A DNA stretch of 64,000 bases from an uncultured Cellvibrionales bacterium (GTDB lineage: Bacteria > Pseudomonadota > Gammaproteobacteria > Pseudomonadales > Porticoccaceae). Location: NCBI GenBank assembly GCA_913062605.1, contig CAJXWQ010000007.1:1-64000 (forward strand), written 5' to 3'. Positions within the stretch are counted from its first letter, which is position 1, and the number at the start of each line of letters is the position of its first letter. Of the stretch, positions 1-64,000 are shown piece after piece. A program made the position numbers and the translations under genes. A model generated the notes under the pieces. It saw only the letters and a program-made list of their open reading frames with translations. It was not told where the DNA came from and ran no database searches.

Positions 1-1152
1 GTTCACCCGTTGAATGAAATCATCCAGATTTAAATCGAGATCATCGACACCCGAAGACAACTTAGCGGCAAAGTAGTAGCGCAGGTATTCCGGGTTGAGG
101 TTATCCAAATAGCTGCGGGCATTGATAAAGGTGCCCCGCGACTTCGACATCTTCTTTCCGTTCACTGTCAGGAATCCGTGTACGCAGACCTTTGTGGGGG
201 TGCGGAATTTGGCGCTGGTCAGCATGGCTGGCCAGAACAGTGCGTGGAAATTGACAATATCTTTGCCGATAAAGTGATAGAGCTCAGTGTCGGAGTCCTG
301 TTTCCAGAAGTCATCAAAGGCTAGACCTTTTTTCTCGCACAGGTTCTTGAAACTGGCCATATAGCCAATGGGTGCATCCAGCCAGACATAAAAGTATTTG
401 CCAGGTGCACCAGGAATTTCAAAACCAAAGTAGGGGGCATCACGACTGATGTCCCATTCGCGCAATCCGCTATCCAGCCATTCACCCAGCTTGTTGGCTA
501 CTTCATCTTGAACATGACCGGCACGGGTCCACTCTTTCAGAAAGTCGGAAAATTCTGGCAGCTTGAAAAAATAATGAGTGGAGGCTTTTTCAATCGGGGT
601 GGCGCCAGATATAGCCGATTTGGGGTTGATCAGATCGGTGGGTGCATAAGTGGCGCCGCAGGCCTCACAGTTATCACCATACTGGTCGTCAGTTTTACAT
701 TTTGGACAAGTGCCTTTGACATAGCGGTCTGCCAGAAACAGGTTTTTTTCCGGATCAAATGCCTGGGTGATTTCCCGGGTAGCAATATGATCATTGTCTC
801 GCAGGCGGTTGTAGATGAGTGACGACATCTCCCGGTTCTCATCCGTATGAGTGGAGTGATAATTGTCAAACTCAATCAGGAAATCGCCAAAATCAGCTTC
901 ATGCTCGGCCTTCACTTGAGCAATCAGTTCTTCAGGTGTAATACCCAGCTCTTCCGCCTTCAACATAATCGCCGTACCATGCGCATCGTCGGCACAGACG
1001 TAGTAACATTCGTGACCGCGCATTTTCTGGAAGCGTGCCCAAATATCAGTTTGGATGTACTCTACCAGATGGCCGAGATGGATCGACCCATTGGCGTAAG
1101 GCAGTGCGCTGGTAACAAGAATTTTTCGGCGTTCGGTCGTGCGTTCTGTCAT
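1..1152 (-). CDS. metG: Methionine--tRNA ligase (N-terminal part, cut by window edge)
   Basis: Cytoplasmic methionyl-tRNA synthetase, which charges tRNA(Met) with methionine. Translating the minus strand from the ATG at 1152 gives an open frame of 384 codons running off the left edge. The class I HIGH signature appears as HLGH near residues 25-28, within [16 protein letters not shown]...CEAC zinc knuckle falls near residues 145-160, and KMSKS near residue 333. Only the Rossmann and connective regions are present; the anticodon-binding part lies outside. The gene is divergent from the Mrp gene, an arrangement common in gammaproteobacteria. Identification is firm from the motifs; the C-terminus cannot be assessed. 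Confidence 0.97.
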
Positions 1153-1277
1153 GATTGTAGACTGCTAAGATTTGGTATTTGTAAAGGGGCGTAACTCTTG
1201 TATAGGACGCCACCGTAGAGGGGCGCCACTATAACGGTTTTCCCTTGGTTTTTCATTAGTTTGTATGAGGATGAGTG

Positions 1278-2105
1278 ATGGCTGACGCACCGGTTCAGGA
1301 TGGTCTGAAAGACGTGAAACATATTATTGCGGTAGCTTCCGGCAAGGGTGGCGTGGGCAAGTCAACCACAGCGGTTAATTTAGCGCTGGCACTGGCTGCC
1401 GATGGGAGCAGGGTAGGGATTGTGGATGCTGATATCTACGGCCCCAGCTTGCCAATGATGCTGGGTGTTGCCGATGGTACTCGACCCGACGTGGTTGATG
1501 AGAAATATTTTGTGCCCGTGGAAGCTCATGGTATTAAATCCATGTCGATGGGCTATCTGGTCACTGAGCAGACCCCCATGGTATGGCGTGGCCCTATGGC
1601 CAGTGGTGCTTTGTTACAAATTCTCACCCAGACCCAGTGGGGTGAACTCGATTATATGGTGGTGGATATGCCCCCCGGTACGGGCGATATTCAGCTGACA
1701 CTGGCGCAGAAAGCCCAGTTAGCAGGCGCGGTTATTGTGACAACCCCTCAGGATATTGCCCTGCTGGATGCACGTAAGGCCATTGAAATGTTCAATAAAG
1801 TGAGCATTCCAGTGTTGGGTATTGTGGAAAATATGGCCGTTCACCGTTGTAGTCAGTGTGGTTACGAAGAACACATCTTTGGCGAAGGGGGTGGTCAGCA
1901 GGTCGCCTCTGAGTGTGGCGCTGACGTCCTCGGTTCTCTACCTCTTTCACTTGAAATTCGTGAGAAAACAGATGCCGGTACACCGCCAGTCATAGCAGAT
2001 TCAGACAGTGTTACCGCACAGTATTATCAGAAAATTGCCACACAGATAAAGGCCAAATTGTCAGAGGCAGCATCCACGGGCGGCCCGGAAATCATAATTG
2101 AGTAG
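1278..2105 (+). CDS. apbC: Mrp/ApbC-family iron-sulfur cluster carrier ATPase (short form)
   Basis: P-loop ATPase of the Mrp/NBP35 family, known to bind and transfer Fe-S clusters in the cytoplasm. The deviant Walker A SGKGGVGKST lies at residues 21-30, and a CSQC cluster-binding motif lies near residue 190. At about 275 residues it lacks the N-terminal MIP18/DUF59 domain found in the roughly 370-residue enterobacterial protein, so it is the short form. I chose ATG 1278 because GAGG lies 7 bases upstream; GTG 1275 is in frame and possible. Divergent from metG, with a short shared promoter region. Confidence 0.93.
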   Translation: MADAPVQDGLKDVKHIIAVASGKGGVGKSTTAVNLALALAADGSRVGIVDADIYGPSLPMMLGVADGTRPDVVDEKYFVPVEAHGIKSMSMGYLVTEQTPMVWRGPMASGALLQILTQTQWGELDYMVVDMPPGTGDIQLTLAQKAQLAGAVIVTTPQDIALLDARKAIEMFNKVSIPVLGIVENMAVHRCSQCGYEEHIFGEGGGQQVASECGADVLGSLPLSLEIREKTDAGTPPVIADSDSVTAQYYQKIATQIKAKLSEAASTGGPEIIIE

Positions 2106-2164
2106 TTCTTGTTGTTGGGTGCTCCCTGTCGTTGGATAACCCCTGTGGATCAGTGGAAGAACAC

Positions 2165-2782
2165 ATGCCAATAATTCGCCCCATCTCTATGATCTTAGTA
2201 CTGACGCTATTAGTGCTGATGCTAAGTGGTTGTGCGACTTACCAGCCCAGCCAAGTTAACGATATCTGTAAGATATTTCGAGGGGAAACCGATTGGTACG
2301 AAGATGCCCGAGACGCTAATAAGCGCTGGGGTACGCCGATTGGATTAATGATGGCCATCATCAAACAGGAGTCTACGTTTCAGGCGGATGTCAGACCCGA
2401 TAGGCCTAAGTTTTTATTTATCCCTCTGCCAAGAAGATCCTCTGCCTACGGCTATGCTCAGGCCCAGAATCCCGCATGGGATGATTACCAAAAAGCAACG
2501 GGCAACTGGAGTCATGATCGGGATGATTTCGGTGATGCTATCAACTTTATTGGCTGGTATACCGATGTGACGCAGAAAAGGCTCGGTGTTTCAAAATGGG
2601 ACCCCTATAAGCAGTATCTCGCCTATCACGAGGGCTGGGGTGGCTATGCAAGAGGGTCTTTCAACAAGAAGCCTGAATTGCTGCGTGTGGCCTCTAAGGT
2701 ACAGAGACAGACAGAAACCTATAATGCGCAGTTAAAAAAATGCAGCGCAGCATTGGATGATTCAGTCGACGGTTGGTTCTGA
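2165..2782 (+). CDS. Lytic transglycosylase SLT-like lipoprotein
   Basis: Predicted outer-membrane lipoprotein with a lysozyme-like transglycosylase domain, probably cleaving or remodelling peptidoglycan. The start at 2165 has GGAAGA just upstream and gives a clean lipoprotein signal: hydrophobic stretch at residues 8-20, then a LSGC lipobox with Cys23. The catalytic-Glu context AIIKQEST (Glu69) is typical of SLT domains, and AYGYAQAQ further on matches the family's second motif. The reading frame extends upstream to 2132, but that start would bury the signal peptide. It follows mrp by about 60 bases and could be co-transcribed. The substrate is inferred from the fold only. Confidence 0.85.
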   Translation: MPIIRPISMILVLTLLVLMLSGCATYQPSQVNDICKIFRGETDWYEDARDANKRWGTPIGLMMAIIKQESTFQADVRPDRPKFLFIPLPRRSSAYGYAQAQNPAWDDYQKATGNWSHDRDDFGDAINFIGWYTDVTQKRLGVSKWDPYKQYLAYHEGWGGYARGSFNKKPELLRVASKVQRQTETYNAQLKKCSAALDDSVDGWF

Positions 2783-2832
2783 CATTAAAGGGGGCAAACC
2801 TTTTAGTTCTTTATTGTAGGGCCCAAAGCAGC

Positions 2833-2852
2833 GGGCACGCGTTAGCGTGTCC
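2833..2852. repeat. REP-like palindrome, copy A
   Basis: An 8-bp stem (GGGCACGC / GCGTGTCC, one G-U wobble) encloses a GTTA loop between the lipoprotein gene and the cold-shock gene. A related sequence occurs at 7825-7843. It has no T-run, so it is not a clear terminator, although it could slow decay of either convergent transcript. Confidence 0.5.
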
Positions 2853-2881
2853 GACTGCCTTTGTTTGTTATGCTTTGCCGC

Positions 2882-3088
2882 CTAAAGAGGAACAACTTTA
2901 TTTGCACAAGGTCCTTTTTGACCTTGACCAACTTCAAATTCAACGGCCTGACCGTCATTCAATGTTGCGTACCCACCGCCCGCTTGAATTTCTGAATGAT
3001 GAACAAATAGGTCTTTACTATCATCTTCAGGTGTAATAAAACCAAAACCCTTGTCCGCGTTGAACCACTTAACTGTGCCTTTAGCCAT
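2882..3088 (-). CDS. Cold-shock domain protein (CspA family)
   Basis: A 68-residue single cold-shock domain (OB fold) that binds single-stranded nucleic acid and acts as an RNA chaperone in the cytoplasm. Both RNA-binding motifs are present: KGFGFI (RNP1) near residues 14-19 and LFVHHS (RNP2) near residues 27-32. Length is exactly that of CspA/CspD-type proteins. The gene is monocistronic and convergent with the lipoprotein gene. About 400 bases separate it from divergent dcd, leaving room for the long structured leader usual for this family. Which Csp paralogue it is cannot be told from one sequence. Confidence 0.96.
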
Positions 3089-3492
3089 TTTCTTTACTCA
3101 TATTTGTTGGTGAAAAATAAAAATTATATCCGAATTCACCAGTTCGAATATAAAGTCAAAATGTTCGATGAAAACACTTAACAACTTATTCAAAAGCCTA
3201 AGGCTTCATATCACTTTGGCTCCTGATTCAAGAGAAAAAATATTCAACCAAAGCTATTCTTGTTTGTTTACAATGGGTTAGATAAAAATGGGGTTATCAT
3301 TTGGCATCAAAAGCCTAATCCCTGTTTTTATTTCCCAATCCATTCCCTCTGATCATAAATCAACACCCTTTAAAATCAAACATTTAATAACGTCAGCGAC
3401 AGGGTGCTTTGATCAGTCAGGTCAAACAGGTATTATGGCCCACTTTTAGCCCCAAGCAGTTTTGGATGATTAGTTAGGATGAGTAAGTATCT
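3089..3492. promoter_or_regulatory. Divergent intergenic region cspA-type / dcd
   Basis: An AT-rich 404-base stretch with no convincing gene. On the minus strand, close to the cold-shock start, an imperfect inverted repeat (ATATTCGAA ... TTCGGATAT, about 3126-3151) would lie in the cold-shock mRNA leader. This is consistent with a temperature-responsive 5' UTR, but that function is inferred. The right half must also hold the dcd promoter; no unambiguous -35/-10 pair is claimed. Confidence 0.45.
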
Positions 3493-4065
3493 ATGAGCAT
3501 CAAGTCCGATAAGTGGATCACCCGTATGTCCCAGAGTCACGGCATGATTGAGCCGTTTCATGGTAGGCAGGTTCGCCAGCCAGATCCCAATGGTGAGAAG
3601 GTGATCTCCTATGGTGTTTCAAGCTACGGTTACGATGTTCGCTGTGCGGATGAATTCAAGATTTTTACCAATATTCATTCCAAGACTGTCGACCCTAAAC
3701 ATTTCGATGAAGATGCGTTTATTGATATAAAGGGCGATTACTGCATTATCCCCCCTAACTCTTTTGCTTTGGCTCGCACCATTGAGTACTTCCGCATTCC
3801 TCGCAATGTACTGACGGTTTGCTTGGGTAAATCTACCTATGCCCGTTGCGGTATTATCGTGAACGTCACACCACTGGAACCTGAGTGGGAAGGTCATGTG
3901 ACTTTGGAATTCTCTAATACTACCAGCCTTCCGGCAAAAATTTACGCCAATGAAGGTGTCGCTCAGATGTTGTTCTTTGAGTCTGATGAGGTGTGCGAAG
4001 TGTCTTATGCGGATCGGGGCGGTAAGTATCAGGGCCAGACTGGCGTTACACTTCCTAAAGCCTAA
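3493..4065 (+). CDS. dcd: dCTP deaminase
   Basis: Deaminates dCTP to dUTP, feeding dTMP synthesis. The 190-residue length fits the trimeric Dcd family (about 188-193). The N-terminal MSIKSDKWI is nearly that of pseudomonad Dcd. The active-site region GKSTYAR lies near residues 117-123, and [11 protein letters not shown] near 134-144 carries the catalytic glutamate. The C-terminal GKYQGQ segment folds over the nucleotide. ATG 3493 is the only sensible start. Monocistronic, divergent from the cold-shock gene. Confidence 0.97.
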
Positions 4066-4075
4066 ACCGCTCTGA

Positions 4076-4135
4076 TTACAGCACTATCTTCTGGTGATAG
4101 CCCTAGCCGAGCCGAATGACTCAGGGCTGCTGTAA
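4076..4135. other. Potential three-way-junction RNA structure downstream of dcd
   Basis: TTACAGC (4076-4082) pairs with GCTGTAA (4129-4135). Inside lie a CTATC/GATAG hairpin (4084-4100) and an AGCCCT/AGGGCT hairpin (about 4099-4128). No U-run follows, so it is not a standard terminator. It would be transcribed at the 3' end of dcd. Function unknown. Confidence 0.4.
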
Positions 4136-4359
4136 ATAATCACTCAATGTAGCCACAGTTAATAGGATGAACAGCACTGTGTGCCTGTGGTTTTCCTCCA
4201 GTTCTCCTCTAGTTCTATTCCGGTTTTCTGTTGCTTAATAACCATCGTTCCTGCCGTCCTATAAACCCGTAATAACGCCTCATGGGGGTGTGGCGGATGG
4301 ATAATTTTTTTTCTGACATAATGGGCGCCTTCTAATAAAAAATGATGGGGGTCAGTCAG

Positions 4360-7257
4360 ATGTCAGAGAGATTATTGGGGATTTACGAAAAACTGATTTT
4401 GCGTCGTCCTGTGGTCGCCATACTGACGATGACTCTGATTGCTGTGTTCATGGCATTTGGTTTGGTGGGGTTGAAGCTGGATGCCTCTCTAGACTCCCTC
4501 ACCCTTGAAAATGATAACGCTCTGGCGGATTACCGAGAATCCATGCAGCGATTCGGCAGTAGTGACTTTCTGGTTGTTACGTACAAACCCCACAAGGGCG
4601 ATCTGTTTGCCGACGCGAATTTGAACACCCTCAAAAAAATTAACGATGAGTTAAGGGGAATTGAAGGCATCGGGGAGGTGACGTCGATATTGGATGTGCC
4701 CCTTCTCTATAGTCCAAAAATCAACGTTGAGGCATTAAAAGAAGCGCCCCGGACGTTACTTCAATCCGACGTTGACCGTGACTTAGTTCGCCAGGAATTC
4801 CTTACGAGCCCCGTCTACCGCGATCTGGTTCTTAGTCCGGATGCTCAAACGACGATTGTTCTGGTTGAGATGACGCTGGATAAAAAATACCAGGAGTTGG
4901 TTAAGCAACGAGATACCTTGCGCATCAAGCGAGATACGGAGGGGCTCTCTTCAGAAGAAGCCGCTGAGCTCAAGACAGTCAGTCAGAACTTTCTTGATTA
5001 CCGCACGGTTCGTGCCGCTAAAGAAAAAATACGTGTCGCAGAAATACGGGAAAAAATGGCCCCGTTCAAAGATGATGCGGAAATATTCCTGGGTGGATTG
5101 AGCATGATTACCGCCGATATGGTTGATTTCATCAAGAGTGATCTCAATCTCTTCGGTGCCGGTATTGTGCTGTTTATCATCATTACTCTGGCGATAATTT
5201 TTCGGGAATTGCGCTGGGTTATGTTGCCTCTGGCGACCTGTGTTCTGTGTGTGGAACTTATTCTTGGATACCTCGGTTGGGTCGACTGGCGTATGACGGT
5301 TGTCTCCTCCAACTTTGTTTCACTGTTATTGATTATCACGCTGGCGCTAACGATTCACCTGATTGTTCGATACCGGGAGATGTGTCGCCAGTTCCCCAAC
5401 AAAGAGCAGCTTGAACTGGTACGTGACACCGTGAGACACATGGCCCGCCCATGCATTTATACGATGCTGACCACCGTGGTTGCCTTCTCTTCATTGGTGC
5501 TCAGTGATATTCGGCCCGTTATTGATTTCGGCTGGATGATGACCATTGGATTGGTGCTGTCGTTGGTGGTCGCCTTTGTCATTATCCCGGCCGGGATGAT
5601 GGTCTGTGGCAAAGGGGCGAAAAATGGTGATGCGAGCAGTGATGATGTAAGCAGTGATAGTGAGAGCAGCCATAAACATCACCATCACGATGTTTCGGGC
5701 GTGACACACGGCTTTTCACGCTTTACGGAAAACCACGGTGGGCTGGTGCTGGGGCTATCATTGACGGCAGCAATCGTCAGCGCCTGGGGAATCTCCCGAC
5801 TTCAGGTAGAAAATCATTTTATTGAGTACTTCCATTCAGACACTGAAATCTACCAAGGGCTGTTGCTCATTGATAACGAATTGGGTGGGACCATACCCCT
5901 AGACATCATTATTGATGCCCCGCCCCAGGTTGATGATGGTTCTCTTAGTTATGAGGACATAATGGGTGAAGAAGATGAGGAAGCTGATGAGGAGGTTCCA
6001 GTTGATATGGACCCCTACGGCGATCCCTTCGCTGGTATGTATGCCGATAGCGATGAAGGTGAAGCCGTCGATGGTGAGTTAGAAGAGGAGGCAGAAGAAG
6101 AGGGCGCAGCAGAAGTTGATCCCTATGGCGATCCCTTTGCTGGAATGTATGCCGATAGCGATGAGGGTGAAGTCGTCGATGCCGGGTCTGACAAAGAAGA
6201 GTCCGCAGCAGCTGACCCCTATGGTGACCCCTTTGCTGGTATGTATGCCGATAGCGATGAACCGGAAGGCGGCGTTATCGCTGAGTCTGCCATTGACGAT
6301 GAAGCATTTTTTGAAGATGAGTCAGACGATTTCGAAATTGTTGAAGACAGCTACTGGTTAACCCGAGCCGGTATCGAGGATCTGGAAAAGCTCCATGCCT
6401 ATCTTGAGACGTTGCCCGAAGTAGGTAAAGTTAGCTCGTTGGTGACTGTTGCAGATGTATACTCTGAGTTGGTCGGCCACAAGATCAGTGATCTTGAACT
6501 GGGGTTAATGTCGCTATTGATGTCACAGGAAAATGCCGACTTTCTTCTCTGGCCGTATGTTGACGAGCGCCAAAACCAATCACGAATCACCATGCGTATC
6601 AAAGATAGTATGAGTGATTTGGATCGTAGTGAATTGCTGGAAAAAATTCATCGGTTTGCCATTGATGAGGCAGGCTTCGAGGATGAGCAGGTTCACTTTA
6701 CCGGCTTAATGGTGCTTTATAACAACATGCTACAGAGTCTATTTCGCTCACAAATTCTGACTATGGGCATGGTATTTCTCTGCATTATGGGAATGTTTTT
6801 GGTGCTATTCCGATCCCTGTCCGTTTCCGTCATCGCCATTCTGCCAAATCTCTTGGCGGCAGGTATGGTCCTTGGAGTTATGGGCATTGCCGGTATTCCC
6901 CTTGATATGATGACCATTACCATAGCCGCTATCACGGTGGGGATTGGGGTGGACCACGATATTCATTACATCACCCGTTTCAAGAAAGAGTTTGCCATTG
7001 ATCATGATTATATTGCGAGTATGCACCGGGCTCACGCCAGTATTGGGCGAGCACTGTTCTATACCGCGGTGACGATTATTGCCGGCTTCTCGATTCTGAC
7101 GCTGTCCAACTTTATTCCATCAGTCTACTTTGGTTTGCTCACGGCCCTGGCCATGTTTTCGGCACTACTGGCTTCCATGACATTGCTGCCCAAGTTAATT
7201 CTGGTCTTCAAGCCATTTAAAGCAGAGAAGAATAAAGATCAGTTTGGCGTTGGGTAA
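4360..7257 (+). CDS. RND superfamily (MMPL-type) transporter with acidic repeat insert
   Basis: Inner-membrane RND/MMPL-family protein of about 965 residues with the duplicated architecture of the family: TM1 near residues 15-40, a periplasmic loop, TM2-6 near 265-420, TM7 near 465, a second large periplasmic loop, and TM8-12 to the end. These proteins use the proton gradient to move lipids or other hydrophobics. Unusually, the second periplasmic loop holds a very acidic insert with three near-identical 16-residue units, DPYGDPFAGMYADSDE, at bases 6010-6057, 6118-6165 and 6214-6261. A KHHHH stretch lies in the central cytoplasmic linker. I chose ATG 4360 because GGGGG lies 8 bases upstream; in-frame ATGs at 4342 and 4345 are possible. 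Substrate unknown. No membrane-fusion partner is adjacent. Confidence 0.88.
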   Translation: MSERLLGIYEKLILRRPVVAILTMTLIAVFMAFGLVGLKLDASLDSLTLENDNALADYRESMQRFGSSDFLVVTYKPHKGDLFADANLNTLKKINDELRGIEGIGEVTSILDVPLLYSPKINVEALKEAPRTLLQSDVDRDLVRQEFLTSPVYRDLVLSPDAQTTIVLVEMTLDKKYQELVKQRDTLRIKRDTEGLSSEEAAELKTVSQNFLDYRTVRAAKEKIRVAEIREKMAPFKDDAEIFLGGLSMITADMVDFIKSDLNLFGAGIVLFIIITLAIIFRELRWVMLPLATCVLCVELILGYLGWVDWRMTVVSSNFVSLLLIITLALTIHLIVRYREMCRQFPNKEQLELVRDTVRHMARPCIYTMLTTVVAFSSLVLSDIRPVIDFGWMMTIGLVLSLVVAFVIIPAGMMVCGKGAKNGDASSDDVSSDSESSHKHHHHDVSGVTHGFSRFTENHGGLVLGLSLTAAIVSAWGISRLQVENHFIEYFHSDTEIYQGLLLIDNELGGTIPLDIIIDAPPQVDDGSLSYEDIMGEEDEEADEEVPVDMDPYGDPFAGMYADSDEGEAVDGELEEEAEEEGAAEVDPYGDPFAGMYADSDEGEVVDAGSDKEESAAADPYGDPFAGMYADSDEPEGGVIAESAIDDEAFFEDESDDFEIVEDSYWLTRAGIEDLEKLHAYLETLPEVGKVSSLVTVADVYSELVGHKISDLELGLMSLLMSQENADFLLWPYVDERQNQSRITMRIKDSMSDLDRSELLEKIHRFAIDEAGFEDEQVHFTGLMVLYNNMLQSLFRSQILTMGMVFLCIMGMFLVLFRSLSVSVIAILPNLLAAGMVLGVMGIAGIPLDMMTITIAAITVGIGVDHDIHYITRFKKEFAIDHDYIASMHRAHASIGRALFYTAVTIIAGFSILTLSNFIPSVYFGLLTALAMFSALLASMTLLPKLILVFKPFKAEKNKDQFGVG
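6010..6261 (+). repeat. Three in-frame tandem-like repeats within the RND gene
   Basis: Three 48-base units encode DPYGDPFAGMYADSDE, spaced 108 and 96 bases apart and separated by Glu/Ala-rich linkers. DNA differs at wobble positions between copies, so these are not very recent copies and the peptide appears to be under selection. Confidence 0.9.
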
Positions 7258-7376
7258 GTAGGTTTCATTGGGGGGGGGGAGGTGGCGCTCTCCCTAATGA
7301 TTGGCGGGCCCTAAATGATAGCTTGGCCTTTAACGATGGACTGACCTTAAAGCCATTCCTATTAAAACTATCGTCA

Positions 7377-7748
7377 TTAAAGCCAGGGCGTTCGTGTCAC
7401 GGCAACAGCAACGATATAACCGAAGGTCGCTATCGCCAGTAGGCTAAACAGTAAACGCACGCCAGCTGTTTTTCCTCGCTTGATGGCGATGGTGCCAGTC
7501 GCAATATAAACCAGCAGCGCAAGAAATTTGGCGGTTAACCAGTGGTCGGCAAACGGGTATTGCCCCGTTGTAATCATCAGATAAACAGCACAACCCAGCA
7601 GTAATGTATCGATGATATGTGGGGCAATTTTTGCCCACCGCTGCTGTAATTTGGCTGATTCTGTCACTGACCAGAACGCGCGAAGTACGAAAAGACTGAT
7701 GCTGATAATGGCAAAGCCGATATGTGCTTGTTTAATCAAAAGGTACAT
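7377..7748 (-). CDS. SirB-family membrane protein
   Basis: A 123-residue protein with four predicted membrane helices and very little loop sequence. It matches the SirB/SirB2 family, named after a Salmonella invasion-gene regulator but of unknown biochemical role. Recognisable features are the N-terminal KQAHIGFAIISISLFVLR, PHIIDTLLL in the centre and WLTAKFLALLVYI. It stands alone, convergent with the RND gene. The family name does not imply virulence here. Confidence 0.85.
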   Translation of the reverse strand: MYLLIKQAHIGFAIISISLFVLRAFWSVTESAKLQQRWAKIAPHIIDTLLLGCAVYLMITTGQYPFADHWLTAKFLALLVYIATGTIAIKRGKTAGVRLLFSLLAIATFGYIVAVAVTRTPWL

Positions 7749-7824
7749 AGATAATCTTATTGTTAGGTGTCGTGGGACTGGGTTTCAATTAGTTAACAGT
7801 TTGGCTTTGATCGCCGCAAGAAAA

Positions 7825-7843
7825 GGCGCGCGTTAGCACGTCC
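7825..7843. repeat. REP-like palindrome, copy B
   Basis: GGCGCGC-GTTA-GCACGTCC is related to the element at 2833-2852, sharing the core CGCGTTAGC and terminal GTCC. The stem is imperfect, with one mismatch and one bulge. It lies between the SirB gene and the small lysine-rich gene. Confidence 0.4.
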
Positions 7844-7971
7844 AGCCCGTGGAGTGATTTTGCCTTGTATGGTTGTTATTGCCTGTTTTCCACTTATTAA
7901 TTTCTTACGGAGACTCGTTGGTTTCAGACTTCTTTCATTAAGGACTGACTTTAATTAAGGTCTGATATTGA

Positions 7972-8073
7972 TCATTTGTTTAACTTTTTTAGCTTTTTCT
8001 CATTGCGTTTTTCTTTCATCGTTTTTTCAGGTTTCTTTTTAACAGCTTTTTTTGAATCTTTTCCTTTAGACAT
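7972..8073 (-). CDS. Small lysine-rich protein (33 aa)
   Basis: A 33-codon minus-strand frame starting at ATG 8073 (begins MSKGKDSKKAVKKKPEKT) and ending at TGA 7972. AAGGAG lies 7 bases before the ATG. About half of the residues are lysine and none is aromatic or cysteine, so it is expected to be unstructured or nucleic-acid-associated. Similar short MSKG...KKxPxKTxKEKR proteins occur widely in bacteria as conserved hypotheticals; I recall the pattern but cannot search. Separated from the upstream DUF3014 gene by 94 bases. No function is assigned. Confidence 0.7.
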   Translation of the reverse strand: MSKGKDSKKAVKKKPEKTMKEKRNEKKLKKLNK

Positions 8074-8167
8074 AGATTTCTCCTTTAGCTTTGTTGATAA
8101 GACATTAAGCACCTATTAAGACGGTTGCTCTCAAAGCATAACAGTTAACCGTTGGTTTATATTTTTG

Positions 8168-9055
8168 TTATTCGTTATCAGTTGGTACACGCTTAGCAGC
8201 GCCACTCAGTAGGGACTCACGAAGTCCTCTCGCTTTTGTCTGAATTTTTTGGGTGTGATCTGGCCCCATTCTCAACAATTGTTTTTGAATCGGAGGCAGC
8301 GCTTCAAGCTTTGGGTCAGCGTATTTGTACTGCACTGATTCCCAAGTCAAGGCCGCTGGCGTTGTGAGAATCGGTGTGGAAAGAACTTGGTCCAGAGCTG
8401 CAACAATGGCATTGTCCAAGCCTTCTGCGGGGTAGCCTAATTCCTCGTAAGCTTGTTCCAGAAGTGGGCGGAACAGGTGGAACAGTTCAACTAATTTATT
8501 GCTATCAATCGCATTGAGCCTATCTGTCAGGTAGTTGTAACGTTGATAGTTAGCTGGGTCTACCCAGAGCTGGCTCCCTTCTTTTATGGCGATAAATTTG
8601 CCTTTGGGGCTGGGTGCCTTAATCATTTTTTGTACCAGTATGCCTCTGCTCAGGCCATCAACCAGTGTGATACTACGACGGATGAGATGGTCAGTATGGA
8701 GCCATTCCCCCAGCGTTCCCTCTGGCGTCAGTGTGGCCAGCCTTGATCGGGCTTCCGTATCGCTGTCATCCAGTGTGGGTAGTACGATGGGTGTCTCTAC
8801 GGGTGTTTGTTGTTGGGGTATATCTATTGCTTCTACTGTTTCTGTCGCGGAGGGGGAGACAGGGACAGCCTGCACGGGTTCTTCAATTACCAATGTTTCT
8901 GGTTGTTTTTCCAAAGACTTTTGTTCTATAGCGGGCATCAACACAAAATAGCCCAGACCTGCCAAAATACAGAGGCCAATTGCCAGGGTGATCCATTTGC
9001 TGGAAGAGCTTGTTGGTGTGGGTCTTTCTGGACGCTCGTCTGGTGAGATTTGCAT
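8168..9055 (-). CDS. DUF3014 domain-containing protein
   Basis: A 295-residue protein anchored by one N-terminal membrane helix (about residues 22-42) after a Ser/Thr/Pro-rich cytoplasmic tail. A Pro/Glu-rich linker follows, and then the DUF3014 domain from about residue 100, recognised by LGEWLHTDHLIRRSITLVDG and RYNYLTDRLNAID. The domain faces the periplasm. No biochemical role is known. It lies 48 bases downstream of the DUF3108 gene on the same strand, so the two may form an operon. Confidence 0.85.
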   Translation of the reverse strand: MQISPDERPERPTPTSSSSKWITLAIGLCILAGLGYFVLMPAIEQKSLEKQPETLVIEEPVQAVPVSPSATETVEAIDIPQQQTPVETPIVLPTLDDSDTEARSRLATLTPEGTLGEWLHTDHLIRRSITLVDGLSRGILVQKMIKAPSPKGKFIAIKEGSQLWVDPANYQRYNYLTDRLNAIDSNKLVELFHLFRPLLEQAYEELGYPAEGLDNAIVAALDQVLSTPILTTPAALTWESVQYKYADPKLEALPPIQKQLLRMGPDHTQKIQTKARGLRESLLSGAAKRVPTDNE

Positions 9056-9103
9056 GGTTTAACCCCGCGTTAGTGCACTTGTACCGTTCATTAAAGAGGT
9101 TGT

Positions 9104-9925
9104 TTATGACTTTTCTTTTGGTAGAGTCAGGAGTTTCTTGTCGAGACTGCCTTCCTGGATGACGATTTTGTAGTCTTCACCTCCTTCTTCCCGCTGCCAT
9201 AGTTGTACCAACAGGTAATTCCATTCAGGGGCAAACCAGAACAATGTTTCCCTTTCATCATCTTCGCGTATTCTTTTGACTTTAAGCGCTTTAATTTTTC
9301 CCAGCGGTGTATCGAGCGTTTCCTCACCCTGGATTTCAAAGTTGTATTGCTTGAGCCGCCCTCGACTAATCACTTGGTATTGCAGAGGAGACACTTGATT
9401 GATTAAATCTCGCTGTAGTTGTACTTGATAGGACAGACGATTGAGGTAGCCACCTTCCAGTGTCACCTGACGCTTTTTCTTTTTTGTTTTGTAGTTGGCG
9501 ACACCGGCTTCCCGATCATATTTCAGCTTTTCAGTCTTTTTAATCCCAAGAATGTTCCGCTGGTATTGATATTCCTGATCGACGATGCCTCTTTTTTCAT
9601 CGAGAAAGAACGCGCCCTCTTCCTCAATACGGCTGAACAGGTTTTTTGCGGTGGTGGTTAACACGTAGTGGTCACCATTTAACTTCAGCTGACGCTCAGC
9701 ACTGATGTCCATACCGTTGTAGGTGGCAGCATAGGAAAGGGTGTAGGGGGTTAAGGCCAGGTCACAGCCAATATTGTCGCAGTCAGTTTTGTTATCTTCA
9801 GCCTTGTTGTCATTGGCTTGGGCCGTGCCTAGGGTGCCCAGCAGAATGACACTCCCGAGGATGAACGTTTTTATCAGGTGTTGAATGGGTGGTAGATATA
9901 CATTAATGCGCATATTTAGATCCAT
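9104..9925 (-). CDS. DUF3108 domain-containing periplasmic protein
   Basis: A 273-residue exported protein: signal peptide at residues 1-38 ending TAQA, then a beta-rich DUF3108 domain with YTLSYAATYNGMDISAERQL near the mature start and LDTPLGKIKALKVKR toward the end. The family is found beside purN/purM in gammaproteobacteria, as here; function unknown. ATG 9925 is the longest start; ATG 9913 (MRINVY...) also preserves the signal peptide. No strong ribosome-binding site distinguishes the two. Confidence 0.85.
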   Translation of the reverse strand: MDLNMRINVYLPPIQHLIKTFILGSVILLGTLGTAQANDNKAEDNKTDCDNIGCDLALTPYTLSYAATYNGMDISAERQLKLNGDHYVLTTTAKNLFSRIEEEGAFFLDEKRGIVDQEYQYQRNILGIKKTEKLKYDREAGVANYKTKKKKRQVTLEGGYLNRLSYQVQLQRDLINQVSPLQYQVISRGRLKQYNFEIQGEETLDTPLGKIKALKVKRIREDDERETLFWFAPEWNYLLVQLWQREEGGEDYKIVIQEGSLDKKLLTLPKEKS

Positions 9926-9980
9926 AGAGGTTTCTGCTTCCCTGATGGGGTTGTGATCGTAGTTAGATACAGTTTAGCGC

Positions 9981-10652
9981 TTATTGTTCAGTGTTTGCAG
10001 TTGAGAAGGGGAACCCGGTTTCAGGCAGTGCCTTGCCATCCAGATGTGGTGCGCCATTGTTCAGCGTTAGTCTACCCTCACAAAACCATTGTGCTGCGAG
10101 GGGATAAATCTGATGTTCCTGAACCAGTATCCGGCTTGCCAGAATATCAGCGGTGTCCTCGCTATTTATGGGAACTTCGGACTGAATAATGGCTGGGCCA
10201 CCATCAAGATCACTGGTCACAAAATGTACGGTGGCTCCCGCTGCGTGATCACCGGCATCAATGGCTCGTTGGTGAGTGTGGAGCCCCGGGTATTTAGGCA
10301 AGAGTGAAGGGTGAATATTCATGATGTGCCCGGCAAAGCGGTTGACGAACTCGGGGGTAAGAATCCGCATAAAGCCTGCCAGTATCACCAGGTCGGGCTG
10401 GTAACTAGAAACCCGCTCGCCCAGTTCAGCGTCAAAGCTCTCCCGGTTCGCGAACTCCCTGTGATCCAAAATCTCGCAGGAGATGTGGGCTTTCTTGGCC
10501 CGGCCCAAACCCAGGACGCCGGCCTTATTGCTAACAACGCCAACAATCTCAGCATCGAGAGTACCGTTTTGAGAGGCATCGATGAAGGCCTGCAGGTTGC
10601 TGCCGCTACCTGAAATCAGTACGACTAACCTAGGGCGCTTAGGTGCTGTCAT
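9981..10652 (-). CDS. purN: Phosphoribosylglycinamide formyltransferase 1
   Basis: Third step of de novo purine synthesis: transfers a formyl group from 10-formyl-THF to GAR. The 223-residue length fits PurN. Seen are LISGSGSNLQAFID near the N-terminus (GAR phosphate loop), the folate/formyl site LAGFMRILTPEFV with the following HPSLLPKYPGLHTH (catalytic His), and the Asp-bearing TSDLDGGPAI. The start is 3 bases after the purM stop, so it is translationally linked to purM. Confidence 0.98.
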   Translation of the reverse strand: MTAPKRPRLVVLISGSGSNLQAFIDASQNGTLDAEIVGVVSNKAGVLGLGRAKKAHISCEILDHREFANRESFDAELGERVSSYQPDLVILAGFMRILTPEFVNRFAGHIMNIHPSLLPKYPGLHTHQRAIDAGDHAAGATVHFVTSDLDGGPAIIQSEVPINSEDTADILASRILVQEHQIYPLAAQWFCEGRLTLNNGAPHLDGKALPETGFPFSTANTEQ

Positions 10653-10655
10653 TTG

Positions 10656-11714
10656 TTATAGCCCTTGAAGCTCGACCTGTTCTTCACCGGGTTCAGCATG
10701 GGCAATCGAGCCGATGATAAAGGCATCTTCACCAGCAGCATGTAGGGTATCAATGGCCTTTTCAGCCGCCTCGCTGGGGACACAAACGATCATGCCTACA
10801 CCACAATTGAAGGTGCGGTGCATCTCTTCCGGATCGACATTGCCGTTGTCTTGTAACCAATCAAAAATAGCGGGGCGCTGCCAGCTTGTGGTATCAATGA
10901 TGGCTTTTGCGCTTTCAGGTAGTACACGTGGAATATTTTCCAGCAGGCCGCCGCCGGTAATATGGGAAATAGCATGTACGGGGACGTGGGCATGGTCCAC
11001 CAGTGCTAGAATCGATTTCACATAGATTCGAGTGGGGGTAATCAGGGCTTCGCCCAGAGGTACTCCGTCGACTAGGTCGTTGCGAATATCGGCGCCAGAG
11101 ACCTCAATGATTTTACGAATCAGTGAGTAGCCATTGGAGTGTGGACCACTGGCGGCGAGTCCAATCAGGGTGTCGCCAACGTGTACGGCACTGCCATCGA
11201 TAATATCTGCTTTTTCTACAATGCCGACACAGAAGCCTGCGAGATCATAATCTTCGCCTTCGTACATGCCTGGCATTTCAGCGGTTTCACCACCTACCAG
11301 GGAGCATCCGGACTGAAGGCAACCTTCGCCGATACCGGCAACAACAGATGCCGCCATGTCGACATTCAGTTTGCCGGTAGCATAATAGTCGAGAAAAAAG
11401 AGTGGCTCGGCACCACAGACCACCAGGTCATTGACACACATGGCCACAAGATCAATACCGATGGTGTCGTGCAGGTCCAAATCCATGGCCAATTTTAGCT
11501 TGGTGCCAACCCCATCTGTACCCGATGCCAATACTGGCTCGTTGTAACCACTTGGCAGGCTAAACAGGGCACCGAAACCGCCCAGGCCTGCTAATACTTC
11601 AGGTCGACGCGTCTTCTTGGCAACGTGTTTAATACGATCCACAAGTGCATTACCTGCATCAATATCGACACCGGCATCTTTATAACTGAGGGGGATTGAC
11701 TGTTGGTCGCTCAT
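10656..11714 (-). CDS. purM: Phosphoribosylformylglycinamidine cyclo-ligase (AIR synthetase)
   Basis: ATP-dependent ring closure of FGAM to AIR in purine synthesis. The 352 residues match the family length. Signature segments are [14 protein letters not shown] at the N-terminus, [15 protein letters not shown] (ATP/substrate loop), [12 protein letters not shown] and [13 protein letters not shown]. First gene of a purM-purN operon, divergent from the DUF2066-hda pair, an arrangement conserved in pseudomonads and relatives. Confidence 0.98.
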
Positions 11715-11823
11715 ACGTTGCCTTATTGTGGAACGGATTAAAAGAGCGGGTATTTTATATGAAAAGCAAAGAACTGGCAGTCAGATAATGGGTCTATTTA
11801 CCCTCTGCTGTTACAATCGCGCC

Positions 11824-13035
11824 ATGAAAAATCGCTTCATTACCAGAAACCCCCTGATTTACCTGTTTATGATGGGTTTATTTTCATTGCCTGTATCAGC
11901 TGAGTTGGTCGCAGATCTTTATGAAACAGTGGTGCCCGTGTCCGACCAAGGGGCTGGGGAGCGCTTACGGGCCATGAGAATTGGTTTGGGCAAAGTGTTG
12001 GTTAAAGTGACCGGAGACAGTCAAGTACTATCCAATATCAATACCACAGAAGACTTTTCTAATGCCGAGCGTTATGTGACCGAGTACGGTTACATCAGCT
12101 ATCAAAACCCAGGGCTAACACAGTCATCTTCATCACCAAGTATCGGTATGAGCCTGAGTTTTGATGAAGCCTCCATCAATCGTTTATTGCGACAAAATCA
12201 ATTGCAAATATGGCCGTCAGATCGACCTGGGTTATTGGTGTGGTTGGTTATTGATGATCCAGTGAATGGCAAAAGCTTTGTCTCTTCTGAGACCATGCCT
12301 AAGTCCGTGGAGGCTCTTAAGGTTCTGATGGGTGATCGTGGGGCACCGTTGATATCGCCACTGCTGGATTTGCAGGATCGACAGACTTTATCCCCAGAGA
12401 GTGCCTGGAATTTTAATTCAGCAGCGTTGGCGGCAGCGACAAAACGATACAACACAGAATCCTGGTTGGCGTTGAGGTTCTATCGAAGTTCTACTGGGCA
12501 GTGGCGAGGGGCGCGCTTGTTGAACCTTAATGGCGATGACAACCTCCGGAGTATCGAAGCGGATAGCCTATCTGGGTTGATGAGAAAGGTTGTGCCAGAG
12601 GTCATTGATAGTTTGGCGAGTCGTTATGCTTATATTCCAAAGTCGGTCAATGAAGAACTGCTGGTTCAGATTGAAAATATTAATGACTATAAAACCTTTA
12701 ATCAGGTGACAACGTACCTTGCCTCATTGGAGGTTGTGCATCGCCTGACCGTAGATTATGTGGATGCAGACCGTGTGGGGCTTCGGCTTTTTGTTGAGGG
12801 AGAAGTGCCGCTGTTATTAGATGCTCTGGGTCGGGATCAGCGTATGACTGCAATGGTCGATATAAGTACGCCTATGCCCGCGCCAGAAATTACTGCTCCC
12901 CCGTCTGGGGTTGCTTCTTCTGAAGTGACAGTGCCTTCTTCTGAAATTAATGAGCTCTCACCTGAAACCCATGCACCTCTAATCCGTGCACCTTCTTCTA
13001 TAAAAAGTTATCGCTTTCGCTGGGGAGGGCAATAG
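11824..13035 (+). CDS. DUF2066 domain-containing exported protein
   Basis: Exported protein of about 403 residues: an N-terminal hydrophobic signal segment (NPLIYLFMMGLFSLPVSA) cleaved near residue 24, then DUF2066 starting ELVADLYETVVPVSDQG. The last ~50 residues are a low-complexity Pro/Ser/Glu stretch (PAPEITAPPSG...). The frame opens at 11728, but starting at ATG 11824 puts the signal peptide at the N-terminus. No clear Shine-Dalgarno supports either start. The stop overlaps the start of hda by one base, implying coupled translation. Function unknown; the pairing with hda is common in gammaproteobacteria. Confidence 0.82.
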   Translation: MKNRFITRNPLIYLFMMGLFSLPVSAELVADLYETVVPVSDQGAGERLRAMRIGLGKVLVKVTGDSQVLSNINTTEDFSNAERYVTEYGYISYQNPGLTQSSSSPSIGMSLSFDEASINRLLRQNQLQIWPSDRPGLLVWLVIDDPVNGKSFVSSETMPKSVEALKVLMGDRGAPLISPLLDLQDRQTLSPESAWNFNSAALAAATKRYNTESWLALRFYRSSTGQWRGARLLNLNGDDNLRSIEADSLSGLMRKVVPEVIDSLASRYAYIPKSVNEELLVQIENINDYKTFNQVTTYLASLEVVHRLTVDYVDADRVGLRLFVEGEVPLLLDALGRDQRMTAMVDISTPMPAPEITAPPSGVASSEVTVPSSEINELSPETHAPLIRAPSSIKSYRFRWGGQ

Positions 13036-13739
13036 TGCCTCGTCAACTCAGTCTGCGTATCAATCTTAATGACGATGCTACTTTTGAAAACTTCTTTCTT
13101 CTGGATCAAGACCACAAGCACCAGATAGTAGCGCTGTTACGCAGTCAGCTAATGTCCGGAGAAGAACCTTTTGTCTACCTTTGGGGGCCAAACGGTAGTG
13201 GTGTCTCCCACCTCTTGCAGGCGAGCTGTCACCGAGCGGCAGCCAATGGACTACAGGTACAGTATTTGCCCTTATCTGAGCTGTTGGATTATCCACCACA
13301 GGAGCTTCTCGAAAACCTGGAACACATGTCATTGATTTGTCTTGATGATATTCAATTGGTGGCGGGTAACCCTGTTTGGGAAGAGGCCTTATTTAGCCTA
13401 TATAACCGAGTCAGGCAGGCCAAGGGTCGATTATTAGTAGGTGCCGACTGTGCGCCACGAGAACTTCCTTTGCAATTGCCTGATCTGCAATCCCGTATGG
13501 GGTGGGGGCCTGTCTTTCAGCTACAAGCATCCGATGATGGTGTTAAAACGTTGATTCTCCAGTTCAGGGCATCACGCCGTGGTATGGAGTTGGGCGATGA
13601 TGTCGCCAGGTTTCTTATTAACAGAACGGCACGGGATCTCAGCGGGTTGATGGCCTGTCTTGATACATTGGAAGGAGCTTCGCTCGAGGCGAGGCGTAAG
13701 CTCAGCATCCCATTTGTTAAGCAGGTGTTTGACTGGTAG
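13035..13739 (+). CDS. hda: DnaA regulatory inactivator Hda
   Basis: AAA+ homologue of DnaA that, with the beta clamp, stimulates ATP hydrolysis by DnaA and so prevents re-initiation of replication. The 234 residues include an N-terminal clamp-binding-like QLSLRI, a P-loop region YLWGPNGSGVSHLLQA (residues about 48-63), Walker B SLICLDDIQLV near 99-109, and the sensor/lid region. The Walker A has GSGVS rather than GKT, as in other Hda proteins. GTG start at 13035 overlaps the preceding TAG. Confidence 0.95.
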   Translation: MPRQLSLRINLNDDATFENFFLLDQDHKHQIVALLRSQLMSGEEPFVYLWGPNGSGVSHLLQASCHRAAANGLQVQYLPLSELLDYPPQELLENLEHMSLICLDDIQLVAGNPVWEEALFSLYNRVRQAKGRLLVGADCAPRELPLQLPDLQSRMGWGPVFQLQASDDGVKTLILQFRASRRGMELGDDVARFLINRTARDLSGLMACLDTLEGASLEARRKLSIPFVKQVFDW

Positions 13740-13759
13740 TTGTCAGGTGTTGATCGCCT

Positions 13760-15178
13760 TTATTTACAGATAGCTTTTATTTCTAGATAGTCTTCAAACC
13801 CGTATTCGCCACACTCACGCCCATTACCAGACTGCTTGTAACCACCGAAGGGCACGTTGTAGCCGTGGGAAGCATGATTAATTCGTACTATGCCAGCACG
13901 AAGTCGGTGAGCGATACGTTGACCGCGAGCGGTATCGCCAGTTTGGATGTAAGCGGCCAGACCGTAGGGCGTGTCATTGGCGATCTGAACAGCGTCTTCC
14001 TCATCCCTGTAGGGGGTCATCACTAGTACTGGCCCAAAGACCTCTTCTCTGGCAATGGTCATTTGATTGTTCACATCGGCAAAGACGGTGGGTTTCACAT
14101 AATGGCCGGTTTCAAATCCTTCTGGCTTCCCGAGTCCTCCAGCGATCAGTCTGGCGCCCTCATCAAGAGCAGACTGTATTAACTGTTGTACCTTATCGTA
14201 TTGTGCTCGGCTTACCAGTGGGCCGATATGCCGTCCCTCTTTGCTGGGGAGGTCGACCTGGACCTGTTCTGCGGCGGCTTTGGCTAATGTGACGGCTTCT
14301 TCATAGCGTGAGTACGGCACCAGCATTCGGGTGGGTGCGTTACAGGACTGACCCGTGTTGCCCATACAGAGGAATACACCTTGTTTAACGGCTTTTTCAA
14401 AGTCTGCGTCGTCCAGCAGCAGATTAGGGGACTTTCCTCCCAACTCCTGTGTCACACGTTTTACGGTGTTAGCCGCCGCTTTTGCTACAGTGATTCCTGC
14501 GCGGGTTGAGCCGGTAAAGGAGATCATCTGAATATCAGGGTGTTCTGCCAGTGCTGCTCCAACGGTGGGGCCATCACCATTGACTAGGTTAAATACACCG
14601 GGTGGGAATCCCGCCTGATCGATCATTTCGGCAAATAGGTGAGCACTAAGGGGAGCAATTTCGCTGGGTTTTAGAATAATGGTACAACCAGTGGCCAGGG
14701 CTGGAGCCACTTTGCAGGCAATCTGATTAATGGGCCAATTCCATGGGGTAATAAGACCGCAGACGCCGATGGGCTCCTTAACAATCAGTGTATTGCCCAG
14801 GCGATGTTTGAATTCATAATGGTGGAGTGCATCAATGGCGCTTTGGATATGACCACGACCGCAGTCTGCCTGTGCTACGTGTGAGAAACTGATGGGGGCA
14901 CCCATTTCAAGGTGGATAGCCTCGGCCATTTCTTCATAGCGAACCATATAAATAGCCAGTAACTCTTCGAGAAGTGCCAACCGTTTCTCGCGACTGGTTC
15001 GAGAAAAGTGCTCAAAAGCAACGCTGGCTGCTGTAACAGCGATATCTACATCGGCCTTTTTACCCAGAGAAATAACGGCAATTTGCTGTTCGGTTGCAGG
15101 GTTTTCTACGGGGAAATCATTGGCCTGAATGGGGTCAATCCACTCGCCATTGATATAGAATTTTCGGCAGTCTCTCAT
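13760..15178 (-). CDS. Aldehyde dehydrogenase family protein
   Basis: NAD(P)+-dependent aldehyde dehydrogenase of about 472 residues. Seen are the cofactor region TPWNWPINQIACKVAPALA, the glycine motif FTGSTRAG, catalytic Glu in TQELGGKSPN, catalytic Cys in GNTGQSCNAPTR, and the C-terminal PFGGYKQSGNGRECG. The start at 15178 has AAGG 7 bases upstream; the frame extends to 15211 without one. Substrate cannot be inferred; resembles broad-specificity ALDHs. Stands alone, convergent with hda and downstream of the TlpA-like gene. Confidence 0.93.
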   Translation of the reverse strand: MRDCRKFYINGEWIDPIQANDFPVENPATEQQIAVISLGKKADVDIAVTAASVAFEHFSRTSREKRLALLEELLAIYMVRYEEMAEAIHLEMGAPISFSHVAQADCGRGHIQSAIDALHHYEFKHRLGNTLIVKEPIGVCGLITPWNWPINQIACKVAPALATGCTIILKPSEIAPLSAHLFAEMIDQAGFPPGVFNLVNGDGPTVGAALAEHPDIQMISFTGSTRAGITVAKAAANTVKRVTQELGGKSPNLLLDDADFEKAVKQGVFLCMGNTGQSCNAPTRMLVPYSRYEEAVTLAKAAAEQVQVDLPSKEGRHIGPLVSRAQYDKVQQLIQSALDEGARLIAGGLGKPEGFETGHYVKPTVFADVNNQMTIAREEVFGPVLVMTPYRDEEDAVQIANDTPYGLAAYIQTGDTARGQRIAHRLRAGIVRINHASHGYNVPFGGYKQSGNGRECGEYGFEDYLEIKAICK

Positions 15179-15308
15179 CAGAATACCTTGGGTATTTGGT
15201 TGTCTTTTCATTGTTGGCAGTGGTGCCCACCACTACTTGAACAGAATGGCATGACTGTATCAACCCAGTATGAACTCAAACATACCTCCTATGGGGAGGG
15301 GCTCAGTT

Positions 15309-15800
15309 CTATTGGCTGGGGCTGGGTGGGTAGTCCATTTCATCCGTAAGGCTGGTAACTACCTGCTTCAGGCCGCTAACAGTTTGTGGGCCAAGTAGCA
15401 CTTTCTGAAACTGACCTCGTTGGTCAATTACCAATGTTTCCGGGAGTGCTCCACTGGGCATCACGTCAAACTGTGAACGAGGGTCTTCGGCTAATATTGA
15501 GAACTCGATACCCATTGCTTTGGCTTGTTGTGCCAACTGATCCCCCTGAATGCCATCATAGTTAACGGCCAGAACACGAACCTTGTCACTCAATGACGTT
15601 TGAATTTCATTGAGTTCAGGCATTTCGGTACGGCAGGGCTTGCACCACTCCGCCCAGTAATTGATAAAAACCACTTTGCCCTGTAATTCTGAAAACCGTA
15701 TTTCACCGCCATCAAGTAGAGGGTAGGTCGGCTCCCGGTCTGTACAGGCGCTTAGTAATAGGACAGAACAACCAAAAAGCAGGCTAGCTATTTTGGTCAT
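15309..15800 (-). CDS. TlpA-like thioredoxin-fold lipoprotein
   Basis: Membrane-anchored thiol-disulfide oxidoreductase of about 163 residues. Lipobox LLSAC (Cys19) after a hydrophobic signal; redox site WCKPC (Cys53, Cys56); cis-Pro region ALPETLVID toward the end. Probably a periplasmic reductant of the TlpA/ResA type. ATG 15800 has AGGAG 8 bases upstream and lies inside the 3' end of the YihY gene, overlapping by 17 bases, so translation is likely coupled. Partner unknown; no cytochrome c biogenesis genes are nearby. Confidence 0.9.
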   Translation of the reverse strand: MTKIASLLFGCSVLLLSACTDREPTYPLLDGGEIRFSELQGKVVFINYWAEWCKPCRTEMPELNEIQTSLSDKVRVLAVNYDGIQGDQLAQQAKAMGIEFSILAEDPRSQFDVMPSGALPETLVIDQRGQFQKVLLGPQTVSGLKQVVTSLTDEMDYPPSPSQ

Positions 15801-17058
15801 TAAGGCTCTCCTCTTTGGTATTAAGCTTTTCCTCGGAAAATAGCTGAGCAATTGTTGGGGAGAATGTTTCTTCAAGCTGTTGGTTGGCGCTATTTAAAAT
15901 GCCAGATAACTGGTTAAACCAAGGGTATTTTTCTAATGTTTCTGTGGTCTTGGTGTCGGGCAATATGGTGACACCCTGACCGCTGAGGCTAGCGAGGTCG
16001 GCCAGGTGAAGATGACTGGGATCGCGGGTTAGTACATAGCGCCCTGTGGCGGTTTCTGCCAATAGATGGTTTTCCAGCAGCAGGTCGCGGAGTCGCCGCC
16101 AGTGCTGCTCTTCGAGTCCGGCATCGATGATGTCCCGGTTTGAAAGGGAGCCACCGCATTGCTGCTTGCGCCAACATTCCCAAAGAATAATAAGCACCGC
16201 GACCAGATCCGGGTAGTCAAATCCCCGCCATGCAGTTTTGAACGTTTCCATGGCACGAATCAGTTCGGCACCACCGAGCACGATGATCCACATCAGATAA
16301 ACCCAGATCAGAAAAATTGGAAAAATAGCAAAGGCGCCGTACACAGAGGTATAACTGGAGTGGGCAATAAACGTCCCAAAGGCTATCTTTGCGAGCTCAA
16401 AGCAGATGGATGTCACCAGCCCACCAATCAAGGCATAGCGGGTAGATACTTTGCAATTGGGAACTGCAACGAATAGCAAGGTAAAGGCCGCCCAGGTGAA
16501 GATCAGCGGCAAAACTTTAAATATCAGAGCAGTGATGCCGAGGACATCTACTTCATCTACCAGTAACTGAAAGGAGACCAGGTAGGTATGCATCATCAGG
16601 CCAATGCCCAATAATAGTGGGCCAAGGCTCAGAATTCCCCAGTAGAGTAAGAAGCTCGATAGCCCACGACGGCTACCCACAGTGCCCCATATATTGTTAA
16701 AGGTCTGCTCAATATTAGTCAGCATCAGATAGGCGGTAATCAGCAGGATAACCACACCCGCTACAGACAGTTTGCGGGCCTGGCTGGAAAATTCCGTCAG
16801 ATACTGCTGTACTTCGGCCCCACTTTGAGGGACGAAGTTACTGAAGATTAATTCCTGTACCTGGCTTTCCAGCCCCTGAAAAGCGGGGATGAGAGAGAAC
16901 ATGGAGTACATCAATGTCATTAATGGTACGACAGCAAACAGGCTCATGTAGGTGAGTGCAGCAGCACTCTGACGGCAGCCGTCACTGACAAAACGCCTTC
17001 CCAGGTGGCGAAAAAAATGTCCCGCCATTTGTACTTGTTCTTTTGCTGTTAGAGACAC
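15784..17058 (-). CDS. YihY/UPF0761 family inner-membrane protein
   Basis: A 424-residue inner-membrane protein with about six helices in the first 290 residues and a soluble C-terminal extension resembling a winged-helix fold. The family (BrkB/YihY/UPF0761) was once called ribonuclease BN in error; its role is unknown. Family marks are DGCRQSAAALTYMSLFAVVPLMT at the N-terminus and PNCKVSTRYALIGGL. Its 3' end overlaps the start of the TlpA-like gene. Divergent from the ArsC-like gene. Confidence 0.92.
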   Translation of the reverse strand: MSLTAKEQVQMAGHFFRHLGRRFVSDGCRQSAAALTYMSLFAVVPLMTLMYSMFSLIPAFQGLESQVQELIFSNFVPQSGAEVQQYLTEFSSQARKLSVAGVVILLITAYLMLTNIEQTFNNIWGTVGSRRGLSSFLLYWGILSLGPLLLGIGLMMHTYLVSFQLLVDEVDVLGITALIFKVLPLIFTWAAFTLLFVAVPNCKVSTRYALIGGLVTSICFELAKIAFGTFIAHSSYTSVYGAFAIFPIFLIWVYLMWIIVLGGAELIRAMETFKTAWRGFDYPDLVAVLIILWECWRKQQCGGSLSNRDIIDAGLEEQHWRRLRDLLLENHLLAETATGRYVLTRDPSHLHLADLASLSGQGVTILPDTKTTETLEKYPWFNQLSGILNSANQQLEETFSPTIAQLFSEEKLNTKEESLNDQNS

Positions 17059-17151
17059 TTGCTCACCTCGTCTGGCCCCGGTAGCTGGTTTCCAGCTAGA
17101 ATACGTTCTTCCATTAAAATTTTTTTACCAAGGGTATTCTACACAAAGATT

Positions 17152-18085
<934 letters not shown>

Positions 18086-18086
<1 letters not shown>

Positions 18087-18460
18087 TGACAAAAATAATT
18101 CCTAATCTCGGTAAAAAATTACGTATTGGCCGTCAGCTCACTTGGGGTAGCTTTATAATGTTGCTCATCGTTTTACTACTCAATGGCTTAGCGACCCAGA
18201 TGCCTCTTAGTTTAATGATTTTCACATTTCTGCCATTGTTGATTCTTGTTCCAGGACTTTATGCAGAGCGATACAAAACCATATCCATGCTGTGTTTTGT
18301 GACGTTGCTGTACTTTGTTGTGACGGTCTCTAATTTGTTTAAGGCGGACTCCAACATATTTGATGTGGCGGAAGTGGTGCTACTGGTGGTGTTATTTAAT
18401 GCAGCGATGATGTTCAGTCGCTGGAAGCAATATTCTCTTTATCAGGATGATATGACATGA
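18086..18460 (+). CDS. DUF2069 domain-containing membrane protein
   Basis: A 124-residue protein with about four membrane helices, matching DUF2069: GRQLTWGSFIMLLIVLLLN at the N-terminus and FTFLPLLILVPGLYAERYKT in the middle. Function unknown. It starts on the TAATG of wrbA and its end overlaps sppA by four bases, so it is made as part of that operon. Confidence 0.88.
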
Positions 18461-20325
18461 GTGAGAAACCTGGTCTGATTCGACGCTTTTTCCGGTTGAT
18501 TGGTGGCTTACTGAGTGCTGTTCGGGTTCTCATTAATATTGCTTTTGTGTTGATACTAGTCGGGCTGGTGCTGAGCTTTATTCAGGATGATGTTCAGCCA
18601 CTTCCAAAACATGCTGCATTGCGTATTGCTCCGGGCGGTTTTTTGGTAGAACAAAAAACCTATGTAGACCCGTTTACTCAGATTATGCAGCAGAGTAGGC
18701 CCTCCGATGCTGAAACTCTGGTATCAGATCTAATTGAAGCTATTGATCGTGCGACTGACGATAGTCGAATCACTAGTATTGTTCTGGAGTTGGATTACTT
18801 GATTGGTGGGGGCATCAGCAAACTGGAAGATATTGGTGGTGCGCTGGCTCGCTTTAAGAAAAGTGGTAAGTCTATTATTGCTGTCGGTGATAACTATACC
18901 CAAGAGCAGTATTATCTGGCCAGTTATGCCGATGAAATCCATCTCAATCCGATGGGGACAGTATTACTGACCGGTTATGGAAGCTACCCCAATTATTTCA
19001 AGGAAGCGCTCGATAAACTTCATATCAACCTACATATATTCCGGGTTGGCACCTACAAGGACGCCATTGAGCCCTTCACCCGTAACGATATGTCCGCAGC
19101 ATCCCGAGAACACACGACGGAGTGGCTTAGTGCCCTGTGGTCTGTTTATACCAGCAGGGTAGAGGCCTTGCGTGGCCTGCCGACTGATGCAATCAATGAT
19201 TATGTTAATAACCTAGGTCATAAACTGGCCGGGCATGACGGTGATGCTTCGGCATTGACTGTTGCCTCAGGGCTGGTGGACAAGCTGTCAACGCGGCCAC
19301 AAATGCTGGCTCGACTTCAACAGTTAGCGGGTGTGAATGATGAGGGCGGTTACCTCAGTATTGACCTCAGTCAGTATCTCCTCCACTTACGTCGAGCGGA
19401 AGCCCTACAGGTAGAGCCGGTGTCCTCCAAGATTGGGTTAATTGTCGCTAAAGGCATGATTCTCGATGGTGAGCAGCAAGCGGGCACGGTCGGCGGTGAT
19501 AGTTTGACGGCATTGTTTAAGCAAGCTCGTGATGATGAACAGATTGAAGCATTGGTATTGCGAATCGATAGTCCCGGAGGCAGTGCTTTTGCTTCTGAGG
19601 TGATTCGTCAGGAAGTGGCTCTCACCAGACAATCAGGTATCCCTGTCATTGTTTCGATGGGTTCCGTGGCGGCATCGGGTGGTTACTGGATTGCCATGGG
19701 TGCTGATCAGGTTTGGGCCAGTCCCACCACGATTACCGGTTCTATTGGTGTATTCGGCATAATTCCCACCTTTGAAGACAGCCTGACGGCTCTGGGTGTT
19801 CACAGTGATGGCGTTGGCACCACAACAATGGCCGACTTCTTTAGGTTAGATCGACCTATGTCTCCACAGGCCGAACAAGTGATCCAGTTTGGTGTTAATC
19901 ACGTTTATGGTCGTTTTCTATCATTGGTTGCTGAGGCTAGAAACAGTACGCCCAATGAAATTCATGAAGTAGCGCAGGGTCGAGTCTGGACCGGAGAAAA
20001 GGCATTAGCTCTGGGGCTGGTGGATGAACTGGGCAATCTACAACAGGCCATTGCCGCCACTGCTGAAGTGGCTGAGCTCGAAACCTATAAGGTTGAACTG
20101 ATAGAGCCTCCGCTGGATTTCTCTGAGCAGTTGATGCAAGAGATTGCCAATGGTCAGGTGGGTACTTTGGTTTCCATCGTGTCTGAGAAGGTGGTGCCCG
20201 AGCAGTGGTTGCCTACTAGCTTGGTATCGAGTTTCTATGGACTAACAAAGAAACTGGAGCTGCTGGTCAATTTCAATGACCCGCGGGGCCTGTATTTGAA
20301 CTGTTTTGAGTGTATGGATCAGTAG
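18457..20325 (+). CDS. sppA: Signal peptide peptidase SppA, 67 kDa type
   Basis: Inner-membrane serine protease that degrades signal peptides left in the membrane. At 622 residues it is the duplicated long form. One N-terminal membrane helix (about residues 25-45); general-base Lys201 in VGTYKDAIEPF from the first repeat; nucleophile Ser407 in GSVAASGGYW from the second, the same Lys/Ser division as in E. coli SppA. The start overlaps the DUF2069 gene (ATGA). Transcription ends at the hairpin about 45 bases downstream. Confidence 0.96.
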   Translation: MSEKPGLIRRFFRLIGGLLSAVRVLINIAFVLILVGLVLSFIQDDVQPLPKHAALRIAPGGFLVEQKTYVDPFTQIMQQSRPSDAETLVSDLIEAIDRATDDSRITSIVLELDYLIGGGISKLEDIGGALARFKKSGKSIIAVGDNYTQEQYYLASYADEIHLNPMGTVLLTGYGSYPNYFKEALDKLHINLHIFRVGTYKDAIEPFTRNDMSAASREHTTEWLSALWSVYTSRVEALRGLPTDAINDYVNNLGHKLAGHDGDASALTVASGLVDKLSTRPQMLARLQQLAGVNDEGGYLSIDLSQYLLHLRRAEALQVEPVSSKIGLIVAKGMILDGEQQAGTVGGDSLTALFKQARDDEQIEALVLRIDSPGGSAFASEVIRQEVALTRQSGIPVIVSMGSVAASGGYWIAMGADQVWASPTTITGSIGVFGIIPTFEDSLTALGVHSDGVGTTTMADFFRLDRPMSPQAEQVIQFGVNHVYGRFLSLVAEARNSTPNEIHEVAQGRVWTGEKALALGLVDELGNLQQAIAATAEVAELETYKVELIEPPLDFSEQLMQEIANGQVGTLVSIVSEKVVPEQWLPTSLVSSFYGLTKKLELLVNFNDPRGLYLNCFECMDQ

Positions 20326-20369
20326 TATCCTAGTATCAATAGTTTCCAAGTGTCAGGAATAGCAGGTAC

Positions 20370-20400
20370 AAAAAAGGCGGCCTATATAGCCGCCTTTTTT
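20370..20400. terminator. Bidirectional rho-independent terminator between sppA and fdxA
   Basis: A-run, GGCGGC/GCCGCC stem with CTATATA loop, then T-run. It serves the convergent sppA (+) and fdxA (-) transcripts. Confidence 0.92.
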
Positions 20401-20450
20401 AATGTCTGTGTCTGACGTGTTAATACTCCAGAAACTAATACCTCTAGGAG

Positions 20451-20774
20451 CTAGCGCTCCAGATGTTGTAGCTTGTCTGTGACACCGTCCCACTCTTCCG
20501 CATCGGCAAGTGGCTCTTTTTTCTCAGTGATGTTGGGCCACACTTCTGCCAATTCGGTATTCAGCTCCAAGTAGACTTGCTGATCTTCCGGCAGTTCATC
20601 TTCCGAGAATATAGCCTCGGCAGGACATTCTGGTTCACAGAGAGCACAGTCGATACACTCATCCGGGTGAATCACCAAAAAATTCGGGCCTTCGTAAAAG
20701 CAGTCAACCGGGCAAACTTCTACACAATCTGTGTATTTGCACTTGATGCAGTTTTCTCCGACGATGAAGGTCAT
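20451..20774 (-). CDS. fdxA: Ferredoxin FdxA (7Fe-8S)
   Basis: Small electron carrier of 107 residues with one [3Fe-4S] and one [4Fe-4S] cluster. By comparison with Azotobacter FdI, Cys9, Cys17 and Cys50 would hold the 3Fe cluster and Cys21, Cys40, Cys43 and Cys46 the 4Fe cluster. The C-terminal extension after residue 58 is usual for the family. ATG 20774 has GGAG 8 bases upstream; the frame extends to 20816 but without homology. Sits just upstream of mutS on the same strand, separated by the mutS start region, not in an operon with it; wait-free pairing fdxA-mutS is frequent in gammaproteobacteria. Confidence 0.96.
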
Positions 20775-20893
20775 CTGGTGTTCTCCGTAAGGCTGGGGGT
20801 TCCAGCAGCGGCGCATTATACAGAAATCAATTCCCTTATTTAAACCCCGAATTGAAACTATAGTGTACTAAATCGCTCGGCTTTTGCGCTCAA

Positions 20894-23488
20894 TCAAGTT
20901 TTATCACTGATTTTTTTCAGCACATAGAGTTTTTCTAGTGCCTCTCGAGGACTTAATTCATCTGGGTTAACAGCTGATACTGCATCGAGTAGTGCAGAGG
21001 CAATGGGGTCAGAGAATAACTCACTTTGGATGGGGTGTGCTGCCTCGGTAGCACTGGGTTTGACCGTAGGGTGTGCACCCGCTTCAAGGCTGGCCAGCTC
21101 CTGCCGTGCCAGGGTAATCACTTCCGGTGGTATACCGGCCAGTTTGGCCACTTGAATACCATAACTTTGGCTGGCGGGCCCCTCCTGTATTGAGTGCAGG
21201 AATACAAGGTCATCATTGTATTCCGTGGCATCCAGGTGAACATTGGCCACCCCTTCGGTCTTGTCCGGTAGACTGGTTAATTCAAAATAGTGGGTAGCAA
21301 ACAGAGTAAATGCCCTGACTTTTTCGGCCAGCTGCACGGCACAAGCCCAAGCCAGTGACAAGCCGTCAAAGGTGCTGGTACCACGGCCCACTTCATCCAT
21401 TAATACCAGACTTCGCTCTGTGGCATTGTGAAGAATATTGGCAGTTTCGGTCATTTCCACCATAAAGGTAGAGCGGCCACCGGCCAGATCATCGGATGAG
21501 CCGATACGGGTAAAGATACGATCTACCAGCCCCATACTGGCACTTTGTGCGGGTACACAGCTGCCAATATGAGCCAGTAACACAATGAGGGCGGCTTGCC
21601 GCATATAGGTGGATTTGCCACCCATGTTAGGGCCGGTTATCACCAGCATTCGGCGCTGATCGTCCAATGTTAGGTCGTTGGCTACAAAGGGGCTGTCCAG
21701 AACCTGTTCTACGACAGGGTGACGCCCACCGATGACATTCATGCCCGGTTGCTCAATAAGTGTGGGCGCAGTCAGGTTTAAGGCGTCGGCCCGTTCTGCC
21801 AGATTGACCAGCACATCCAGTTCAGAGATGGCCGCCGCACAGTCCTGCAAGGGTAGCAGTTGCTCATTGAGGGTTTCGACCAAGGCTTGATAGAGGGCTT
21901 TTTCTCGTGTCAGGGCACGGCTTTTGGCGCTCAGGGCTTTGTCTTCAAACTCTTTCAGTTCTGGGGTGATAAACCGCTCGGCATTTTTCAGGGTTTGGCG
22001 ACGTATATAGTCTGCGGGGGCTTGGCCAGACTGGGCGCGTGAAATTTCGATGTAATAGCCATGAACTCGGTTATAGCCAACTTTGAGCGTGGCAATCCCG
22101 GTGCGTTCTTTTTCTCGTGTTTCTAGGTCAACCAAATACTGCCCGGCATTGGCACTGATATTACGCAGCTCATCCAGTTCGCTGTCATAGCCTTCAGCAA
22201 TCACGCCACCATCACGAATAACTACCGGTGGGTTGTCGATGACTGCGCGAGTTAACAGGCCAACGGTTTCCGGAAATTCCGAGGCTTGAACCAAGAGCTG
22301 CTGCAAGCGTTCGGATTCTGAGGCAGACAGAGCAGATTGAATGGTGGGTAATGTGGCGAGGGATTGATTCAGTCGGGTCAAATCTCTGGGGCGCGCCGAG
22401 CGCAGTGCTACCCGGCCCAAAATACGCTCCATATCACCGATATTTTTTAGTTGTTCTACTAAGGCTTCATAGCAGTAGTCCTGACGCAGTTCTACCAGAG
22501 CCTGCTGTCGCCCCTGTAATACAGGAAGGTTGCGTAGTGGCCGATTGAGCCAGCGACACAATAGCCGACCACCCATAGCCGTTGAGGTGTTATCCAACAC
22601 GGACAACAGTGTATTTTCAGTGCCGCCATTAAGATTGGTGTCCAATTCCAGATTGCGCCGAGTGGCCGCATCCAGAATGACACTGTCATCGCGGTTTTCA
22701 TAACTGATAGTTCGGATATGGGGCAGGGCAGTGCGCTGGGTTTCATGGGCATATTGCAATAGACAGCCAGCAGCAGCGAGCGCCAGTGGTAAATGATCAC
22801 AGCCAAATCCCATCAGGTCTTTGGTGCCGAATTGGTCAGTCAGTTGTCGACGTGCAGTGTCTTGTTCAAATTCCCAGGGTTGACGTTGGCGGACACCTTT
22901 ACATTGTTGAAGAAGTTCCGGGTAGGGAAAGTCATCATCTACAAGTAACTCAGCTGGATTCAATCGTTGCAGTTCACTCTGTAGCCCTTCAGCGCCAGGC
23001 ACTTCCAGTACCAAAAATCGCCCACTACCAATATCCAACGTGGCAATACCAAATTGGTCTTTGTGATGAGCCACCGCAGCAAGCAGGTTATCCCGTCGTT
23101 CATCCAGCAGAGCTTCATCACTGATCGTGCCTGGTGTCACCACCCTAACGACCTGGCGTTCCACCGGCCCCTTGCTGGTGGCCGGGTCACCGATCTGTTC
23201 GCAAATAGCGACAGACTCTCCCAGCTTGACCAACTTGGCCAGATAGCCCTCAGCCGCATGATAGGGAATTCCTGCCATCGGGATAGGGTTTCCTCCAGAC
23301 TTACCGCGAGCGGTGAGCGTCACATCCATCAGCTGAGAGGCTTTCTTGGCATCGTCGTAGAACAGCTCGTAGAAGTCACCCATCCGGTAGAACACCAACT
23401 CTTTTGGGTGTGCCGCCTTAATGCGCAAGTACTGCTGCATCATTGGGGTGTGATGCTCCAAAGAGGTTTCCGCTACGGTCATAATCAA
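20894..23488 (-). CDS. mutS: DNA mismatch repair protein MutS
   Basis: Mismatch-recognition ATPase, 864 residues, full length. Mismatch-binding Phe-x-Glu appears as [11 protein letters not shown] near residues 33-43; the clamp/lever region occupies the middle; Walker [10 protein letters not shown] near residue 615; Walker [17 protein letters not shown]; and the dimerisation helix-turn-helix at the end. Start is ATG 23488, with an in-frame ATG two codons on. A shortened frame on the opposite strand is a shadow. Confidence 0.98.
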
Positions 23489-23699
23489 TGGTGGCTTGTG
23501 TGTGAGATGATCATGGATTCTACGTGATTCATGGGGATGAAAAAACTGTTGGGTGCGGACTAGTTACCCAGAGGTGAGGTAAATATGTGAGCCTTCAGTC
23601 TAACATTTATTGAATATATCCACCTTTCACTCGAGCCTGCGGTGTTAATATAGCCGCCGTTGCTAGCCTACCCTTGCCATACTTGAGAAAGGTATTACC

Positions 23700-24842
23700 T
23701 TGAAACAAAGACGACGTCATACAAAACCCAAGAAGAAGTTTGTTGAGCGCTCTCTGGAATTTGCTATCGATAATATGGACTCTCTGGGGCAGGGTGTCGC
23801 TAAAATTGATAATAAACCCTGCTTTATCCCCAAAACATTACCGGGTGAAACGGGTGTTGCGACCTTAACCAAGGCCAGCAAAGGAGTTATGTTTGCCCGT
23901 TTGAAGTCATTAGATATTACCGCCGATAATCGTGAAGAACCGGCGTGTGTGCATTTTGAGAATTGCCCGGGGTGTCACTACCTACATACGGATTATCAAA
24001 GTGAGTTGATGTATAAACAACAGGCGTTAGGACATCATCTGAAGCGGCTTGCTGCCCCTATTCCTGAGATCGAGATGGTGCCTGCTGAGCAGCGTCTTGG
24101 TTACCGTAATCGAATTCAATTGCACTACCGGCATAAATACATCGGCATGATAGATGGTGTGACCAATAATGTACTGGAAATCCCTGAATGCCTGGCGATT
24201 GATGAGCGCCTGAGAACGGCATTTGATGAGCTATATAACGATAAAAGCTGGACTGAGGATCACGAGGGAAATGGCCATTGTGAGCTGTATCTAACGGAAG
24301 ATAGTGTTGGTGTTGAGTGGGATAAGCCCTATGCCCACGGTGGGTTTAGTCAGGTGAATGAAGCCATGAACGGGGTGCTCAGAGAGGCAGTGCTGAAGAC
24401 GCTCAAAGATGATGAAGTTGGTACCTTGCTGGACTTGTTTTCAGGTGAGGGTAACTTGTCAGACCCGATTGTCGAAAGTAATGATGCCATTGAGCGGGTG
24501 ATGGTGGATTATGCGCCAGAGCGTGTTAAGCAAGAGTCCTTGAACTTTATTCATCTGGACTTATTTTCTGAAACATCGTTGCGGGCTTTCAAGGCGCGTT
24601 GTGAGCATAAGCAATTTGATGTGATTTTGGTTGATCCGCCAAGAAAAGGCTTTAATGATCTGGCGCTCTGGGTAAAGGCCCTAAAACCTAAAAAGCTGAT
24701 CTATGTGAGCTGTAATCCGGCTACGATGGTAAGAGATCTTCAACAACTGTCAGGTAAATATATCATTGAACAGATCAGTTTGATTGATTTGTTCCCTGGG
24801 ACGTATCACTACGAGACGTTGGTTACTATTACCTTTGATTAG
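23700..24842 (+). CDS. TrmA/RlmC/RlmD-family RNA (uracil-C5) methyltransferase
   Basis: SAM-dependent RNA methyltransferase of 380 residues. An N-terminal TRAM domain (about residues 12-72) is followed by Fe-S cysteines in CVHFENCPGC and a later Cys near residue 155. The Rossmann SAM motif DLFSGEGN lies near 246, DPPRKGF holds an active-site Asp, and the catalytic Cys is in VSCNPATMVRD. Shorter than RlmD (about 430), so the target uracil (23S 1939, 747 or tRNA) is unclear. Start is TTG 23700 with GAGAAAGG upstream; no suitable ATG exists before the TRAM domain. Confidence 0.9.
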   Translation: MKQRRRHTKPKKKFVERSLEFAIDNMDSLGQGVAKIDNKPCFIPKTLPGETGVATLTKASKGVMFARLKSLDITADNREEPACVHFENCPGCHYLHTDYQSELMYKQQALGHHLKRLAAPIPEIEMVPAEQRLGYRNRIQLHYRHKYIGMIDGVTNNVLEIPECLAIDERLRTAFDELYNDKSWTEDHEGNGHCELYLTEDSVGVEWDKPYAHGGFSQVNEAMNGVLREAVLKTLKDDEVGTLLDLFSGEGNLSDPIVESNDAIERVMVDYAPERVKQESLNFIHLDLFSETSLRAFKARCEHKQFDVILVDPPRKGFNDLALWVKALKPKKLIYVSCNPATMVRDLQQLSGKYIIEQISLIDLFPGTYHYETLVTITFD

Positions 24843-24918
24843 GCCGGTGATCGTTCTGGCGCCGTTCCAACTAAAAATACTCTTGCAGTAATGGTACTGC
24901 TGTCTTAAGTTGTTCAAA

Positions 24919-25407
24919 ATGAGTAGCCATATCAAAGACCTTTCTACCCAGCTTGGAGAGTTACTGCTTTTCAGGCAGTTCACCGTGACCTGTGCTGAGT
25001 CTTGTACCGGGGGTGGCATAGCCAGCGCTATCACCGATATTGCCGGAAGCTCTCAGTGGTTTCAAGCGGGATTTGTCACCTATGCAAACGATGCTAAGCA
25101 GCAATTGTTACGCGTATCTCCGGAAACCTTAGTATCTGAAGGTGCAGTCAGTGGGGCTGTAGTGAGGCAAATGGCAGAAGGTGCGTTAATGGCTACTTGT
25201 GCCGATATTGCTGTGGCGGTGAGCGGGGTGGCTGGACCAGATGGCGGTACAGAAGATAAGCCCGTTGGTACGGTGTGGTTTGCCTGGGCGATGAAGAATG
25301 GTGTTGTGACCACCCTTTGCGTTCAGTTTAAGGGAGATAGAGCGACGGTACGGCAGGCTGCAGTTGAACAGGCGCTTATGGGGTTAATTGAGATGCTTAA
25401 AAATTAG
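24919..25407 (+). CDS. pncC: CinA C-terminal-type nicotinamide-nucleotide amidohydrolase
   Basis: Stand-alone CinA-C domain of about 162 residues, which deamidates NMN to nicotinate mononucleotide in the pyridine nucleotide cycle. Catalytic Ser/Thr context TCAESCTGGGIASAIT near residues 26-41, and SGVAGPDGGTEDKPVGTVW near 100-118. The CinA-recA order is widespread and conserved. The LexA box of recA lies 4 bases after this gene's stop. ATG 24919 chosen over TTG 24910. Confidence 0.93.
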   Translation: MSSHIKDLSTQLGELLLFRQFTVTCAESCTGGGIASAITDIAGSSQWFQAGFVTYANDAKQQLLRVSPETLVSEGAVSGAVVRQMAEGALMATCADIAVAVSGVAGPDGGTEDKPVGTVWFAWAMKNGVVTTLCVQFKGDRATVRQAAVEQALMGLIEMLKN

Positions 25408-25411
25408 ATTA

Positions 25412-25427
25412 CTGTATGGCTATACAG
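25412..25427. promoter_or_regulatory. LexA (SOS) box of recA
   Basis: CTGTATGGCTATACAG matches CTGT-N8-ACAG exactly, 91 bases upstream of the recA start. LexA repression of recA is well established in gammaproteobacteria, so SOS induction of recA is expected here. Confidence 0.95.
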
Positions 25428-25518
25428 TATAAAAAAATTGGGGTAAGCTACGAGCAATTCAAGTATTAAGTACAACTACAACAAAGAACTATCACCACAA
25501 AGAATAGAGGCATCAACA

Positions 25519-26565
25519 ATGGATCCGAATAAAGAAAAAGCCCTTCAGGCAGCGCTAGGACAAATCGAGCGCCAGTTCGGTAAAGGAACGGTCATGCGTA
25601 TGGGTGATCGGGAGCGGGTGGCAATGCCGTCAATCTCTACGGGCTCATTGGGGCTGGATGTCGCTTTGGGCATAGGTGGTTTGCCGAAAGGTCGGGTTGT
25701 TGAAATCTATGGGCCAGAGTCTTCTGGTAAAACAACACTGACGCTTCAAGTGATTGCTGAAGCACAAAAGGCCGGTGGTACTTGCGCTTTTGTCGATGCT
25801 GAGCATGCGCTGGATCCCATCTATGCAGAGAAGCTGGGTGTTAATGTAGACGACCTATTGGTGTCTCAGCCTGATACGGGTGAGCAGGCGCTTGAAGTCA
25901 CTGATATGTTGGTACGTTCCGGAACCATTGATGTGCTGGTGGTGGACTCGGTGGCAGCACTGACGCCACGGGCTGAGATAGAAGGCGAAATGGGAGATCA
26001 TCACGTGGGCTTGCAGGCTCGGTTGATGTCTCAGGCACTGCGTAAGTTAACGGGCAATATCAAACATGCTAATTGTTTGGTGATCTTTATTAATCAGATT
26101 CGTATGAAGATCGGTGTGATGTTCGGTAACCCTGAAACCACCACCGGTGGTAACGCATTGAAGTTCTACTCGTCTGTCCGTTTGGATATCCGTCGTATCG
26201 GCGCAGTAAAAGAAGGCGACGAAGTAGTCGGTAATGAAACGCGAGTAAAAGTGGTGAAGAACAAGGTATCTCCACCCTTTAAACAGTGTGAATTTCAGAT
26301 TCTCTATGGCCAAGGCATCAATCACTTGGGTGAAATAGTGGATCTTGGCGTGAAATGTGGGCTGGTGGATAAGTCAGGTGCCTGGTACGCCTACAATGGC
26401 AATAAGATAGGCCAAGGCAAGGCGAATGCCTGTGAATATTTGCGTGAAAACCCAACGGTTGCCGATGAAATTGAACAAAAAATTAGAGCCGAGCTAATGC
26501 CTGTACCAAAAAAGAAGGGGCCTGTTGATGAAACCCCGATTAAAAAAGAAGAGGCTGAGGCCTGA
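25519..26565 (+). CDS. recA: Recombinase RecA
   Basis: Homologous recombination and SOS coprotease, 348 residues. Walker [10 protein letters not shown] near residues 66-74, Walker [10 protein letters not shown] near 140, L2 loop [18 protein letters not shown] near 197-214, and an acidic C-terminal tail. It has its own LexA box and a strong terminator, so it is transcribed separately. recX is not adjacent but follows two genes later. Confidence 0.99.
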
Positions 26566-26595
26566 ATAATTTATTGAGCTTCAACGTATTTTGGT

Positions 26596-26628
26596 AAAAA
26601 ACCGTACTCTTACAAGTACGGTTTTTTT
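26596..26628 (+). terminator. Rho-independent terminator of recA
   Basis: CCGTACT/AGTACGG stem flanked by an A-run and a seven-base T-run, about 30 bases after the recA stop. Confidence 0.93.
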
Positions 26629-26743
26629 ATGTGCTGGAAAAACACTGTGTTTATCAGGACCGCTTGTTATTAATATGATAGTGATGCTAGTCAGAGTTTG
26701 GTCGAGCTTGGAAAGGGTAGGTATGAACGTTGATGGTTAATAG

Positions 26744-27520
26744 ATGACAGAGCTGATTACCTATAAAAGCATGATAGTCGCTCTATTTCTTTTGGTGTTG
26801 TTCATTGCTGAACGCTATGCCCCGGCTGTCGCCGTGCCTGAGAAAATTGTCACTGCTCAGCGGATCATGACCAACTTGCTATTGTGGTTTTGTAATAGCC
26901 TTCTCTCACCGTTAATCATCTTGCCAGTGACGCTCTATGCCATAAATTATGGTGTGAGTTGGCGCAGTGATTGGCAGGGAGCTTGGCTTGGGATCTGGGG
27001 AGGTCTGTTACTTGATGTACTAGTTCTGGATTTATGGATTTACTGGTGGCATCAGGCTAATCATCGTATCCCTTTGCTGTGGCGTTTTCACCGGGTGCAT
27101 CATTTAGACCATTGGCTCGATGTAACATCCTCTGTTCGATTCCATTTTGGCGAAGTAATTTTGTCTGCATTAGTGCGTGCTGTGGTGATTGTCTGCCTGG
27201 GAACCCCCTTATTATCAGTCATTATTTTTGAAACCTTGGTATTGATGAATGCAGGATTTCACCATTCCAATGTGCGTCTCCCCAGAAGCCTGGAACAGGC
27301 ACTTTCAAGGCTCATTATTACCCCGTCGATCCACTGGATGCACCACCATGTGGTGCAACAGGATACCGATAGCAATTACGGGGTTTTGTTTAGTTTTTGG
27401 GACCGATTGTTTGGGAGTCAATCAAAGAACAAACGTACTGCTGGTATGGAAATAGGATTAGAGCACAGCAAGGATATGAATCTGCTTAAATTGATGATTT
27501 CACCCTTCAAAAGTCGTTAG
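26744..27520 (+). CDS. Sterol desaturase/fatty acid hydroxylase family membrane protein
   Basis: A 258-residue integral membrane di-iron oxygenase-like protein. The histidine clusters of the superfamily are present: HQANH near residue 102, HRVHH near 113, and HWMHHHV near 199, with an additional HHSN before the last. Membrane helices lie before and between them. Known members hydroxylate or desaturate lipids; the substrate here is unknown. Lies between recA and the DUF4126 gene, each with its own spacing, so operon membership is uncertain. Confidence 0.9.
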   Translation: MTELITYKSMIVALFLLVLFIAERYAPAVAVPEKIVTAQRIMTNLLLWFCNSLLSPLIILPVTLYAINYGVSWRSDWQGAWLGIWGGLLLDVLVLDLWIYWWHQANHRIPLLWRFHRVHHLDHWLDVTSSVRFHFGEVILSALVRAVVIVCLGTPLLSVIIFETLVLMNAGFHHSNVRLPRSLEQALSRLIITPSIHWMHHHVVQQDTDSNYGVLFSFWDRLFGSQSKNKRTAGMEIGLEHSKDMNLLKLMISPFKSR

Positions 27521-27648
27521 TTCAGGTCTTGCCTTCTTATTAGGATATAAGGAAGATATGGGCACTTAGGCGGAAAGTATGTGTCTAACGCGACGGTATG
27601 CAGGTTTGTAGTAAGTGGCTCTCAGGTTTTAGCCTAAAGGAATAGATT

Positions 27649-28305
27649 GTGGATAATTATCAAGAACTTATAAGTATTATTGCCCTGACTATGGGCGTGG
27701 GTTGGGCAAGTGGCATCAATTTGTATGCCGTCGTGCTGGTGTTGGGGCTTGCCGGCTCGACAGGCAATATCGATTTGCCGCCAGAGCTGGCTGTCGTGCA
27801 GAACCCTATGGTAATTATGGCTGCTGGAGTAATGTACTTTGTTGAATTCATCGCGGACAAGGTACCGGGGGTTGATACCGGTTGGGACACATTACATACC
27901 TTTATTCGGGTACCTGCAGGGGCCATGTTGGCCGTAGGTGCCGTGGGTGATGTTACTCCGGCATTGGAAATCGCTGCGGGGTTGATGGGTGGCACTATGG
28001 CTGGTGCCAGTCACCTGACCAAGTTCTCTACTCGTGCCCTTATCAATACCTCACCGGAGCCCTTTAGTAACTGGGCGGCTTCAATTTCAGAGGATGTCTT
28101 GGTGCTCTGCGGCATGTGGGCAATGTTCAACCACCCCTGGTTGTTCGTTGGGCTAATGGTCGCATTTTTATTACTGGTCATCTGGTTGCTCCCCAAACTG
28201 TGGCGATTACTGAAAGTGATTTTTACTAAGCTGGGTGAATGGCTGGGGATAGTAGATAAACCAGAGCCTGTTGAAGAGCTGTCAGGGACGACCATCAAAG
28301 AATAG
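27649..28305 (+). CDS. DUF4126 domain-containing membrane protein
   Basis: A 218-residue multi-helix membrane protein of the DUF4126 family; function unknown. Characteristic features are the N-terminal GVGWASGINLYAVVLVLGLAG and FVEFIADKVPGVDTGWDTLHTFIRVPAGAML. GTG start at 27649. No partner is implied by the context. Confidence 0.87.
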   Translation: MDNYQELISIIALTMGVGWASGINLYAVVLVLGLAGSTGNIDLPPELAVVQNPMVIMAAGVMYFVEFIADKVPGVDTGWDTLHTFIRVPAGAMLAVGAVGDVTPALEIAAGLMGGTMAGASHLTKFSTRALINTSPEPFSNWAASISEDVLVLCGMWAMFNHPWLFVGLMVAFLLLVIWLLPKLWRLLKVIFTKLGEWLGIVDKPEPVEELSGTTIKE

Positions 28306-28380
28306 TGATTTTTAGAAATAGTGGCCCATAACTATGTGCTCCATAAATAAGCGCTTCGTAAATAAGTACCATGTGAACAC

Positions 28381-28845
28381 ATGATCGACCCTGATGCACA
28401 GGATCCACTTTCTACTATCAGGCTGCGGGCCATGGGTCTTCTGGCTCGCAGAGAGCATTCCCATCTTGAATTGCATCGAAAACTAGCGGATAGATTTCCT
28501 GAGCATGTGGATTTGTTGAATCAGGTGCTTTGTGGGTTACAGCAGGACAACCTTCAATCTGATGAGCGGTTTGCTGAAGCATTTGTGTCCTCTCGAGTGC
28601 GAAAGGGGCAGGGCCCACATCGTATTAGTATGGAGTTGCAGCAAAGGGGATTGGATAAACCTCTTGCAGAACGTGCGGTGGCTGATAGTGGCGCGGATTG
28701 GACTCTTTTAGCAGGTGAGGTGATGGCCAAAAAGTATGGCGGAAAACCTTGCAATGATTTTAGTGAGCGCGCTAAGCGCAGCAAATTTCTCCAATACCGT
28801 GGGTTTAATACCGATCAGATTTCAGCCTGCTTTAATGATGATTAA
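28381..28845 (+). CDS. recX: Regulatory protein RecX
   Basis: A 154-residue modulator that caps RecA filaments. Three-helix RecX repeats are seen: RLRAMGLLARREHSHLELHRKL near residue 12, LQSDERFAEAFVSSRVRKGQGPHRI near the middle, and RSKFLQYRGFNTDQI at the end. It is separated from recA by the sterol desaturase-like and DUF4126 genes, whereas in most relatives it directly follows recA. Confidence 0.93.
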   Translation: MIDPDAQDPLSTIRLRAMGLLARREHSHLELHRKLADRFPEHVDLLNQVLCGLQQDNLQSDERFAEAFVSSRVRKGQGPHRISMELQQRGLDKPLAERAVADSGADWTLLAGEVMAKKYGGKPCNDFSERAKRSKFLQYRGFNTDQISACFNDD

Positions 28846-29063
28846 AAATTTGTGCTAGATAATTATTTGCCCAGCGTCCAAGGCGGTTGCTCTCGATTAA
28901 ATCACAGTCAATAAAACCTCAGTATTCTCCATATAAAAGTCACCTCTATATGAAATCTGAGTGGTCTATTTATTAGTGTGACCGTAAATATTTGAGGTGG
29001 GTAAGGAACAGATGGGCAGACCTGTTATCTAAAGTGGCACAGGTTAACCGGAGAACCGTTCTG

Positions 29064-29483
29064 TTGAAGTTACTGAGAGTTTTTATCATGGTTGTGTTGG
29101 CATTAAGCGGGTCATATGTGGCTGTGTTTGCCGAAGAGACTGTGCCTGAAGTGAGAAGCTCGGGGTTGCCGACAGTAGACATCGACCTGAGTGATTGGGG
29201 TATTTACAACGGATGTATCAGTAATAGCCGTATTTTGGGCATCAAAGTGCTGAATACCAATGCGGCCTTACTTGAACTGGTGAATGGGAAAAAAGTGGTA
29301 ATGCGTTTTATGGGTTCCTGTAGAGGCATCAAGCAGTATGGTTTTGTTTATACTGCCCGTAACAACCTGTTTTGTGCAAAGAGACATTCGGTGCGGGTGA
29401 TGGAAATAGGGACTCACTGCCAAGTGGAGTCTCTGGAGCCCTATCAGGAAACTGAGTTGCCAAGGGGTGGATCTCAAGAGTGA
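29064..29483 (+). CDS. DUF6491-like exported protein
   Basis: Small exported protein of about 139 residues. A start at TTG 29064 (MKLLRVFIMVV...) has GGAG 10 bases upstream and yields a compact signal peptide ending VAVFA; the frame itself opens at 28992, also with TTG. The mature part has four cysteines (NGCISN, GSCRG, LFCAK, THCQV) in the pattern of DUF6491 proteins, probably two disulfides. Function unknown. It is followed 8 bases later by an M23 peptidase gene, so the two may be co-transcribed. Confidence 0.68.
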   Translation: MKLLRVFIMVVLALSGSYVAVFAEETVPEVRSSGLPTVDIDLSDWGIYNGCISNSRILGIKVLNTNAALLELVNGKKVVMRFMGSCRGIKQYGFVYTARNNLFCAKRHSVRVMEIGTHCQVESLEPYQETELPRGGSQE

Positions 29484-29490
29484 TACTTGA

Positions 29491-30366
29491 ATGTATGTGG
29501 GGAAAATTTTGTATCGTTATCTAATAATTCTGGTCGTTTTACTGGCGAACGCTATCATTGCCCAAGGTGCTGTGGCACTTGAACTCACAGGCGCTCTGAC
29601 TCAGGGTTCCCTGTTGATAGGGCGAGTGCCTCCCGGCACTGAAGTGGAGTTGATGAGGCGTCAGGTCAGAGTTGGCGAGGATGGTCTGTTTATTTTCGGG
29701 CTAGGTCGCGATACACCCAGTACAATTGAGCTGATAACCCGTCATGTTGATGGCGAGACAGAGTCACACCTATTGGCCATTGTTCAGCGGGAATACCAGG
29801 AGCAGCGTGTGGATGGCGTTCCTCAAAAAACAGTTTCACCTCCATCGCCGAAAGTGCTCGAACGTATTCTTAGGGAGGCAGCGCTGGTTAAAAAAGCGAG
29901 AGCTAAAGATAACCGTAGCCAGGATTTTCTTTCAGGCTTTGTCAAACCATTAGAGGGCCCTATAACGGGTGTTTACGGTAGCCGCAGAGTTTATAACGGC
30001 AAGCCGGGCAGACCGCACTACGGTCTGGATATTGCCGCTCCCAAGGGTACGGGTGTCTTTGCACCGGCTCCGGGTGTGGTGCGGCTGGTTCACGATGATA
30101 TGTTTTACTCTGGGGGGACATTGATTCTTGAGCATGGCCATGGCCTCAGTTCTACATTTATTCATCTCAGCGAGGTGTTGGCGACCCCTGGTCAGCGCGT
30201 CGAAGCGGGAGATTTGATTGCCCGTGTTGGTTCAACGGGCAGAGCGACAGGCCCACATTTGGACTGGCGTATCAATTGGTTTGATGTGCGGTTGGATCCC
30301 TCTCTGGTGTTAGAGCATTTTCCTGTATCGGTTCATCCAAGCTCGCTTACAAGTACCTCCAACTAA
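29491..30366 (+). CDS. M23-family (LytM) metallopeptidase
   Basis: A 291-residue exported peptidoglycan endopeptidase. Signal peptide at residues 1-31; an Ig-like N-terminal part; and a LytM domain from about 155. Zinc-site motifs are complete: HYGLDIAAPKG (H..D), HGHGLSSTFIHLS and GPHLDWRINW, so it should be active. Lies just after the DUF6491-like gene, upstream of the Trm112 and HIT genes. Confidence 0.93.
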   Translation: MYVGKILYRYLIILVVLLANAIIAQGAVALELTGALTQGSLLIGRVPPGTEVELMRRQVRVGEDGLFIFGLGRDTPSTIELITRHVDGETESHLLAIVQREYQEQRVDGVPQKTVSPPSPKVLERILREAALVKKARAKDNRSQDFLSGFVKPLEGPITGVYGSRRVYNGKPGRPHYGLDIAAPKGTGVFAPAPGVVRLVHDDMFYSGGTLILEHGHGLSSTFIHLSEVLATPGQRVEAGDLIARVGSTGRATGPHLDWRINWFDVRLDPSLVLEHFPVSVHPSSLTSTSN

Positions 30367-30466
30367 GGCCTATAACTAAAGCTACGGACAAACCCGCCAG
30401 ACGTGGTTTTAGCGCCGTCTTTCCCTTAAACTTGCCCCTTTGGAATCTCCTGCGTTCGGGGTTGAG

Positions 30467-30661
30467 ATGATTGATAAGAAGTTACTGAGTATTTTGGTCT
30501 GTCCAGTGAGCAAGGCTCCACTGGAATATGACACTGAAAAAAATGAATTAATATGCAAAGTCAGTGGCTTGGCGTACCCCATTCGTGACGGTATTCCAGT
30601 GATGCTTGAAAGTGAGGCGCGCCAGCTTACTGCGGATGAAAAACTTGGTGGCGACCACTAA
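30467..30661 (+). CDS. Trm112 family zinc-binding protein
   Basis: A 64-residue protein resembling YcaR/Trm112: [38 protein letters not shown]. In this family the protein binds and stabilises methyltransferase partners. In gammaproteobacteria it usually sits next to lpxK and kdsB; here neither is adjacent. The frame extends to TTG 30440 but homology begins at ATG 30467. Confidence 0.88.
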
Positions 30662-30693
30662 CCAGGTGATGACAATTAACTAAGAGTCAGGTT

Positions 30694-31044
30694 ATGTCAG
30701 AAGAAACCTTATTTACTAAAATTATTAACGGTGACATTCCTGCCGAGATTGTCTATGAAGATGAGCATTGCTTTGCTATCAGGGATATAGCGCCTAAAGC
30801 ACCCACTCATTTGCTGGTTATTCCTCGCAAGCCGATCCCAAGACTAGTCGATGCTTCATCTGAGGATAAGGCACTACTGGGTCACCTGATGCTTGCTGTG
30901 GGCGATATTGCCAAACAAGCCGGTGTTGATGAAGCTTTCAGAGTCGTGATTAATAATGGTGCCGGTGTTGGTCAGACAGTATTTCACCTTCACTTGCACA
31001 TCCTTGGTAACAAGGCATTCTCGGAAGACAGTCTCGGGTTCTGA
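30694..31044 (+). CDS. hinT: HIT-family nucleotide-binding protein (HinT-like)
   Basis: A 116-residue histidine triad protein, a purine nucleoside phosphoramidase in known members. N-terminal TLFTKIINGDIPAEIVYED and the triad HLHLHILG near residues 100-107 are complete. It lies 32 bases after the Trm112 gene, so the two are probably co-transcribed. Confidence 0.95.
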   Translation: MSEETLFTKIINGDIPAEIVYEDEHCFAIRDIAPKAPTHLLVIPRKPIPRLVDASSEDKALLGHLMLAVGDIAKQAGVDEAFRVVINNGAGVGQTVFHLHLHILGNKAFSEDSLGF

Positions 31045-31142
31045 GAACCCGTTAACCAGAACATATAGCTAAAACCAATATTATATTATCAAAACAAAAT
31101 TTAATAAGAGGCTTGTAAGCAGGCCGTGGAAGTTGATTTTTT

Positions 31143-33743
31143 ATGAAAAGTGCTGAAATACGCGATGCATTTCTGACATATTTTGAAAGTCAGAAACACA
31201 CCATTGTAGTGAGTAGTAGTTTGGTGCCGGGTAATGACCCGACGTTGTTGTTTACCAATGCCGGAATGGTCCAGTTCAAGGATGTTTTTCTGGGTGGTGA
31301 GAAACGTGACTATACCCGTGCTACATCCTCTCAGCGCTGTGTGCGAGCCGGTGGCAAGCATAATGATCTTGAAAACGTGGGGTACACCGCACGCCACCAT
31401 ACCTTCTTTGAAATGCTTGGAAACTTCAGCTTTGGTGACTATTTCAAGCGAGATGCTATTAAGTATGCATGGCAGTTTCTCACGGAAGTGCTAGGTCTTC
31501 CCGAAGAGCGTCTGTGGGTCACGGTCCATATTTCTGATGATGAAGCGGCGGATATCTGGTTGAAAGAGTTGGGTGTCAGTCCTGAGCGTTTCTCCCGGCT
31601 TGATGAAGATAACTTTTGGCAGATGGGGGATACCGGCCCCTGTGGCCCCTGCTCAGAAATTTTCTATGATCATGGTGAAGATGTTCCCGGTGGTCCACCC
31701 GGCAGCAAAAATGATGATCTCGATCGCTATATTGAGATTTGGAATCTGGTGTTTATGCAGTATGAGCGGAGTGCTGATGGGGCGATGGAGCCGTTGCCGA
31801 AGCCTTCGATTGATACGGGTATGGGACTCGAGCGTATCGCGGCCGTGATGCAGGGCGTGCATAGCAACTATGAAATTGACCTGTTCCAGACGCTGCTAAA
31901 AGCCGCCGCAAAGGCTACGGGAACCAGTGACCTGGAGAATAAGTCGCTGCGTGTTATTGCCGACCACATTCGTTCTTGCAGTTTCTTGATTGTGGATGGC
32001 GTACTGCCGTCCAATGAAGGCCGGGGCTATGTGCTACGACGGATAATTCGTCGTGCTATCCGTCATGGGAACCAGCTGGGTCAAACCCAGGCATTTTTTC
32101 ACACCTTGGTGTCTGCATTGGTGGCTGAAATGGGTGACGCATACCCCGAGTTGGCCAAGGCTCAGGCTCAAGTTGAAAAAGCATTGCTTGCAGAAGAGCA
32201 ACAATTTGAAAAAACCCTTGATAAGGGGATAACCGTTCTTGATGCAGTCTTGGCTGAATTACAGGGTGATGTGATTCCTGGAAATGTGGTCTTTACCCTA
32301 TACGACACTTATGGCTTTCCCGTTGATCTGACTAATGATATTGCTCGGGAGCGGGGATTGTCTCTGGACATGCCCGGTTACGAAGAAGCCATGAATGCCC
32401 AGCGCCAGCGAGCCCGTGCAGCGGGGTCTTTCAAGGTGGACTACACCCAACAGCTTCAATTGGAAGGCAAGACAGGCTTTACGGGCTATGAAAGCACTTG
32501 TGGTACAGGAACTGTCGTTGCTTTGATGAAGGACGGTGATGTTGTCGGTACCGTATCTGATGGTGATGAAGCGGTGGTGGTGTTAGATAAGACATCCTTC
32601 TATGCAGAATCGGGTGGTCAGGTTGGTGATAGTGGGTACCTGCGTGCAGCAGATACAAAATTTGACGTGCGTGACTGTCAGAAACAGGGAAGTCATTTTT
32701 TACATGTTGGTGTCGTGATGTCTGGTTCAATCAGTGTTGGTCAGCAGCTTGATACTGAAGTAAAAGCAGATGTTCGTTTGGCTACAGCCCTTAATCACTC
32801 AGCAACTCACCTGCTACATTCGGCCTTACGAGAAATCTTGGGTGATCATGTCACACAGAAAGGATCGTTGGTTGATAGCACCCGTCTGCGTTTTGATTTT
32901 AGCCATTCAGAAGCCGTAACTCCAGAGCAGTTAAAAGCAGTTGAGCAGCGAGTGAATGCAGAAATTCGCCGTAACTCACCCGTGGAAACCGACCTTTGTG
33001 ATATGGAGTCTGCTCAGAAGAAAGGCGCCATGGCGCTGTTCGGAGAGAAATATGGTGATGAGGTTCGTGTACTGACGATGGGTGAGGGCTTCTCTGTAGA
33101 GCTTTGTGGCGGCACCCATGCCTCGCGAACCGGTGATGTTGGTTTGATGCGAATTACCAGCGAGACAGGCATTGCTGCGGGTGTTCGGAGAATTGAGGCG
33201 GTTACTGGTGATCAAGCGCTGGCTTATTTGGATGGCCTTGAGCAGCAGCTGGATATTATTAGCCGGGCCCTCAAAGCTAACCGAGCTAATGTGGCGCAAA
33301 AAGTAGCTGTGCTTTGTGCCGAATCAAAAGAACTTGAAAAGCAAAATGCTCAATTAAAAGGAAAGCTGGCCAGTTCAACGGGAACTGATTTGGCGGCACA
33401 GGCACGAGATATCCATGGGGTTAAAGTCCTGGCGGCTAGCCTAGACGGTGTAGACCCCAAAGCTTTACGTGATACGGTAGACCAATTAAAGAATAAGTTG
33501 GGTTGTGCGGTGGTGTTACTGGCCGCTCCAAGTGATGAGAAGGTTGCTTTGGTTGCTGGCGTTACCAGTGATGCCACTGATCGAGTAAAAGCCGGCGAGC
33601 TGATGCAATTTGTAGCGTCACAACTGGGTGGAAAAGGTGGCGGTCGCCCCGATATGGCCCAAGGTGGTGGGACAGATGTTGCTGCATTACCCAGTGCTAT
33701 TGATTCAGTGTTCGAATGGGTTGAGAAAAAGCTTGGCGGTTAA
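31143..33743 (+). CDS. alaS: Alanine--tRNA ligase
   Basis: Class II synthetase, 866 residues, full length. Catalytic core at residues 1-460 with [20 protein letters not shown] and [10 protein letters not shown]; editing-domain zinc ligands [12 protein letters not shown] and [14 protein letters not shown]-terminal oligomerisation/DHHA1 domain ending [12 protein letters not shown]. Heads the alaS-lysC-csrA-tRNA-Ser order conserved in gammaproteobacteria. Confidence 0.99.
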
Positions 33744-33931
33744 TGGCTGAAGGGCGTCTTGTGCGGTACTTTGTTCTTAACTTTGCCCTTAACGTTGGCT
33801 TGTTGTTCTTAACTTTTAAAGTCATTTGGTGTTTAATTGCCAGCCACTTTTGCCAGGTTGGCGACAGGTCGTTTTCAGGTTGGGAAGCCGGGAAATAACG
33901 CTGTAATAATATACTTGAGTCTAGAGAGTTC

Positions 33932-35164
33932 ATGAGTTTAATCGTTCAAAAATATGGCGGCACCTCGGTTGGGACGATCGATCGAATCGAAGCCGTTGCT
34001 GAAAAAGTAGCCAGTTTCCGTCACCGTGGTGACGATGTGGTTGTGGTTGTTTCTGCCATGAGTGGCGAAACCAATCGATTGATTGGGCTGGCGAGTGAGA
34101 TTCATGATGAACCAAGTCCCCGAGAAATGGATGTATTGGTCTCGACCGGAGAGCAGGTAACCATAGCGCTGCTGAGTATGGCGCTACAAAAGCGTGGTTG
34201 TGACGCTTGCTCTTATACCGGCGGCCAAGTTCGAATTCTCACTGATAACTCCCACTCCAAGGCTCGTATTCAGGATATTGATGCTCACCGTATACAGGCA
34301 GATTTATCGGCGGGTAGAGTTGTCGTTGTTGCCGGTTTTCAGGGAGCTGATGAACAGGGCAATATAACCACGCTGGGGCGTGGTGGTTCTGACACAACGG
34401 CAGTAGCGTTGGCCGCAGCATTAGAAGCGGATGAATGTCAGATATACACTGATGTAGACGGCGTTTACACCACAGACCCTCGGGTGGTCTCCGGTGCTCG
34501 TCGTTTGAATCAGATTACCTTTGAGGAAATGCTGGAAATGGCCAGCCAAGGCTCCAAGGTGTTGCAGATTCGTGCCGTTGAATTTGCAGGTAAGTACAAG
34601 GTTCCACTAAGAGTGCTATCCAGTTTCGAAGATGGCCCTGGCACATTGATTACACTTGAGGATGATGACGAGATGGAAAAACCGGTTGTTTCTGGTATCG
34701 CCTTTAACCGTGATGAGGCCAAACTCACCATTCGTGGTATTCCTGATGTTCCTGGTATCGCTTCGAGAATATTGGGTGCTGTAGGCAGGGCTAATATTGA
34801 AGTAGACGTTATTGTTCAGAACGTGGCTCAGGACAATACGGCCTCTCTGACATTTACTGTCCACCGTAACGAACTGACAAAAGCGAAGAATGTGCTGGAG
34901 ACAGTGGCTAAAGAGTTGGGTGCTACAACGGTTGAAGCGGATGCAGGTATTGCCAAGTTGGCATTGGTCGGTGTGGGTATGCGCTCCCATGCGGGTGTGG
35001 CAGCGACCATGTTTGAAGCCTTGGCCAATGACAATATCAATATTCAGATGATCAGTACTTCAGAGATTAAAATTACAGTTGTGATTGATGAGCGTTATCT
35101 GGAGCTGGCTGTTCGAGCCCTTCACAGTGCTTTTGATCTCGAACAATGCGATAAGTCAGAGTGA
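33932..35164 (+). CDS. lysC: Aspartate kinase
   Basis: First step of the aspartate pathway (Lys, Thr, Met, DAP). The 410 residues comprise a kinase domain starting VQKYGGTSVGTIDRI and including TLGRGGSDTTAVALA, plus two ACT domains from about residue 265 that normally confer feedback inhibition. Length and layout match the monofunctional pseudomonad type rather than the fused kinase-homoserine dehydrogenase. Confidence 0.97.
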   Translation: MSLIVQKYGGTSVGTIDRIEAVAEKVASFRHRGDDVVVVVSAMSGETNRLIGLASEIHDEPSPREMDVLVSTGEQVTIALLSMALQKRGCDACSYTGGQVRILTDNSHSKARIQDIDAHRIQADLSAGRVVVVAGFQGADEQGNITTLGRGGSDTTAVALAAALEADECQIYTDVDGVYTTDPRVVSGARRLNQITFEEMLEMASQGSKVLQIRAVEFAGKYKVPLRVLSSFEDGPGTLITLEDDDEMEKPVVSGIAFNRDEAKLTIRGIPDVPGIASRILGAVGRANIEVDVIVQNVAQDNTASLTFTVHRNELTKAKNVLETVAKELGATTVEADAGIAKLALVGVGMRSHAGVAATMFEALANDNINIQMISTSEIKITVVIDERYLELAVRALHSAFDLEQCDKSE

Positions 35165-35337
35165 AAGGACTCTACTATTTACCCTGATGTGGAATGATTG
35201 GTATAGTATTGCCGATACGGCCCGGTGGCAGTTTTCATCGGTCGGTGTTGACTTGGTTATACTAAAATAATAAAGCCAGGGGAAAATAGGACATCAGTGT
35301 TATCACTGATAATTTGGCAGTATATAGGAGTTCAATC

Positions 35338-35517
35338 ATGTTAATTCTCACACGTCGTGTTGGAGAAGCCTTGATTATTGGTGACGATGTCAGTGTCACC
35401 GTATTAGGGGTTAAAGGAAATCAGGTTCGTTTAGGTGTTGATGCACCGAAAGAGATATCCGTTCATCGGGAAGAAATTTACCAGCGAATTCAGCAGGAGA
35501 ATCAAGGGCAGGATTAG
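35338..35517 (+). CDS. csrA: Carbon storage regulator CsrA
   Basis: A 59-residue dimeric RNA-binding regulator that blocks ribosome-binding sites with GGA motifs. Begins [15 protein letters not shown] and contains [19 protein letters not shown] with the RNA-contacting Arg in VHRE. AGGAG lies 7 bases before ATG 35338; the frame extends upstream but without homology. Position between lysC and tRNA-Ser is conserved. Confidence 0.98.
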
Positions 35518-35622
35518 CCCCTATCCGCTTTGATTTTTCAGATGATATGTTATTATGCCGCCTCATTTTTTGGCGTCGGCAGAAAGTTTTTGTCTAGGAA
35601 ATATTAAGCTGATTGATGATTT

Positions 35623-35713
35623 GGTGAGGTGGCCGAGCGGCTGAAGGCGCTCCCCTGCTAAGGGAGTATAGGCTTATCCCCTATCGAGGGTTCGAATCCC
35701 TCCCTCACCGCCA
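35623..35713 (+). tRNA. tRNA-Ser (anticodon GCT)
   Basis: A 91-base class II tRNA. Acceptor stem GGTGAGG/CCTCACC, discriminator G, encoded CCA; anticodon loop CTGCTAA with anticodon GCT; long variable arm TATAGGCTTATCCCCTA; T-loop GGTTCGAATCC. Decodes AGC/AGU. Confidence 0.98.
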
Positions 35714-35718
35714 TAAAC

Positions 35719-35746
35719 AAAAAACCCGGCTTAGGCCGGGTTTTTT
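35719..35746 (+). terminator. Rho-independent terminator after tRNA-Ser
   Basis: A-run, CCCGGC-TTAG-GCCGGG stem-loop and six Ts begin six bases after the tRNA CCA end. Confidence 0.94.
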
Positions 35747-35803
35747 GCTTCTTGCAGGGGAGTAATATGTTGGAAGTTTTGACTAACGATTTTCCTGTGA
35801 CTG

Positions 35804-36109
35804 TTAAGCCGTTTGTGTCCCGTAGCGTCTCATCCAAAGAATAGCTGTTTTGCGCGCGCGTTTGGCGGCAAGATCGATAGCATAGTTCATATCCTCTTCG
35901 GTATTTTGAACCTCTACACTCGTTGCTATACCCTCAATCTCTACCGTTATTAAGCAGTTCTTATGCGAGTCGTCGACCTCAGATAATCGTACCAGTACAT
36001 TATTTACTCGATCATATGCGCCACTGTCGTCAAACCCCAAGTGCAGCTTTACGTAATCTTCGAGTTCACTTGTCAGCTCAAAATTTTCTGCTTGTATCTC
36101 TATTTGCAT
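35804..36109 (-). CDS. HPF/RaiA-family ribosome-associated protein
   Basis: A 101-residue protein with the beta-alpha-beta fold of ribosome hibernation factors: MQIEIQAENFELTSELEDYV at the start and DMNYAIDLAAKRARKTAI in the second helix. Members bind the 30S subunit and protect or dimerise idle ribosomes. It is not in the rpoN locus where canonical hpf sits, so it is a separate short paralogue. ATG 36109 has GGAG 6 bases upstream; the frame extends to GTG 36121. Confidence 0.88.
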   Translation of the reverse strand: MQIEIQAENFELTSELEDYVKLHLGFDDSGAYDRVNNVLVRLSEVDDSHKNCLITVEIEGIATSVEVQNTEEDMNYAIDLAAKRARKTAILWMRRYGTQTA

Positions 36110-36234
36110 CTCTGTCTCCACATATAGGTCTAGTTATTTATCAGTGGCCGTAAGGCTAGGTCGATTTAAAGATAAGAAAAAGTCGATTATAATTTACATA
36201 CACTTCGTATTAATCGAACTATTGTGTGGTCGCT

Positions 36235-37185
36235 ATGATTAACTATAAGCATCTTCATTATTTCTGGATGGTAGCAAAGTCGGGTGGTATTACTCGTGCT
36301 AGTGAACGCCTGCATCTGACACCTCAGACTATCAGTGGCCAGCTAAGCCTACTGGAGGAGCATTTGGGTGAAGCATTATTTTCTCGCGTTGGGCGAAACC
36401 GAGAGCTGACAGAAACGGGAAAACTGGTCTTGAGTTATGCTGAAGAGATTTTTTCATTGGGAAATGAGCTGAAAGAAGTACTGCGTCACCTTCCGGATGA
36501 GGGACCGCTGATTTTTAATGTGGGGGTAACTGATGTGGTACCCAAGTCAATTGCGTATCGTTTGCTGGCCCCGGCATTGGAGTTGCCTGACTCTGTTCGT
36601 CTTGTTTGCAAGGAAGGTACCATCAATTCTCTGTGGGAGGATTTAGCCGCACACCGCATCGATTTGGTGATAGCGGACGGTCCTATCCCACCTGAGGTGA
36701 GCATGAGTGGTTTTAGCCGTCAACTCGGTGATTGTGGTATTACCTTTTTCGCAACCCCAGAGTTGGCGAGTCAACTCGGGCGTAATTTCCCCTATGACCT
36801 CAGTGGTATGCCATTTTTACTGCCGGGTGAAACAACATTGGTGCGTGGTGACTTGATGCAGTGGTTTGGTCGGTTACATATACATCCAAGGATTATTGGT
36901 GAGTTTGATGATAGTGCTTTGATGAAGGCGTTTGGTCAGGCCGGAGCCGGTGTTTTTATTGCACCTACGGCCATTGCTGATGAAGTAGAAAAACATTATG
37001 GGGTAGAGGTTGTTGGGCAGACTAATGATGTACGTGAAAAGTTTTATGCCATTTCGGTAGAACGGAAAATTGCACATCCAGCGGTAGCATTAATTACCAA
37101 AACAGCGCGAGAATGGCTGTTTACAAACACACCTAATTTTGTGTCCTGCCTTGAGTGTTTAGAAGGGGCAGGAAACGACGAGTGA
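36235..37185 (+). CDS. nhaR: NhaR-type LysR-family transcriptional regulator
   Basis: A 316-residue LysR regulator closest to NhaR, the Na+-responsive activator of nhaA. N-terminal helix-turn-helix: NYKHLHYFWMVAKSGGITRA, SERLHLTPQTISGQLSLLEE; effector domain from about residue 90 with DVVPKSIAYRLL and DLVIADGPIPPE. No nhaA gene lies nearby, so its target is elsewhere or different. ATG 36235 preferred over the in-frame GTG 36226. Confidence 0.9.
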   Translation: MINYKHLHYFWMVAKSGGITRASERLHLTPQTISGQLSLLEEHLGEALFSRVGRNRELTETGKLVLSYAEEIFSLGNELKEVLRHLPDEGPLIFNVGVTDVVPKSIAYRLLAPALELPDSVRLVCKEGTINSLWEDLAAHRIDLVIADGPIPPEVSMSGFSRQLGDCGITFFATPELASQLGRNFPYDLSGMPFLLPGETTLVRGDLMQWFGRLHIHPRIIGEFDDSALMKAFGQAGAGVFIAPTAIADEVEKHYGVEVVGQTNDVREKFYAISVERKIAHPAVALITKTAREWLFTNTPNFVSCLECLEGAGNDE

Positions 37186-37216
37186 TGAGCAAGGCAAGGT
37201 ACCGGGGTGTGCGATA

Positions 37217-37330
37217 AAGCGTTCTATCTCCGGGTTTCATCTGAACCGTTTTCAGGAATGGGTGTCAGATTTGAAATGTGGCCATGTGGTGACAATCCAC
37301 TCTTGATTAGGATTTCTCACGGAGTGTTTT
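37217..37330 (+). pseudogene. Decayed fragment of a DUF3565-type gene
   Basis: This stretch encodes SISGFHLNRFQEWVSDLKCG and then a stop soon afterwards, matching residues about 5-25 of the intact DUF3565-DUF1971 protein at 42908. Over 37236-37296 versus 42930-42990, 56 of 61 bases agree. Further downstream the similarity continues weakly past a roughly 10-base deletion. No start codon or complete frame remains, so it is a remnant, not a gene. Confidence 0.8.
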
Positions 37331-37588
37331 TTGTTTATGGCGAAAGAACAAGTAGATTGAGAGTCTGATTCGGCATGATGTAATCGAGCATTTTCTCTAA
37401 AAGTTGTAGAGAAAAAGTACCGCAAATTAAAGCTGACCTGACAGATACCTTCTTAAAAATCGGTAACTGTCAGGTTAAACCTGTTGGGCTTCGCCTAAAA
37501 GGGGTGCTTAGCCTACATTGCATTAACTTCTAGAATGTATAGATTTATTTATCACCCTTAAATTTCTATCAGGACCTTTTCAGAAAAT
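37331..37588. other. Intergenic region with two inverted repeats
   Basis: Between the DUF3565 remnant and the porin stop codon. Holds TTTTCTCT...AGAGAAAA (37391-37415) and a long stem ACCTGACAG...CTGTCAGGT with inner TACC/GGTA (37436-37475). Neither is followed by a T-run on the plus strand. They may end the nhaR or porin transcripts or bind a regulator. No gene seen. Confidence 0.5.
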
Positions 37589-38752
37589 TTAGAAATAAGC
37601 CTGGAAGCGAAATTGCAGGATATCTATATCTTCATCTATACCATCACTGTTTGGTGAGGCATCTGCTTGGACGTAATTTGCCATGATTCGCATGTTTTTA
37701 TTGATGTGCCAATTGACACCCAGAGTAAGGTTGTCTTCTTCTCCGCCATTGACTGTTTTGTCTTCTAGGTCAAGGGTACTGTAGCGAACCGCTAACTCAA
37801 CTGCGCCATAGGGTGACTTGGGTTTTATTTGTTTAAATGAGCCATTTTTGCCTGAGTAGCGGTGCCTTTCCCCTGTGATTATCCAGCTGCTCTGAATATA
37901 GCCCCCGTCGAATGTTGGGTCCGCATTGGTTTTTCTATCCAGCTCTGCTCGCATTAATTCACCCTGTAATAACCATGAGCCTTTAATCAGCGCGGCCTCT
38001 AGACCATAAGTCTTGATATCGTCGACATCATCAAGGGTTCCAGTAGACAGTAGCTTGGTATTTGCGGGGTAGCTTTCGGGTCGAGTGCTATAACTGACCG
38101 TTTGGCCTGAATCTAGGTTGCGAAACACGGTAGAGGCGCCAAGGTGAACCTTAAATCGCTTCTTATCGATTGGGTTAAAAGTGACCCGTGCAGCGAGGCT
38201 ATGACTGCCCTCATTATCGTTATGACGATCTCCTAAATTATCATCGAAATAACCCCCAGAAAATGACCAGTGTTTACCCCAGGTTTTCACCAGTAAACCC
38301 AAGGTATAGCTGGGAGCAAAAACATTGGAAAGGCTACGCTCCATAAAAGGAATGTGGTTGGAGCTGGTGAGCTCTTCGAGACTGAATGGTTGCTGTAGGT
38401 TGCCCACGGATATTTTAAAATTATCGAATCCCTTATAACCTATATTGGCACCTTTAATCCGGTAGCCTACTTCAGATTCGGTATCGTAGTTAAAACTGTA
38501 GGTCCAGTCTTTCATCACAGTGCCGCTAAAGCCTGCTCGGAGACGTCGCAGTTCTTCCTCATCATCTATTTCAGTAACATCATCATCGTAATAAGCTGCA
38601 TCTGCATGAATACGGCCTTTCAGCTTGAACGTAAAATTTTCATCCTCGGATTTGAATGAGGTGGCTTCCTGAAAGGCGTTTCCTGCATGACTGGTAGTTG
38701 CGAATAGCGCTAGTGCCAGTAATGTTGATGTGTAAGTAGTGTGGCTGTGCAT
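37589..38752 (-). CDS. OprO/OprP-type outer-membrane porin
   Basis: A 387-residue outer-membrane beta-barrel: signal peptide at residues 1-23 (TTSHA), then FTFKLKGRIHADAAYYDDD and alternating amphipathic strands to a C-terminal aromatic (FRFQAYF). The pattern matches the phosphate/polyphosphate-selective porin O/P family, although specificity cannot be read from it. Last gene of a minus-strand block after the alpha/beta hydrolase, separated by 41 bases, so probably co-transcribed with it. Confidence 0.88.
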   Translation of the reverse strand: MHSHTTYTSTLLALALFATTSHAGNAFQEATSFKSEDENFTFKLKGRIHADAAYYDDDVTEIDDEEELRRLRAGFSGTVMKDWTYSFNYDTESEVGYRIKGANIGYKGFDNFKISVGNLQQPFSLEELTSSNHIPFMERSLSNVFAPSYTLGLLVKTWGKHWSFSGGYFDDNLGDRHNDNEGSHSLAARVTFNPIDKKRFKVHLGASTVFRNLDSGQTVSYSTRPESYPANTKLLSTGTLDDVDDIKTYGLEAALIKGSWLLQGELMRAELDRKTNADPTFDGGYIQSSWIITGERHRYSGKNGSFKQIKPKSPYGAVELAVRYSTLDLEDKTVNGGEEDNLTLGVNWHINKNMRIMANYVQADASPNSDGIDEDIDILQFRFQAYF

Positions 38753-38793
38753 AGTGCAGTCCTTATCTTCTAAAAGGGTTTTTAATGTTCGAA

Positions 38794-39624
38794 TTAGTTG
38801 TCTGGGGTAAACATATATTTACTGATCCCACCCAACCTTTCACAGTTTTCAAATGAGTGCCCACAGCCTTTGATAGTGATAAAACGTAGGTCAGCTTCTA
38901 AGTTCATTTCATTGCACTTGCCTTGTAGTGCATTGACCCATCGCCTAGCTCTTTCAAGTCGGTGATAGCCCTGTTGCCTGTTGATCCGTTTTTTACGGTT
39001 GAGTCCGGGGTCATTGGTGTTATCAAATTCACCAACCAGTATTCGTATTTTTAGCTGGAGAAAGGCCGGTAGGTTTTCTCCGATTTTTGTTACAGAATTC
39101 TGAGTGATTTTAAGGCCATAGGGGTAAGTTTTGCCTTCATCGGGAAAGGTAAACCAGCCAGCGGCACAGATAATCAGCTTGTTGATCTTTTCTGGGTAAA
39201 GCATCGCATAGCGGTGTGCAAATTGGGCGCCACCGGAATAACCGAACAGGGAGATTTTGTCAGTTTTGACGGTGTACTGTTCCTGCACATCATGCAGAAT
39301 TTTGTTCAGCGCCTCTGCGGAGGTGTAACCAGTGACGCCAGCCTCCAGACGCTGGTAGCCTCGGTAGTGCTTCTTGCTGAAGTAGGGCGCAATGATAATG
39401 TAGTCATGGTTGCTGGCCTGGTGGCGAAAGGCGTTCACCTGTTGTTTAGCATTACGGGAGATGCCGTGTACACAAACCATGATTTTGGTGTTACAGGACA
39501 GGCTATCAGGGAGAAAGAGGTAGTATCCCAGGTTTTCCTGATTTTCTACTTGATGGTTCTCCAGTGTGCTTTTATCAACAGCTGTCTTCGGGGAGGTTGT
39601 TAGCAGGGTGGCTAATTCAGGCAT
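38794..39624 (-). CDS. Alpha/beta hydrolase fold protein
   Basis: A roughly 276-residue alpha/beta hydrolase without a signal peptide. Oxyanion region VCVHGISRNAKQQV, nucleophile elbow FGYSGGAQFAHRYA (Ser), acidic residue probably in LVGEFDNTNDPG, and catalytic His in GCGHSFENC. Resembles esterase/PHB-depolymerase-like hydrolases. I use ATG 39624, which overlaps the 3' end of the ABC exporter gene by 8 bases; the frame extends to 39681. Substrate unknown. Confidence 0.82.
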   Translation of the reverse strand: MPELATLLTTSPKTAVDKSTLENHQVENQENLGYYLFLPDSLSCNTKIMVCVHGISRNAKQQVNAFRHQASNHDYIIIAPYFSKKHYRGYQRLEAGVTGYTSAEALNKILHDVQEQYTVKTDKISLFGYSGGAQFAHRYAMLYPEKINKLIICAAGWFTFPDEGKTYPYGLKITQNSVTKIGENLPAFLQLKIRILVGEFDNTNDPGLNRKKRINRQQGYHRLERARRWVNALQGKCNEMNLEADLRFITIKGCGHSFENCERLGGISKYMFTPDN

Positions 39625-41335
39625 GAGCACTATCCTGCACTTTTCGCCCACTATTCTTTGTGTTTGAGTCGAAGAGTTCACTATAACGACTCATGGGCAG
39701 CTCCTCCCGCGGGCCATTCCAGCATAGTTCTCCTTTGTCGATGAGCCAGATCTGATCTGATATAACGACATGGTCAATATTATGTGTTGCCATGATGACG
39801 AGCCCTGGGTAGCCCCTAACAATATTTGAAAACAAGGCCATGGCTTCATCGTCCAGAAAGGCATCGGCTTCATCCAGAATCAGTAATTCTGGCGTACCGA
39901 TAATAGCTCTGGCGAGCGCGATACGTTGGCATTCACCTTGAGATAAATTCTGGCCCCCCTCTTTTAATTTGGTTTCCAGTCCACCTGGTAGAGAGTCAAG
40001 AAGCTGCTCCAGACCACAACGTTTAACCACAAGACTTATTTCATCCTCAGTGGCATTTGGGCAGCGGTAACAAATGTTTTTTCTGATGCTGCCCTTAAGT
40101 AAGGGTAAATTGTGACTGACCATGCCGATAGATTTCCGAAGGGCAGAATCCTTGAGTTTACAGACGTCATTTTTTCCCAGTAATACTTTACCTCTGGCCG
40201 GTTTCATAAGGCCGGCGAACTGAGAAAGAATAGTGGATTTTCCAGCACCGTTAACGCCCAGAATAGCAATGGTGTTTCCAGAGTTGATGTGCATGTTGAT
40301 GTCTTCCCCGTCGGGGAAGAACGCAATGTCTTTAAGCCTCAAATGCCCAAGGCCATGCCGTGCTTTTCTGTGTTTTGACAGAGTTGGCGGACGGCTGTTG
40401 AGAAATGATTTTATTTTGTCTTCAGCAACACTGGCATTAAGCCGGTATTCATAGACGCGTCCCAAGTGTCGCAAGGGTTGCATCAAAAGGCTGACAATGC
40501 CGAGTGCAGCAACGACTGTACCGGGAGTGGCCTGATGTGTGCCCATCAACATAACACCAATGATCAAAACCATTGCGGTGGTTAGTACGCTGCTGCCCTC
40601 TGTGATGGCTCTTAATATGCCAATTGAGCGAGCCCGGTTGGACATGGCCTCCATCAGGCGTGAACTTTGGCGTTTTACCCGGTTTTTCTCCCGCTGACGT
40701 TGACCGAACACTTTAACGGCGGCCATTGAGGAAACTTTTTCGTTGAGATTGTTGGCAAGATAGGCACGTTGCCGTCTGGCCTCGGTGAAGGTATGGCGAA
40801 GATTTTTACCCGTGCTTAGTGAAAGTAGGGCGTTGATTAATATAATCAGACTAACGATGGCACCCAGCGTAATGTTAATAAAGCAGAGCACACCAAGGGC
40901 GGTAACTAGATTGACGCCAGCAACAATTAGTCTTGATAGTCCCAGGCTGATCCATTGACGTAATGCGCTGAGGTCAGTGGCAAAGCGCAAGCTAATTGCG
41001 CCTTTACTGTATTGTTCAAGTTCGCGCAGGTCACTGTTGCAATACTTTGCGAACATTTTGACCCGTAGCTCATGTACGTAGTCCTGCCCGACGCACTCGG
41101 CGTCTAGACGCTCACGATATCTAAGCCATGAAATCAATAAGGTCGCACACAGAAAACCCAGCCCCATATGCCACAGACTAATAGTGGGTGAAGCTGATAC
41201 ATTGAGGTAATGATCAAAGGTAAATTTGATCATTAGCGTAATGCCAACCGTGGCAAGCGCCTGTAGGAAACCGTTGCCGACCAGAAGAAAAAAAAGTCGC
41301 CGACGTTTAACCGATATGATGGGTGGCAGCTTCAC
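39617..41335 (-). CDS. ABC exporter (fused permease/ATPase)
   Basis: A 572-residue half-transporter: N-terminal six-helix exporter domain (about residues 1-300), then an ATPase with Walker A LGVNGAGKST near 362, signature LSQGECQRIALARA, Walker B LLILDEADAF and a switch His in MATHN. Such half-transporters dimerise and export lipids, peptides or metal chelates. GTG 41335 overlaps the upstream P-loop gene stop (GTGA), and its own end overlaps the hydrolase, so the three genes are translationally coupled. The frame extends to 41440 inside the upstream gene. Confidence 0.88.
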   Translation of the reverse strand: MKLPPIISVKRRRLFFLLVGNGFLQALATVGITLMIKFTFDHYLNVSASPTISLWHMGLGFLCATLLISWLRYRERLDAECVGQDYVHELRVKMFAKYCNSDLRELEQYSKGAISLRFATDLSALRQWISLGLSRLIVAGVNLVTALGVLCFINITLGAIVSLIILINALLSLSTGKNLRHTFTEARRQRAYLANNLNEKVSSMAAVKVFGQRQREKNRVKRQSSRLMEAMSNRARSIGILRAITEGSSVLTTAMVLIIGVMLMGTHQATPGTVVAALGIVSLLMQPLRHLGRVYEYRLNASVAEDKIKSFLNSRPPTLSKHRKARHGLGHLRLKDIAFFPDGEDINMHINSGNTIAILGVNGAGKSTILSQFAGLMKPARGKVLLGKNDVCKLKDSALRKSIGMVSHNLPLLKGSIRKNICYRCPNATEDEISLVVKRCGLEQLLDSLPGGLETKLKEGGQNLSQGECQRIALARAIIGTPELLILDEADAFLDDEAMALFSNIVRGYPGLVIMATHNIDHVVISDQIWLIDKGELCWNGPREELPMSRYSELFDSNTKNSGRKVQDSAHA

Positions 41336-42441
41336 TGGGCGTTTGAAACACTTAAGTCCTGCCTGCGCATCAGTGTAATGAGATGCTGGTAAAACTCTGC
41401 AGAGCCAAGCTCCTCTTTGGTAAAAACAGGAACGGGGCACAACTGTCTTGTTTCTTCTAGTACCAGTGGTGAGGCAGTAAGTGCGCCACTAACACCTAGG
41501 AGGGGAAGGTCATTTAACTGCATCCAGTCAACGGCGGATTGCACGCTAAGGGCTTCGGCAGAGGCAAAGAAAACACCATCAACCAGTGCATGAAAAAGCT
41601 TACTTTGGAGCAGTGCTGCTGTTTCAGTCTGTACCAAACCATCAGCAATTTCGAGCAGGATAATGTCGACCCCATGATGACTGAGATGATTAACTTGCCT
41701 TTCCATGATCGACTCAATTTGAGATGCATGAACTTTGTAGGTAGTAGCAAGCCCCATATCGGTGAAGTCAATAACTGGGTAAGCGCCAGCGTCCGTCATC
41801 TTCCAGTAATCAGCGCCAGCACCGGTGCCGGTGATTTTTGCGGCGCCAACTGATAGCCCCGCCTTAATCAGGCCTCGTGCCAGAAAGGCCATGGTGGTTG
41901 TCTTGCCGCCATTCATGGAGCTACCTGCTACAGCAAGTACGATGGGAGTAGTCGACCTAGATGTTGTTTGGGGTAGTTGCCAATCTCGGAGGTTAATTGT
42001 TTGTTTGTCGTGGGATGCGAGAAAGCCCAATGGTGTGATTTTGGTGGCATTCTTCATTCGAGTATGTTTTGCGGCGACGTCACTGGCAATACCTCCGGCT
42101 GCAACCAATGAACAGGGTTCCAGTTTATCTGGAACATGGCCTAAAAACTGATCTGGAGCATAACGGTTGCCATAGCTGATGATAATTTCATCTCCTGGAA
42201 AGAGATGTGCACGCCTTCCGCTGGGCAGCTCAATACGTTGGTGTTGCCCCAGCTTGTCTACCCGGGCAAGGATTAGATCTCCAGCAGTCGGCTTGATATT
42301 GTCGGTGACAAGAAAATGAAATTCTTCAATAGGCAGGTTGCGCGTGACAAAGGAGCGCTTTGCCGCTGCCAATCGTTTCCCCGAAAGTTTAGCTATGTTC
42401 TTAAAGGCAATTTTACTGGTCGGCAAAGTTGCAATGTCCAT
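41332..42441 (-). CDS. P-loop NTPase of unknown function (SIMIBI-like)
   Basis: A 369-residue soluble protein. The first ~150 residues form a domain I do not recognise (LVTDNIKPTAGDLILARVD, GDEIIISYGNRYAPDQFLG). From about 165 a P-loop GSSMNGGKTTTMAFLA is followed by AAKITGTGAGADYW and IILLEIADGL (Walker B-like), similar in plan to DUF1611, MobB or dethiobiotin synthetase. Members of that group act in cofactor biosynthesis or maturation. ATG 42441 has GGAG 9 bases upstream. First gene of the P-loop/ABC/hydrolase/porin block. No specific function is assigned. Confidence 0.75.
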   Translation of the reverse strand: MDIATLPTSKIAFKNIAKLSGKRLAAAKRSFVTRNLPIEEFHFLVTDNIKPTAGDLILARVDKLGQHQRIELPSGRRAHLFPGDEIIISYGNRYAPDQFLGHVPDKLEPCSLVAAGGIASDVAAKHTRMKNATKITPLGFLASHDKQTINLRDWQLPQTTSRSTTPIVLAVAGSSMNGGKTTTMAFLARGLIKAGLSVGAAKITGTGAGADYWKMTDAGAYPVIDFTDMGLATTYKVHASQIESIMERQVNHLSHHGVDIILLEIADGLVQTETAALLQSKLFHALVDGVFFASAEALSVQSAVDWMQLNDLPLLGVSGALTASPLVLEETRQLCPVPVFTKEELGSAEFYQHLITLMRRQDLSVSNAQ

Positions 42442-42907
42442 TATATGTGGCTCCGAGGTAAACAATTAACCGATGTCGACTCAGCGAACTTCCTATAAGC
42501 CGGCATGTACAACGTGCTTGAATCGGTAATTGTACGATGATAATTAAATTATGGAGAGAGAAACTTAAGAGAAGCTTAAAGCGGCGTATTAAAAAGTTGA
42601 ACGATGTCACAACTCTTCGATCACAAACCGTATTTGTAGATGAGATTGGCTGATCTATATAGGGAAGTTAATTTATTGGGTCTCGATTCAAGGAACCTAG
42701 CGCCGTGATGTTTGCTCTGCTTTCACGCACTCAATGATGGTTAAAGCTGAGCGAAAATACCCATTGGTTTTAAAAAAATAAGTACTTGGTTATTTTGAGA
42801 GGCAATCTATTTCGCCCTATTCAATTAAAAAATCTATACTTATTAGTGGGTTTTTGGCACCTGAGGTTGCTCAGGAATGAATCATTCTTCAATAGCGAAA
42901 GAGGCCT
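42442..42907. other. Divergent intergenic region upstream of the P-loop gene
   Basis: An AT-rich 466-base stretch, no gene seen in any frame. Contains GTACAA...TTGTAC (about 42508-42535) close to the P-loop gene start, a possible operator. It must hold promoters for both the minus-strand block and the DUF3565-DUF1971 gene; no unambiguous ones can be read. Confidence 0.4.
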
Positions 42908-43369
42908 ATGAAGCAGTCTATAGAAAGTTTTCATCTGAATCGTTTTCAGGAATGGGTAGCAGATTTAAAATGTGGCCATGTGGTGACGATGAGGCATAAC
43001 CCACCTTATCAGGATTGCTCATGGGTAGGTTCTGCAAAGGGGCGGCAGGCACATATTGGAGATATTCAGGAATGTGTGAACTGCGATATGCCGGTATTAC
43101 CTGAAGGGTTGAAGCTTGTCGAAAAGTCTTCTCTGTATCAGCAAGATACGATACCTGACTACCTGGAATCAGGGTATACAACCGATGCTGGTGTATGGGC
43201 TCGGGTTATCGTCAAAACAGGGCTGCTTCAGTTTATCGTTCACTCTCAGCCTGCAACGGGTTTTATTTTAGATGAGTATTTAAGCGGAGTACTTTCACCT
43301 GGAGTACGTCACGATATCAAGCCCGCAATGGGGGATGTGGAGTTTTATATCGAGTATTACGGCGAGTAA
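42908..43369 (+). CDS. DUF3565-DUF1971 fusion protein
   Basis: A 153-residue soluble protein. Residues 1-60 match DUF3565 (FHLNRFQEWVADLKCGH, MRHNPPYQDCSWV, ECVNC, with probable zinc-binding Cys/His). Residues 60-152 match DUF1971, a cupin-like domain seen in tellurite-resistance-associated proteins (LPEGLKL, DAGVWARVIVKTGLLQF, VRHDIKPAMGDVEFYIEYY). Both domains are of unknown function. A decayed partial copy lies at 37217-37330. AAAGAGG lies upstream of the ATG. Possibly a metal- or stress-related protein, by inference only. Confidence 0.82.
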   Translation: MKQSIESFHLNRFQEWVADLKCGHVVTMRHNPPYQDCSWVGSAKGRQAHIGDIQECVNCDMPVLPEGLKLVEKSSLYQQDTIPDYLESGYTTDAGVWARVIVKTGLLQFIVHSQPATGFILDEYLSGVLSPGVRHDIKPAMGDVEFYIEYYGE

Positions 43370-43723
43370 CCAACCCTTTAGCAAGGGGCTATCTTTATAA
43401 AGATATTTTCCTCCCTAATTCACCTTCTCCGAACACAGGGTACGCCTTAGTCAGGAGGTCTAATCTGTTGAGTTTGGCATAGTAAAATAAAACAGGTGAA
43501 CGATTTTCGGTCAGGCCGTACGTTGCCATTTTTTCAACAGTCATTTTAAATAGTCTATATATAACAGTTGGTTAATGGTTTTTCTCTGTGTCATGTTGTT
43601 AATGGCACAGGGTTTGCAGTATTTAATCGATGCCCGTTGGATCATGAAGGTGGATTGAATCATCTTGGGCGAGGTAATTAACTCTACACAATCTCAGCTA
43701 GCAATGAATTAAGGTAACTCGAT
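43370..43723 (+). promoter_or_regulatory. Control region of the ketone carboxylase operon
   Basis: A 354-base non-coding stretch. It holds a 16-bp perfect palindrome TATCTTTATAAAGATA (43390-43405), followed at 43603 by a sigma-54 promoter. The roughly 200 bases between them are where an activator of the AcoR/AcxR type would be expected to bind, by analogy with other sigma-54 systems. Confidence 0.6.
43603..43618 (+). promoter_or_regulatory. Sigma-54 (-24/-12) promoter
   Basis: TGGCACAGGGTTTGCA fits the consensus TGGCAC-N5-TTGCA exactly, with 10 bases between the invariant GG and GC. It predicts a transcription start near 43629, about 95 bases before the first operon gene. A sigma-54 activator is encoded 13 kb downstream. 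Confidence 0.88.
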
Positions 43724-45661
43724 ATGGGAATGCTAATTAATATCGATAATGGCGGTACTCTCACAGATATCTGTGTGATTAACGGTAACGATTTTTATAA
43801 AACTAAAACGTTAACGACGCCTTATGATTTAAGTAAATGTTTTTTTGATGGTCTGAAGTCCGTCTCTAAAGTAGTTTATGGTGAGGAAGATGTGGCCAGA
43901 CTATTGGCTGAAGTAGAACACATTCGTTATTCTACTACTCAAGGCACCAATGCAATTGTTGAACGTAAAGGCCCAAAATTGGGACTGGTTATCAACAAAG
44001 GTAATGCTGGTTTGGTAGAGCGTATGCGCGCTCAAGATCCGGAGCTATATGACTTCTTTGTTGGGGACAGGGTAGAAGAAATTGATCTTGACCACCTGAG
44101 CGATGCTGGAAAAGCTGCAGATAGTGCAACAGCTATTACTCGACTCACTTCAGGTGGTGCTAACCGTGTCGTAGTTTGTTTCGACATTGATAATGCGAGT
44201 GAGTCTGAATCACAATTTAAGCAAGTAGCATTTGATAATTATCCTCGCCACTTGTTAGGCGCTGTACCCATGTTGTTTGCCAGTGAGTTGGCAGATGACG
44301 TGTCTGGAGACCGCCGAGGTTGGACTGCATTGATTAATTCCTTCTTGCATCCAGCGATGGAAAGCTTCCTCTACAACGCAGAAAACCGTCTGCGTGAATA
44401 TCGCACTAAGAACCCACTGTTAATTTTCCGCAACGATGGTGATGCATCTCGTGTGGCAAAAACCATTGCGCTGAAAACCTACAGCTCTGGTCCTCGTGGT
44501 GGTATGGAAGGTGTAAAAGCCTTCAGTAAGCAATACAACCTATCAAATGTTCTTTCCATGGATGTTGGCGGTACTACAACTGATATCGGCCATGTAGTTA
44601 GACATGAAGTGAATGAAGATCGTAGGGGTATGGTTGAAAATGTGCCAATTACCTTTGCTCTTTGTGAGATTGATAGCCCGGGTGTTGGTGGTAGCTCAAT
44701 TCTTTCAGTTCAGAATAAGGTTATCCAAGTTGGCCCAGAGAGTGTGGGTGCTGTTCCAGGGCCTGCCAGTTTTGGCCGCGGTGGTAAGAATTCAACCATT
44801 ACTGATGTAAATCTGTTGATGGGCCTGCTTGATCCTTCTACCTTTTTTGGTGGTGATTTGGCATTGGATATTGACCGTGCTCGTGCGGCGATAGCGGAAA
44901 ATATTGCCGATCCTTTGGGTGTGTCTGTTGATGATGCTTTACTACAACTACGCGATGCGTATGAGCAGAAGGTTTCCAATGAGCTAGGTAACTTTTGTGA
45001 GATTACAGAAGATACAGTCCTGCTTGCCTTTGGTGGTGCTGGTCCCATGAATGCCTGTGGTGCAGCAGATAAATGTGGCATCAAAACAGTATATGTTCCA
45101 AAAACTGCTGCTGTTTTCAGTGCCTATGGTATTGGTTCTTGTGATATTGGGCAGAGCTACCAAGTAGTGCTTTCTGATCATAAGCAAGAAACATTATCAA
45201 AAGCCTATGGCCAGCTACTGGAGCGTGCTGAGCGAGACATGTTTGCCGAAGGTTATGCCAAAGGTGAATATGAAGTGAGTGCTCAGTTGGTGGGAGACAA
45301 GGATGGTGCAGAATCTGTCCATGTGCTGGATGGTCATGTTGCCTTTCCTCAGGCGCTTGCCCACGCTGATGCAGTGACCTTAGAAGTTTCAGCTCGCAAG
45401 ACATTAAGAGTGGAAAGCGACAGTCATGCCGAAGTGAAAAAGGTGAATGCTGCCAAATCTTCAAAAACTCGTTCGATCTTTGGTGATAATAAAGAGTGGA
45501 CAGACGTGCCGGTTTACGACGTGGATTTTATGGAGCCTGGCGACTTTGGCGTAGGTCCAGCTGTTATTGAAGAAGAGTACTTTACCTGCTTGGTAAGAGA
45601 TGGCTGGGAATTTGTTGTAACTGAATTGGGCGATATTTGTTTGACCAAGGGGGCTGTGTAA
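43724..45661 (+). CDS. HyuA-like subunit of ATP-dependent ketone carboxylase (Apc alpha'-type)
   Basis: A 645-residue hydantoinase-A/oxoprolinase-superfamily protein with an ASKHA (actin-like) fold. First phosphate motif DNGGTLTD at residues 8-15, TTQGTNAIVERKG near 71, and second motif DVGGTTTDIG from residue 280. Asn9 replaces the usual Ile/Val of D(I/V)GGT. With the four following genes it reproduces the gene order and sizes of acetophenone carboxylase (about 70, 15, 78, 84 and 32 kDa). In that system the HyuA-type subunits activate bicarbonate and ketone using ATP. First gene after the sigma-54 promoter. The specific substrate is unknown; a hydantoinase role is less likely because of the gamma-like and epsilon-like genes. 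Confidence 0.85.
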   Translation: MGMLINIDNGGTLTDICVINGNDFYKTKTLTTPYDLSKCFFDGLKSVSKVVYGEEDVARLLAEVEHIRYSTTQGTNAIVERKGPKLGLVINKGNAGLVERMRAQDPELYDFFVGDRVEEIDLDHLSDAGKAADSATAITRLTSGGANRVVVCFDIDNASESESQFKQVAFDNYPRHLLGAVPMLFASELADDVSGDRRGWTALINSFLHPAMESFLYNAENRLREYRTKNPLLIFRNDGDASRVAKTIALKTYSSGPRGGMEGVKAFSKQYNLSNVLSMDVGGTTTDIGHVVRHEVNEDRRGMVENVPITFALCEIDSPGVGGSSILSVQNKVIQVGPESVGAVPGPASFGRGGKNSTITDVNLLMGLLDPSTFFGGDLALDIDRARAAIAENIADPLGVSVDDALLQLRDAYEQKVSNELGNFCEITEDTVLLAFGGAGPMNACGAADKCGIKTVYVPKTAAVFSAYGIGSCDIGQSYQVVLSDHKQETLSKAYGQLLERAERDMFAEGYAKGEYEVSAQLVGDKDGAESVHVLDGHVAFPQALAHADAVTLEVSARKTLRVESDSHAEVKKVNAAKSSKTRSIFGDNKEWTDVPVYDVDFMEPGDFGVGPAVIEEEYFTCLVRDGWEFVVTELGDICLTKGAV

Positions 45662-46065
45662 TGAAAGTTTTGATGACTGAATATCTCCGCATTGATCTGG
45701 AAACAGAAAATTGGGAGTGTCGCGTCTGTGAACATGTGGTCGGTTCGGCCCGTGGTAACTACAAAGAGGGGTTGCTGGTTTATAAGCGTGATCCCGAGGA
45801 TATCCATCCTTCGATAATTGACCCTGATAAATACAAGTTTACTTTCTGTCCTGACAAGGATTGGGTAAGCATTTATGAATTCTATTGCCCATCCTGTGGT
45901 ACTCAGATGGAGGTTGAATACACCTTCCCTGGGCACGAGCCGCTCTTCGATATGGAGGTGGATGTGGATGCCCTGAAAGAGCAGTGGAGTCACCGCGAAG
46001 AAATACTGGAGCCAGTTAAAGGCCCCAATGTTTTGGTGGATAGAACTCACGGTCACAATCATTGA
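45661..46065 (+). CDS. Zinc-binding gamma-like small subunit of ketone carboxylase
   Basis: A 134-residue protein matching the acetone carboxylase gamma-subunit family in its short, acetophenone carboxylase-type form. Cysteines 20, 23, 63, 76 and 79 (CRVC, FTFCP, YCPSC) are arranged as a zinc site, and the tail ends HGHNH. The start overlaps the stop of the preceding HyuA gene (TAATG), supporting a stoichiometric complex. Shorter than the roughly 168-residue AcxC of acetone carboxylase. Confidence 0.85.
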   Translation: MKVLMTEYLRIDLETENWECRVCEHVVGSARGNYKEGLLVYKRDPEDIHPSIIDPDKYKFTFCPDKDWVSIYEFYCPSCGTQMEVEYTFPGHEPLFDMEVDVDALKEQWSHREEILEPVKGPNVLVDRTHGHNH

Positions 46066-46177
46066 TAACTATTGCCATTGGCACTCATCGTCGTTGTGTA
46101 AATAGACGCTGAGTAAATGGATGGCTTGTTCAACAAGCGAATAACTAAATAGTTATAGAGTTTTAGGAAATAAAATT

Positions 46178-48328
46178 ATGAAACGTATATCAGTAGATAT
46201 CGGTGGTACTTTCACAGACTGCTTTGTGGTCTGGAATGGTAAGTATATTGAAACCAAAGCATTGACGACTCATCACAATCTCGCTCTGGGTTTCAATGAA
46301 GCTGTTGAAAAAGCGTATACCGAGTTAGACATCTCCATGGATGAAATCCTGGCTGGTGTTGACTCCGTTCGTTATGCAACAACGCTGGGTACTAATGCCC
46401 TAATTGAACACAATGGTCCACGTATCGGTATGTTGGTTACCGCTGGTTTTGAGGCAATGGTTCCCTTGAGCCGAGCGCGTGGTTATGGTGAAGGTCTAGA
46501 TGATCTAGGTAAGCAAAACTTACCTGATGCACAGCGTCCGGTACCATTGGTAATGCCACACATGATCGAAGGCGTGCGTGAACGTCTTGGTTTTGAAGGT
46601 GAGCTGGTTATGCCACTGGATGAAGCCGATGTGCGCCACAAGATCAGAACACTGGTCGATAAGGGTGCACAGGTTATCGTGGTTTGCTTGGTTAACTCTG
46701 TTGTTAACCCTGCCCACGAAAAACAAGTTGAGAGAATTCTCCTAGAAGAGTATCCAACACATTTGTTGGGTTCTATCCCTGTTATTTTGTCTCACCGTGT
46801 AGCTGGCCGTAAGGGTGAGTATGTACGTGCAACTTCAGCGATTGTTGATGGTTACCTGCACTCCACCATGTATCACGCTATGAGTCAGCTTGAGCAAAAC
46901 CTTCGTCAACATGGCTATACGAAACCCATGTTGGTTATCCATAATTCTGGTGGTATGGCTCAGTTGAACTCAACTGATGCGCTGCAAACTATTCACTCTG
47001 GTCCTGTTTCAGGTATCAGTGCCGCAGAGCATTTGGCTAAAGAGGCAGACCTCGGTAGTGTGATTGCAACGGATATGGGTGGTACTAGTTACGACATCGG
47101 TATCGTGGTTGAAGGTGGTATTAAGCACTATGACTTTAACCCGGTTATCGACCGCTGGTTAGTGTCCGTGCCTATGGTTCACTTGGTGACCTTGGGTGCT
47201 GGTGGTGGTTCTATCGCGTCCTTTGACCGTATGTACAATGCTGTAGCGGTTGGACCGAAGAGTGCAGGTTCTGATCCTGGTCCTGCCTGTTATGACCGTG
47301 GTGGTATGAAGCCAACGGTAACTGATGCTGACTTGGTATTGGGTTATCTCGATGCTGAAAACTACGCGGGCGGTAGTATTCCACTGAACCCGAAACGTTC
47401 ATTTTTCGCCATTGAAGAAGCGCTTTGTGACGATCTGGATGTTGAAGTTATTGAAGCTGCTCTACTGGTTAAAGAGAAAGTTGACAGCAACATGGCTAAC
47501 GGTGTGGGCACGGAGTTGCGTGTTCGCGGTTATGACCCCGAAGATTTCACCATGTTGGCTTATGGTGGTAATGGTCCTCTGCACTGTTGTGGTATCGCTT
47601 CAAACCTGAATATCAACAAGATTCTAGCGACGCCTATGAGCTCTGTGTTCTCGGCAGTGGGCGCCGGTAATATGCACCAGATGCATATTCATGAATCTTC
47701 ACTGTTTATGGTTCTTTATGATTCCACTTCTCGTAAGGTGTTTGATAACTACAAACGCTTTAACGATATCGTGGTTGAATTGAGCTTGCGTGGTCAAAAC
47801 GACCTGTTGCGTCAGGGGTCTAATGCTAAAGATATTAAGCACTCCCTTGAGCTGGATATGCGCTACGGTAACCAGTTGGTGCAAACCACGGTCGTTGTGC
47901 CTAAGCATTCCCTGGAATCTGTGATGGATGTAATGAACATTCTGGATCAGTTCTCTACGGATTATGGCAAGCGCTTTGGTGAAGGTAGTCAGGCGCCAGA
48001 AGCAGGTATTCGAATCAATACTATTCGTGTTGCTTCTTACGTTGAGCATGACACTGTTAAGTTCACACACATTAAACCTGTACCACAAGCTGAGCGTATT
48101 GCTCCGCCGGCACCATCAAGTACTCGTTCTTGTTACTTTGTAGGTGGAGAAGGCAAAGCTGTTGAAACGCCAGTGTGGAATAAAGCTGACATTCCAGCAG
48201 GTACAGAGATTGTGGGTCCAGGTCTTGTGGCGTCAGAAGTTACTACATATTTGGTTGAGCCCGGTTGGAAATATGTATCCGCAGAACAAGGTGCAGTTTG
48301 GTTCCTCCGTGCAGAAGCAAAGAATTAA
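46178..48328 (+). CDS. HyuA-like subunit of ketone carboxylase (Apc alpha-type)
   Basis: A 716-residue hydantoinase-A/oxoprolinase-superfamily protein with canonical ASKHA motifs: DIGGTFTD at residues 7-14, TTLGTNALIEHNGP near 70, HSGPVSG, and DMGGTSYDIG from residue 299. Closest in size to AcxA of acetone carboxylase. Being the second HyuA paralogue in the operon, it is the feature that separates this system from the three-subunit acetone carboxylases. Codon choice here (many GGT, GTT, CGT) looks like that of highly expressed genes. Confidence 0.87.
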   Translation: MKRISVDIGGTFTDCFVVWNGKYIETKALTTHHNLALGFNEAVEKAYTELDISMDEILAGVDSVRYATTLGTNALIEHNGPRIGMLVTAGFEAMVPLSRARGYGEGLDDLGKQNLPDAQRPVPLVMPHMIEGVRERLGFEGELVMPLDEADVRHKIRTLVDKGAQVIVVCLVNSVVNPAHEKQVERILLEEYPTHLLGSIPVILSHRVAGRKGEYVRATSAIVDGYLHSTMYHAMSQLEQNLRQHGYTKPMLVIHNSGGMAQLNSTDALQTIHSGPVSGISAAEHLAKEADLGSVIATDMGGTSYDIGIVVEGGIKHYDFNPVIDRWLVSVPMVHLVTLGAGGGSIASFDRMYNAVAVGPKSAGSDPGPACYDRGGMKPTVTDADLVLGYLDAENYAGGSIPLNPKRSFFAIEEALCDDLDVEVIEAALLVKEKVDSNMANGVGTELRVRGYDPEDFTMLAYGGNGPLHCCGIASNLNINKILATPMSSVFSAVGAGNMHQMHIHESSLFMVLYDSTSRKVFDNYKRFNDIVVELSLRGQNDLLRQGSNAKDIKHSLELDMRYGNQLVQTTVVVPKHSLESVMDVMNILDQFSTDYGKRFGEGSQAPEAGIRINTIRVASYVEHDTVKFTHIKPVPQAERIAPPAPSSTRSCYFVGGEGKAVETPVWNKADIPAGTEIVGPGLVASEVTTYLVEPGWKYVSAEQGAVWFLRAEAKN

Positions 48329-48343
48329 AGGGGTAGTTTTATT

Positions 48344-50617
48344 ATGAGCACTAATATAGACACTGAAGTTCAAGATCAGGAATTAATCCAGAAGTTCCTG
48401 AAAGACACGACACTATTTCTTGGGCCAGACCCTGAAATTATACGTGATCACCGAATCATGCCGCGTACTCCAGACGAAGAAGAGTGCATGGATAAATATA
48501 CCGATCTTAACCAGATTTCTTCTATTCGTGACCGCTTGCAGTCGGCGTGTGAAGAAGGTTTTGAGATGGTTGAGCAGATGGGTGCAGCGCCTGGTGCAAA
48601 ATGGGGTGATATTATCACTGGCATTTATTCCGCCTCAGGTGACTTGACCATTGGTAGTGCAGGCGGAGTATTGATTTTCTCTGCCCTGGTTCACCACCCA
48701 ATCAAGTTCATTATCAAAAACTGGATTGAAGAACATACCGTAGGTGTTAAAGAAGGTGATGGCTTCATCCATAACGATTCTCGTTACGGTAATGTGCACA
48801 ACACTGACCAGAGTATGATTTTGCCCGTGTTCCATGAAGGCAAGCTGGTCTGTTGGGCTGCGTCGACTGTTCACGAAGGTGAAAACGGCGCTATCGAGCC
48901 AGGCGGTATGCCTTCCATGGCTGAGACTTCCTTTGATGAGGGGTTGAAAATGTCTCCATTCAAAGTAGTTGAAAACTATGAAATCAAGAGAGATATTCTG
49001 ACCTTCTTGCAGAACTCGGTACGTGAGCCAAAACTGCAATACGAAGACATGAAGGTGAAACTGTTTGCCTGTATGCGTCTTGAGAAACGTATTAAAGAAG
49101 TCTTTGAAACGGATGGCCCTGATGCACTGACAGCTTGTCTCCGTTATACCAATGAGAGCGTAGTAAAAGAAGTGCGTAATCGTATCTCAGAGTGGCCAGA
49201 CATGACTGTTCGAACTCAGACCATTATGGACAGTACTCTGCGTGAAAATGCATTGTTGAAAATCAATTTGGCTTTGACCAAGAAAGGCGATCGTCTTATT
49301 TTTGACTTTACTGGCACTAGCCCTGAGTTGACTAACCGTGCGATTAACACTCAGTTGCCTGGTATGAAAGGTATGGTCGGCCAAGCATTTATGAATCACA
49401 TCTGGCCTGACCTGCCTCGTGGCCAAGCGGGTCTATCCCCGATTGAGTTTGTGTCTCAGGAAGGTACTTTGGTTGATTGCTCATATGAAGCACCTAACTC
49501 GCAGAGCCTGATGTCTATCTTCCACAGCTTTACTGTGGCGCAACACGCGACAGCTAAGTTCCTGTACAGCTGTCCAGACAAGTACACCCGAGTATTGGCG
49601 CCTTGGCACAATATGATCAACACCTTCATTTGGGGTGGGGTCAACCAGCACGGTGAGATGCTAGGTAACCTGTGTGCTGACCTCAACGGTATGGGTGGTG
49701 GTGCTCGTATGGACCGTGACGGAGAGCATGCGCTCGCTCCGATCTTTGCGACTATGGCAGATATCGGTGAACAAGAAATGAACGAGGAAGAAGTGCCATT
49801 CCTGCAGTTAGTTTCCAAGAAGATGACCGCTAACACCCAGGCGCCTGGCAAATACCGCGGTGGTATGGGTTACACCATGATTGCGTCTACCAAAGACAGT
49901 GATCAGTGGGGCTTCATGACGACGACTCAGGGTTCCAAGGTGCCAACCATTCAAGGCCTGTTCGGTGGGTACGCCGGTGGTTCTTATCCTTTGTGTAAAG
50001 TTACGGATGTAGATGTGTATGATGTTCTGCTCAAAAATCCTGAGCAGTTCAAGCATAGTATTCACGAAACAATGAATGAGCAGCCATTCCCGGATGCTTC
50101 ATATTCAACTCACCATATGGGCATGGGCTTCGATATTTCCAAGCGTGGTGAGCTGTACATGATTTCACAGGGTTCCGGTGGTGGTTATGGTGACCCTCTT
50201 GAACGTGATCCTACCTATGTGATTATGGATATTGAAGAAGGTCTGATTAGTTCGGACTGGGCGAAAAAACTGTATAAAGTCGAATTCAATGATGAGACTT
50301 TTGCTTTGGACCTGGAGGCAACAGAGAAACTCCGTGCTGACTATCGTGAGCTTCGTAAGCAACAGGGTAAGCCCTACGCTGAGTTTGTTAAAGAGCATGT
50401 TAAGGATACCCCGCCTGCAGATATTCCATTCTATGGTTCTTGGAACAGAGATCTAGACACTGTTTACGCGGGTAGTATTAACGACAAGCGTGATGCAAAA
50501 AATCCAGGTCCCATTTATGTGACAAATCCAAAAGATGTTAGGATTGGAGAACTGGAAGCAGAGCTTGAAGCAGTAAGAAAACAGGCTAATATTCCGGCAA
50601 CGGATACAAGGAAATAA
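48344..50617 (+). CDS. HyuB-like subunit of ketone carboxylase
   Basis: A 757-residue hydantoinase-B/oxoprolinase-superfamily protein, corresponding to AcxB or the Apc beta subunit, which carries the carboxylation site in the known complex. Recognisable segments are GSAGGVLIFSALVHHPIKFI, GDGFIHNDSRYGNVHNTDQ (metal/active-site region), FTGTSPELTNRAINTQ and GSGGGYGDPLERDP. Starts 16 bases after the preceding gene and ends 2 bases before the next, so it is firmly in the operon. Confidence 0.88.
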   Translation: MSTNIDTEVQDQELIQKFLKDTTLFLGPDPEIIRDHRIMPRTPDEEECMDKYTDLNQISSIRDRLQSACEEGFEMVEQMGAAPGAKWGDIITGIYSASGDLTIGSAGGVLIFSALVHHPIKFIIKNWIEEHTVGVKEGDGFIHNDSRYGNVHNTDQSMILPVFHEGKLVCWAASTVHEGENGAIEPGGMPSMAETSFDEGLKMSPFKVVENYEIKRDILTFLQNSVREPKLQYEDMKVKLFACMRLEKRIKEVFETDGPDALTACLRYTNESVVKEVRNRISEWPDMTVRTQTIMDSTLRENALLKINLALTKKGDRLIFDFTGTSPELTNRAINTQLPGMKGMVGQAFMNHIWPDLPRGQAGLSPIEFVSQEGTLVDCSYEAPNSQSLMSIFHSFTVAQHATAKFLYSCPDKYTRVLAPWHNMINTFIWGGVNQHGEMLGNLCADLNGMGGGARMDRDGEHALAPIFATMADIGEQEMNEEEVPFLQLVSKKMTANTQAPGKYRGGMGYTMIASTKDSDQWGFMTTTQGSKVPTIQGLFGGYAGGSYPLCKVTDVDVYDVLLKNPEQFKHSIHETMNEQPFPDASYSTHHMGMGFDISKRGELYMISQGSGGGYGDPLERDPTYVIMDIEEGLISSDWAKKLYKVEFNDETFALDLEATEKLRADYRELRKQQGKPYAEFVKEHVKDTPPADIPFYGSWNRDLDTVYAGSINDKRDAKNPGPIYVTNPKDVRIGELEAELEAVRKQANIPATDTRK

Positions 50618-50618
50618 A

Positions 50619-51479
50619 ATGTCTGTAGATTTGGTGAATTACCTATCGTCGGGGGGGGGATCCCCTCGGCTTTGGGTCGACTTTAACGACTACACTAAAA
50701 AGTTGTTGCTGGGTGAAAGCGATAATCCATGGACCACGCCTGCGGACTATATGTCCTTCTATGGTCAGGCTCATGGGTTGGTTAAATCCGAAGTGGTTGT
50801 GCTCAATGTTTGGGACTTGTTCCAGCACTGGATGCAAGAGGATGAAAAAGCCATTCCAGCCATGGCGGCTAAGCGTCGTGTCACATTTGCCTTGAAGACA
50901 ATGTTAGAGGCTTTTGCCCCTCGTGAGTTACTGGCTGAGGTTATTACCGCAGTCAGTAACAACTACGGAACCTCAACGCCGATTGTCCTGGTGATGCCTT
51001 CGCCTCGCGCACTTTTGGCGAAGGCTCATAAGGCTGCCACCGGCTCTGATGTGGAGCCGGATGAAATGGGTATAGATACAGCGGCGATGTACGTTGCTGA
51101 TTTTCTACGCTATTTCAGTGAGACGGATCTGTCTGGTGTGCTGTTGGTTGAGGACCCGGAGTTGAGACCTGCGAGTGGTGAAGAGTTGTCCTGGTATCAG
51201 CCGGTGATTAATGTCGCCAAGCACTATCGTTGGTCGGTGGGTGTTCATCTGCCGTTTTCTGATGGTGATTTCAAGGTGCCTGATGATATTGATTTTTCTA
51301 TTGTTCCCGCTGGATCTTCTGCAGCGGCGGATACTATGGGTCTCGATATTACCCAGCCACTTTGGGAGCAGGGTGCTGATGGCTTGTCTGTGGGAGAAAA
51401 TGGTTTTTACTATTTGTCTATTCCAACAGATATCCAGCCAGAACTCGTTCTTGACACACTTTCAAGTTTAAAAAATTAA
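50619..51479 (+). CDS. Apc epsilon-like protein of ketone carboxylase operon
   Basis: A 286-residue soluble protein I recognise only by position and size as the likely homologue of the fifth (epsilon) subunit of acetophenone carboxylase, which is separate from the core complex but needed for activity. No common domain stands out; SPRLWVDFNDYTKKLLL, PIVLVMPSPRALLAKAH and GVLLVEDPELRPASG are visible. Starts 2 bases after the HyuB stop. A run of nine Gs at 50651-50659, within codons 11-14 (SGGGS), makes the frame vulnerable to slippage. Its presence argues for an Apc-type rather than Acx-type system. Confidence 0.72.
   Translation: MSVDLVNYLSSGGGSPRLWVDFNDYTKKLLLGESDNPWTTPADYMSFYGQAHGLVKSEVVVLNVWDLFQHWMQEDEKAIPAMAAKRRVTFALKTMLEAFAPRELLAEVITAVSNNYGTSTPIVLVMPSPRALLAKAHKAATGSDVEPDEMGIDTAAMYVADFLRYFSETDLSGVLLVEDPELRPASGEELSWYQPVINVAKHYRWSVGVHLPFSDGDFKVPDDIDFSIVPAGSSAAADTMGLDITQPLWEQGADGLSVGENGFYYLSIPTDIQPELVLDTLSSLKN
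50651..50659 (+). repeat. Nine-G homopolymer within coding sequence
   Basis: An uninterrupted G9 tract close to the start of the epsilon-like gene. One-base slippage would abolish the product. Could be a phase-variation tract, or simply codons for Gly-Gly-Gly. Confidence 0.9.
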
Positions 51480-51523
51480 ACCCTGTTGTGGGTGGATAGT
51501 TGTAGGCGGGTAGGTTAACTGCG

Positions 51524-53098
51524 ATGCGTCTTGTTGATTTTCTTGATCGTAGCCCGGCCATGACTAATAGTGATGCCCGGTTTATTGATCTTGATAACGA
51601 TGTGTCGCTCAGCTATCAGGAAATGGTGAATGCATCAATTCACCTTGCCGACCTATTAAGGAAAAAGGGGGTGAAGTCGCAGGATGTTGTCGCGACTTAC
51701 GCCCCTAATTCTGTTGCTGCCTATTGCTGTATTTTTGCTATTTCTCGTGTGGGGGCAGCCTGGTTGCCCCTTAACACTCGAAGTACATTTGAATCCAATT
51801 TAAAACTGATCGACAAGTCAGAGGCGGTGATGCTCTTTGTCGATAAGGGTCTTGCTGCGGCAAATTCCCAGTTCTCTGATCATTTTAGTGATGATCAGTT
51901 GATTTTCCTCGACGGTCAGCAGATTGCTGGCCTGGTTTTTTCTTCCCTGTCAGAAGCGCCTTTTCAAGGTTCCAGCTTCGATGATCAATACCCTGTGCCT
52001 GAGGCAGACCAGGCACTTGTGTCGCTGTTGGCCACTGGTGGAACCACCGGGGACTCCAAGTTGGCGGAGTGGGGTAGCTTGGCCTGGCAAACCTTCACAT
52101 CTATTCAGGCGGAGGTGATGCCGCTGCCTGATATCCCGGCCTGTTATTTAGTTTCGGCACCAATGACCCATGCTGCCGGTATCGCCTCTTTTGCCGTTAT
52201 AGGTCAGGGGGCAACTATCCTGGTGATGGATGGCATGGTGCCTGAGAGGCTTCTCTCGGCCATTGAAGCCTATCGCGTCACGCATCTTTTTCTGCCGCCC
52301 ACAGCGGTTTATATGCTGATGGCTGATGAGCATGTGAGAGACCATGATTATTCAAGTCTGCGGTATTTCTGGTATGCGGCGGCACCCATGTCAGTAGAAA
52401 AACTGAAAGAGGCTGTCGCCATTTTTGGTCCGGTGATGGTTCAGACTTACGGTCAGGCTGAAGCGCCGATGATTTGTACTTTCTTTTCGGCCCAAGATCA
52501 TGTGGATGCCCTGGAACATGGTTATCCCTCCATACTGCGTTCTTGTGGTAAGCCATCGCCACAGGTGGAATTGGAGGTTATGGATGATGAGGGCAATATC
52601 CTTCCATACGGACAGGAAGGTGAAATCGCTGTGAGGGGAAATATCCTGATGCGGGGATATTATAAAAACCCTGAAGCAACCGCCGCCATTAGAAAAGGTG
52701 GATGGCAGCGTACCGGAGATATCGGAGTTTTCGATAAGAATGGTTACTTAGCCATCGTTGATCGCAAGCACGACATGATTATTTCTGGTGGCTTTAATGT
52801 GTATCCCGGTGAAATTGAGCAGTTGATCTGGGGGCATCCAGCCATCAAGGATTGTGCTGTTATCGGTGTTCCCGATGATAAATGGGGTGAGCAGGTCACT
52901 GCAGTCATTGAGTTGAAAGATGAAGGCTGTAAACCTGACGAGCAGGAAATTATTGATTACTGTAAGAAACAGCTCGGTAGTGTTAAGGCCCCCAAGCAGG
53001 TGTTGTTTTGGGATGAACTGCCTCGTAGCCCTGTGGGCAAAGTTCTAAAAAAAGAAATACGTAAAATTTTCTGGGATATGCAAGGTCGAAAGATATAA
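51524..53098 (+). CDS. AMP-forming acyl-CoA ligase (benzoylacetate-CoA ligase-like role)
   Basis: A 524-residue ANL-superfamily ligase. P-loop ATGGTTGDSK near residues 170-179 (Asp replaces the usual Pro), YGQAEAPMI, RTGDIGVFDKNGYLAIVDRKHDMIISGG (hinge), catalytic Lys506 in PVGKVLKK. Position directly after the carboxylase genes suggests it activates the 3-oxo acid they produce, as benzoylacetate-CoA ligase does in the acetophenone pathway. Chemistry is sure; the substrate is inferred. Confidence 0.88.
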   Translation: MRLVDFLDRSPAMTNSDARFIDLDNDVSLSYQEMVNASIHLADLLRKKGVKSQDVVATYAPNSVAAYCCIFAISRVGAAWLPLNTRSTFESNLKLIDKSEAVMLFVDKGLAAANSQFSDHFSDDQLIFLDGQQIAGLVFSSLSEAPFQGSSFDDQYPVPEADQALVSLLATGGTTGDSKLAEWGSLAWQTFTSIQAEVMPLPDIPACYLVSAPMTHAAGIASFAVIGQGATILVMDGMVPERLLSAIEAYRVTHLFLPPTAVYMLMADEHVRDHDYSSLRYFWYAAAPMSVEKLKEAVAIFGPVMVQTYGQAEAPMICTFFSAQDHVDALEHGYPSILRSCGKPSPQVELEVMDDEGNILPYGQEGEIAVRGNILMRGYYKNPEATAAIRKGGWQRTGDIGVFDKNGYLAIVDRKHDMIISGGFNVYPGEIEQLIWGHPAIKDCAVIGVPDDKWGEQVTAVIELKDEGCKPDEQEIIDYCKKQLGSVKAPKQVLFWDELPRSPVGKVLKKEIRKIFWDMQGRKI

Positions 53099-53158
53099 CG
53101 CTTGTCCCTTTTCATATTTGAATATCTAGATAAACATAAACAGTAGTGAGGTTATCAC

Positions 53159-54424
53159 GTGAAGGTCAGCATAGTTGGTGCATACAATACAAAATTTGGT
53201 TCGTTTGTTAAGCGAGATCGCGAAACAGGCACAGTCGAAGACCAGAAATCTTTTTATGAATTGCTCATAGAGGCTGGCGCTGGCGCCATTGCTGATGCAG
53301 GCCTGGAAGCAAAGGATATTGATGCCATTTGGGTGGGTGCATGTTCACCATCCCTGTTCTTGAACCAGGAGCACGTAGGGCCTCTGGCGTTGGAAATTGA
53401 TCCTGAGGGCTTGTTGTTTAAACCGACAACTCGAACAGAAGGGGCCTGTGCCACGTCTTCACTAGCTATTTATAATGCTGCATATGCGGTGGCATCCGGT
53501 CGATTTAAAAATGTCTTGGCTCTCGGTGTTGAAAAGATGAGTTTGCTGGATACACCCGGAGTAACCCACGCGCTGGCCTGCTGTTCATACTGGCCTACTG
53601 AAGGTGCTGGCGGGATGACCTTCCCTGGGTTGTTTGCCGAGCTGGGAACTGCCTACCAGGAAAAACACAATATCAGTGATGATCAATTGAGAACCATGTT
53701 GGCCCATGTGTCCGCATTGAACTACAAAAATGGTATTCAAAACCCACTGGCTCACTTTGGTCCTGGCAGCTTGCCCGATAGAAATCAGCTGGTGACGGCT
53801 GAAGCCATTCTTAACTTGCCTGATTCCGGTAAGGGTAGTAACCCGATGATTGCACCACCTCTTCGGTTGCACGATTGTTCTTTGATCACCGATGGTGCCG
53901 CAGCGGTTGTATTGACCTCTTCCGAGAATGCTAAAGTGGGATTCAAGCATGCGGTTGAATTGTCCGGTGTGGGCCATGTGACTGAGCGGATGATGCTGAA
54001 AGAGCGCCAGGGTCGGTTGCATGAATTGCAGGCAACCCAGCATGCGGTGAACCTTGCCTGTACAGAAGCGGGTGTAGTTGTTGGCGATCTGGATTTTGCT
54101 GAAGTGCATGATTGTTTCACTATCAATGAGCTGCTTTGTGCTGAAGCCATTGGCTTGTCTCTTCCTGGGCAGGCAGGCTATGACATGATGGCCGGCAAGT
54201 TTAATCCTGAGGGTGATTGTCCTATCAATCTATCCGGTGGTCTGAAGGCGAAAGGTCATCCCGTGGGAGCGACGGGTGCCTCCATGCATGCGCTGGCCTA
54301 TAAGCAGTTAACTGGAGCTCCTATTGGTATTGCCGCTAAGGGGAGCCCTGAGGTTGCCATGACAGTTAACATCGGCGGATCCGGTGTCACTAACTGTGTA
54401 TCAGTCCTTCGTCGAATACAGTAA
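53159..54424 (+). CDS. Thiolase family protein (SCP-x-type)
   Basis: A 421-residue thiolase that would split the 3-oxoacyl-CoA made by the preceding ligase into an acyl-CoA and acetyl-CoA. Nucleophile Cys97 in EGACATSS, active-site His in GHPVGATG (His367), and Cys413 in TNCVSV. Sequence style (NTKFGSF at the start, GGLKAKGHPVG) is of the SCP-x type, whose members often pair with a small DUF35 zinc protein; none is here. GTG start 53159 with GAGG upstream. Ends at a strong terminator, closing the operon. Confidence 0.9.
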   Translation: MKVSIVGAYNTKFGSFVKRDRETGTVEDQKSFYELLIEAGAGAIADAGLEAKDIDAIWVGACSPSLFLNQEHVGPLALEIDPEGLLFKPTTRTEGACATSSLAIYNAAYAVASGRFKNVLALGVEKMSLLDTPGVTHALACCSYWPTEGAGGMTFPGLFAELGTAYQEKHNISDDQLRTMLAHVSALNYKNGIQNPLAHFGPGSLPDRNQLVTAEAILNLPDSGKGSNPMIAPPLRLHDCSLITDGAAAVVLTSSENAKVGFKHAVELSGVGHVTERMMLKERQGRLHELQATQHAVNLACTEAGVVVGDLDFAEVHDCFTINELLCAEAIGLSLPGQAGYDMMAGKFNPEGDCPINLSGGLKAKGHPVGATGASMHALAYKQLTGAPIGIAAKGSPEVAMTVNIGGSGVTNCVSVLRRIQ

Positions 54425-54435
54425 CGTTTTTACAG

Positions 54436-54455
54436 GGTGTAATATGATTTACACC
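54436..54455. repeat. Inverted repeat after thiolase gene
   Basis: Perfect GGTGTAA / TTACACC with a 6-base spacer, 12 bases after the thiolase stop and upstream of the terminator. Either an extra RNA hairpin or an operator-like site. Confidence 0.5.
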
Positions 54456-54477
54456 TCACAGGCGAATCTTTAACAGA

Positions 54478-54510
54478 ACGGCACCGCTTGATAATGACGG
54501 TGCCGTTTTT
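54478..54510 (+). terminator. Rho-independent terminator of the ketone carboxylase operon
   Basis: ACGGCACCG / CGGTGCCGT nine-pair stem with an 11-base loop, followed by a T-run. It ends the roughly 10.9-kb unit that begins at the sigma-54 promoter. Confidence 0.95.
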
Positions 54511-54624
54511 TATGACCTGCGTATTACTCTTGGACGTGATGTATGTATGGGTCATAAAGGGGTAATTACCAAAAAGAAGGTTTGTATTCTTCGTACTGTT
54601 GAGTTATTTATTGACACGTAATTC

Positions 54625-54639
54625 TGGAATCAATGTTGC
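54625..54639 (+). promoter_or_regulatory. Candidate sigma-54 promoter of the SDR gene
   Basis: TGGAATCAATGTTGC has the invariant GG and GC exactly 10 bases apart and a full TTGC, but the -24 box is TGGAAT rather than TGGCAC. It lies about 100 bases before the SDR start, as in the preceding operon. The rest of the intergenic region (54511-54740) shows no gene. Confidence 0.45.
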
Positions 54640-54740
54640 CATGTTTACATGGGTGGCTGTTTAAGCGGCGGGTTATTCCAGATTGTCTTCGAGCAAATAT
54701 TATGGGTCAAATGTCATAGGTCAAACAGTGGAGTATGGAT

Positions 54741-55463
54741 ATGTCTAAAGTAGCCTTGGTAACTGGTGGAACAAGAGGGATCGGCGAAGCAATTGCTGTG
54801 GAACTCAAGGAGGCTGGTTATGTTGCGGTGGCTAATTACGCCAATAACGATGATTGTGCCAAAGAGTTTACGGAGCGAACGGGGATACCCACGTACAAAT
54901 TTGATGTGTCTGATTTTGAGGCATGTAAAAATGGGATTGAGTCCATTGAGCGTGATGTCGGGCCCGTATCAGTTCTGATTAATAACGCCGGGATCACCCG
55001 GGATAAGACCATGCATCGCATGTCCCCTGAATCCTGGCAGGCAGTGTTGGATACAAATTTGGGGTCTTGCTTTAACTTGTGTCGCTGTGTGATTGAGCAC
55101 ATGAGGGAGAACAATTTTGGGCGCATCGTAAATATTGGTTCTGTTAATGGCCAAGCAGGCCAGTATGGTCAAGTGAATTATGCTGCAGCCAAGTCCGGGA
55201 TTCATGGTTTTACTAAAGCATTAGCTTTGGAGAGTGCCTCTCATGGCATCACAGTGAATGCCATTGCTCCAGGCTATGTGGATACCGATATGGTGCGTAA
55301 TGTACCAGCGGATGTTCTCGAAAAAATTATCGCTACTATTCCTGTGGGTCGATTAGGCACGGCACATGATATAGCGCGGTCAGTATTATTTTTGGTCTCT
55401 GATGATGGCGGTTTTATTACCGGCTCAACCCTGTCGATCAATGGCGGCCAACACATGTATTAA
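54741..55463 (+). CDS. Short-chain dehydrogenase/reductase (FabG/PhaB-like)
   Basis: A 240-residue NAD(P)-dependent SDR. Cofactor motif GGTRGIG at residues 9-15, NNAGITRD near 82, catalytic Ser134, Tyr147 and Lys151 (YAAAK). Closest in feel to acetoacetyl-CoA reductases (PhaB). In this context it could instead oxidise a secondary alcohol to the ketone fed to the carboxylase, as 1-phenylethanol dehydrogenase does in the acetophenone pathway; sequence alone does not decide. ATG 54741 preferred over ATG 54735 because GTGGAG lies at the right distance. Confidence 0.88.
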   Translation: MSKVALVTGGTRGIGEAIAVELKEAGYVAVANYANNDDCAKEFTERTGIPTYKFDVSDFEACKNGIESIERDVGPVSVLINNAGITRDKTMHRMSPESWQAVLDTNLGSCFNLCRCVIEHMRENNFGRIVNIGSVNGQAGQYGQVNYAAAKSGIHGFTKALALESASHGITVNAIAPGYVDTDMVRNVPADVLEKIIATIPVGRLGTAHDIARSVLFLVSDDGGFITGSTLSINGGQHMY

Positions 55464-55478
55464 ATACCCTGAATAAAA

Positions 55479-55501
55479 CCTCTCGGAGTTTGCCCGAGAG
55501 G
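55479..55501 (+). terminator. Hairpin between SDR and MDR genes
   Basis: CCTCTCGG / CCGAGAGG eight-pair stem followed by a T-rich but interrupted stretch. It is an attenuating terminator at most; the next gene starts 46 bases later. Confidence 0.55.
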
Positions 55502-55547
55502 TTGCGTTTCAATTTTATTTACCCTTTTTCTCACTGGAGGCTTGCTG

Positions 55548-56534
55548 GTGAAGGCTGCTCTATTCAATACATTGGGTTCTCCCGATGCTGTGTTGGAAGT
55601 TATTGATGTTGACACTCCTTCCCCGGGTCACGGAGAGGTGCTGGTACGTATAGCCTGTTCCGCTGTTAATCCTTCAGATGTTAAGAAGCGTGCCGGGCCA
55701 TCCCCTGGTCTATTAGACGATGGGTATATTATTCCTCATAGTGATGGGGCGGGTGTTGTCGAAGCCGTTGGGCGGGGTGTGCCAGCCTCCAGAATTGGGG
55801 AGAGAGTGTGGGTTTATCAGGCGCAATATGCCCGGCGTTTTGGTACCGCTGCAGAATATGTAGCATTGCCCTCTGATCGAGCGGTTAAACTCCCAAATGC
55901 TATTGATTTTGATGTGGGGGCCTGCATGGGTATTCCTGCAATGACCGCGCATCGTTGTGTTTTTGCTGATGGTCCTGTGGATGGTAAAACAGTGCTAGTA
56001 ACTGGCGGCGCGGGCAGGGTGGGGCACTATGCTATTCAGTGGGCGAAACATGCAGGTGCGCAGGTGATTGCCACTGCAAGCAGCCCTGAGGCAGAAGAGC
56101 ACTGTTTTGCAGCAGGTGCTGATGCGGTATGCCCTCATAGTGGTGATGAGTTTGTTCGGGTGATTGCAGAGGAAACCTCTGGCCGGGGCGTCGACCGGGT
56201 GGTAGATGGTGAGTTTGGCGCCAATTTGCCTGGGCTGCTTGATGTTATGAATACGGGTGGGGTGATTGCAACGTATGCCTCCATGCGGGTGCCGGAGCCA
56301 GTGCTGCCTTTCAGGCAGATGATGTTCATGGATATCACAATACGCCTGGTGTTGGTCTACGCGATGCCTGAGCCAGCGAAGCTGGATGCTATTGAGGATA
56401 TTACGGACTGCCTTGATAAGGGGCTACTACAACATAGGATTGCTCACCGGTTGCCATTGGAAAAGATTGCGATGGCTCACCAATTGGTTGAGCAGAGTGG
56501 TTTTTATGGAGTTGTTGTCGTCGATGTAGAGTAA
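55548..56534 (+). CDS. Zinc-free MDR: NADPH:quinone oxidoreductase-like protein
   Basis: A 328-residue medium-chain dehydrogenase/reductase of the quinone oxidoreductase (zeta-crystallin) type. N-terminal MKAALFNTLGSPDAVLEV, SAVNPSDVKKRAG, and the Rossmann VTGGAGRVGHYAIQWAKHAGA near residues 147-167. No zinc-ligand cysteines are visible. Start GTG 55548 has GGAGG 7 bases upstream; TTG 55542 is in frame. Follows the SDR on the same strand. Role in ketone metabolism is inferred from position. Confidence 0.87.
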   Translation: MKAALFNTLGSPDAVLEVIDVDTPSPGHGEVLVRIACSAVNPSDVKKRAGPSPGLLDDGYIIPHSDGAGVVEAVGRGVPASRIGERVWVYQAQYARRFGTAAEYVALPSDRAVKLPNAIDFDVGACMGIPAMTAHRCVFADGPVDGKTVLVTGGAGRVGHYAIQWAKHAGAQVIATASSPEAEEHCFAAGADAVCPHSGDEFVRVIAEETSGRGVDRVVDGEFGANLPGLLDVMNTGGVIATYASMRVPEPVLPFRQMMFMDITIRLVLVYAMPEPAKLDAIEDITDCLDKGLLQHRIAHRLPLEKIAMAHQLVEQSGFYGVVVVDVE

Positions 56535-56640
56535 CTATTTCTGCGGGATTTGTTCTGTGGGGTGTGAAGGCTTACCAATAAAAACCATACCTGTGTATGG
56601 ATAATCTCTTATTAAGAGCTGCAACCATTAATAGGGACGT

Positions 56641-58644
56641 TTAGCGGGGCTTCTTCAAACCGTATTTTTTCATTTTTTGGTAAAGCGTACTTTTCGCTAT
56701 GCCCAAAATTTTTGCTGCTTGGGTCATATTGCCTTCTGATTGTTTCACCGCGGCTTCAATTGTTTTCTTCTCTACCGTATCAAGGCTGCATAGTGGCTGG
56801 CTGAAGTCACCTACGCTGGGTTCTGAGCCGATAGCGGTCTCACCTGGTTTGTAGCCATCGGGCAAGTCATCCGGTGTTAGTGTTTCGTTCTGAGACATGA
56901 AGCACATGCATTCAACCACATTGACCAATTCTCTAATGTTGCCAGACCATTCTCTGTTCTTTAAAGCGGACATTAGGGCAGAGGAAAAATGCTTGGGCAC
57001 GACAGTATGTGACTTGTTGACTCGGTCAAGGGTCAGCTTTGAGATGCCTTCTATGTCTTCCTTGCGCCCTGAAAGGGGGTCGAGGCTGATGGTTACCGTA
57101 GACAAGCGGAAGAACAAGTCTTTCCGAAAGAGCCCATCATTGACGGCTTTTTTGAGGTCTCTGTTGGTCGCTGCGATGAGCCTGAAGTCTACAGAGATGG
57201 GCTTGATGTCACCAACGCGATAAATTTTACGTTCCTGTAAAACTCGAAGAAAAACTGGTTGAATTTCAAGGGGCATTTCGCCAATTTCATCAAGGAATAA
57301 AGTGCCGCCGTTGGCCGCCTCGATTTTGCCTATCATTCCGCCTTTTTTTGCGCCCGTGAACGCGCCTTCAACATGGCCGAATAGTTCGCTGCTCAGGATA
57401 TCTTTGGAGAAAGCACCACAGTTCAGGTCAATGAAAGGGCCTTTGCCATAATTGCTGGATTCGTGAATGGCTTGTGCAAACACTTCCTTGCCTACACCGG
57501 TATCCCCCAGAATGAGAACGGGGAGTGGCGTGGTGGCGACTTTTCGGGCTTTGTTGGCACTAGCTTTAAACGAGGGGCTGTTGCCATAGATCTCATCGAA
57601 AGGGTCAAATTTCGAGGTGGCGGGCCGGGGTAGTTCAGCACTGGCTGGATTGCGTTGATGGTCGCTTCTACCCGAAGGAACGAGCAACTGGAATCCCAGG
57701 ACTTCATTCTTATAGCAGATGGGTTCAACCCAGTCTTCTGAAATCCAGGAGCCCTGGTCGTGGGGGTAAATGATTTCTTCCCCGCCGAACCGTTGCAGCG
57801 ATAACCGACGCTTCGCATCGGGGTTGTAATCGATGCCGAGGGAGTCCAAAGCTGCGCTGGCATTGGGTGAAAAACTGATGAGCCGACCCCGTTTGTCAAA
57901 GAGTAGCTTGCCCGAGTTGCGGTAATGGCCGAAATTACTGCTGCTGTGTTCGAGGATTGTACTCCATTGCTGGGCGGTTTTTTTGGCGAGATCCGCTTGA
58001 ATCTGGCTGGCCCAGGCAACCACGAGGGGAACGTGAAACTTGTCGTAAATACTGCACAGCCCCGATAGATCAATCACCCCCATCATTTGGTTGTCGTAGG
58101 GGTCGGCAATCACCGCTGCGGTGCAGGTCCAGGGCTTGAAGCCCTGGCAGTAATGTTCTTCGCCGTGAACCTGGGTGGTTTTGCGGTTGGCCATGGCTGT
58201 TCCCACGGCATTCGAGCCGGACACAACCTCGTTCCAGCCGCTTCCGGGTACCAATCCAATGCCGTTAGCTTCGTAAAGGGTTTTTGAGTCACCGACAATC
58301 TCAAGGTTCAGGCCCTGGTAGTCGGTGAGAAATAAAATGGTTTCGAGGTCATGCAAAAACATCCGAGCTTGTTCTAGCACCGGGCGTGCGCAATTGATTA
58401 ATTCATTGTTTTTGTATTGTAGGGCTTGCAGAACGCTCTCGGGGGCCACCAGCGGAGCGGCTTGTTGCTCGGGGTTGACTCCCTGGGAAAGGCATCGCTC
58501 CCAGGAGTTGGCAATAATGGAGCGAATGGGGAGGTTTTCAGCATGGCCGCCCGTGCAGAGGAATTGTTCCCATGCATCATCTACATCCTTCTGAGAAGAA
58601 AAACCAATGATCTCCTGTGGTTTTTTAGGATGGTCGCGCCTCAA
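56641..58644 (-). CDS. AcoR/AcxR-type sigma-54-dependent activator
   Basis: A 667-residue bacterial enhancer-binding protein. GAF-like sensor domain (about residues 70-230, with [18 protein letters not shown]), AAA+ domain with Walker A GDTGVGKE near 376, sigma-54-contacting GAFTGAKKG near 428, Walker [14 protein letters not shown], and a Fis-type helix-turn-helix at the C-terminus ([20 protein letters not shown]). The AcoR group senses small molecules directly, and AcxR of this type controls acetone carboxylase genes. Placed between the catabolic and envelope units, it is the obvious activator of the sigma-54 promoter at 43603. Confidence 0.92.
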
Positions 58645-59321
58645 GATTAAAGCCTCCTAGTATTTTGTGTGCTAGCTAATAGTTACATGCTAACCAAATG
58701 AATTATTTGAGGTTGATTTCGTTGATTGCTGAGGCCTTCAACGAAGGCACAGATCAACTAATAATAACACTAGAATGGATGGGCTAACAATTCACTGTGA
58801 TCTTAGCTTGAGAGGCATAAGGTGCTGTGCAGTGTTGCTACGTATAAAGTGCTGTGAGCAGGTGTTTATAGCGGCAAGGCTTGTATTTGATGGTTAACAG
58901 CAGTTCAAGCTAAGGACCTTTGGTATTGGTAGAGTCTCCAATAATAATGTTTTTAGCTAGAAGATAAGGCGCAGTTACATCGATGTTGCCTGATTAGAAA
59001 GAGTTGGAGCAAATAATGGCTGGAATACGGGTGTTTAGCGGATCGAACCGTTAGAACACTTTTTTCTTAAAACGTTCGATCTTGCTAAAAAAACGATCGA
59101 TTTTGAAACGGTAAACCTTCTGAAACCCTTGTTGTTAAAGGGGTTAGGGCGTATTTCTCTCACCTTGTGTTCATGTAAAGGTCTGTTTTTAGGCCATTAA
59201 TCGAATGTATTTACCTCAAAACTGTTGTTGCCGTGGGCGCAGAAGCTGTTTATATTGCGCATTGCCGTGGGAAAGCTGTAGCGGCTACTAATAAGATCTT
59301 ATTAATAAGTGGGAGAAGAAC
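58645..59321 (+). promoter_or_regulatory. Divergent control region between activator and DUF1302 gene
   Basis: A 677-base non-coding stretch, unusually rich in inverted repeats. TTCGTTGA/TCAACGAA (58718-58745) is nested within GTTGAT/ATCAAC (58712-58758). GATCGAAC/GTTCGATC (59041-59081) is followed by another CGATCGAT near 59094-59100. A decapeptide-size frame with GGAG (59016-59054) lies between them. The right end carries a weak sigma-54-like site. Probably activator-binding sites for the divergent units; no established gene seen. Confidence 0.55.
59268..59282 (+). promoter_or_regulatory. Weak candidate sigma-54 promoter of the DUF1302 unit
   Basis: TGGGAAAGCTGTAGC has GG and GC exactly 10 bases apart, but both boxes deviate (TGGGAA, TAGC). 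It lies about 40 bases before the DUF1302 start. TTGCCGTGGG occurs twice here (59228-59237 and 59262-59271). Supported only by context. Confidence 0.3.
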
Positions 59322-61130
59322 ATGGTGAGAAAAAATTGCACCAGCATAATGAAAGTCGGAGGCTTTCTGCTGGGTTGTGGGGGCCTGATGGCCGCTAGCA
59401 GTACAGCGCTAGCCGGTCCAGGGTATGGAGATGAACCAACATATACATTTGGTTACAGTGGTTACCTTCGTGAAACAATTGGTGTTAGCTTGGAAGATCA
59501 CGACGAAACCAGTGCTGATGATAAATACCGGATGACGCAAGCAAAAACAACGCTGCAACTGGATTTTGATATCAAAACCGGGCCATTGCTTTGGAAAGTG
59601 GTCACTCGTTTCGATAAAGAGATACAGACAGACTATCTGGATGATCTTGAAGATCGCTCTAATGCAACTTATGCGGAGTTCGGTATAAGAGGTAACTATG
59701 GCAAGAATGGCACTAAAGGCGATTACATGGATCAATACGACACCACCGATGAGGTGATGGATTGGCTCCGTGAGGTCTACTTCGATGTCAACTTGTTTGA
59801 TGATAGGCTCTTTGTTCGTATAGGTCGTCAACAGTTGGTTTGGGGTGAAAGTGATTTCTTCCAGGCTATGGACGTGGTTCACGGGTATGACTACCGTGGA
59901 CGTCTATTCTATGAAAACAACGAAGAATGGCGTAAGCCTCTGATGTTGTTTAACTTCCAGTTGGCATTTGATGATTTGGGCGGTACTTTAAACTGGTACA
60001 TTCGTCCCGGCTGGGATCGCAAAGAAGATATGGGCAGTAACTTCAACATTGAAGGGGGCCGCTGGATACCGCATCCCTACCGTGGTGTAGATTTTACTTC
60101 GTTTACCAATTCTTATCGTACCGACCACGACAGTGGTGATTGGGATGATATGACCTACGGTATCCGTTGGAATGGTACTTGGGGTTCAATCGGTTACTCG
60201 TTTGCCTATATGAAAACCTTTAATGCTGCGCCGATCGTGAATCCAACCTCTTCTACAGCGGATCCTGGAACAGGCCTGGCTACCAATGCTTCTGGCTTCT
60301 GGGGAGTGTCTGGGGATACCCACGCCTATGGTGGAGATGAGCCATCTGGTGGTGCAAGTTGTACCAGTGGTGTCTTAGTAGATGCATTCGGATGGTGTGG
60401 TAGCGGTAGCATCCTCGGTGACTGGATGTACCCAGAAATCGATGTGTATGGTTTCACCATCAATGGGTTTAACCAAGCGATGGATGCCACGTTAAGTGCT
60501 GAGATTGCCTATATTCCTAATAAGCCTTGGAATTACGGTAGCCTTGATTCTGACTTGCCAGGTTGGAATGGTGTGAAGGAAAAAGACACTCTGAACATCA
60601 TGCTGCGTATCGATAAAGAGTTCAAATGGATGGAGTCTCTGGGTACTCACCGTCCGTCACTGTCTAGTGTTCAGTTGTTTGATACCTGGATTCTGGCCCA
60701 TGACGACGATGATGAGCTCGTTGAGTTCGCCTCATTTGGTGCGCCAAAGAAAGAGCATCAGGCTTACCTGACGATCTTTACCTTGCTGAACTTCAATCGT
60801 GACACCATAAACCCATCCTTCGTGGCGGGTACTGACCTTAGCAGAGGCGGTGGCTTTTTGATTCCTGCTGTTGAGTTTGTGATGGGCGACAAATGGCGTT
60901 TCAAGGTTGAAGCTGATCTGTGGTGGAATGACGGCGATATGAAGAAAGTTTGTGGTGAGGGTGGTAATACACCTGGTGGATTTGACACGAATGGTTGCGG
61001 CTCAAGTTTGGGTTCCCCCGGCGCTTTCGAGGGCGATAAAAACCTGGGTAAAAGAGAAAACAGTGCTGGCTTCATGGACTGGTTTGGTAATGATAACCAA
61101 CTGGTCTTCAAGCTCACTAGGCAGTTCTAA
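59322..61130 (+). CDS. DUF1302 family outer-membrane protein
   Basis: A 602-residue exported protein: signal peptide ending at about residue 31 (SSTALA), then an aromatic-rich beta-barrel-like sequence with QTDYLDDLEDRSNA, RIGRQQLVWGESDFFQAMDVV and a C-terminal aromatic (VFKLTRQF). DUF1302 proteins are porin-like and nearly always sit with DUF1329, YCF48 and MMPL genes in clusters for uptake or export of hydrophobic compounds. First gene of such a cluster here. Confidence 0.9.
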   Translation: MVRKNCTSIMKVGGFLLGCGGLMAASSTALAGPGYGDEPTYTFGYSGYLRETIGVSLEDHDETSADDKYRMTQAKTTLQLDFDIKTGPLLWKVVTRFDKEIQTDYLDDLEDRSNATYAEFGIRGNYGKNGTKGDYMDQYDTTDEVMDWLREVYFDVNLFDDRLFVRIGRQQLVWGESDFFQAMDVVHGYDYRGRLFYENNEEWRKPLMLFNFQLAFDDLGGTLNWYIRPGWDRKEDMGSNFNIEGGRWIPHPYRGVDFTSFTNSYRTDHDSGDWDDMTYGIRWNGTWGSIGYSFAYMKTFNAAPIVNPTSSTADPGTGLATNASGFWGVSGDTHAYGGDEPSGGASCTSGVLVDAFGWCGSGSILGDWMYPEIDVYGFTINGFNQAMDATLSAEIAYIPNKPWNYGSLDSDLPGWNGVKEKDTLNIMLRIDKEFKWMESLGTHRPSLSSVQLFDTWILAHDDDDELVEFASFGAPKKEHQAYLTIFTLLNFNRDTINPSFVAGTDLSRGGGFLIPAVEFVMGDKWRFKVEADLWWNDGDMKKVCGEGGNTPGGFDTNGCGSSLGSPGAFEGDKNLGKRENSAGFMDWFGNDNQLVFKLTRQF

Positions 61131-61162
61131 GAAAAGCTGTTTAAAACAGATGATATGAGATT

Positions 61163-61199
61163 GTTTGCGCAACTAATATTCGTATTAGTTGTCGCAGAC
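61163..61199 (+). other. Intercistronic stem-loop between DUF1302 and DUF1329 genes
   Basis: CAACTAATA-TTCG-TATTAGTTG, a perfect nine-pair stem on a stable TTCG tetraloop, extended by GTTTGCG/CGCAGAC. No T-run follows. Likely an mRNA-stabilising or processing element. Confidence 0.75.
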
Positions 61200-61227
61200 A
61201 AGACTGAATTAAACTGGGAGTATTACT

Positions 61228-62682
61228 ATGTATAAGAAGTTATTGACTACTTCGGTAGTCTCAGTCAGCTTGCTTTTAGGGGCGCATGCTGCCCTTGCTG
61301 CAGTTGACAAAAGTGACAAAGATAAGCCAGCAGGTTATGTGGCTAAAACTACAGATGGCACCGCGCCAAATACAACGTATTACGGTGATCCACCCGGAGC
61401 AGGTCGCTGGACAGATGGCCCAGCACCAATTGAAGCACTCGGTGGTTGTACTGGTGAAGAGATGAAAGCTGGTACGGTTATTAAAGCTGACAATCTTGAT
61501 GCGCTAAAAGACCTGTGCTTCGAAGGTAAAGCTGTCGGTAGCATGATCACTGATAACGTTGAGTGGATGATCCGTGAGAAGGCTCTGATGATTAATACTC
61601 GTCATTCAGAGTTCATCGAAATGGACCCTTTGTACATGCAAGCCACACAAGATGGTAAGGCGAATGTAACGTTTGACCCTGCTACTCGTGAAGCCAATGG
61701 CTGGAAAGCGGGTATGCTCTTTGATCCACAAGATCTGCTTAAAGATATGGACGCCGATGGTAAAAGTAGTGACCCTGCTGCTGGTGACAAATGGATCTGG
61801 AACCTGCGTGCACCCACTTACGGTGCAACAATGGATTTGCGTCATATCTCTTGGGTATTCTTGGATGCTCATAAAGGTATGGAGCGTATTCAGCGTTGGT
61901 GGGCACGTCGTTACTACATGGAAGGTCGTCTAGATGGCGGTCCTATTTCTGAAGGTGATGGCACTATCCTGCAAAAAACCGTTCTTGTGGCTATTTACCC
62001 ACAAGATATTAAAGGTATTGGGATCTTCTCTATCCGCTATAACGATCCAAGCGCTAAAAAACCTGATGATGTTTGGGCATACTTGAAGTCTGTACGTCGT
62101 GCACGTCGTCTGTCTGGTAACGCCTGGATGGATCCAATCGGTGGTACAGTACAGCTGTATGATGATTGGGATATTTGGGATGCGGTACCTACTAAGTATA
62201 AAGATGTTACTTTGCTCGGTAAGCGCTGGATCTGGGCAATTGCTCACGCTCCTCTGATTACTGTAGATTTGGCATTCAAAAATACCATTAAGGAATTCCC
62301 TGCGGTAGATATGGATACGCCTCCTCACTTCTTCCCTAATGAACAAGTTCAGTGGGAACCTCGTGAAGTGGTCATTCTTGAAGGTACTCCTCCCGATGAG
62401 CACCCCTACAGCAAGAAAATCGTTTATATGGAAATTGATTACCCTCGTCCATACTTGGGTGAAGCCTACGATAAAAACGGTAAGTTCTGGAAAAGCTTTA
62501 TCTTCCAAAACCGTGTCGATTGGGGTGATGATGGTTATGCAGCACCGATTCCTGTAGTTGGTCACATCATTGATTGGAAAGCTGAGTTCTCTACTACTTG
62601 GTCTTCCAACATGAAAGCTAACCCTGCTGGTGTTGAAGAAACAGATGTGTCACTTAAGCAGTTGATTAAGCTGGCGCGTTAA
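61228..62682 (+). CDS. DUF1329 family periplasmic/outer-membrane protein
   Basis: A 484-residue exported protein: signal peptide ending ALAA near residue 25; then DUF1329 with FDPATREANGWKAGMLF, RRARRLSGNAWMDPIGGT and DLAFKNTIKEFPAVDMDTPPHF. The fold resembles lipoprotein-carrier (LolB-like) barrels, so a role in shuttling hydrophobic molecules is plausible. Codon choice suggests high expression. Second gene of the envelope cluster. Confidence 0.9.
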   Translation: MYKKLLTTSVVSVSLLLGAHAALAAVDKSDKDKPAGYVAKTTDGTAPNTTYYGDPPGAGRWTDGPAPIEALGGCTGEEMKAGTVIKADNLDALKDLCFEGKAVGSMITDNVEWMIREKALMINTRHSEFIEMDPLYMQATQDGKANVTFDPATREANGWKAGMLFDPQDLLKDMDADGKSSDPAAGDKWIWNLRAPTYGATMDLRHISWVFLDAHKGMERIQRWWARRYYMEGRLDGGPISEGDGTILQKTVLVAIYPQDIKGIGIFSIRYNDPSAKKPDDVWAYLKSVRRARRLSGNAWMDPIGGTVQLYDDWDIWDAVPTKYKDVTLLGKRWIWAIAHAPLITVDLAFKNTIKEFPAVDMDTPPHFFPNEQVQWEPREVVILEGTPPDEHPYSKKIVYMEIDYPRPYLGEAYDKNGKFWKSFIFQNRVDWGDDGYAAPIPVVGHIIDWKAEFSTTWSSNMKANPAGVEETDVSLKQLIKLAR

Positions 62683-62709
62683 TTACGACTTAGATCATTC
62701 CGTGGTGAG

Positions 62710-62742
62710 GCCGCTAGAAAAACAATAGTTTTATCTAGCGGC
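62710..62742 (+). other. Intercistronic stem-loop between DUF1329 and YCF48 genes
   Basis: GCCGCTAGA/TCTAGCGGC nine-pair stem continuing through AAAAC/GTTTT with one bulged A. A C-run rather than a T-run follows, so partial termination or 3'-end protection rather than full termination is likely. Confidence 0.7.
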
Positions 62743-62844
62743 ATTCCCCCCGGAATGTTTCTTTTTTAAAGAATAATTATTAATTAAGTGAACACTTGAA
62801 ATTATTATGACCAAACTGGTCATGTAAGATTCATTGGGGGTGTT

Positions 62845-63921
62845 ATGAACGTTGCTGGAAATGACCTTGCTGAAAATAAAACGCCTGAATCTACGGGCTC
62901 AGAAGAACAGTCAGCAGGTAAAAAGTTTTTACTTACAATCGTGTCAATATTGCCATGGGCAATTGTTGGTACCCTGCTTTGGGCTGGTATTTTTGTAAAA
63001 CCTACAGCGGTTGTAGAGGAAGTGATTTCTGCTCCGATTAATGTCAGAGATAATATCTTTGGTGTTGCTCATGTTGATGGGGACGTCTACCTGGCAGCAG
63101 GTAACTATGGAAAAATGCTAATTACTAAAGATGGTGGAAAGACTTGGGAAAACCAAAATTCTACCGTTAGCGTACACCTTATGGATATTTCTTCCTGGGA
63201 TAAAAACCGTGCTGTTGCTGTGGGTAACGGCGGTACTACTCTTATGACGGAAGATGGTGGTAAAACCTGGGTATCCGTAGATTCACCTAAATCGGATATA
63301 GCGAACAAACTACTTAAGGTTCACACCTATCCCGGTGGTGAAGCGTTGGCAGTAGGCGAGATGGGTATGATTATTCGCAGTACTGACTATGGTAAGACCT
63401 GGCAGCAACTGCGCGAAGAAAACGATATCTTCATGAATGATGTGGTCAAGGTGGATGCCAATACAATTTGGGTTGCTGCCGAGTATGGCCAGATATTCAA
63501 GAGTAGTGACAACGGTGAAACTTGGGAAGAGCTCTTTACTGACAGCCCGAACAGTTTTGCTGCAATCGATGCGAAAAACCCTCAAGAAATTACCATTGTT
63601 GGACTGGCCGGCGTTGTTGTTGGTACAACAGATGGTGGTGAGACTTGGAATTATGTGTCACCAGGGCAATCTGGCATGACAGAGCACATGATGGATGTTC
63701 AGTGGTCTGACGAAATCAACAGATGGGTGGCCATGGGCAACAAAGGTAAGTGGATGACCTGGAAAGCTGACATGACTGACTTTGAGCCAATGAATATTTC
63801 TGAAACTGACTATACATCGCACATGGAGATGGAGATAGTCGGCGGTAAAGGCCTTGCCGTTGGTGCTACTGTAGGTTCATTAGATTTAGAATCGAAAACT
63901 TGGACATTGTACGCCGAGTAA
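62845..63921 (+). CDS. YCF48-like beta-propeller membrane-anchored protein
   Basis: A 358-residue protein with one N-terminal membrane helix (about residues 29-52, LTIVSILPWAIVGTLLWAGIF) and then repeated KDGGKTWE / EDGGKTW / DNGETWE / DGGETW motifs spaced about 40 residues apart, i.e. a YCF48/BNR-type propeller facing the periplasm. In DUF1302/DUF1329/MMPL clusters such a protein is the usual companion. GGGGG upstream acts as ribosome-binding site. Confidence 0.9.
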   Translation: MNVAGNDLAENKTPESTGSEEQSAGKKFLLTIVSILPWAIVGTLLWAGIFVKPTAVVEEVISAPINVRDNIFGVAHVDGDVYLAAGNYGKMLITKDGGKTWENQNSTVSVHLMDISSWDKNRAVAVGNGGTTLMTEDGGKTWVSVDSPKSDIANKLLKVHTYPGGEALAVGEMGMIIRSTDYGKTWQQLREENDIFMNDVVKVDANTIWVAAEYGQIFKSSDNGETWEELFTDSPNSFAAIDAKNPQEITIVGLAGVVVGTTDGGETWNYVSPGQSGMTEHMMDVQWSDEINRWVAMGNKGKWMTWKADMTDFEPMNISETDYTSHMEMEIVGGKGLAVGATVGSLDLESKTWTLYAE

Positions 63922-63988
63922 TCGATTCAAAAATAATTAATTATAAGGGTTCGCCCATCCATGCAATTTCGGGTTGTTGGAGAATAGA

Positions 63989-64000
63989 ATGTTAGAGAAT
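63989..64000 (+). CDS. Start of a further gene, probably MMPL/RND transporter (partial)
   Basis: ATG 63989 with GGAG 7 bases upstream begins MLEN and is cut by the window edge. Identity is inferred only from the usual order DUF1302-DUF1329-YCF48-MMPL. Confidence 0.4.

Follow-up and report, generated by a model that had tools for sequence, protein, structure and literature searches.

Acetophenone carboxylase (Apc) of Aromatoleum aromaticum is encoded by five genes in the order apcABCDE, and structures are available for its core (5l9w) and for ApcE (9fou). The enzyme is composed of two HyuA-type ASKHA kinases, a four-cysteine gamma subunit, a HyuB core, and a separate epsilon subunit with a uroporphyrinogen-decarboxylase (URO-D)-like fold. 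As of 2017, only one enzyme of the Apc branch had been characterized (PMC5214803, section 7). The Aromatoleum operon is linked to a CoA ligase (apc-bal), its predicted two-component system is adiRS, and the acetophenone pathway also runs aerobically (PMC4729919). In Rhodococcus ruber, a Fis-family regulator accompanies a cluster putatively for acetophenone carboxylase (PMC6498646).

Acetone carboxylase, AcxABC, of Xanthobacter and Aromatoleum (5svb, 5m45) is made up of HyuA, HyuB, and a zinc gamma subunit. It has no alpha' or epsilon subunit and a different gene order. The hydantoinases, 5-oxoprolinases, and caprolactamase (HyuAB, CapAB) share the HyuA and HyuB families and the HyuB ligand set but possess no gamma, alpha', or epsilon.

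The window is a 64,000-nt stretch of DNA from a member of Porticoccus, an aerobic marine genus of the Gammaproteobacteria. Positions 43603-54510 make up one operon with a sigma-54 site, carboxylase genes in apcABCDE order, an acyl-CoA ligase gene, a thiolase gene, and a terminator (Table 1). An earlier note on this DNA had proposed this extent, the sizes and order of the five genes, the linked CoA ligase and thiolase, an aerobic marine gammaproteobacterial host, and linkage to an envelope cluster; all were borne out, the cluster being the DUF1302, DUF1329, and YCF48-type genes at 59322-63921. Its distinction from acetone carboxylase, based on a second HyuA and a fifth subunit, also holds. Gene order, the two HyuA kinases, gamma, and the epsilon fold match acetophenone carboxylase and not acetone carboxylase or hydantoinase. 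With a probability of about 80%, the operon encodes an ATP-dependent ketone carboxylase that works without biotin, has five subunits in the acetophenone-carboxylase architecture, and belongs to a separate clade.

Table 1. Features of the operon and its downstream neighbors (positions in the window)
Feature	Size	Position	Strand	Evidence
Sigma-54 (-24/-12) promoter-like site TGGCACAGGGTTTGCA		43603..43618	+	121 nt 5' of apcA
ApcA-like alpha' (second HyuA-type ASKHA kinase, proposed bicarbonate kinase)	645 aa	43724..45661	+	NF042960, PF01968/PF05378
ApcB-like gamma (four-cysteine zinc protein)	134 aa	45661..46065	+	PF08882 Acetone_carb_G, E 1.6e-34
ApcC-like alpha (HyuA-type kinase, proposed ketone kinase)	716 aa	46178..48328	+	NF042975; 5l9w_B, E 4e-158
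ApcD-like beta (HyuB)	757 aa	48344..50617	+	PF02538 Hydantoinase_B, E 3.9e-81
Fifth subunit, ApcE-like (epsilon), URO-D fold	286 aa	50619..51479	+	AlphaFold2, Foldseek
AMP-forming acyl-CoA ligase (inferred 3-oxo acid:CoA ligase)	524 aa	51524..53098	+	PF00501/PF13193
Thiolase-like enzyme (inferred 3-oxoacyl-CoA thiolase)	421 aa	53159..54424	+	PF22691/PF00108/PF02803
Intrinsic terminator, operon end		54475..54509	+	Hairpin -20.4 kcal/mol, z -6.1, T run
SDR, acetoacetyl-CoA reductase subfamily		54735..55463	+	TIGR01829, 337 bits (cut-off 302)
Medium-chain dehydrogenase/reductase (MDR), nearest PIG3 quinone/enone reductase model		55542..56534	+	PF00107/PF08240; TIGR02824, 137 bits (cut-off 297)
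Sigma-54-dependent activator (GAF, Sigma54_activat, HTH_8)		56641..58644	-	
DUF1302 protein, conserved downstream neighbor		59322..61130	+	PF06980; synteny
DUF1329 protein		61228..62682	+	PF07044
YCF48/BNR-repeat protein, same envelope cluster		62845..63921	+	PF14870, E 1.7e-18

In NCBIfam, the four core subunits are matched best by the models for ApcA, ApcB, ApcC, and ApcD. Against these equivalogs (NF042960, NF042974, NF042975, and NF042976), the bit scores fall far short of the curated cut-offs in every case (353/1250, 124/250, 580/1500, and 333/1500 for ApcA-D). Identity to Aromatoleum Apc is 34% for ApcA, 46% for ApcB, 38% for ApcC, and 30% for ApcD. Against solved Apc, HyuA and HyuB score 531 and 295 bits, versus about half of this against acetone carboxylase (265 and 137) and half or less against hydantoinases (259 and 100). 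The ApcD-like protein matches 5l9w_A at E 1e-86, compared to 8e-39 for acetone carboxylase. Pfam Hydantoinase_A has two matches, one in each HyuA-type protein, and the ATP motifs of both kinases are intact (DNGGT, DVGGT, and GAVPGP in the ApcA-like protein; DIGGT, DMGGT, and GSDPGP in the ApcC-like protein). The gamma subunit carries cysteines C20, C23, C76, and C79, with cysteine conserved in 71/71 distinct rows. The ApcD-like protein contains the ligand-type set D89, H152, D155, and H177. This Asp-His-Asp-His set matches the metal ligands of acetone carboxylase in the accessible part of PMC10865871; it is not diagnostic and was dropped as a carboxylase marker because it is present in all four hydantoinase-type rows.

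Some further features agree with the Apc branch, and others separate the operon from Aromatoleum Apc. As expected for the Apc branch (PMC5214803), the R/KERiDsxG-type fingerprint of Apc-alpha is present in the window ApcC, where it reads RERLGFEG (D to G), and has no counterpart in the window ApcA. Of the 90 distinct ApcC rows of the clade, 79 carry a looser [RK]ER-N4-G pattern; [RK]ER occurs in 1 of 98 ApcA rows. The HyuB of Apc is expected to be about 50 aa shorter than that of Acx, a rule its source terms approximate (PMC5214803). At 757 aa (clade median 759), the window HyuB is 73 residues longer than the Aromatoleum protein (684 aa) and of Acx-like length (783 and 735 aa in the Acx-like clusters of the host). 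In contrast, gamma follows the Apc pattern, as its 134 aa do not include the N-terminal Acx extension of about 50 aa; the gamma proteins of the host Acx-like clusters have 166 and 187 aa. Five of the seven proposed ketone-pocket residues are altered relative to Aromatoleum Apc (L81T, F281I, N282H, Q344H, and T345L), and the replacements are nearly uniform throughout the distinct rows of the clade. An AlphaFold2 model of ApcC, built on a 10-row alignment, had a pLDDT of 57.4 and was left out of the evidence.

The fifth protein, proposed earlier to be ApcE-like, resembles ApcE in position and fold but not in sequence. Its AlphaFold2 model (pLDDT 85.8) has solved Aromatoleum ApcE, 9fou, as the top Foldseek match (E 1.5e-7). 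The Z-scores for a plain URO-D (18.2) and for ApcE (17.5) are tied. The VIA list for this protein is taken up by URO-D and other TIM-barrel structures, and a family missing there is uninformative. The protein belongs to no Pfam or NCBIfam family, and it has no match in PHROGs or, with phmmer up to E 10, in the PDB. Profile comparison with Aromatoleum-type ApcE by hhalign detected no sequence similarity (probability 1.5%).

Trees were built from 48, 29, or 20 rows chosen from 105 ApcC or 104 ApcD rows, plus outgroups. The HyuA proteins of the clade form their own clade (support 99/98), and the ApcA-like protein groups with Aromatoleum ApcA (100/99). In the HyuA tree, the clade joins Apc (92/94), and a grouping with Acx has a p-AU of 0.054. 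In the HyuB tree, the clade is mildly joined with Acx (75/78; 97/93 with more rows), and a grouping with Apc is not rejected (p-AU 0.37). The HyuB tree by itself does not decide between an affinity to Apc and one to Acx. In the trees, the operon represents a deep separate clade and no orthologue of Aromatoleum Apc. The composition and gene order of Apc claimed in the earlier note are retained. Four hydantoinase-type rows are a separate group in both trees (HyuB 100/100, HyuA 99/98), which places the window proteins outside the hydantoinases and oxoprolinases.

The sigma-54 site is the sole match to TGGCAC-N5-TTGCW with 0 mismatches in the window; sites with up to one mismatch are at chance level (5 versus 3.4 expected). 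When the sequences 5' of apcA were compared, 51 of the 81 distinct ones had a site with up to two mismatches, versus 1.8 expected. With duplicates included, the count is 57 of 89 loci versus 2.4 in mononucleotide shuffles. The duplicates come from loci that represent the same contig, e.g., L014 and L033, and the distinct-sequence counts redo these tallies. A second sigma-54-like site at about 54625, near the SDR gene, has three mismatches and is weak evidence. At the other end, the terminator hairpin is absent from the output of a pattern scan for terminators.

Neighbors were counted in 80 named ApcC loci, using the fetched sequence of up to 10 kb on either side. Of these, 77 have ApcA, 75 ApcB, 77 ApcD, and 69 ApcE, and many of the loci are on short contigs. 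A sigma-54 activator homologue is present in 51. Homologues of the thiolase (28/80), the ligase (23/80), and a 3-oxoacid CoA-transferase (14-15/80) fit a 3-oxo acid product; the CoA-transferases are of the pcaIJ/scoAB type. A CobW-type cluster, for which two members were checked by Pfam, is found in 36 loci. In part of the class, a CobW GTPase and a sigma-54 factor, both dedicated, together with a ZIP transporter may point to metal loading and regulation of its own. A metal chaperone was not assigned to the window operon because one CobW query, run without a positive control, had no match in the host genome. Genes related to the YCF48/BNR-repeat gene are found in six other loci. The DUF1329 protein has an 83% identical paralogue adjoining the third carboxylase-like cluster of the host (L032).

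The best NCBIfam models of the ligase (PRK06187, 370 bits, cut-off 476) and of the thiolase (PRK07516, 339 bits, cut-off 412) are both matched under their cut-offs. The window ligase is FadD-like, unlike that of Aromatoleum. By BLAST at 1e-3, it had no match among the proteins of four Aromatoleum-type loci, in which Bal itself was not located. A 660-aa frame in these loci, possibly Bal, had no match to any of the ligases.

The fifth gene is present in 12 of 17 same-genus genomes, among them the putative genome of P. hydrocarbonoclasticus MCTG13d, a cultured and strictly aerobic bacterium (PMC4472908). The operon is under strongly purifying selection. In comparisons with L014, L015, L017, and L018 that count every differing codon position singly, dN/dS did not exceed 0.11 in any of the 18 comparisons with a finite dS (infinite in the other 2 of 20). 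Members of the clade are found in isolates of Xanthobacter, Zoogloea, Azotobacter, Celeribacter, and Acinetobacter populi, on plasmids of Rhodococcus RHA1 and DK17, and in a haloarchaeon; apart from the last, these are aerobic Proteobacteria and Rhodococcus plasmids. The proteins are annotated as 'hydantoinase/oxoprolinase family protein'. The literature searched (titles and abstract openings, mostly outside subscription journals) contained no description of the clade and nothing that joins Porticoccus to ketones. The accessible part of PMC8125074 mentions Porticoccus, and the words 'ketone' and 'carboxylase' do not occur in it. The carboxylase of PMC8461187 is biotin-type and of another family. 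The earlier note suggested a little-described ketone pathway in an apparently aerobic marine bacterium; aerobic use as such is not new, given the Aromatoleum pathway (PMC4729919).

By analogy with Apc, ApcC would phosphorylate the enol(ate) of the ketone, and ApcA would phosphorylate bicarbonate. The complex would be held together by ApcD, the HyuB-type subunit that carries the Asp-His-Asp-His site, and by ApcB, the zinc subunit; C-C bond formation may take place on these two, and epsilon would close the complex. Less probably, the URO-D-fold epsilon may itself host the carboxylation step. The 3-oxo acid would be activated by the ligase, followed by thiolytic cleavage to acetyl-CoA and a shorter acyl-CoA. 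The sigma-54 promoter and the adjacent GAF-type activator would switch on the operon.

The substrate is probably a hydrophobic or enone-derived ketone and not acetone. An argument against acetone is L031, another locus of the host genome, which by sequence encodes an acetone carboxylase and scores 1067 bits to 5svb_B versus 346 to Apc. An origin from alpha,beta-unsaturated ketones is possible because the enone-reductase-like MDR adjoins the operon. Nonetheless, a second carboxylase for acetone or short 2-alkanones, with the SDR and PHA synthase-like genes using acetoacetyl-CoA, can be proposed. The SDR, which exceeds its family cut-off, and the CoA-transferases of the relatives would suit acetone or another small ketone too. 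The host genome has two PhaC-like matches, both below cut-off, and L031 has its own sigma-54 site, as the window operon does. This proposal is doubtful, as acetone carboxylase is already encoded by sequence, a gamma gene like that of the host acetone carboxylase cluster, sorted by its frame length of 170-176 aa, occurs in 16 of 17 same-genus genomes (the exception being G083), and the FadD-like ligase is not an acetoacetyl-CoA synthetase. It is similarly unlikely that the enzyme is a genuine carboxylase of acetophenone or of aryl alkyl ketones that shares the substrate range of Aromatoleum Apc and acts on aryl ketones from PAH degradation. Subunit makeup and order are the same, one species of the genus degrades PAHs (PMC4472908), and the linked envelope cluster has DUF1329/DUF1302 relatives beside one Aromatoleum-type apc locus (L125) as well. 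Against this are the altered ketone pocket, the separate position of the clade in the trees, and the ligase comparison above.

The HyuA/HyuB families, and matches to the CapA and CapB models at lower scores, would also suit an ATP-dependent hydrolase, i.e., a hydantoinase, oxoprolinase, or lactamase. This identity is highly improbable and was rejected, since the operon has a zinc gamma, a second HyuA, an ApcE-fold subunit, and its own ligase and thiolase, the hydantoinase-type rows are grouped apart in both trees, and the bit scores against hydantoinases are at most half. A five-subunit ketone carboxylase is the preferred reading.

Baeyer-Villiger enzymes are the usual aerobic route for ketones. 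The idea of an isoprenoid-ketone substrate, which is speculation, comes from Rontani's reported work on 6,10,14-trimethylpentadecan-2-one, which is cited in PMC3660661. Tentatively, and with the odds against it, the clade could be a second class of ketone carboxylases with five subunits, widespread and with a substrate range of its own, and the Porticoccus operon its marine branch. In strictly aerobic hydrocarbonoclastic bacteria, CO2 fixation would then replace a Baeyer-Villiger monooxygenase in the degradation of hydrophobic methyl ketones (such as lipid-, isoprenoid-, or PAH-derived ones), possibly formed from alpha,beta-unsaturated ketones.

The clade is deep and recurs in isolates, putatively including the cultured MCTG13d, so the substrate question is open to direct test in cultured bacteria. 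It offers test cases for the role of epsilon and for the conserved HyuB metal-type site in Apc versus acetone carboxylase. If the reading is true, the annotation 'hydantoinase/oxoprolinase family protein' hides ketone carboxylation, and aerobic hydrocarbon degraders would process ketones through a CO2-fixing step that is costly in ATP and independent of oxygen.

The seven genes that the earlier note had placed in this operon are borne out by gene calls on the window, with sizes, order, and strand all as it described. The Pfam domains are Hydantoinase_A (two proteins), Acetone_carb_G (one), Hydantoinase_B (one), an AMP-binding ligase, and a thiolase. No Pfam or NCBIfam family matches the fifth protein. 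There is a 1-base overlap between apcA and apcB, and the following spacings are 112 nt (apcB-apcC), 15 nt (apcC-apcD), and 1 nt (apcD-apcE). Because a perfect sigma-54 site, the sole exact match within the window, lies at one end and the other end has a strong hairpin plus a T run, the interval is read as the predicted limits of one transcription unit. The operon is real and functional-looking, and it is predicted to encode a ketone carboxylase of Apc type that belongs to a clade of its own; the reaction itself is assigned by analogy. Just 5' of the operon is a DUF3565-DUF1971 fusion gene with a weak TehB-model match, which is also present in 15 further fetched loci (the same contig is counted twice for some).

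Coordinates of the operon and of features discussed with it
Feature	Source	Position	Remark
apcABCDE-ligase-thiolase	window	43603-54510 (+)	predicted transcription unit
Sigma-54 site	window	43603-43618	perfect match
Hairpin and T run	window	54475-54509	strong
DUF3565-DUF1971 fusion	window	42908-43369	
DUF1302/DUF1329/YCF48/MMPL cluster	window	59322-63921	envelope cluster
L032	own genome, contig 6	8641-13932	HyuB-gamma-HyuA order, unlike Acx, Apc or Hyd
CobW-family GTPase	L079	15431-16747	near Apc-like operon
ZIP transporter	L068	15322-16293	directly 3' of apcE

The reference for Aromatoleum Apc is locus L123, so taken on two grounds: the match of its ApcD to PDB 5l9w_A over residues 1-684 (1607 bits) and that of its ApcE to 9fou over residues 1-303 (655 bits). 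Identity of the window proteins to this locus is 34% for ApcA, 46% for ApcB, 38% for ApcC, and 30% for ApcD. Both kinase sites should work, judging by sequence, since the phosphate-1, phosphate-2, and adenosine motifs are all intact in ApcA and ApcC. The RER-type alpha fingerprint is found in the window ApcC and is absent from its ApcA. In ApcB, all four zinc cysteines are retained in 71/71 distinct rows. Weak Acetone_carb_G matches also occur inside frames of 571-796 aa in five compared genomes (G005, G006, G009, G010, and G089), where the zinc domain is possibly fused to a larger protein.

In HyuB, residues D89, H152, D155, and H177 correspond to D65, H123, D126, and H148 of the Apc beta subunit, and 87 distinct rows hold this set without any alternative residue (2-3 rows are gapped). 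The acetone carboxylase equivalents H150, D153, and H175 bind Mn together with E89, according to PMC10865871. For Apc, PMC5214803 reports mercury at the HyuB site and assigns zinc preferentially to the cysteine site. The set was dropped as a carboxylase marker; it is a mark of the whole family, since 4/4 hydantoinase-type rows carry the same residues.

Position and modeled fold mark the fifth protein as a probable epsilon subunit, with ApcE topping its Foldseek matches. Sequence profiles of the two give no match. Its AlphaFold2 model (pLDDT 85.8, alignment of 15 rows) has chains of 9fou, ApcE, as the top three matches (E 1.5e-7 to 3.3e-7); uroporphyrinogen decarboxylases and a methyltransferase come next, at E 2.6e-4 and weaker. 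In VIA-align, URO-D entries reach Z 18.2, tied with ApcE at Z 17.5; the superposition on ApcE is 4.1 A over 264 residues at 13% identity. Section 7 of PMC5214803 describes epsilon sequences as diverging far more than other subunits.

The HyuA and HyuB trees both carry long-branch warnings. The HyuA tree supports the window clade at 99/98, separate from hydantoinases, and joins it to Aromatoleum Apc at 92/94; the alternative of clade plus Acx has p-AU 0.054, barely short of rejection. The HyuB tree (clade support 92/97) joins it to Acx at 75/78, or at 97/93 with 29 rows, and clade plus Apc is not rejected (p-AU 0.37). HyuB length is also Acx-like, at 757 residues versus 684 in Apc and 783 and 735 in the host's Acx-like clusters. 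In the first HyuA tree, ApcA (alpha') of the clade groups with Aromatoleum ApcA at 100/99. The shared alpha', the predicted epsilon fold, and gene order favor kinship with Apc.

Five of seven proposed Apc ketone-pocket residues are replaced, by T72, I272, H273, H335, and L336, and across the clade these new residues hardly vary (T 88, I 86, H 89, H 85, and L 89 of 90 distinct rows), which speaks against plain acetophenone as the substrate. Acetone is likewise disfavored as the task of this enzyme, since the host has separate acetone-carboxylase-like clusters, L031 and L032. L031 is a HyuA-HyuB-gamma cluster arranged as in Acx and preceded by a perfect sigma-54 site of its own; its HyuA reaches 1067 bits with acetone carboxylase versus 346 with Apc (491 versus 309 for L032). 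L032 is neighbored by an acetate-CoA-ligase-like gene, a CaiB-type CoA-transferase, and an acyl-CoA dehydrogenase; on its upstream side lie a gene for 3-oxoadipyl-CoA thiolase and a DUF1329 gene that shares 83% identity with the one in the window. A gamma frame of L032-like length occurs in one other same-genus genome, G079.

Neighbor counts cover genes within reach in 80 named loci (ApcC identity 66-97%), kept as the best among 500 stretches that were confirmed, with gene identities taken from representatives. These loci include homologues of thiolase (28/80), ligase (23/80), 3-oxoacid CoA-transferase (14-15/80), DUF1302 (14/80), and zinc alcohol dehydrogenase (9/80). Such neighbors point to a probable pathway from some ketone to 3-oxo acid, CoA ester, and acetyl-CoA plus acyl-CoA. 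A CobW-family GTPase in 36/80 loci hints at metal loading of the enzyme. ZIP transporters occur in 6/80 and lie directly 3' of apcE in L068, as also seen in L061, L067, L071, L096, and L102. A second MDR is found in eight loci, six of which are from gammaproteobacterial MAGs and have it directly 5' of apcA; the single member tested resembles a curcumin/enone reductase, with a score below cut-off. The envelope cluster partly or wholly accompanies Apc-like operons in Zoogloeaceae/Rhodocyclaceae (L058, L062, L070, L072, L088, L096, and L097), and DUF1329/DUF1302 adjoin one Aromatoleum-type apc locus, L125.

Sigma-54 sites (up to 2 mismatches) precede apcA in 51/81 distinct upstream sequences versus 1.8 expected, or 57/89 versus 2.4 with duplicate contigs. 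They are absent or weak in the remaining loci, including all Rhodococcus and g5/g7/g11 family loci. The activator near the window operon has GAF, AAA, and Fis-type domains, and homologues occur in 51 of the best 80 of 500 loci. A dedicated sigma-54 factor (RpoN paralogue) lies near operon and activator in 11 of these 80 and on one plasmid. Paralogue loci are L084, L086, L087, L113, and eight more, with one member confirmed by Pfam. Regulation thus seems to differ from that of Aromatoleum apc, for which PMC4729919 predicts a two-component system.

The host genome is 2.17 Mb with an estimated completeness of 91%, and the window is from its contig 7. The nearest named records are Porticoccus MAGs; P. 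hydrocarbonoclasticus MCTG13d is a strictly aerobic, phytoplankton-associated PAH degrader (PMC4472908). The fifth protein is matched in 19/112 family genomes and 12/17 genus genomes (own included). Fetched genus loci keep, partly or wholly, the order apcABCDE-ligase-thiolase-SDR-(MDR)-sigma-54 activator-DUF1302-DUF1329, and dN/dS is at most 0.11 in the 18 of 20 comparisons that have a finite dS. The clade is uncommon in the class, as a close ApcC (E 1e-150 or better) is found in just 6/369 evenly sampled genomes, own included. Beyond the host lineage, members occur among the 80 named loci and on plasmids of Neorhizobium and Rhodococcus, and the haloarchaeon Halorientalis has a five-gene set at 45% identity, accompanied by AMP-binding and thiolase genes. 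Genomes G534, G627, and G728 each have 2-3 ApcC-type matches (about 1180-1265 bits), so some relatives hold more than one copy. The operon is also present on short contigs that were assigned to Kordiimonadaceae, Emcibacter, and Nitrospinaceae bins (L041, L045, and L049). Their ApcC is 84-88% identical to that of Porticoccus, through either misbinning or recent transfer.

The window's operon belongs to an enzyme class that is already known. Its interest lies in the rare chemistry, the repeated occurrence of the clade in culturable aerobes, and a substrate question that can be tested.
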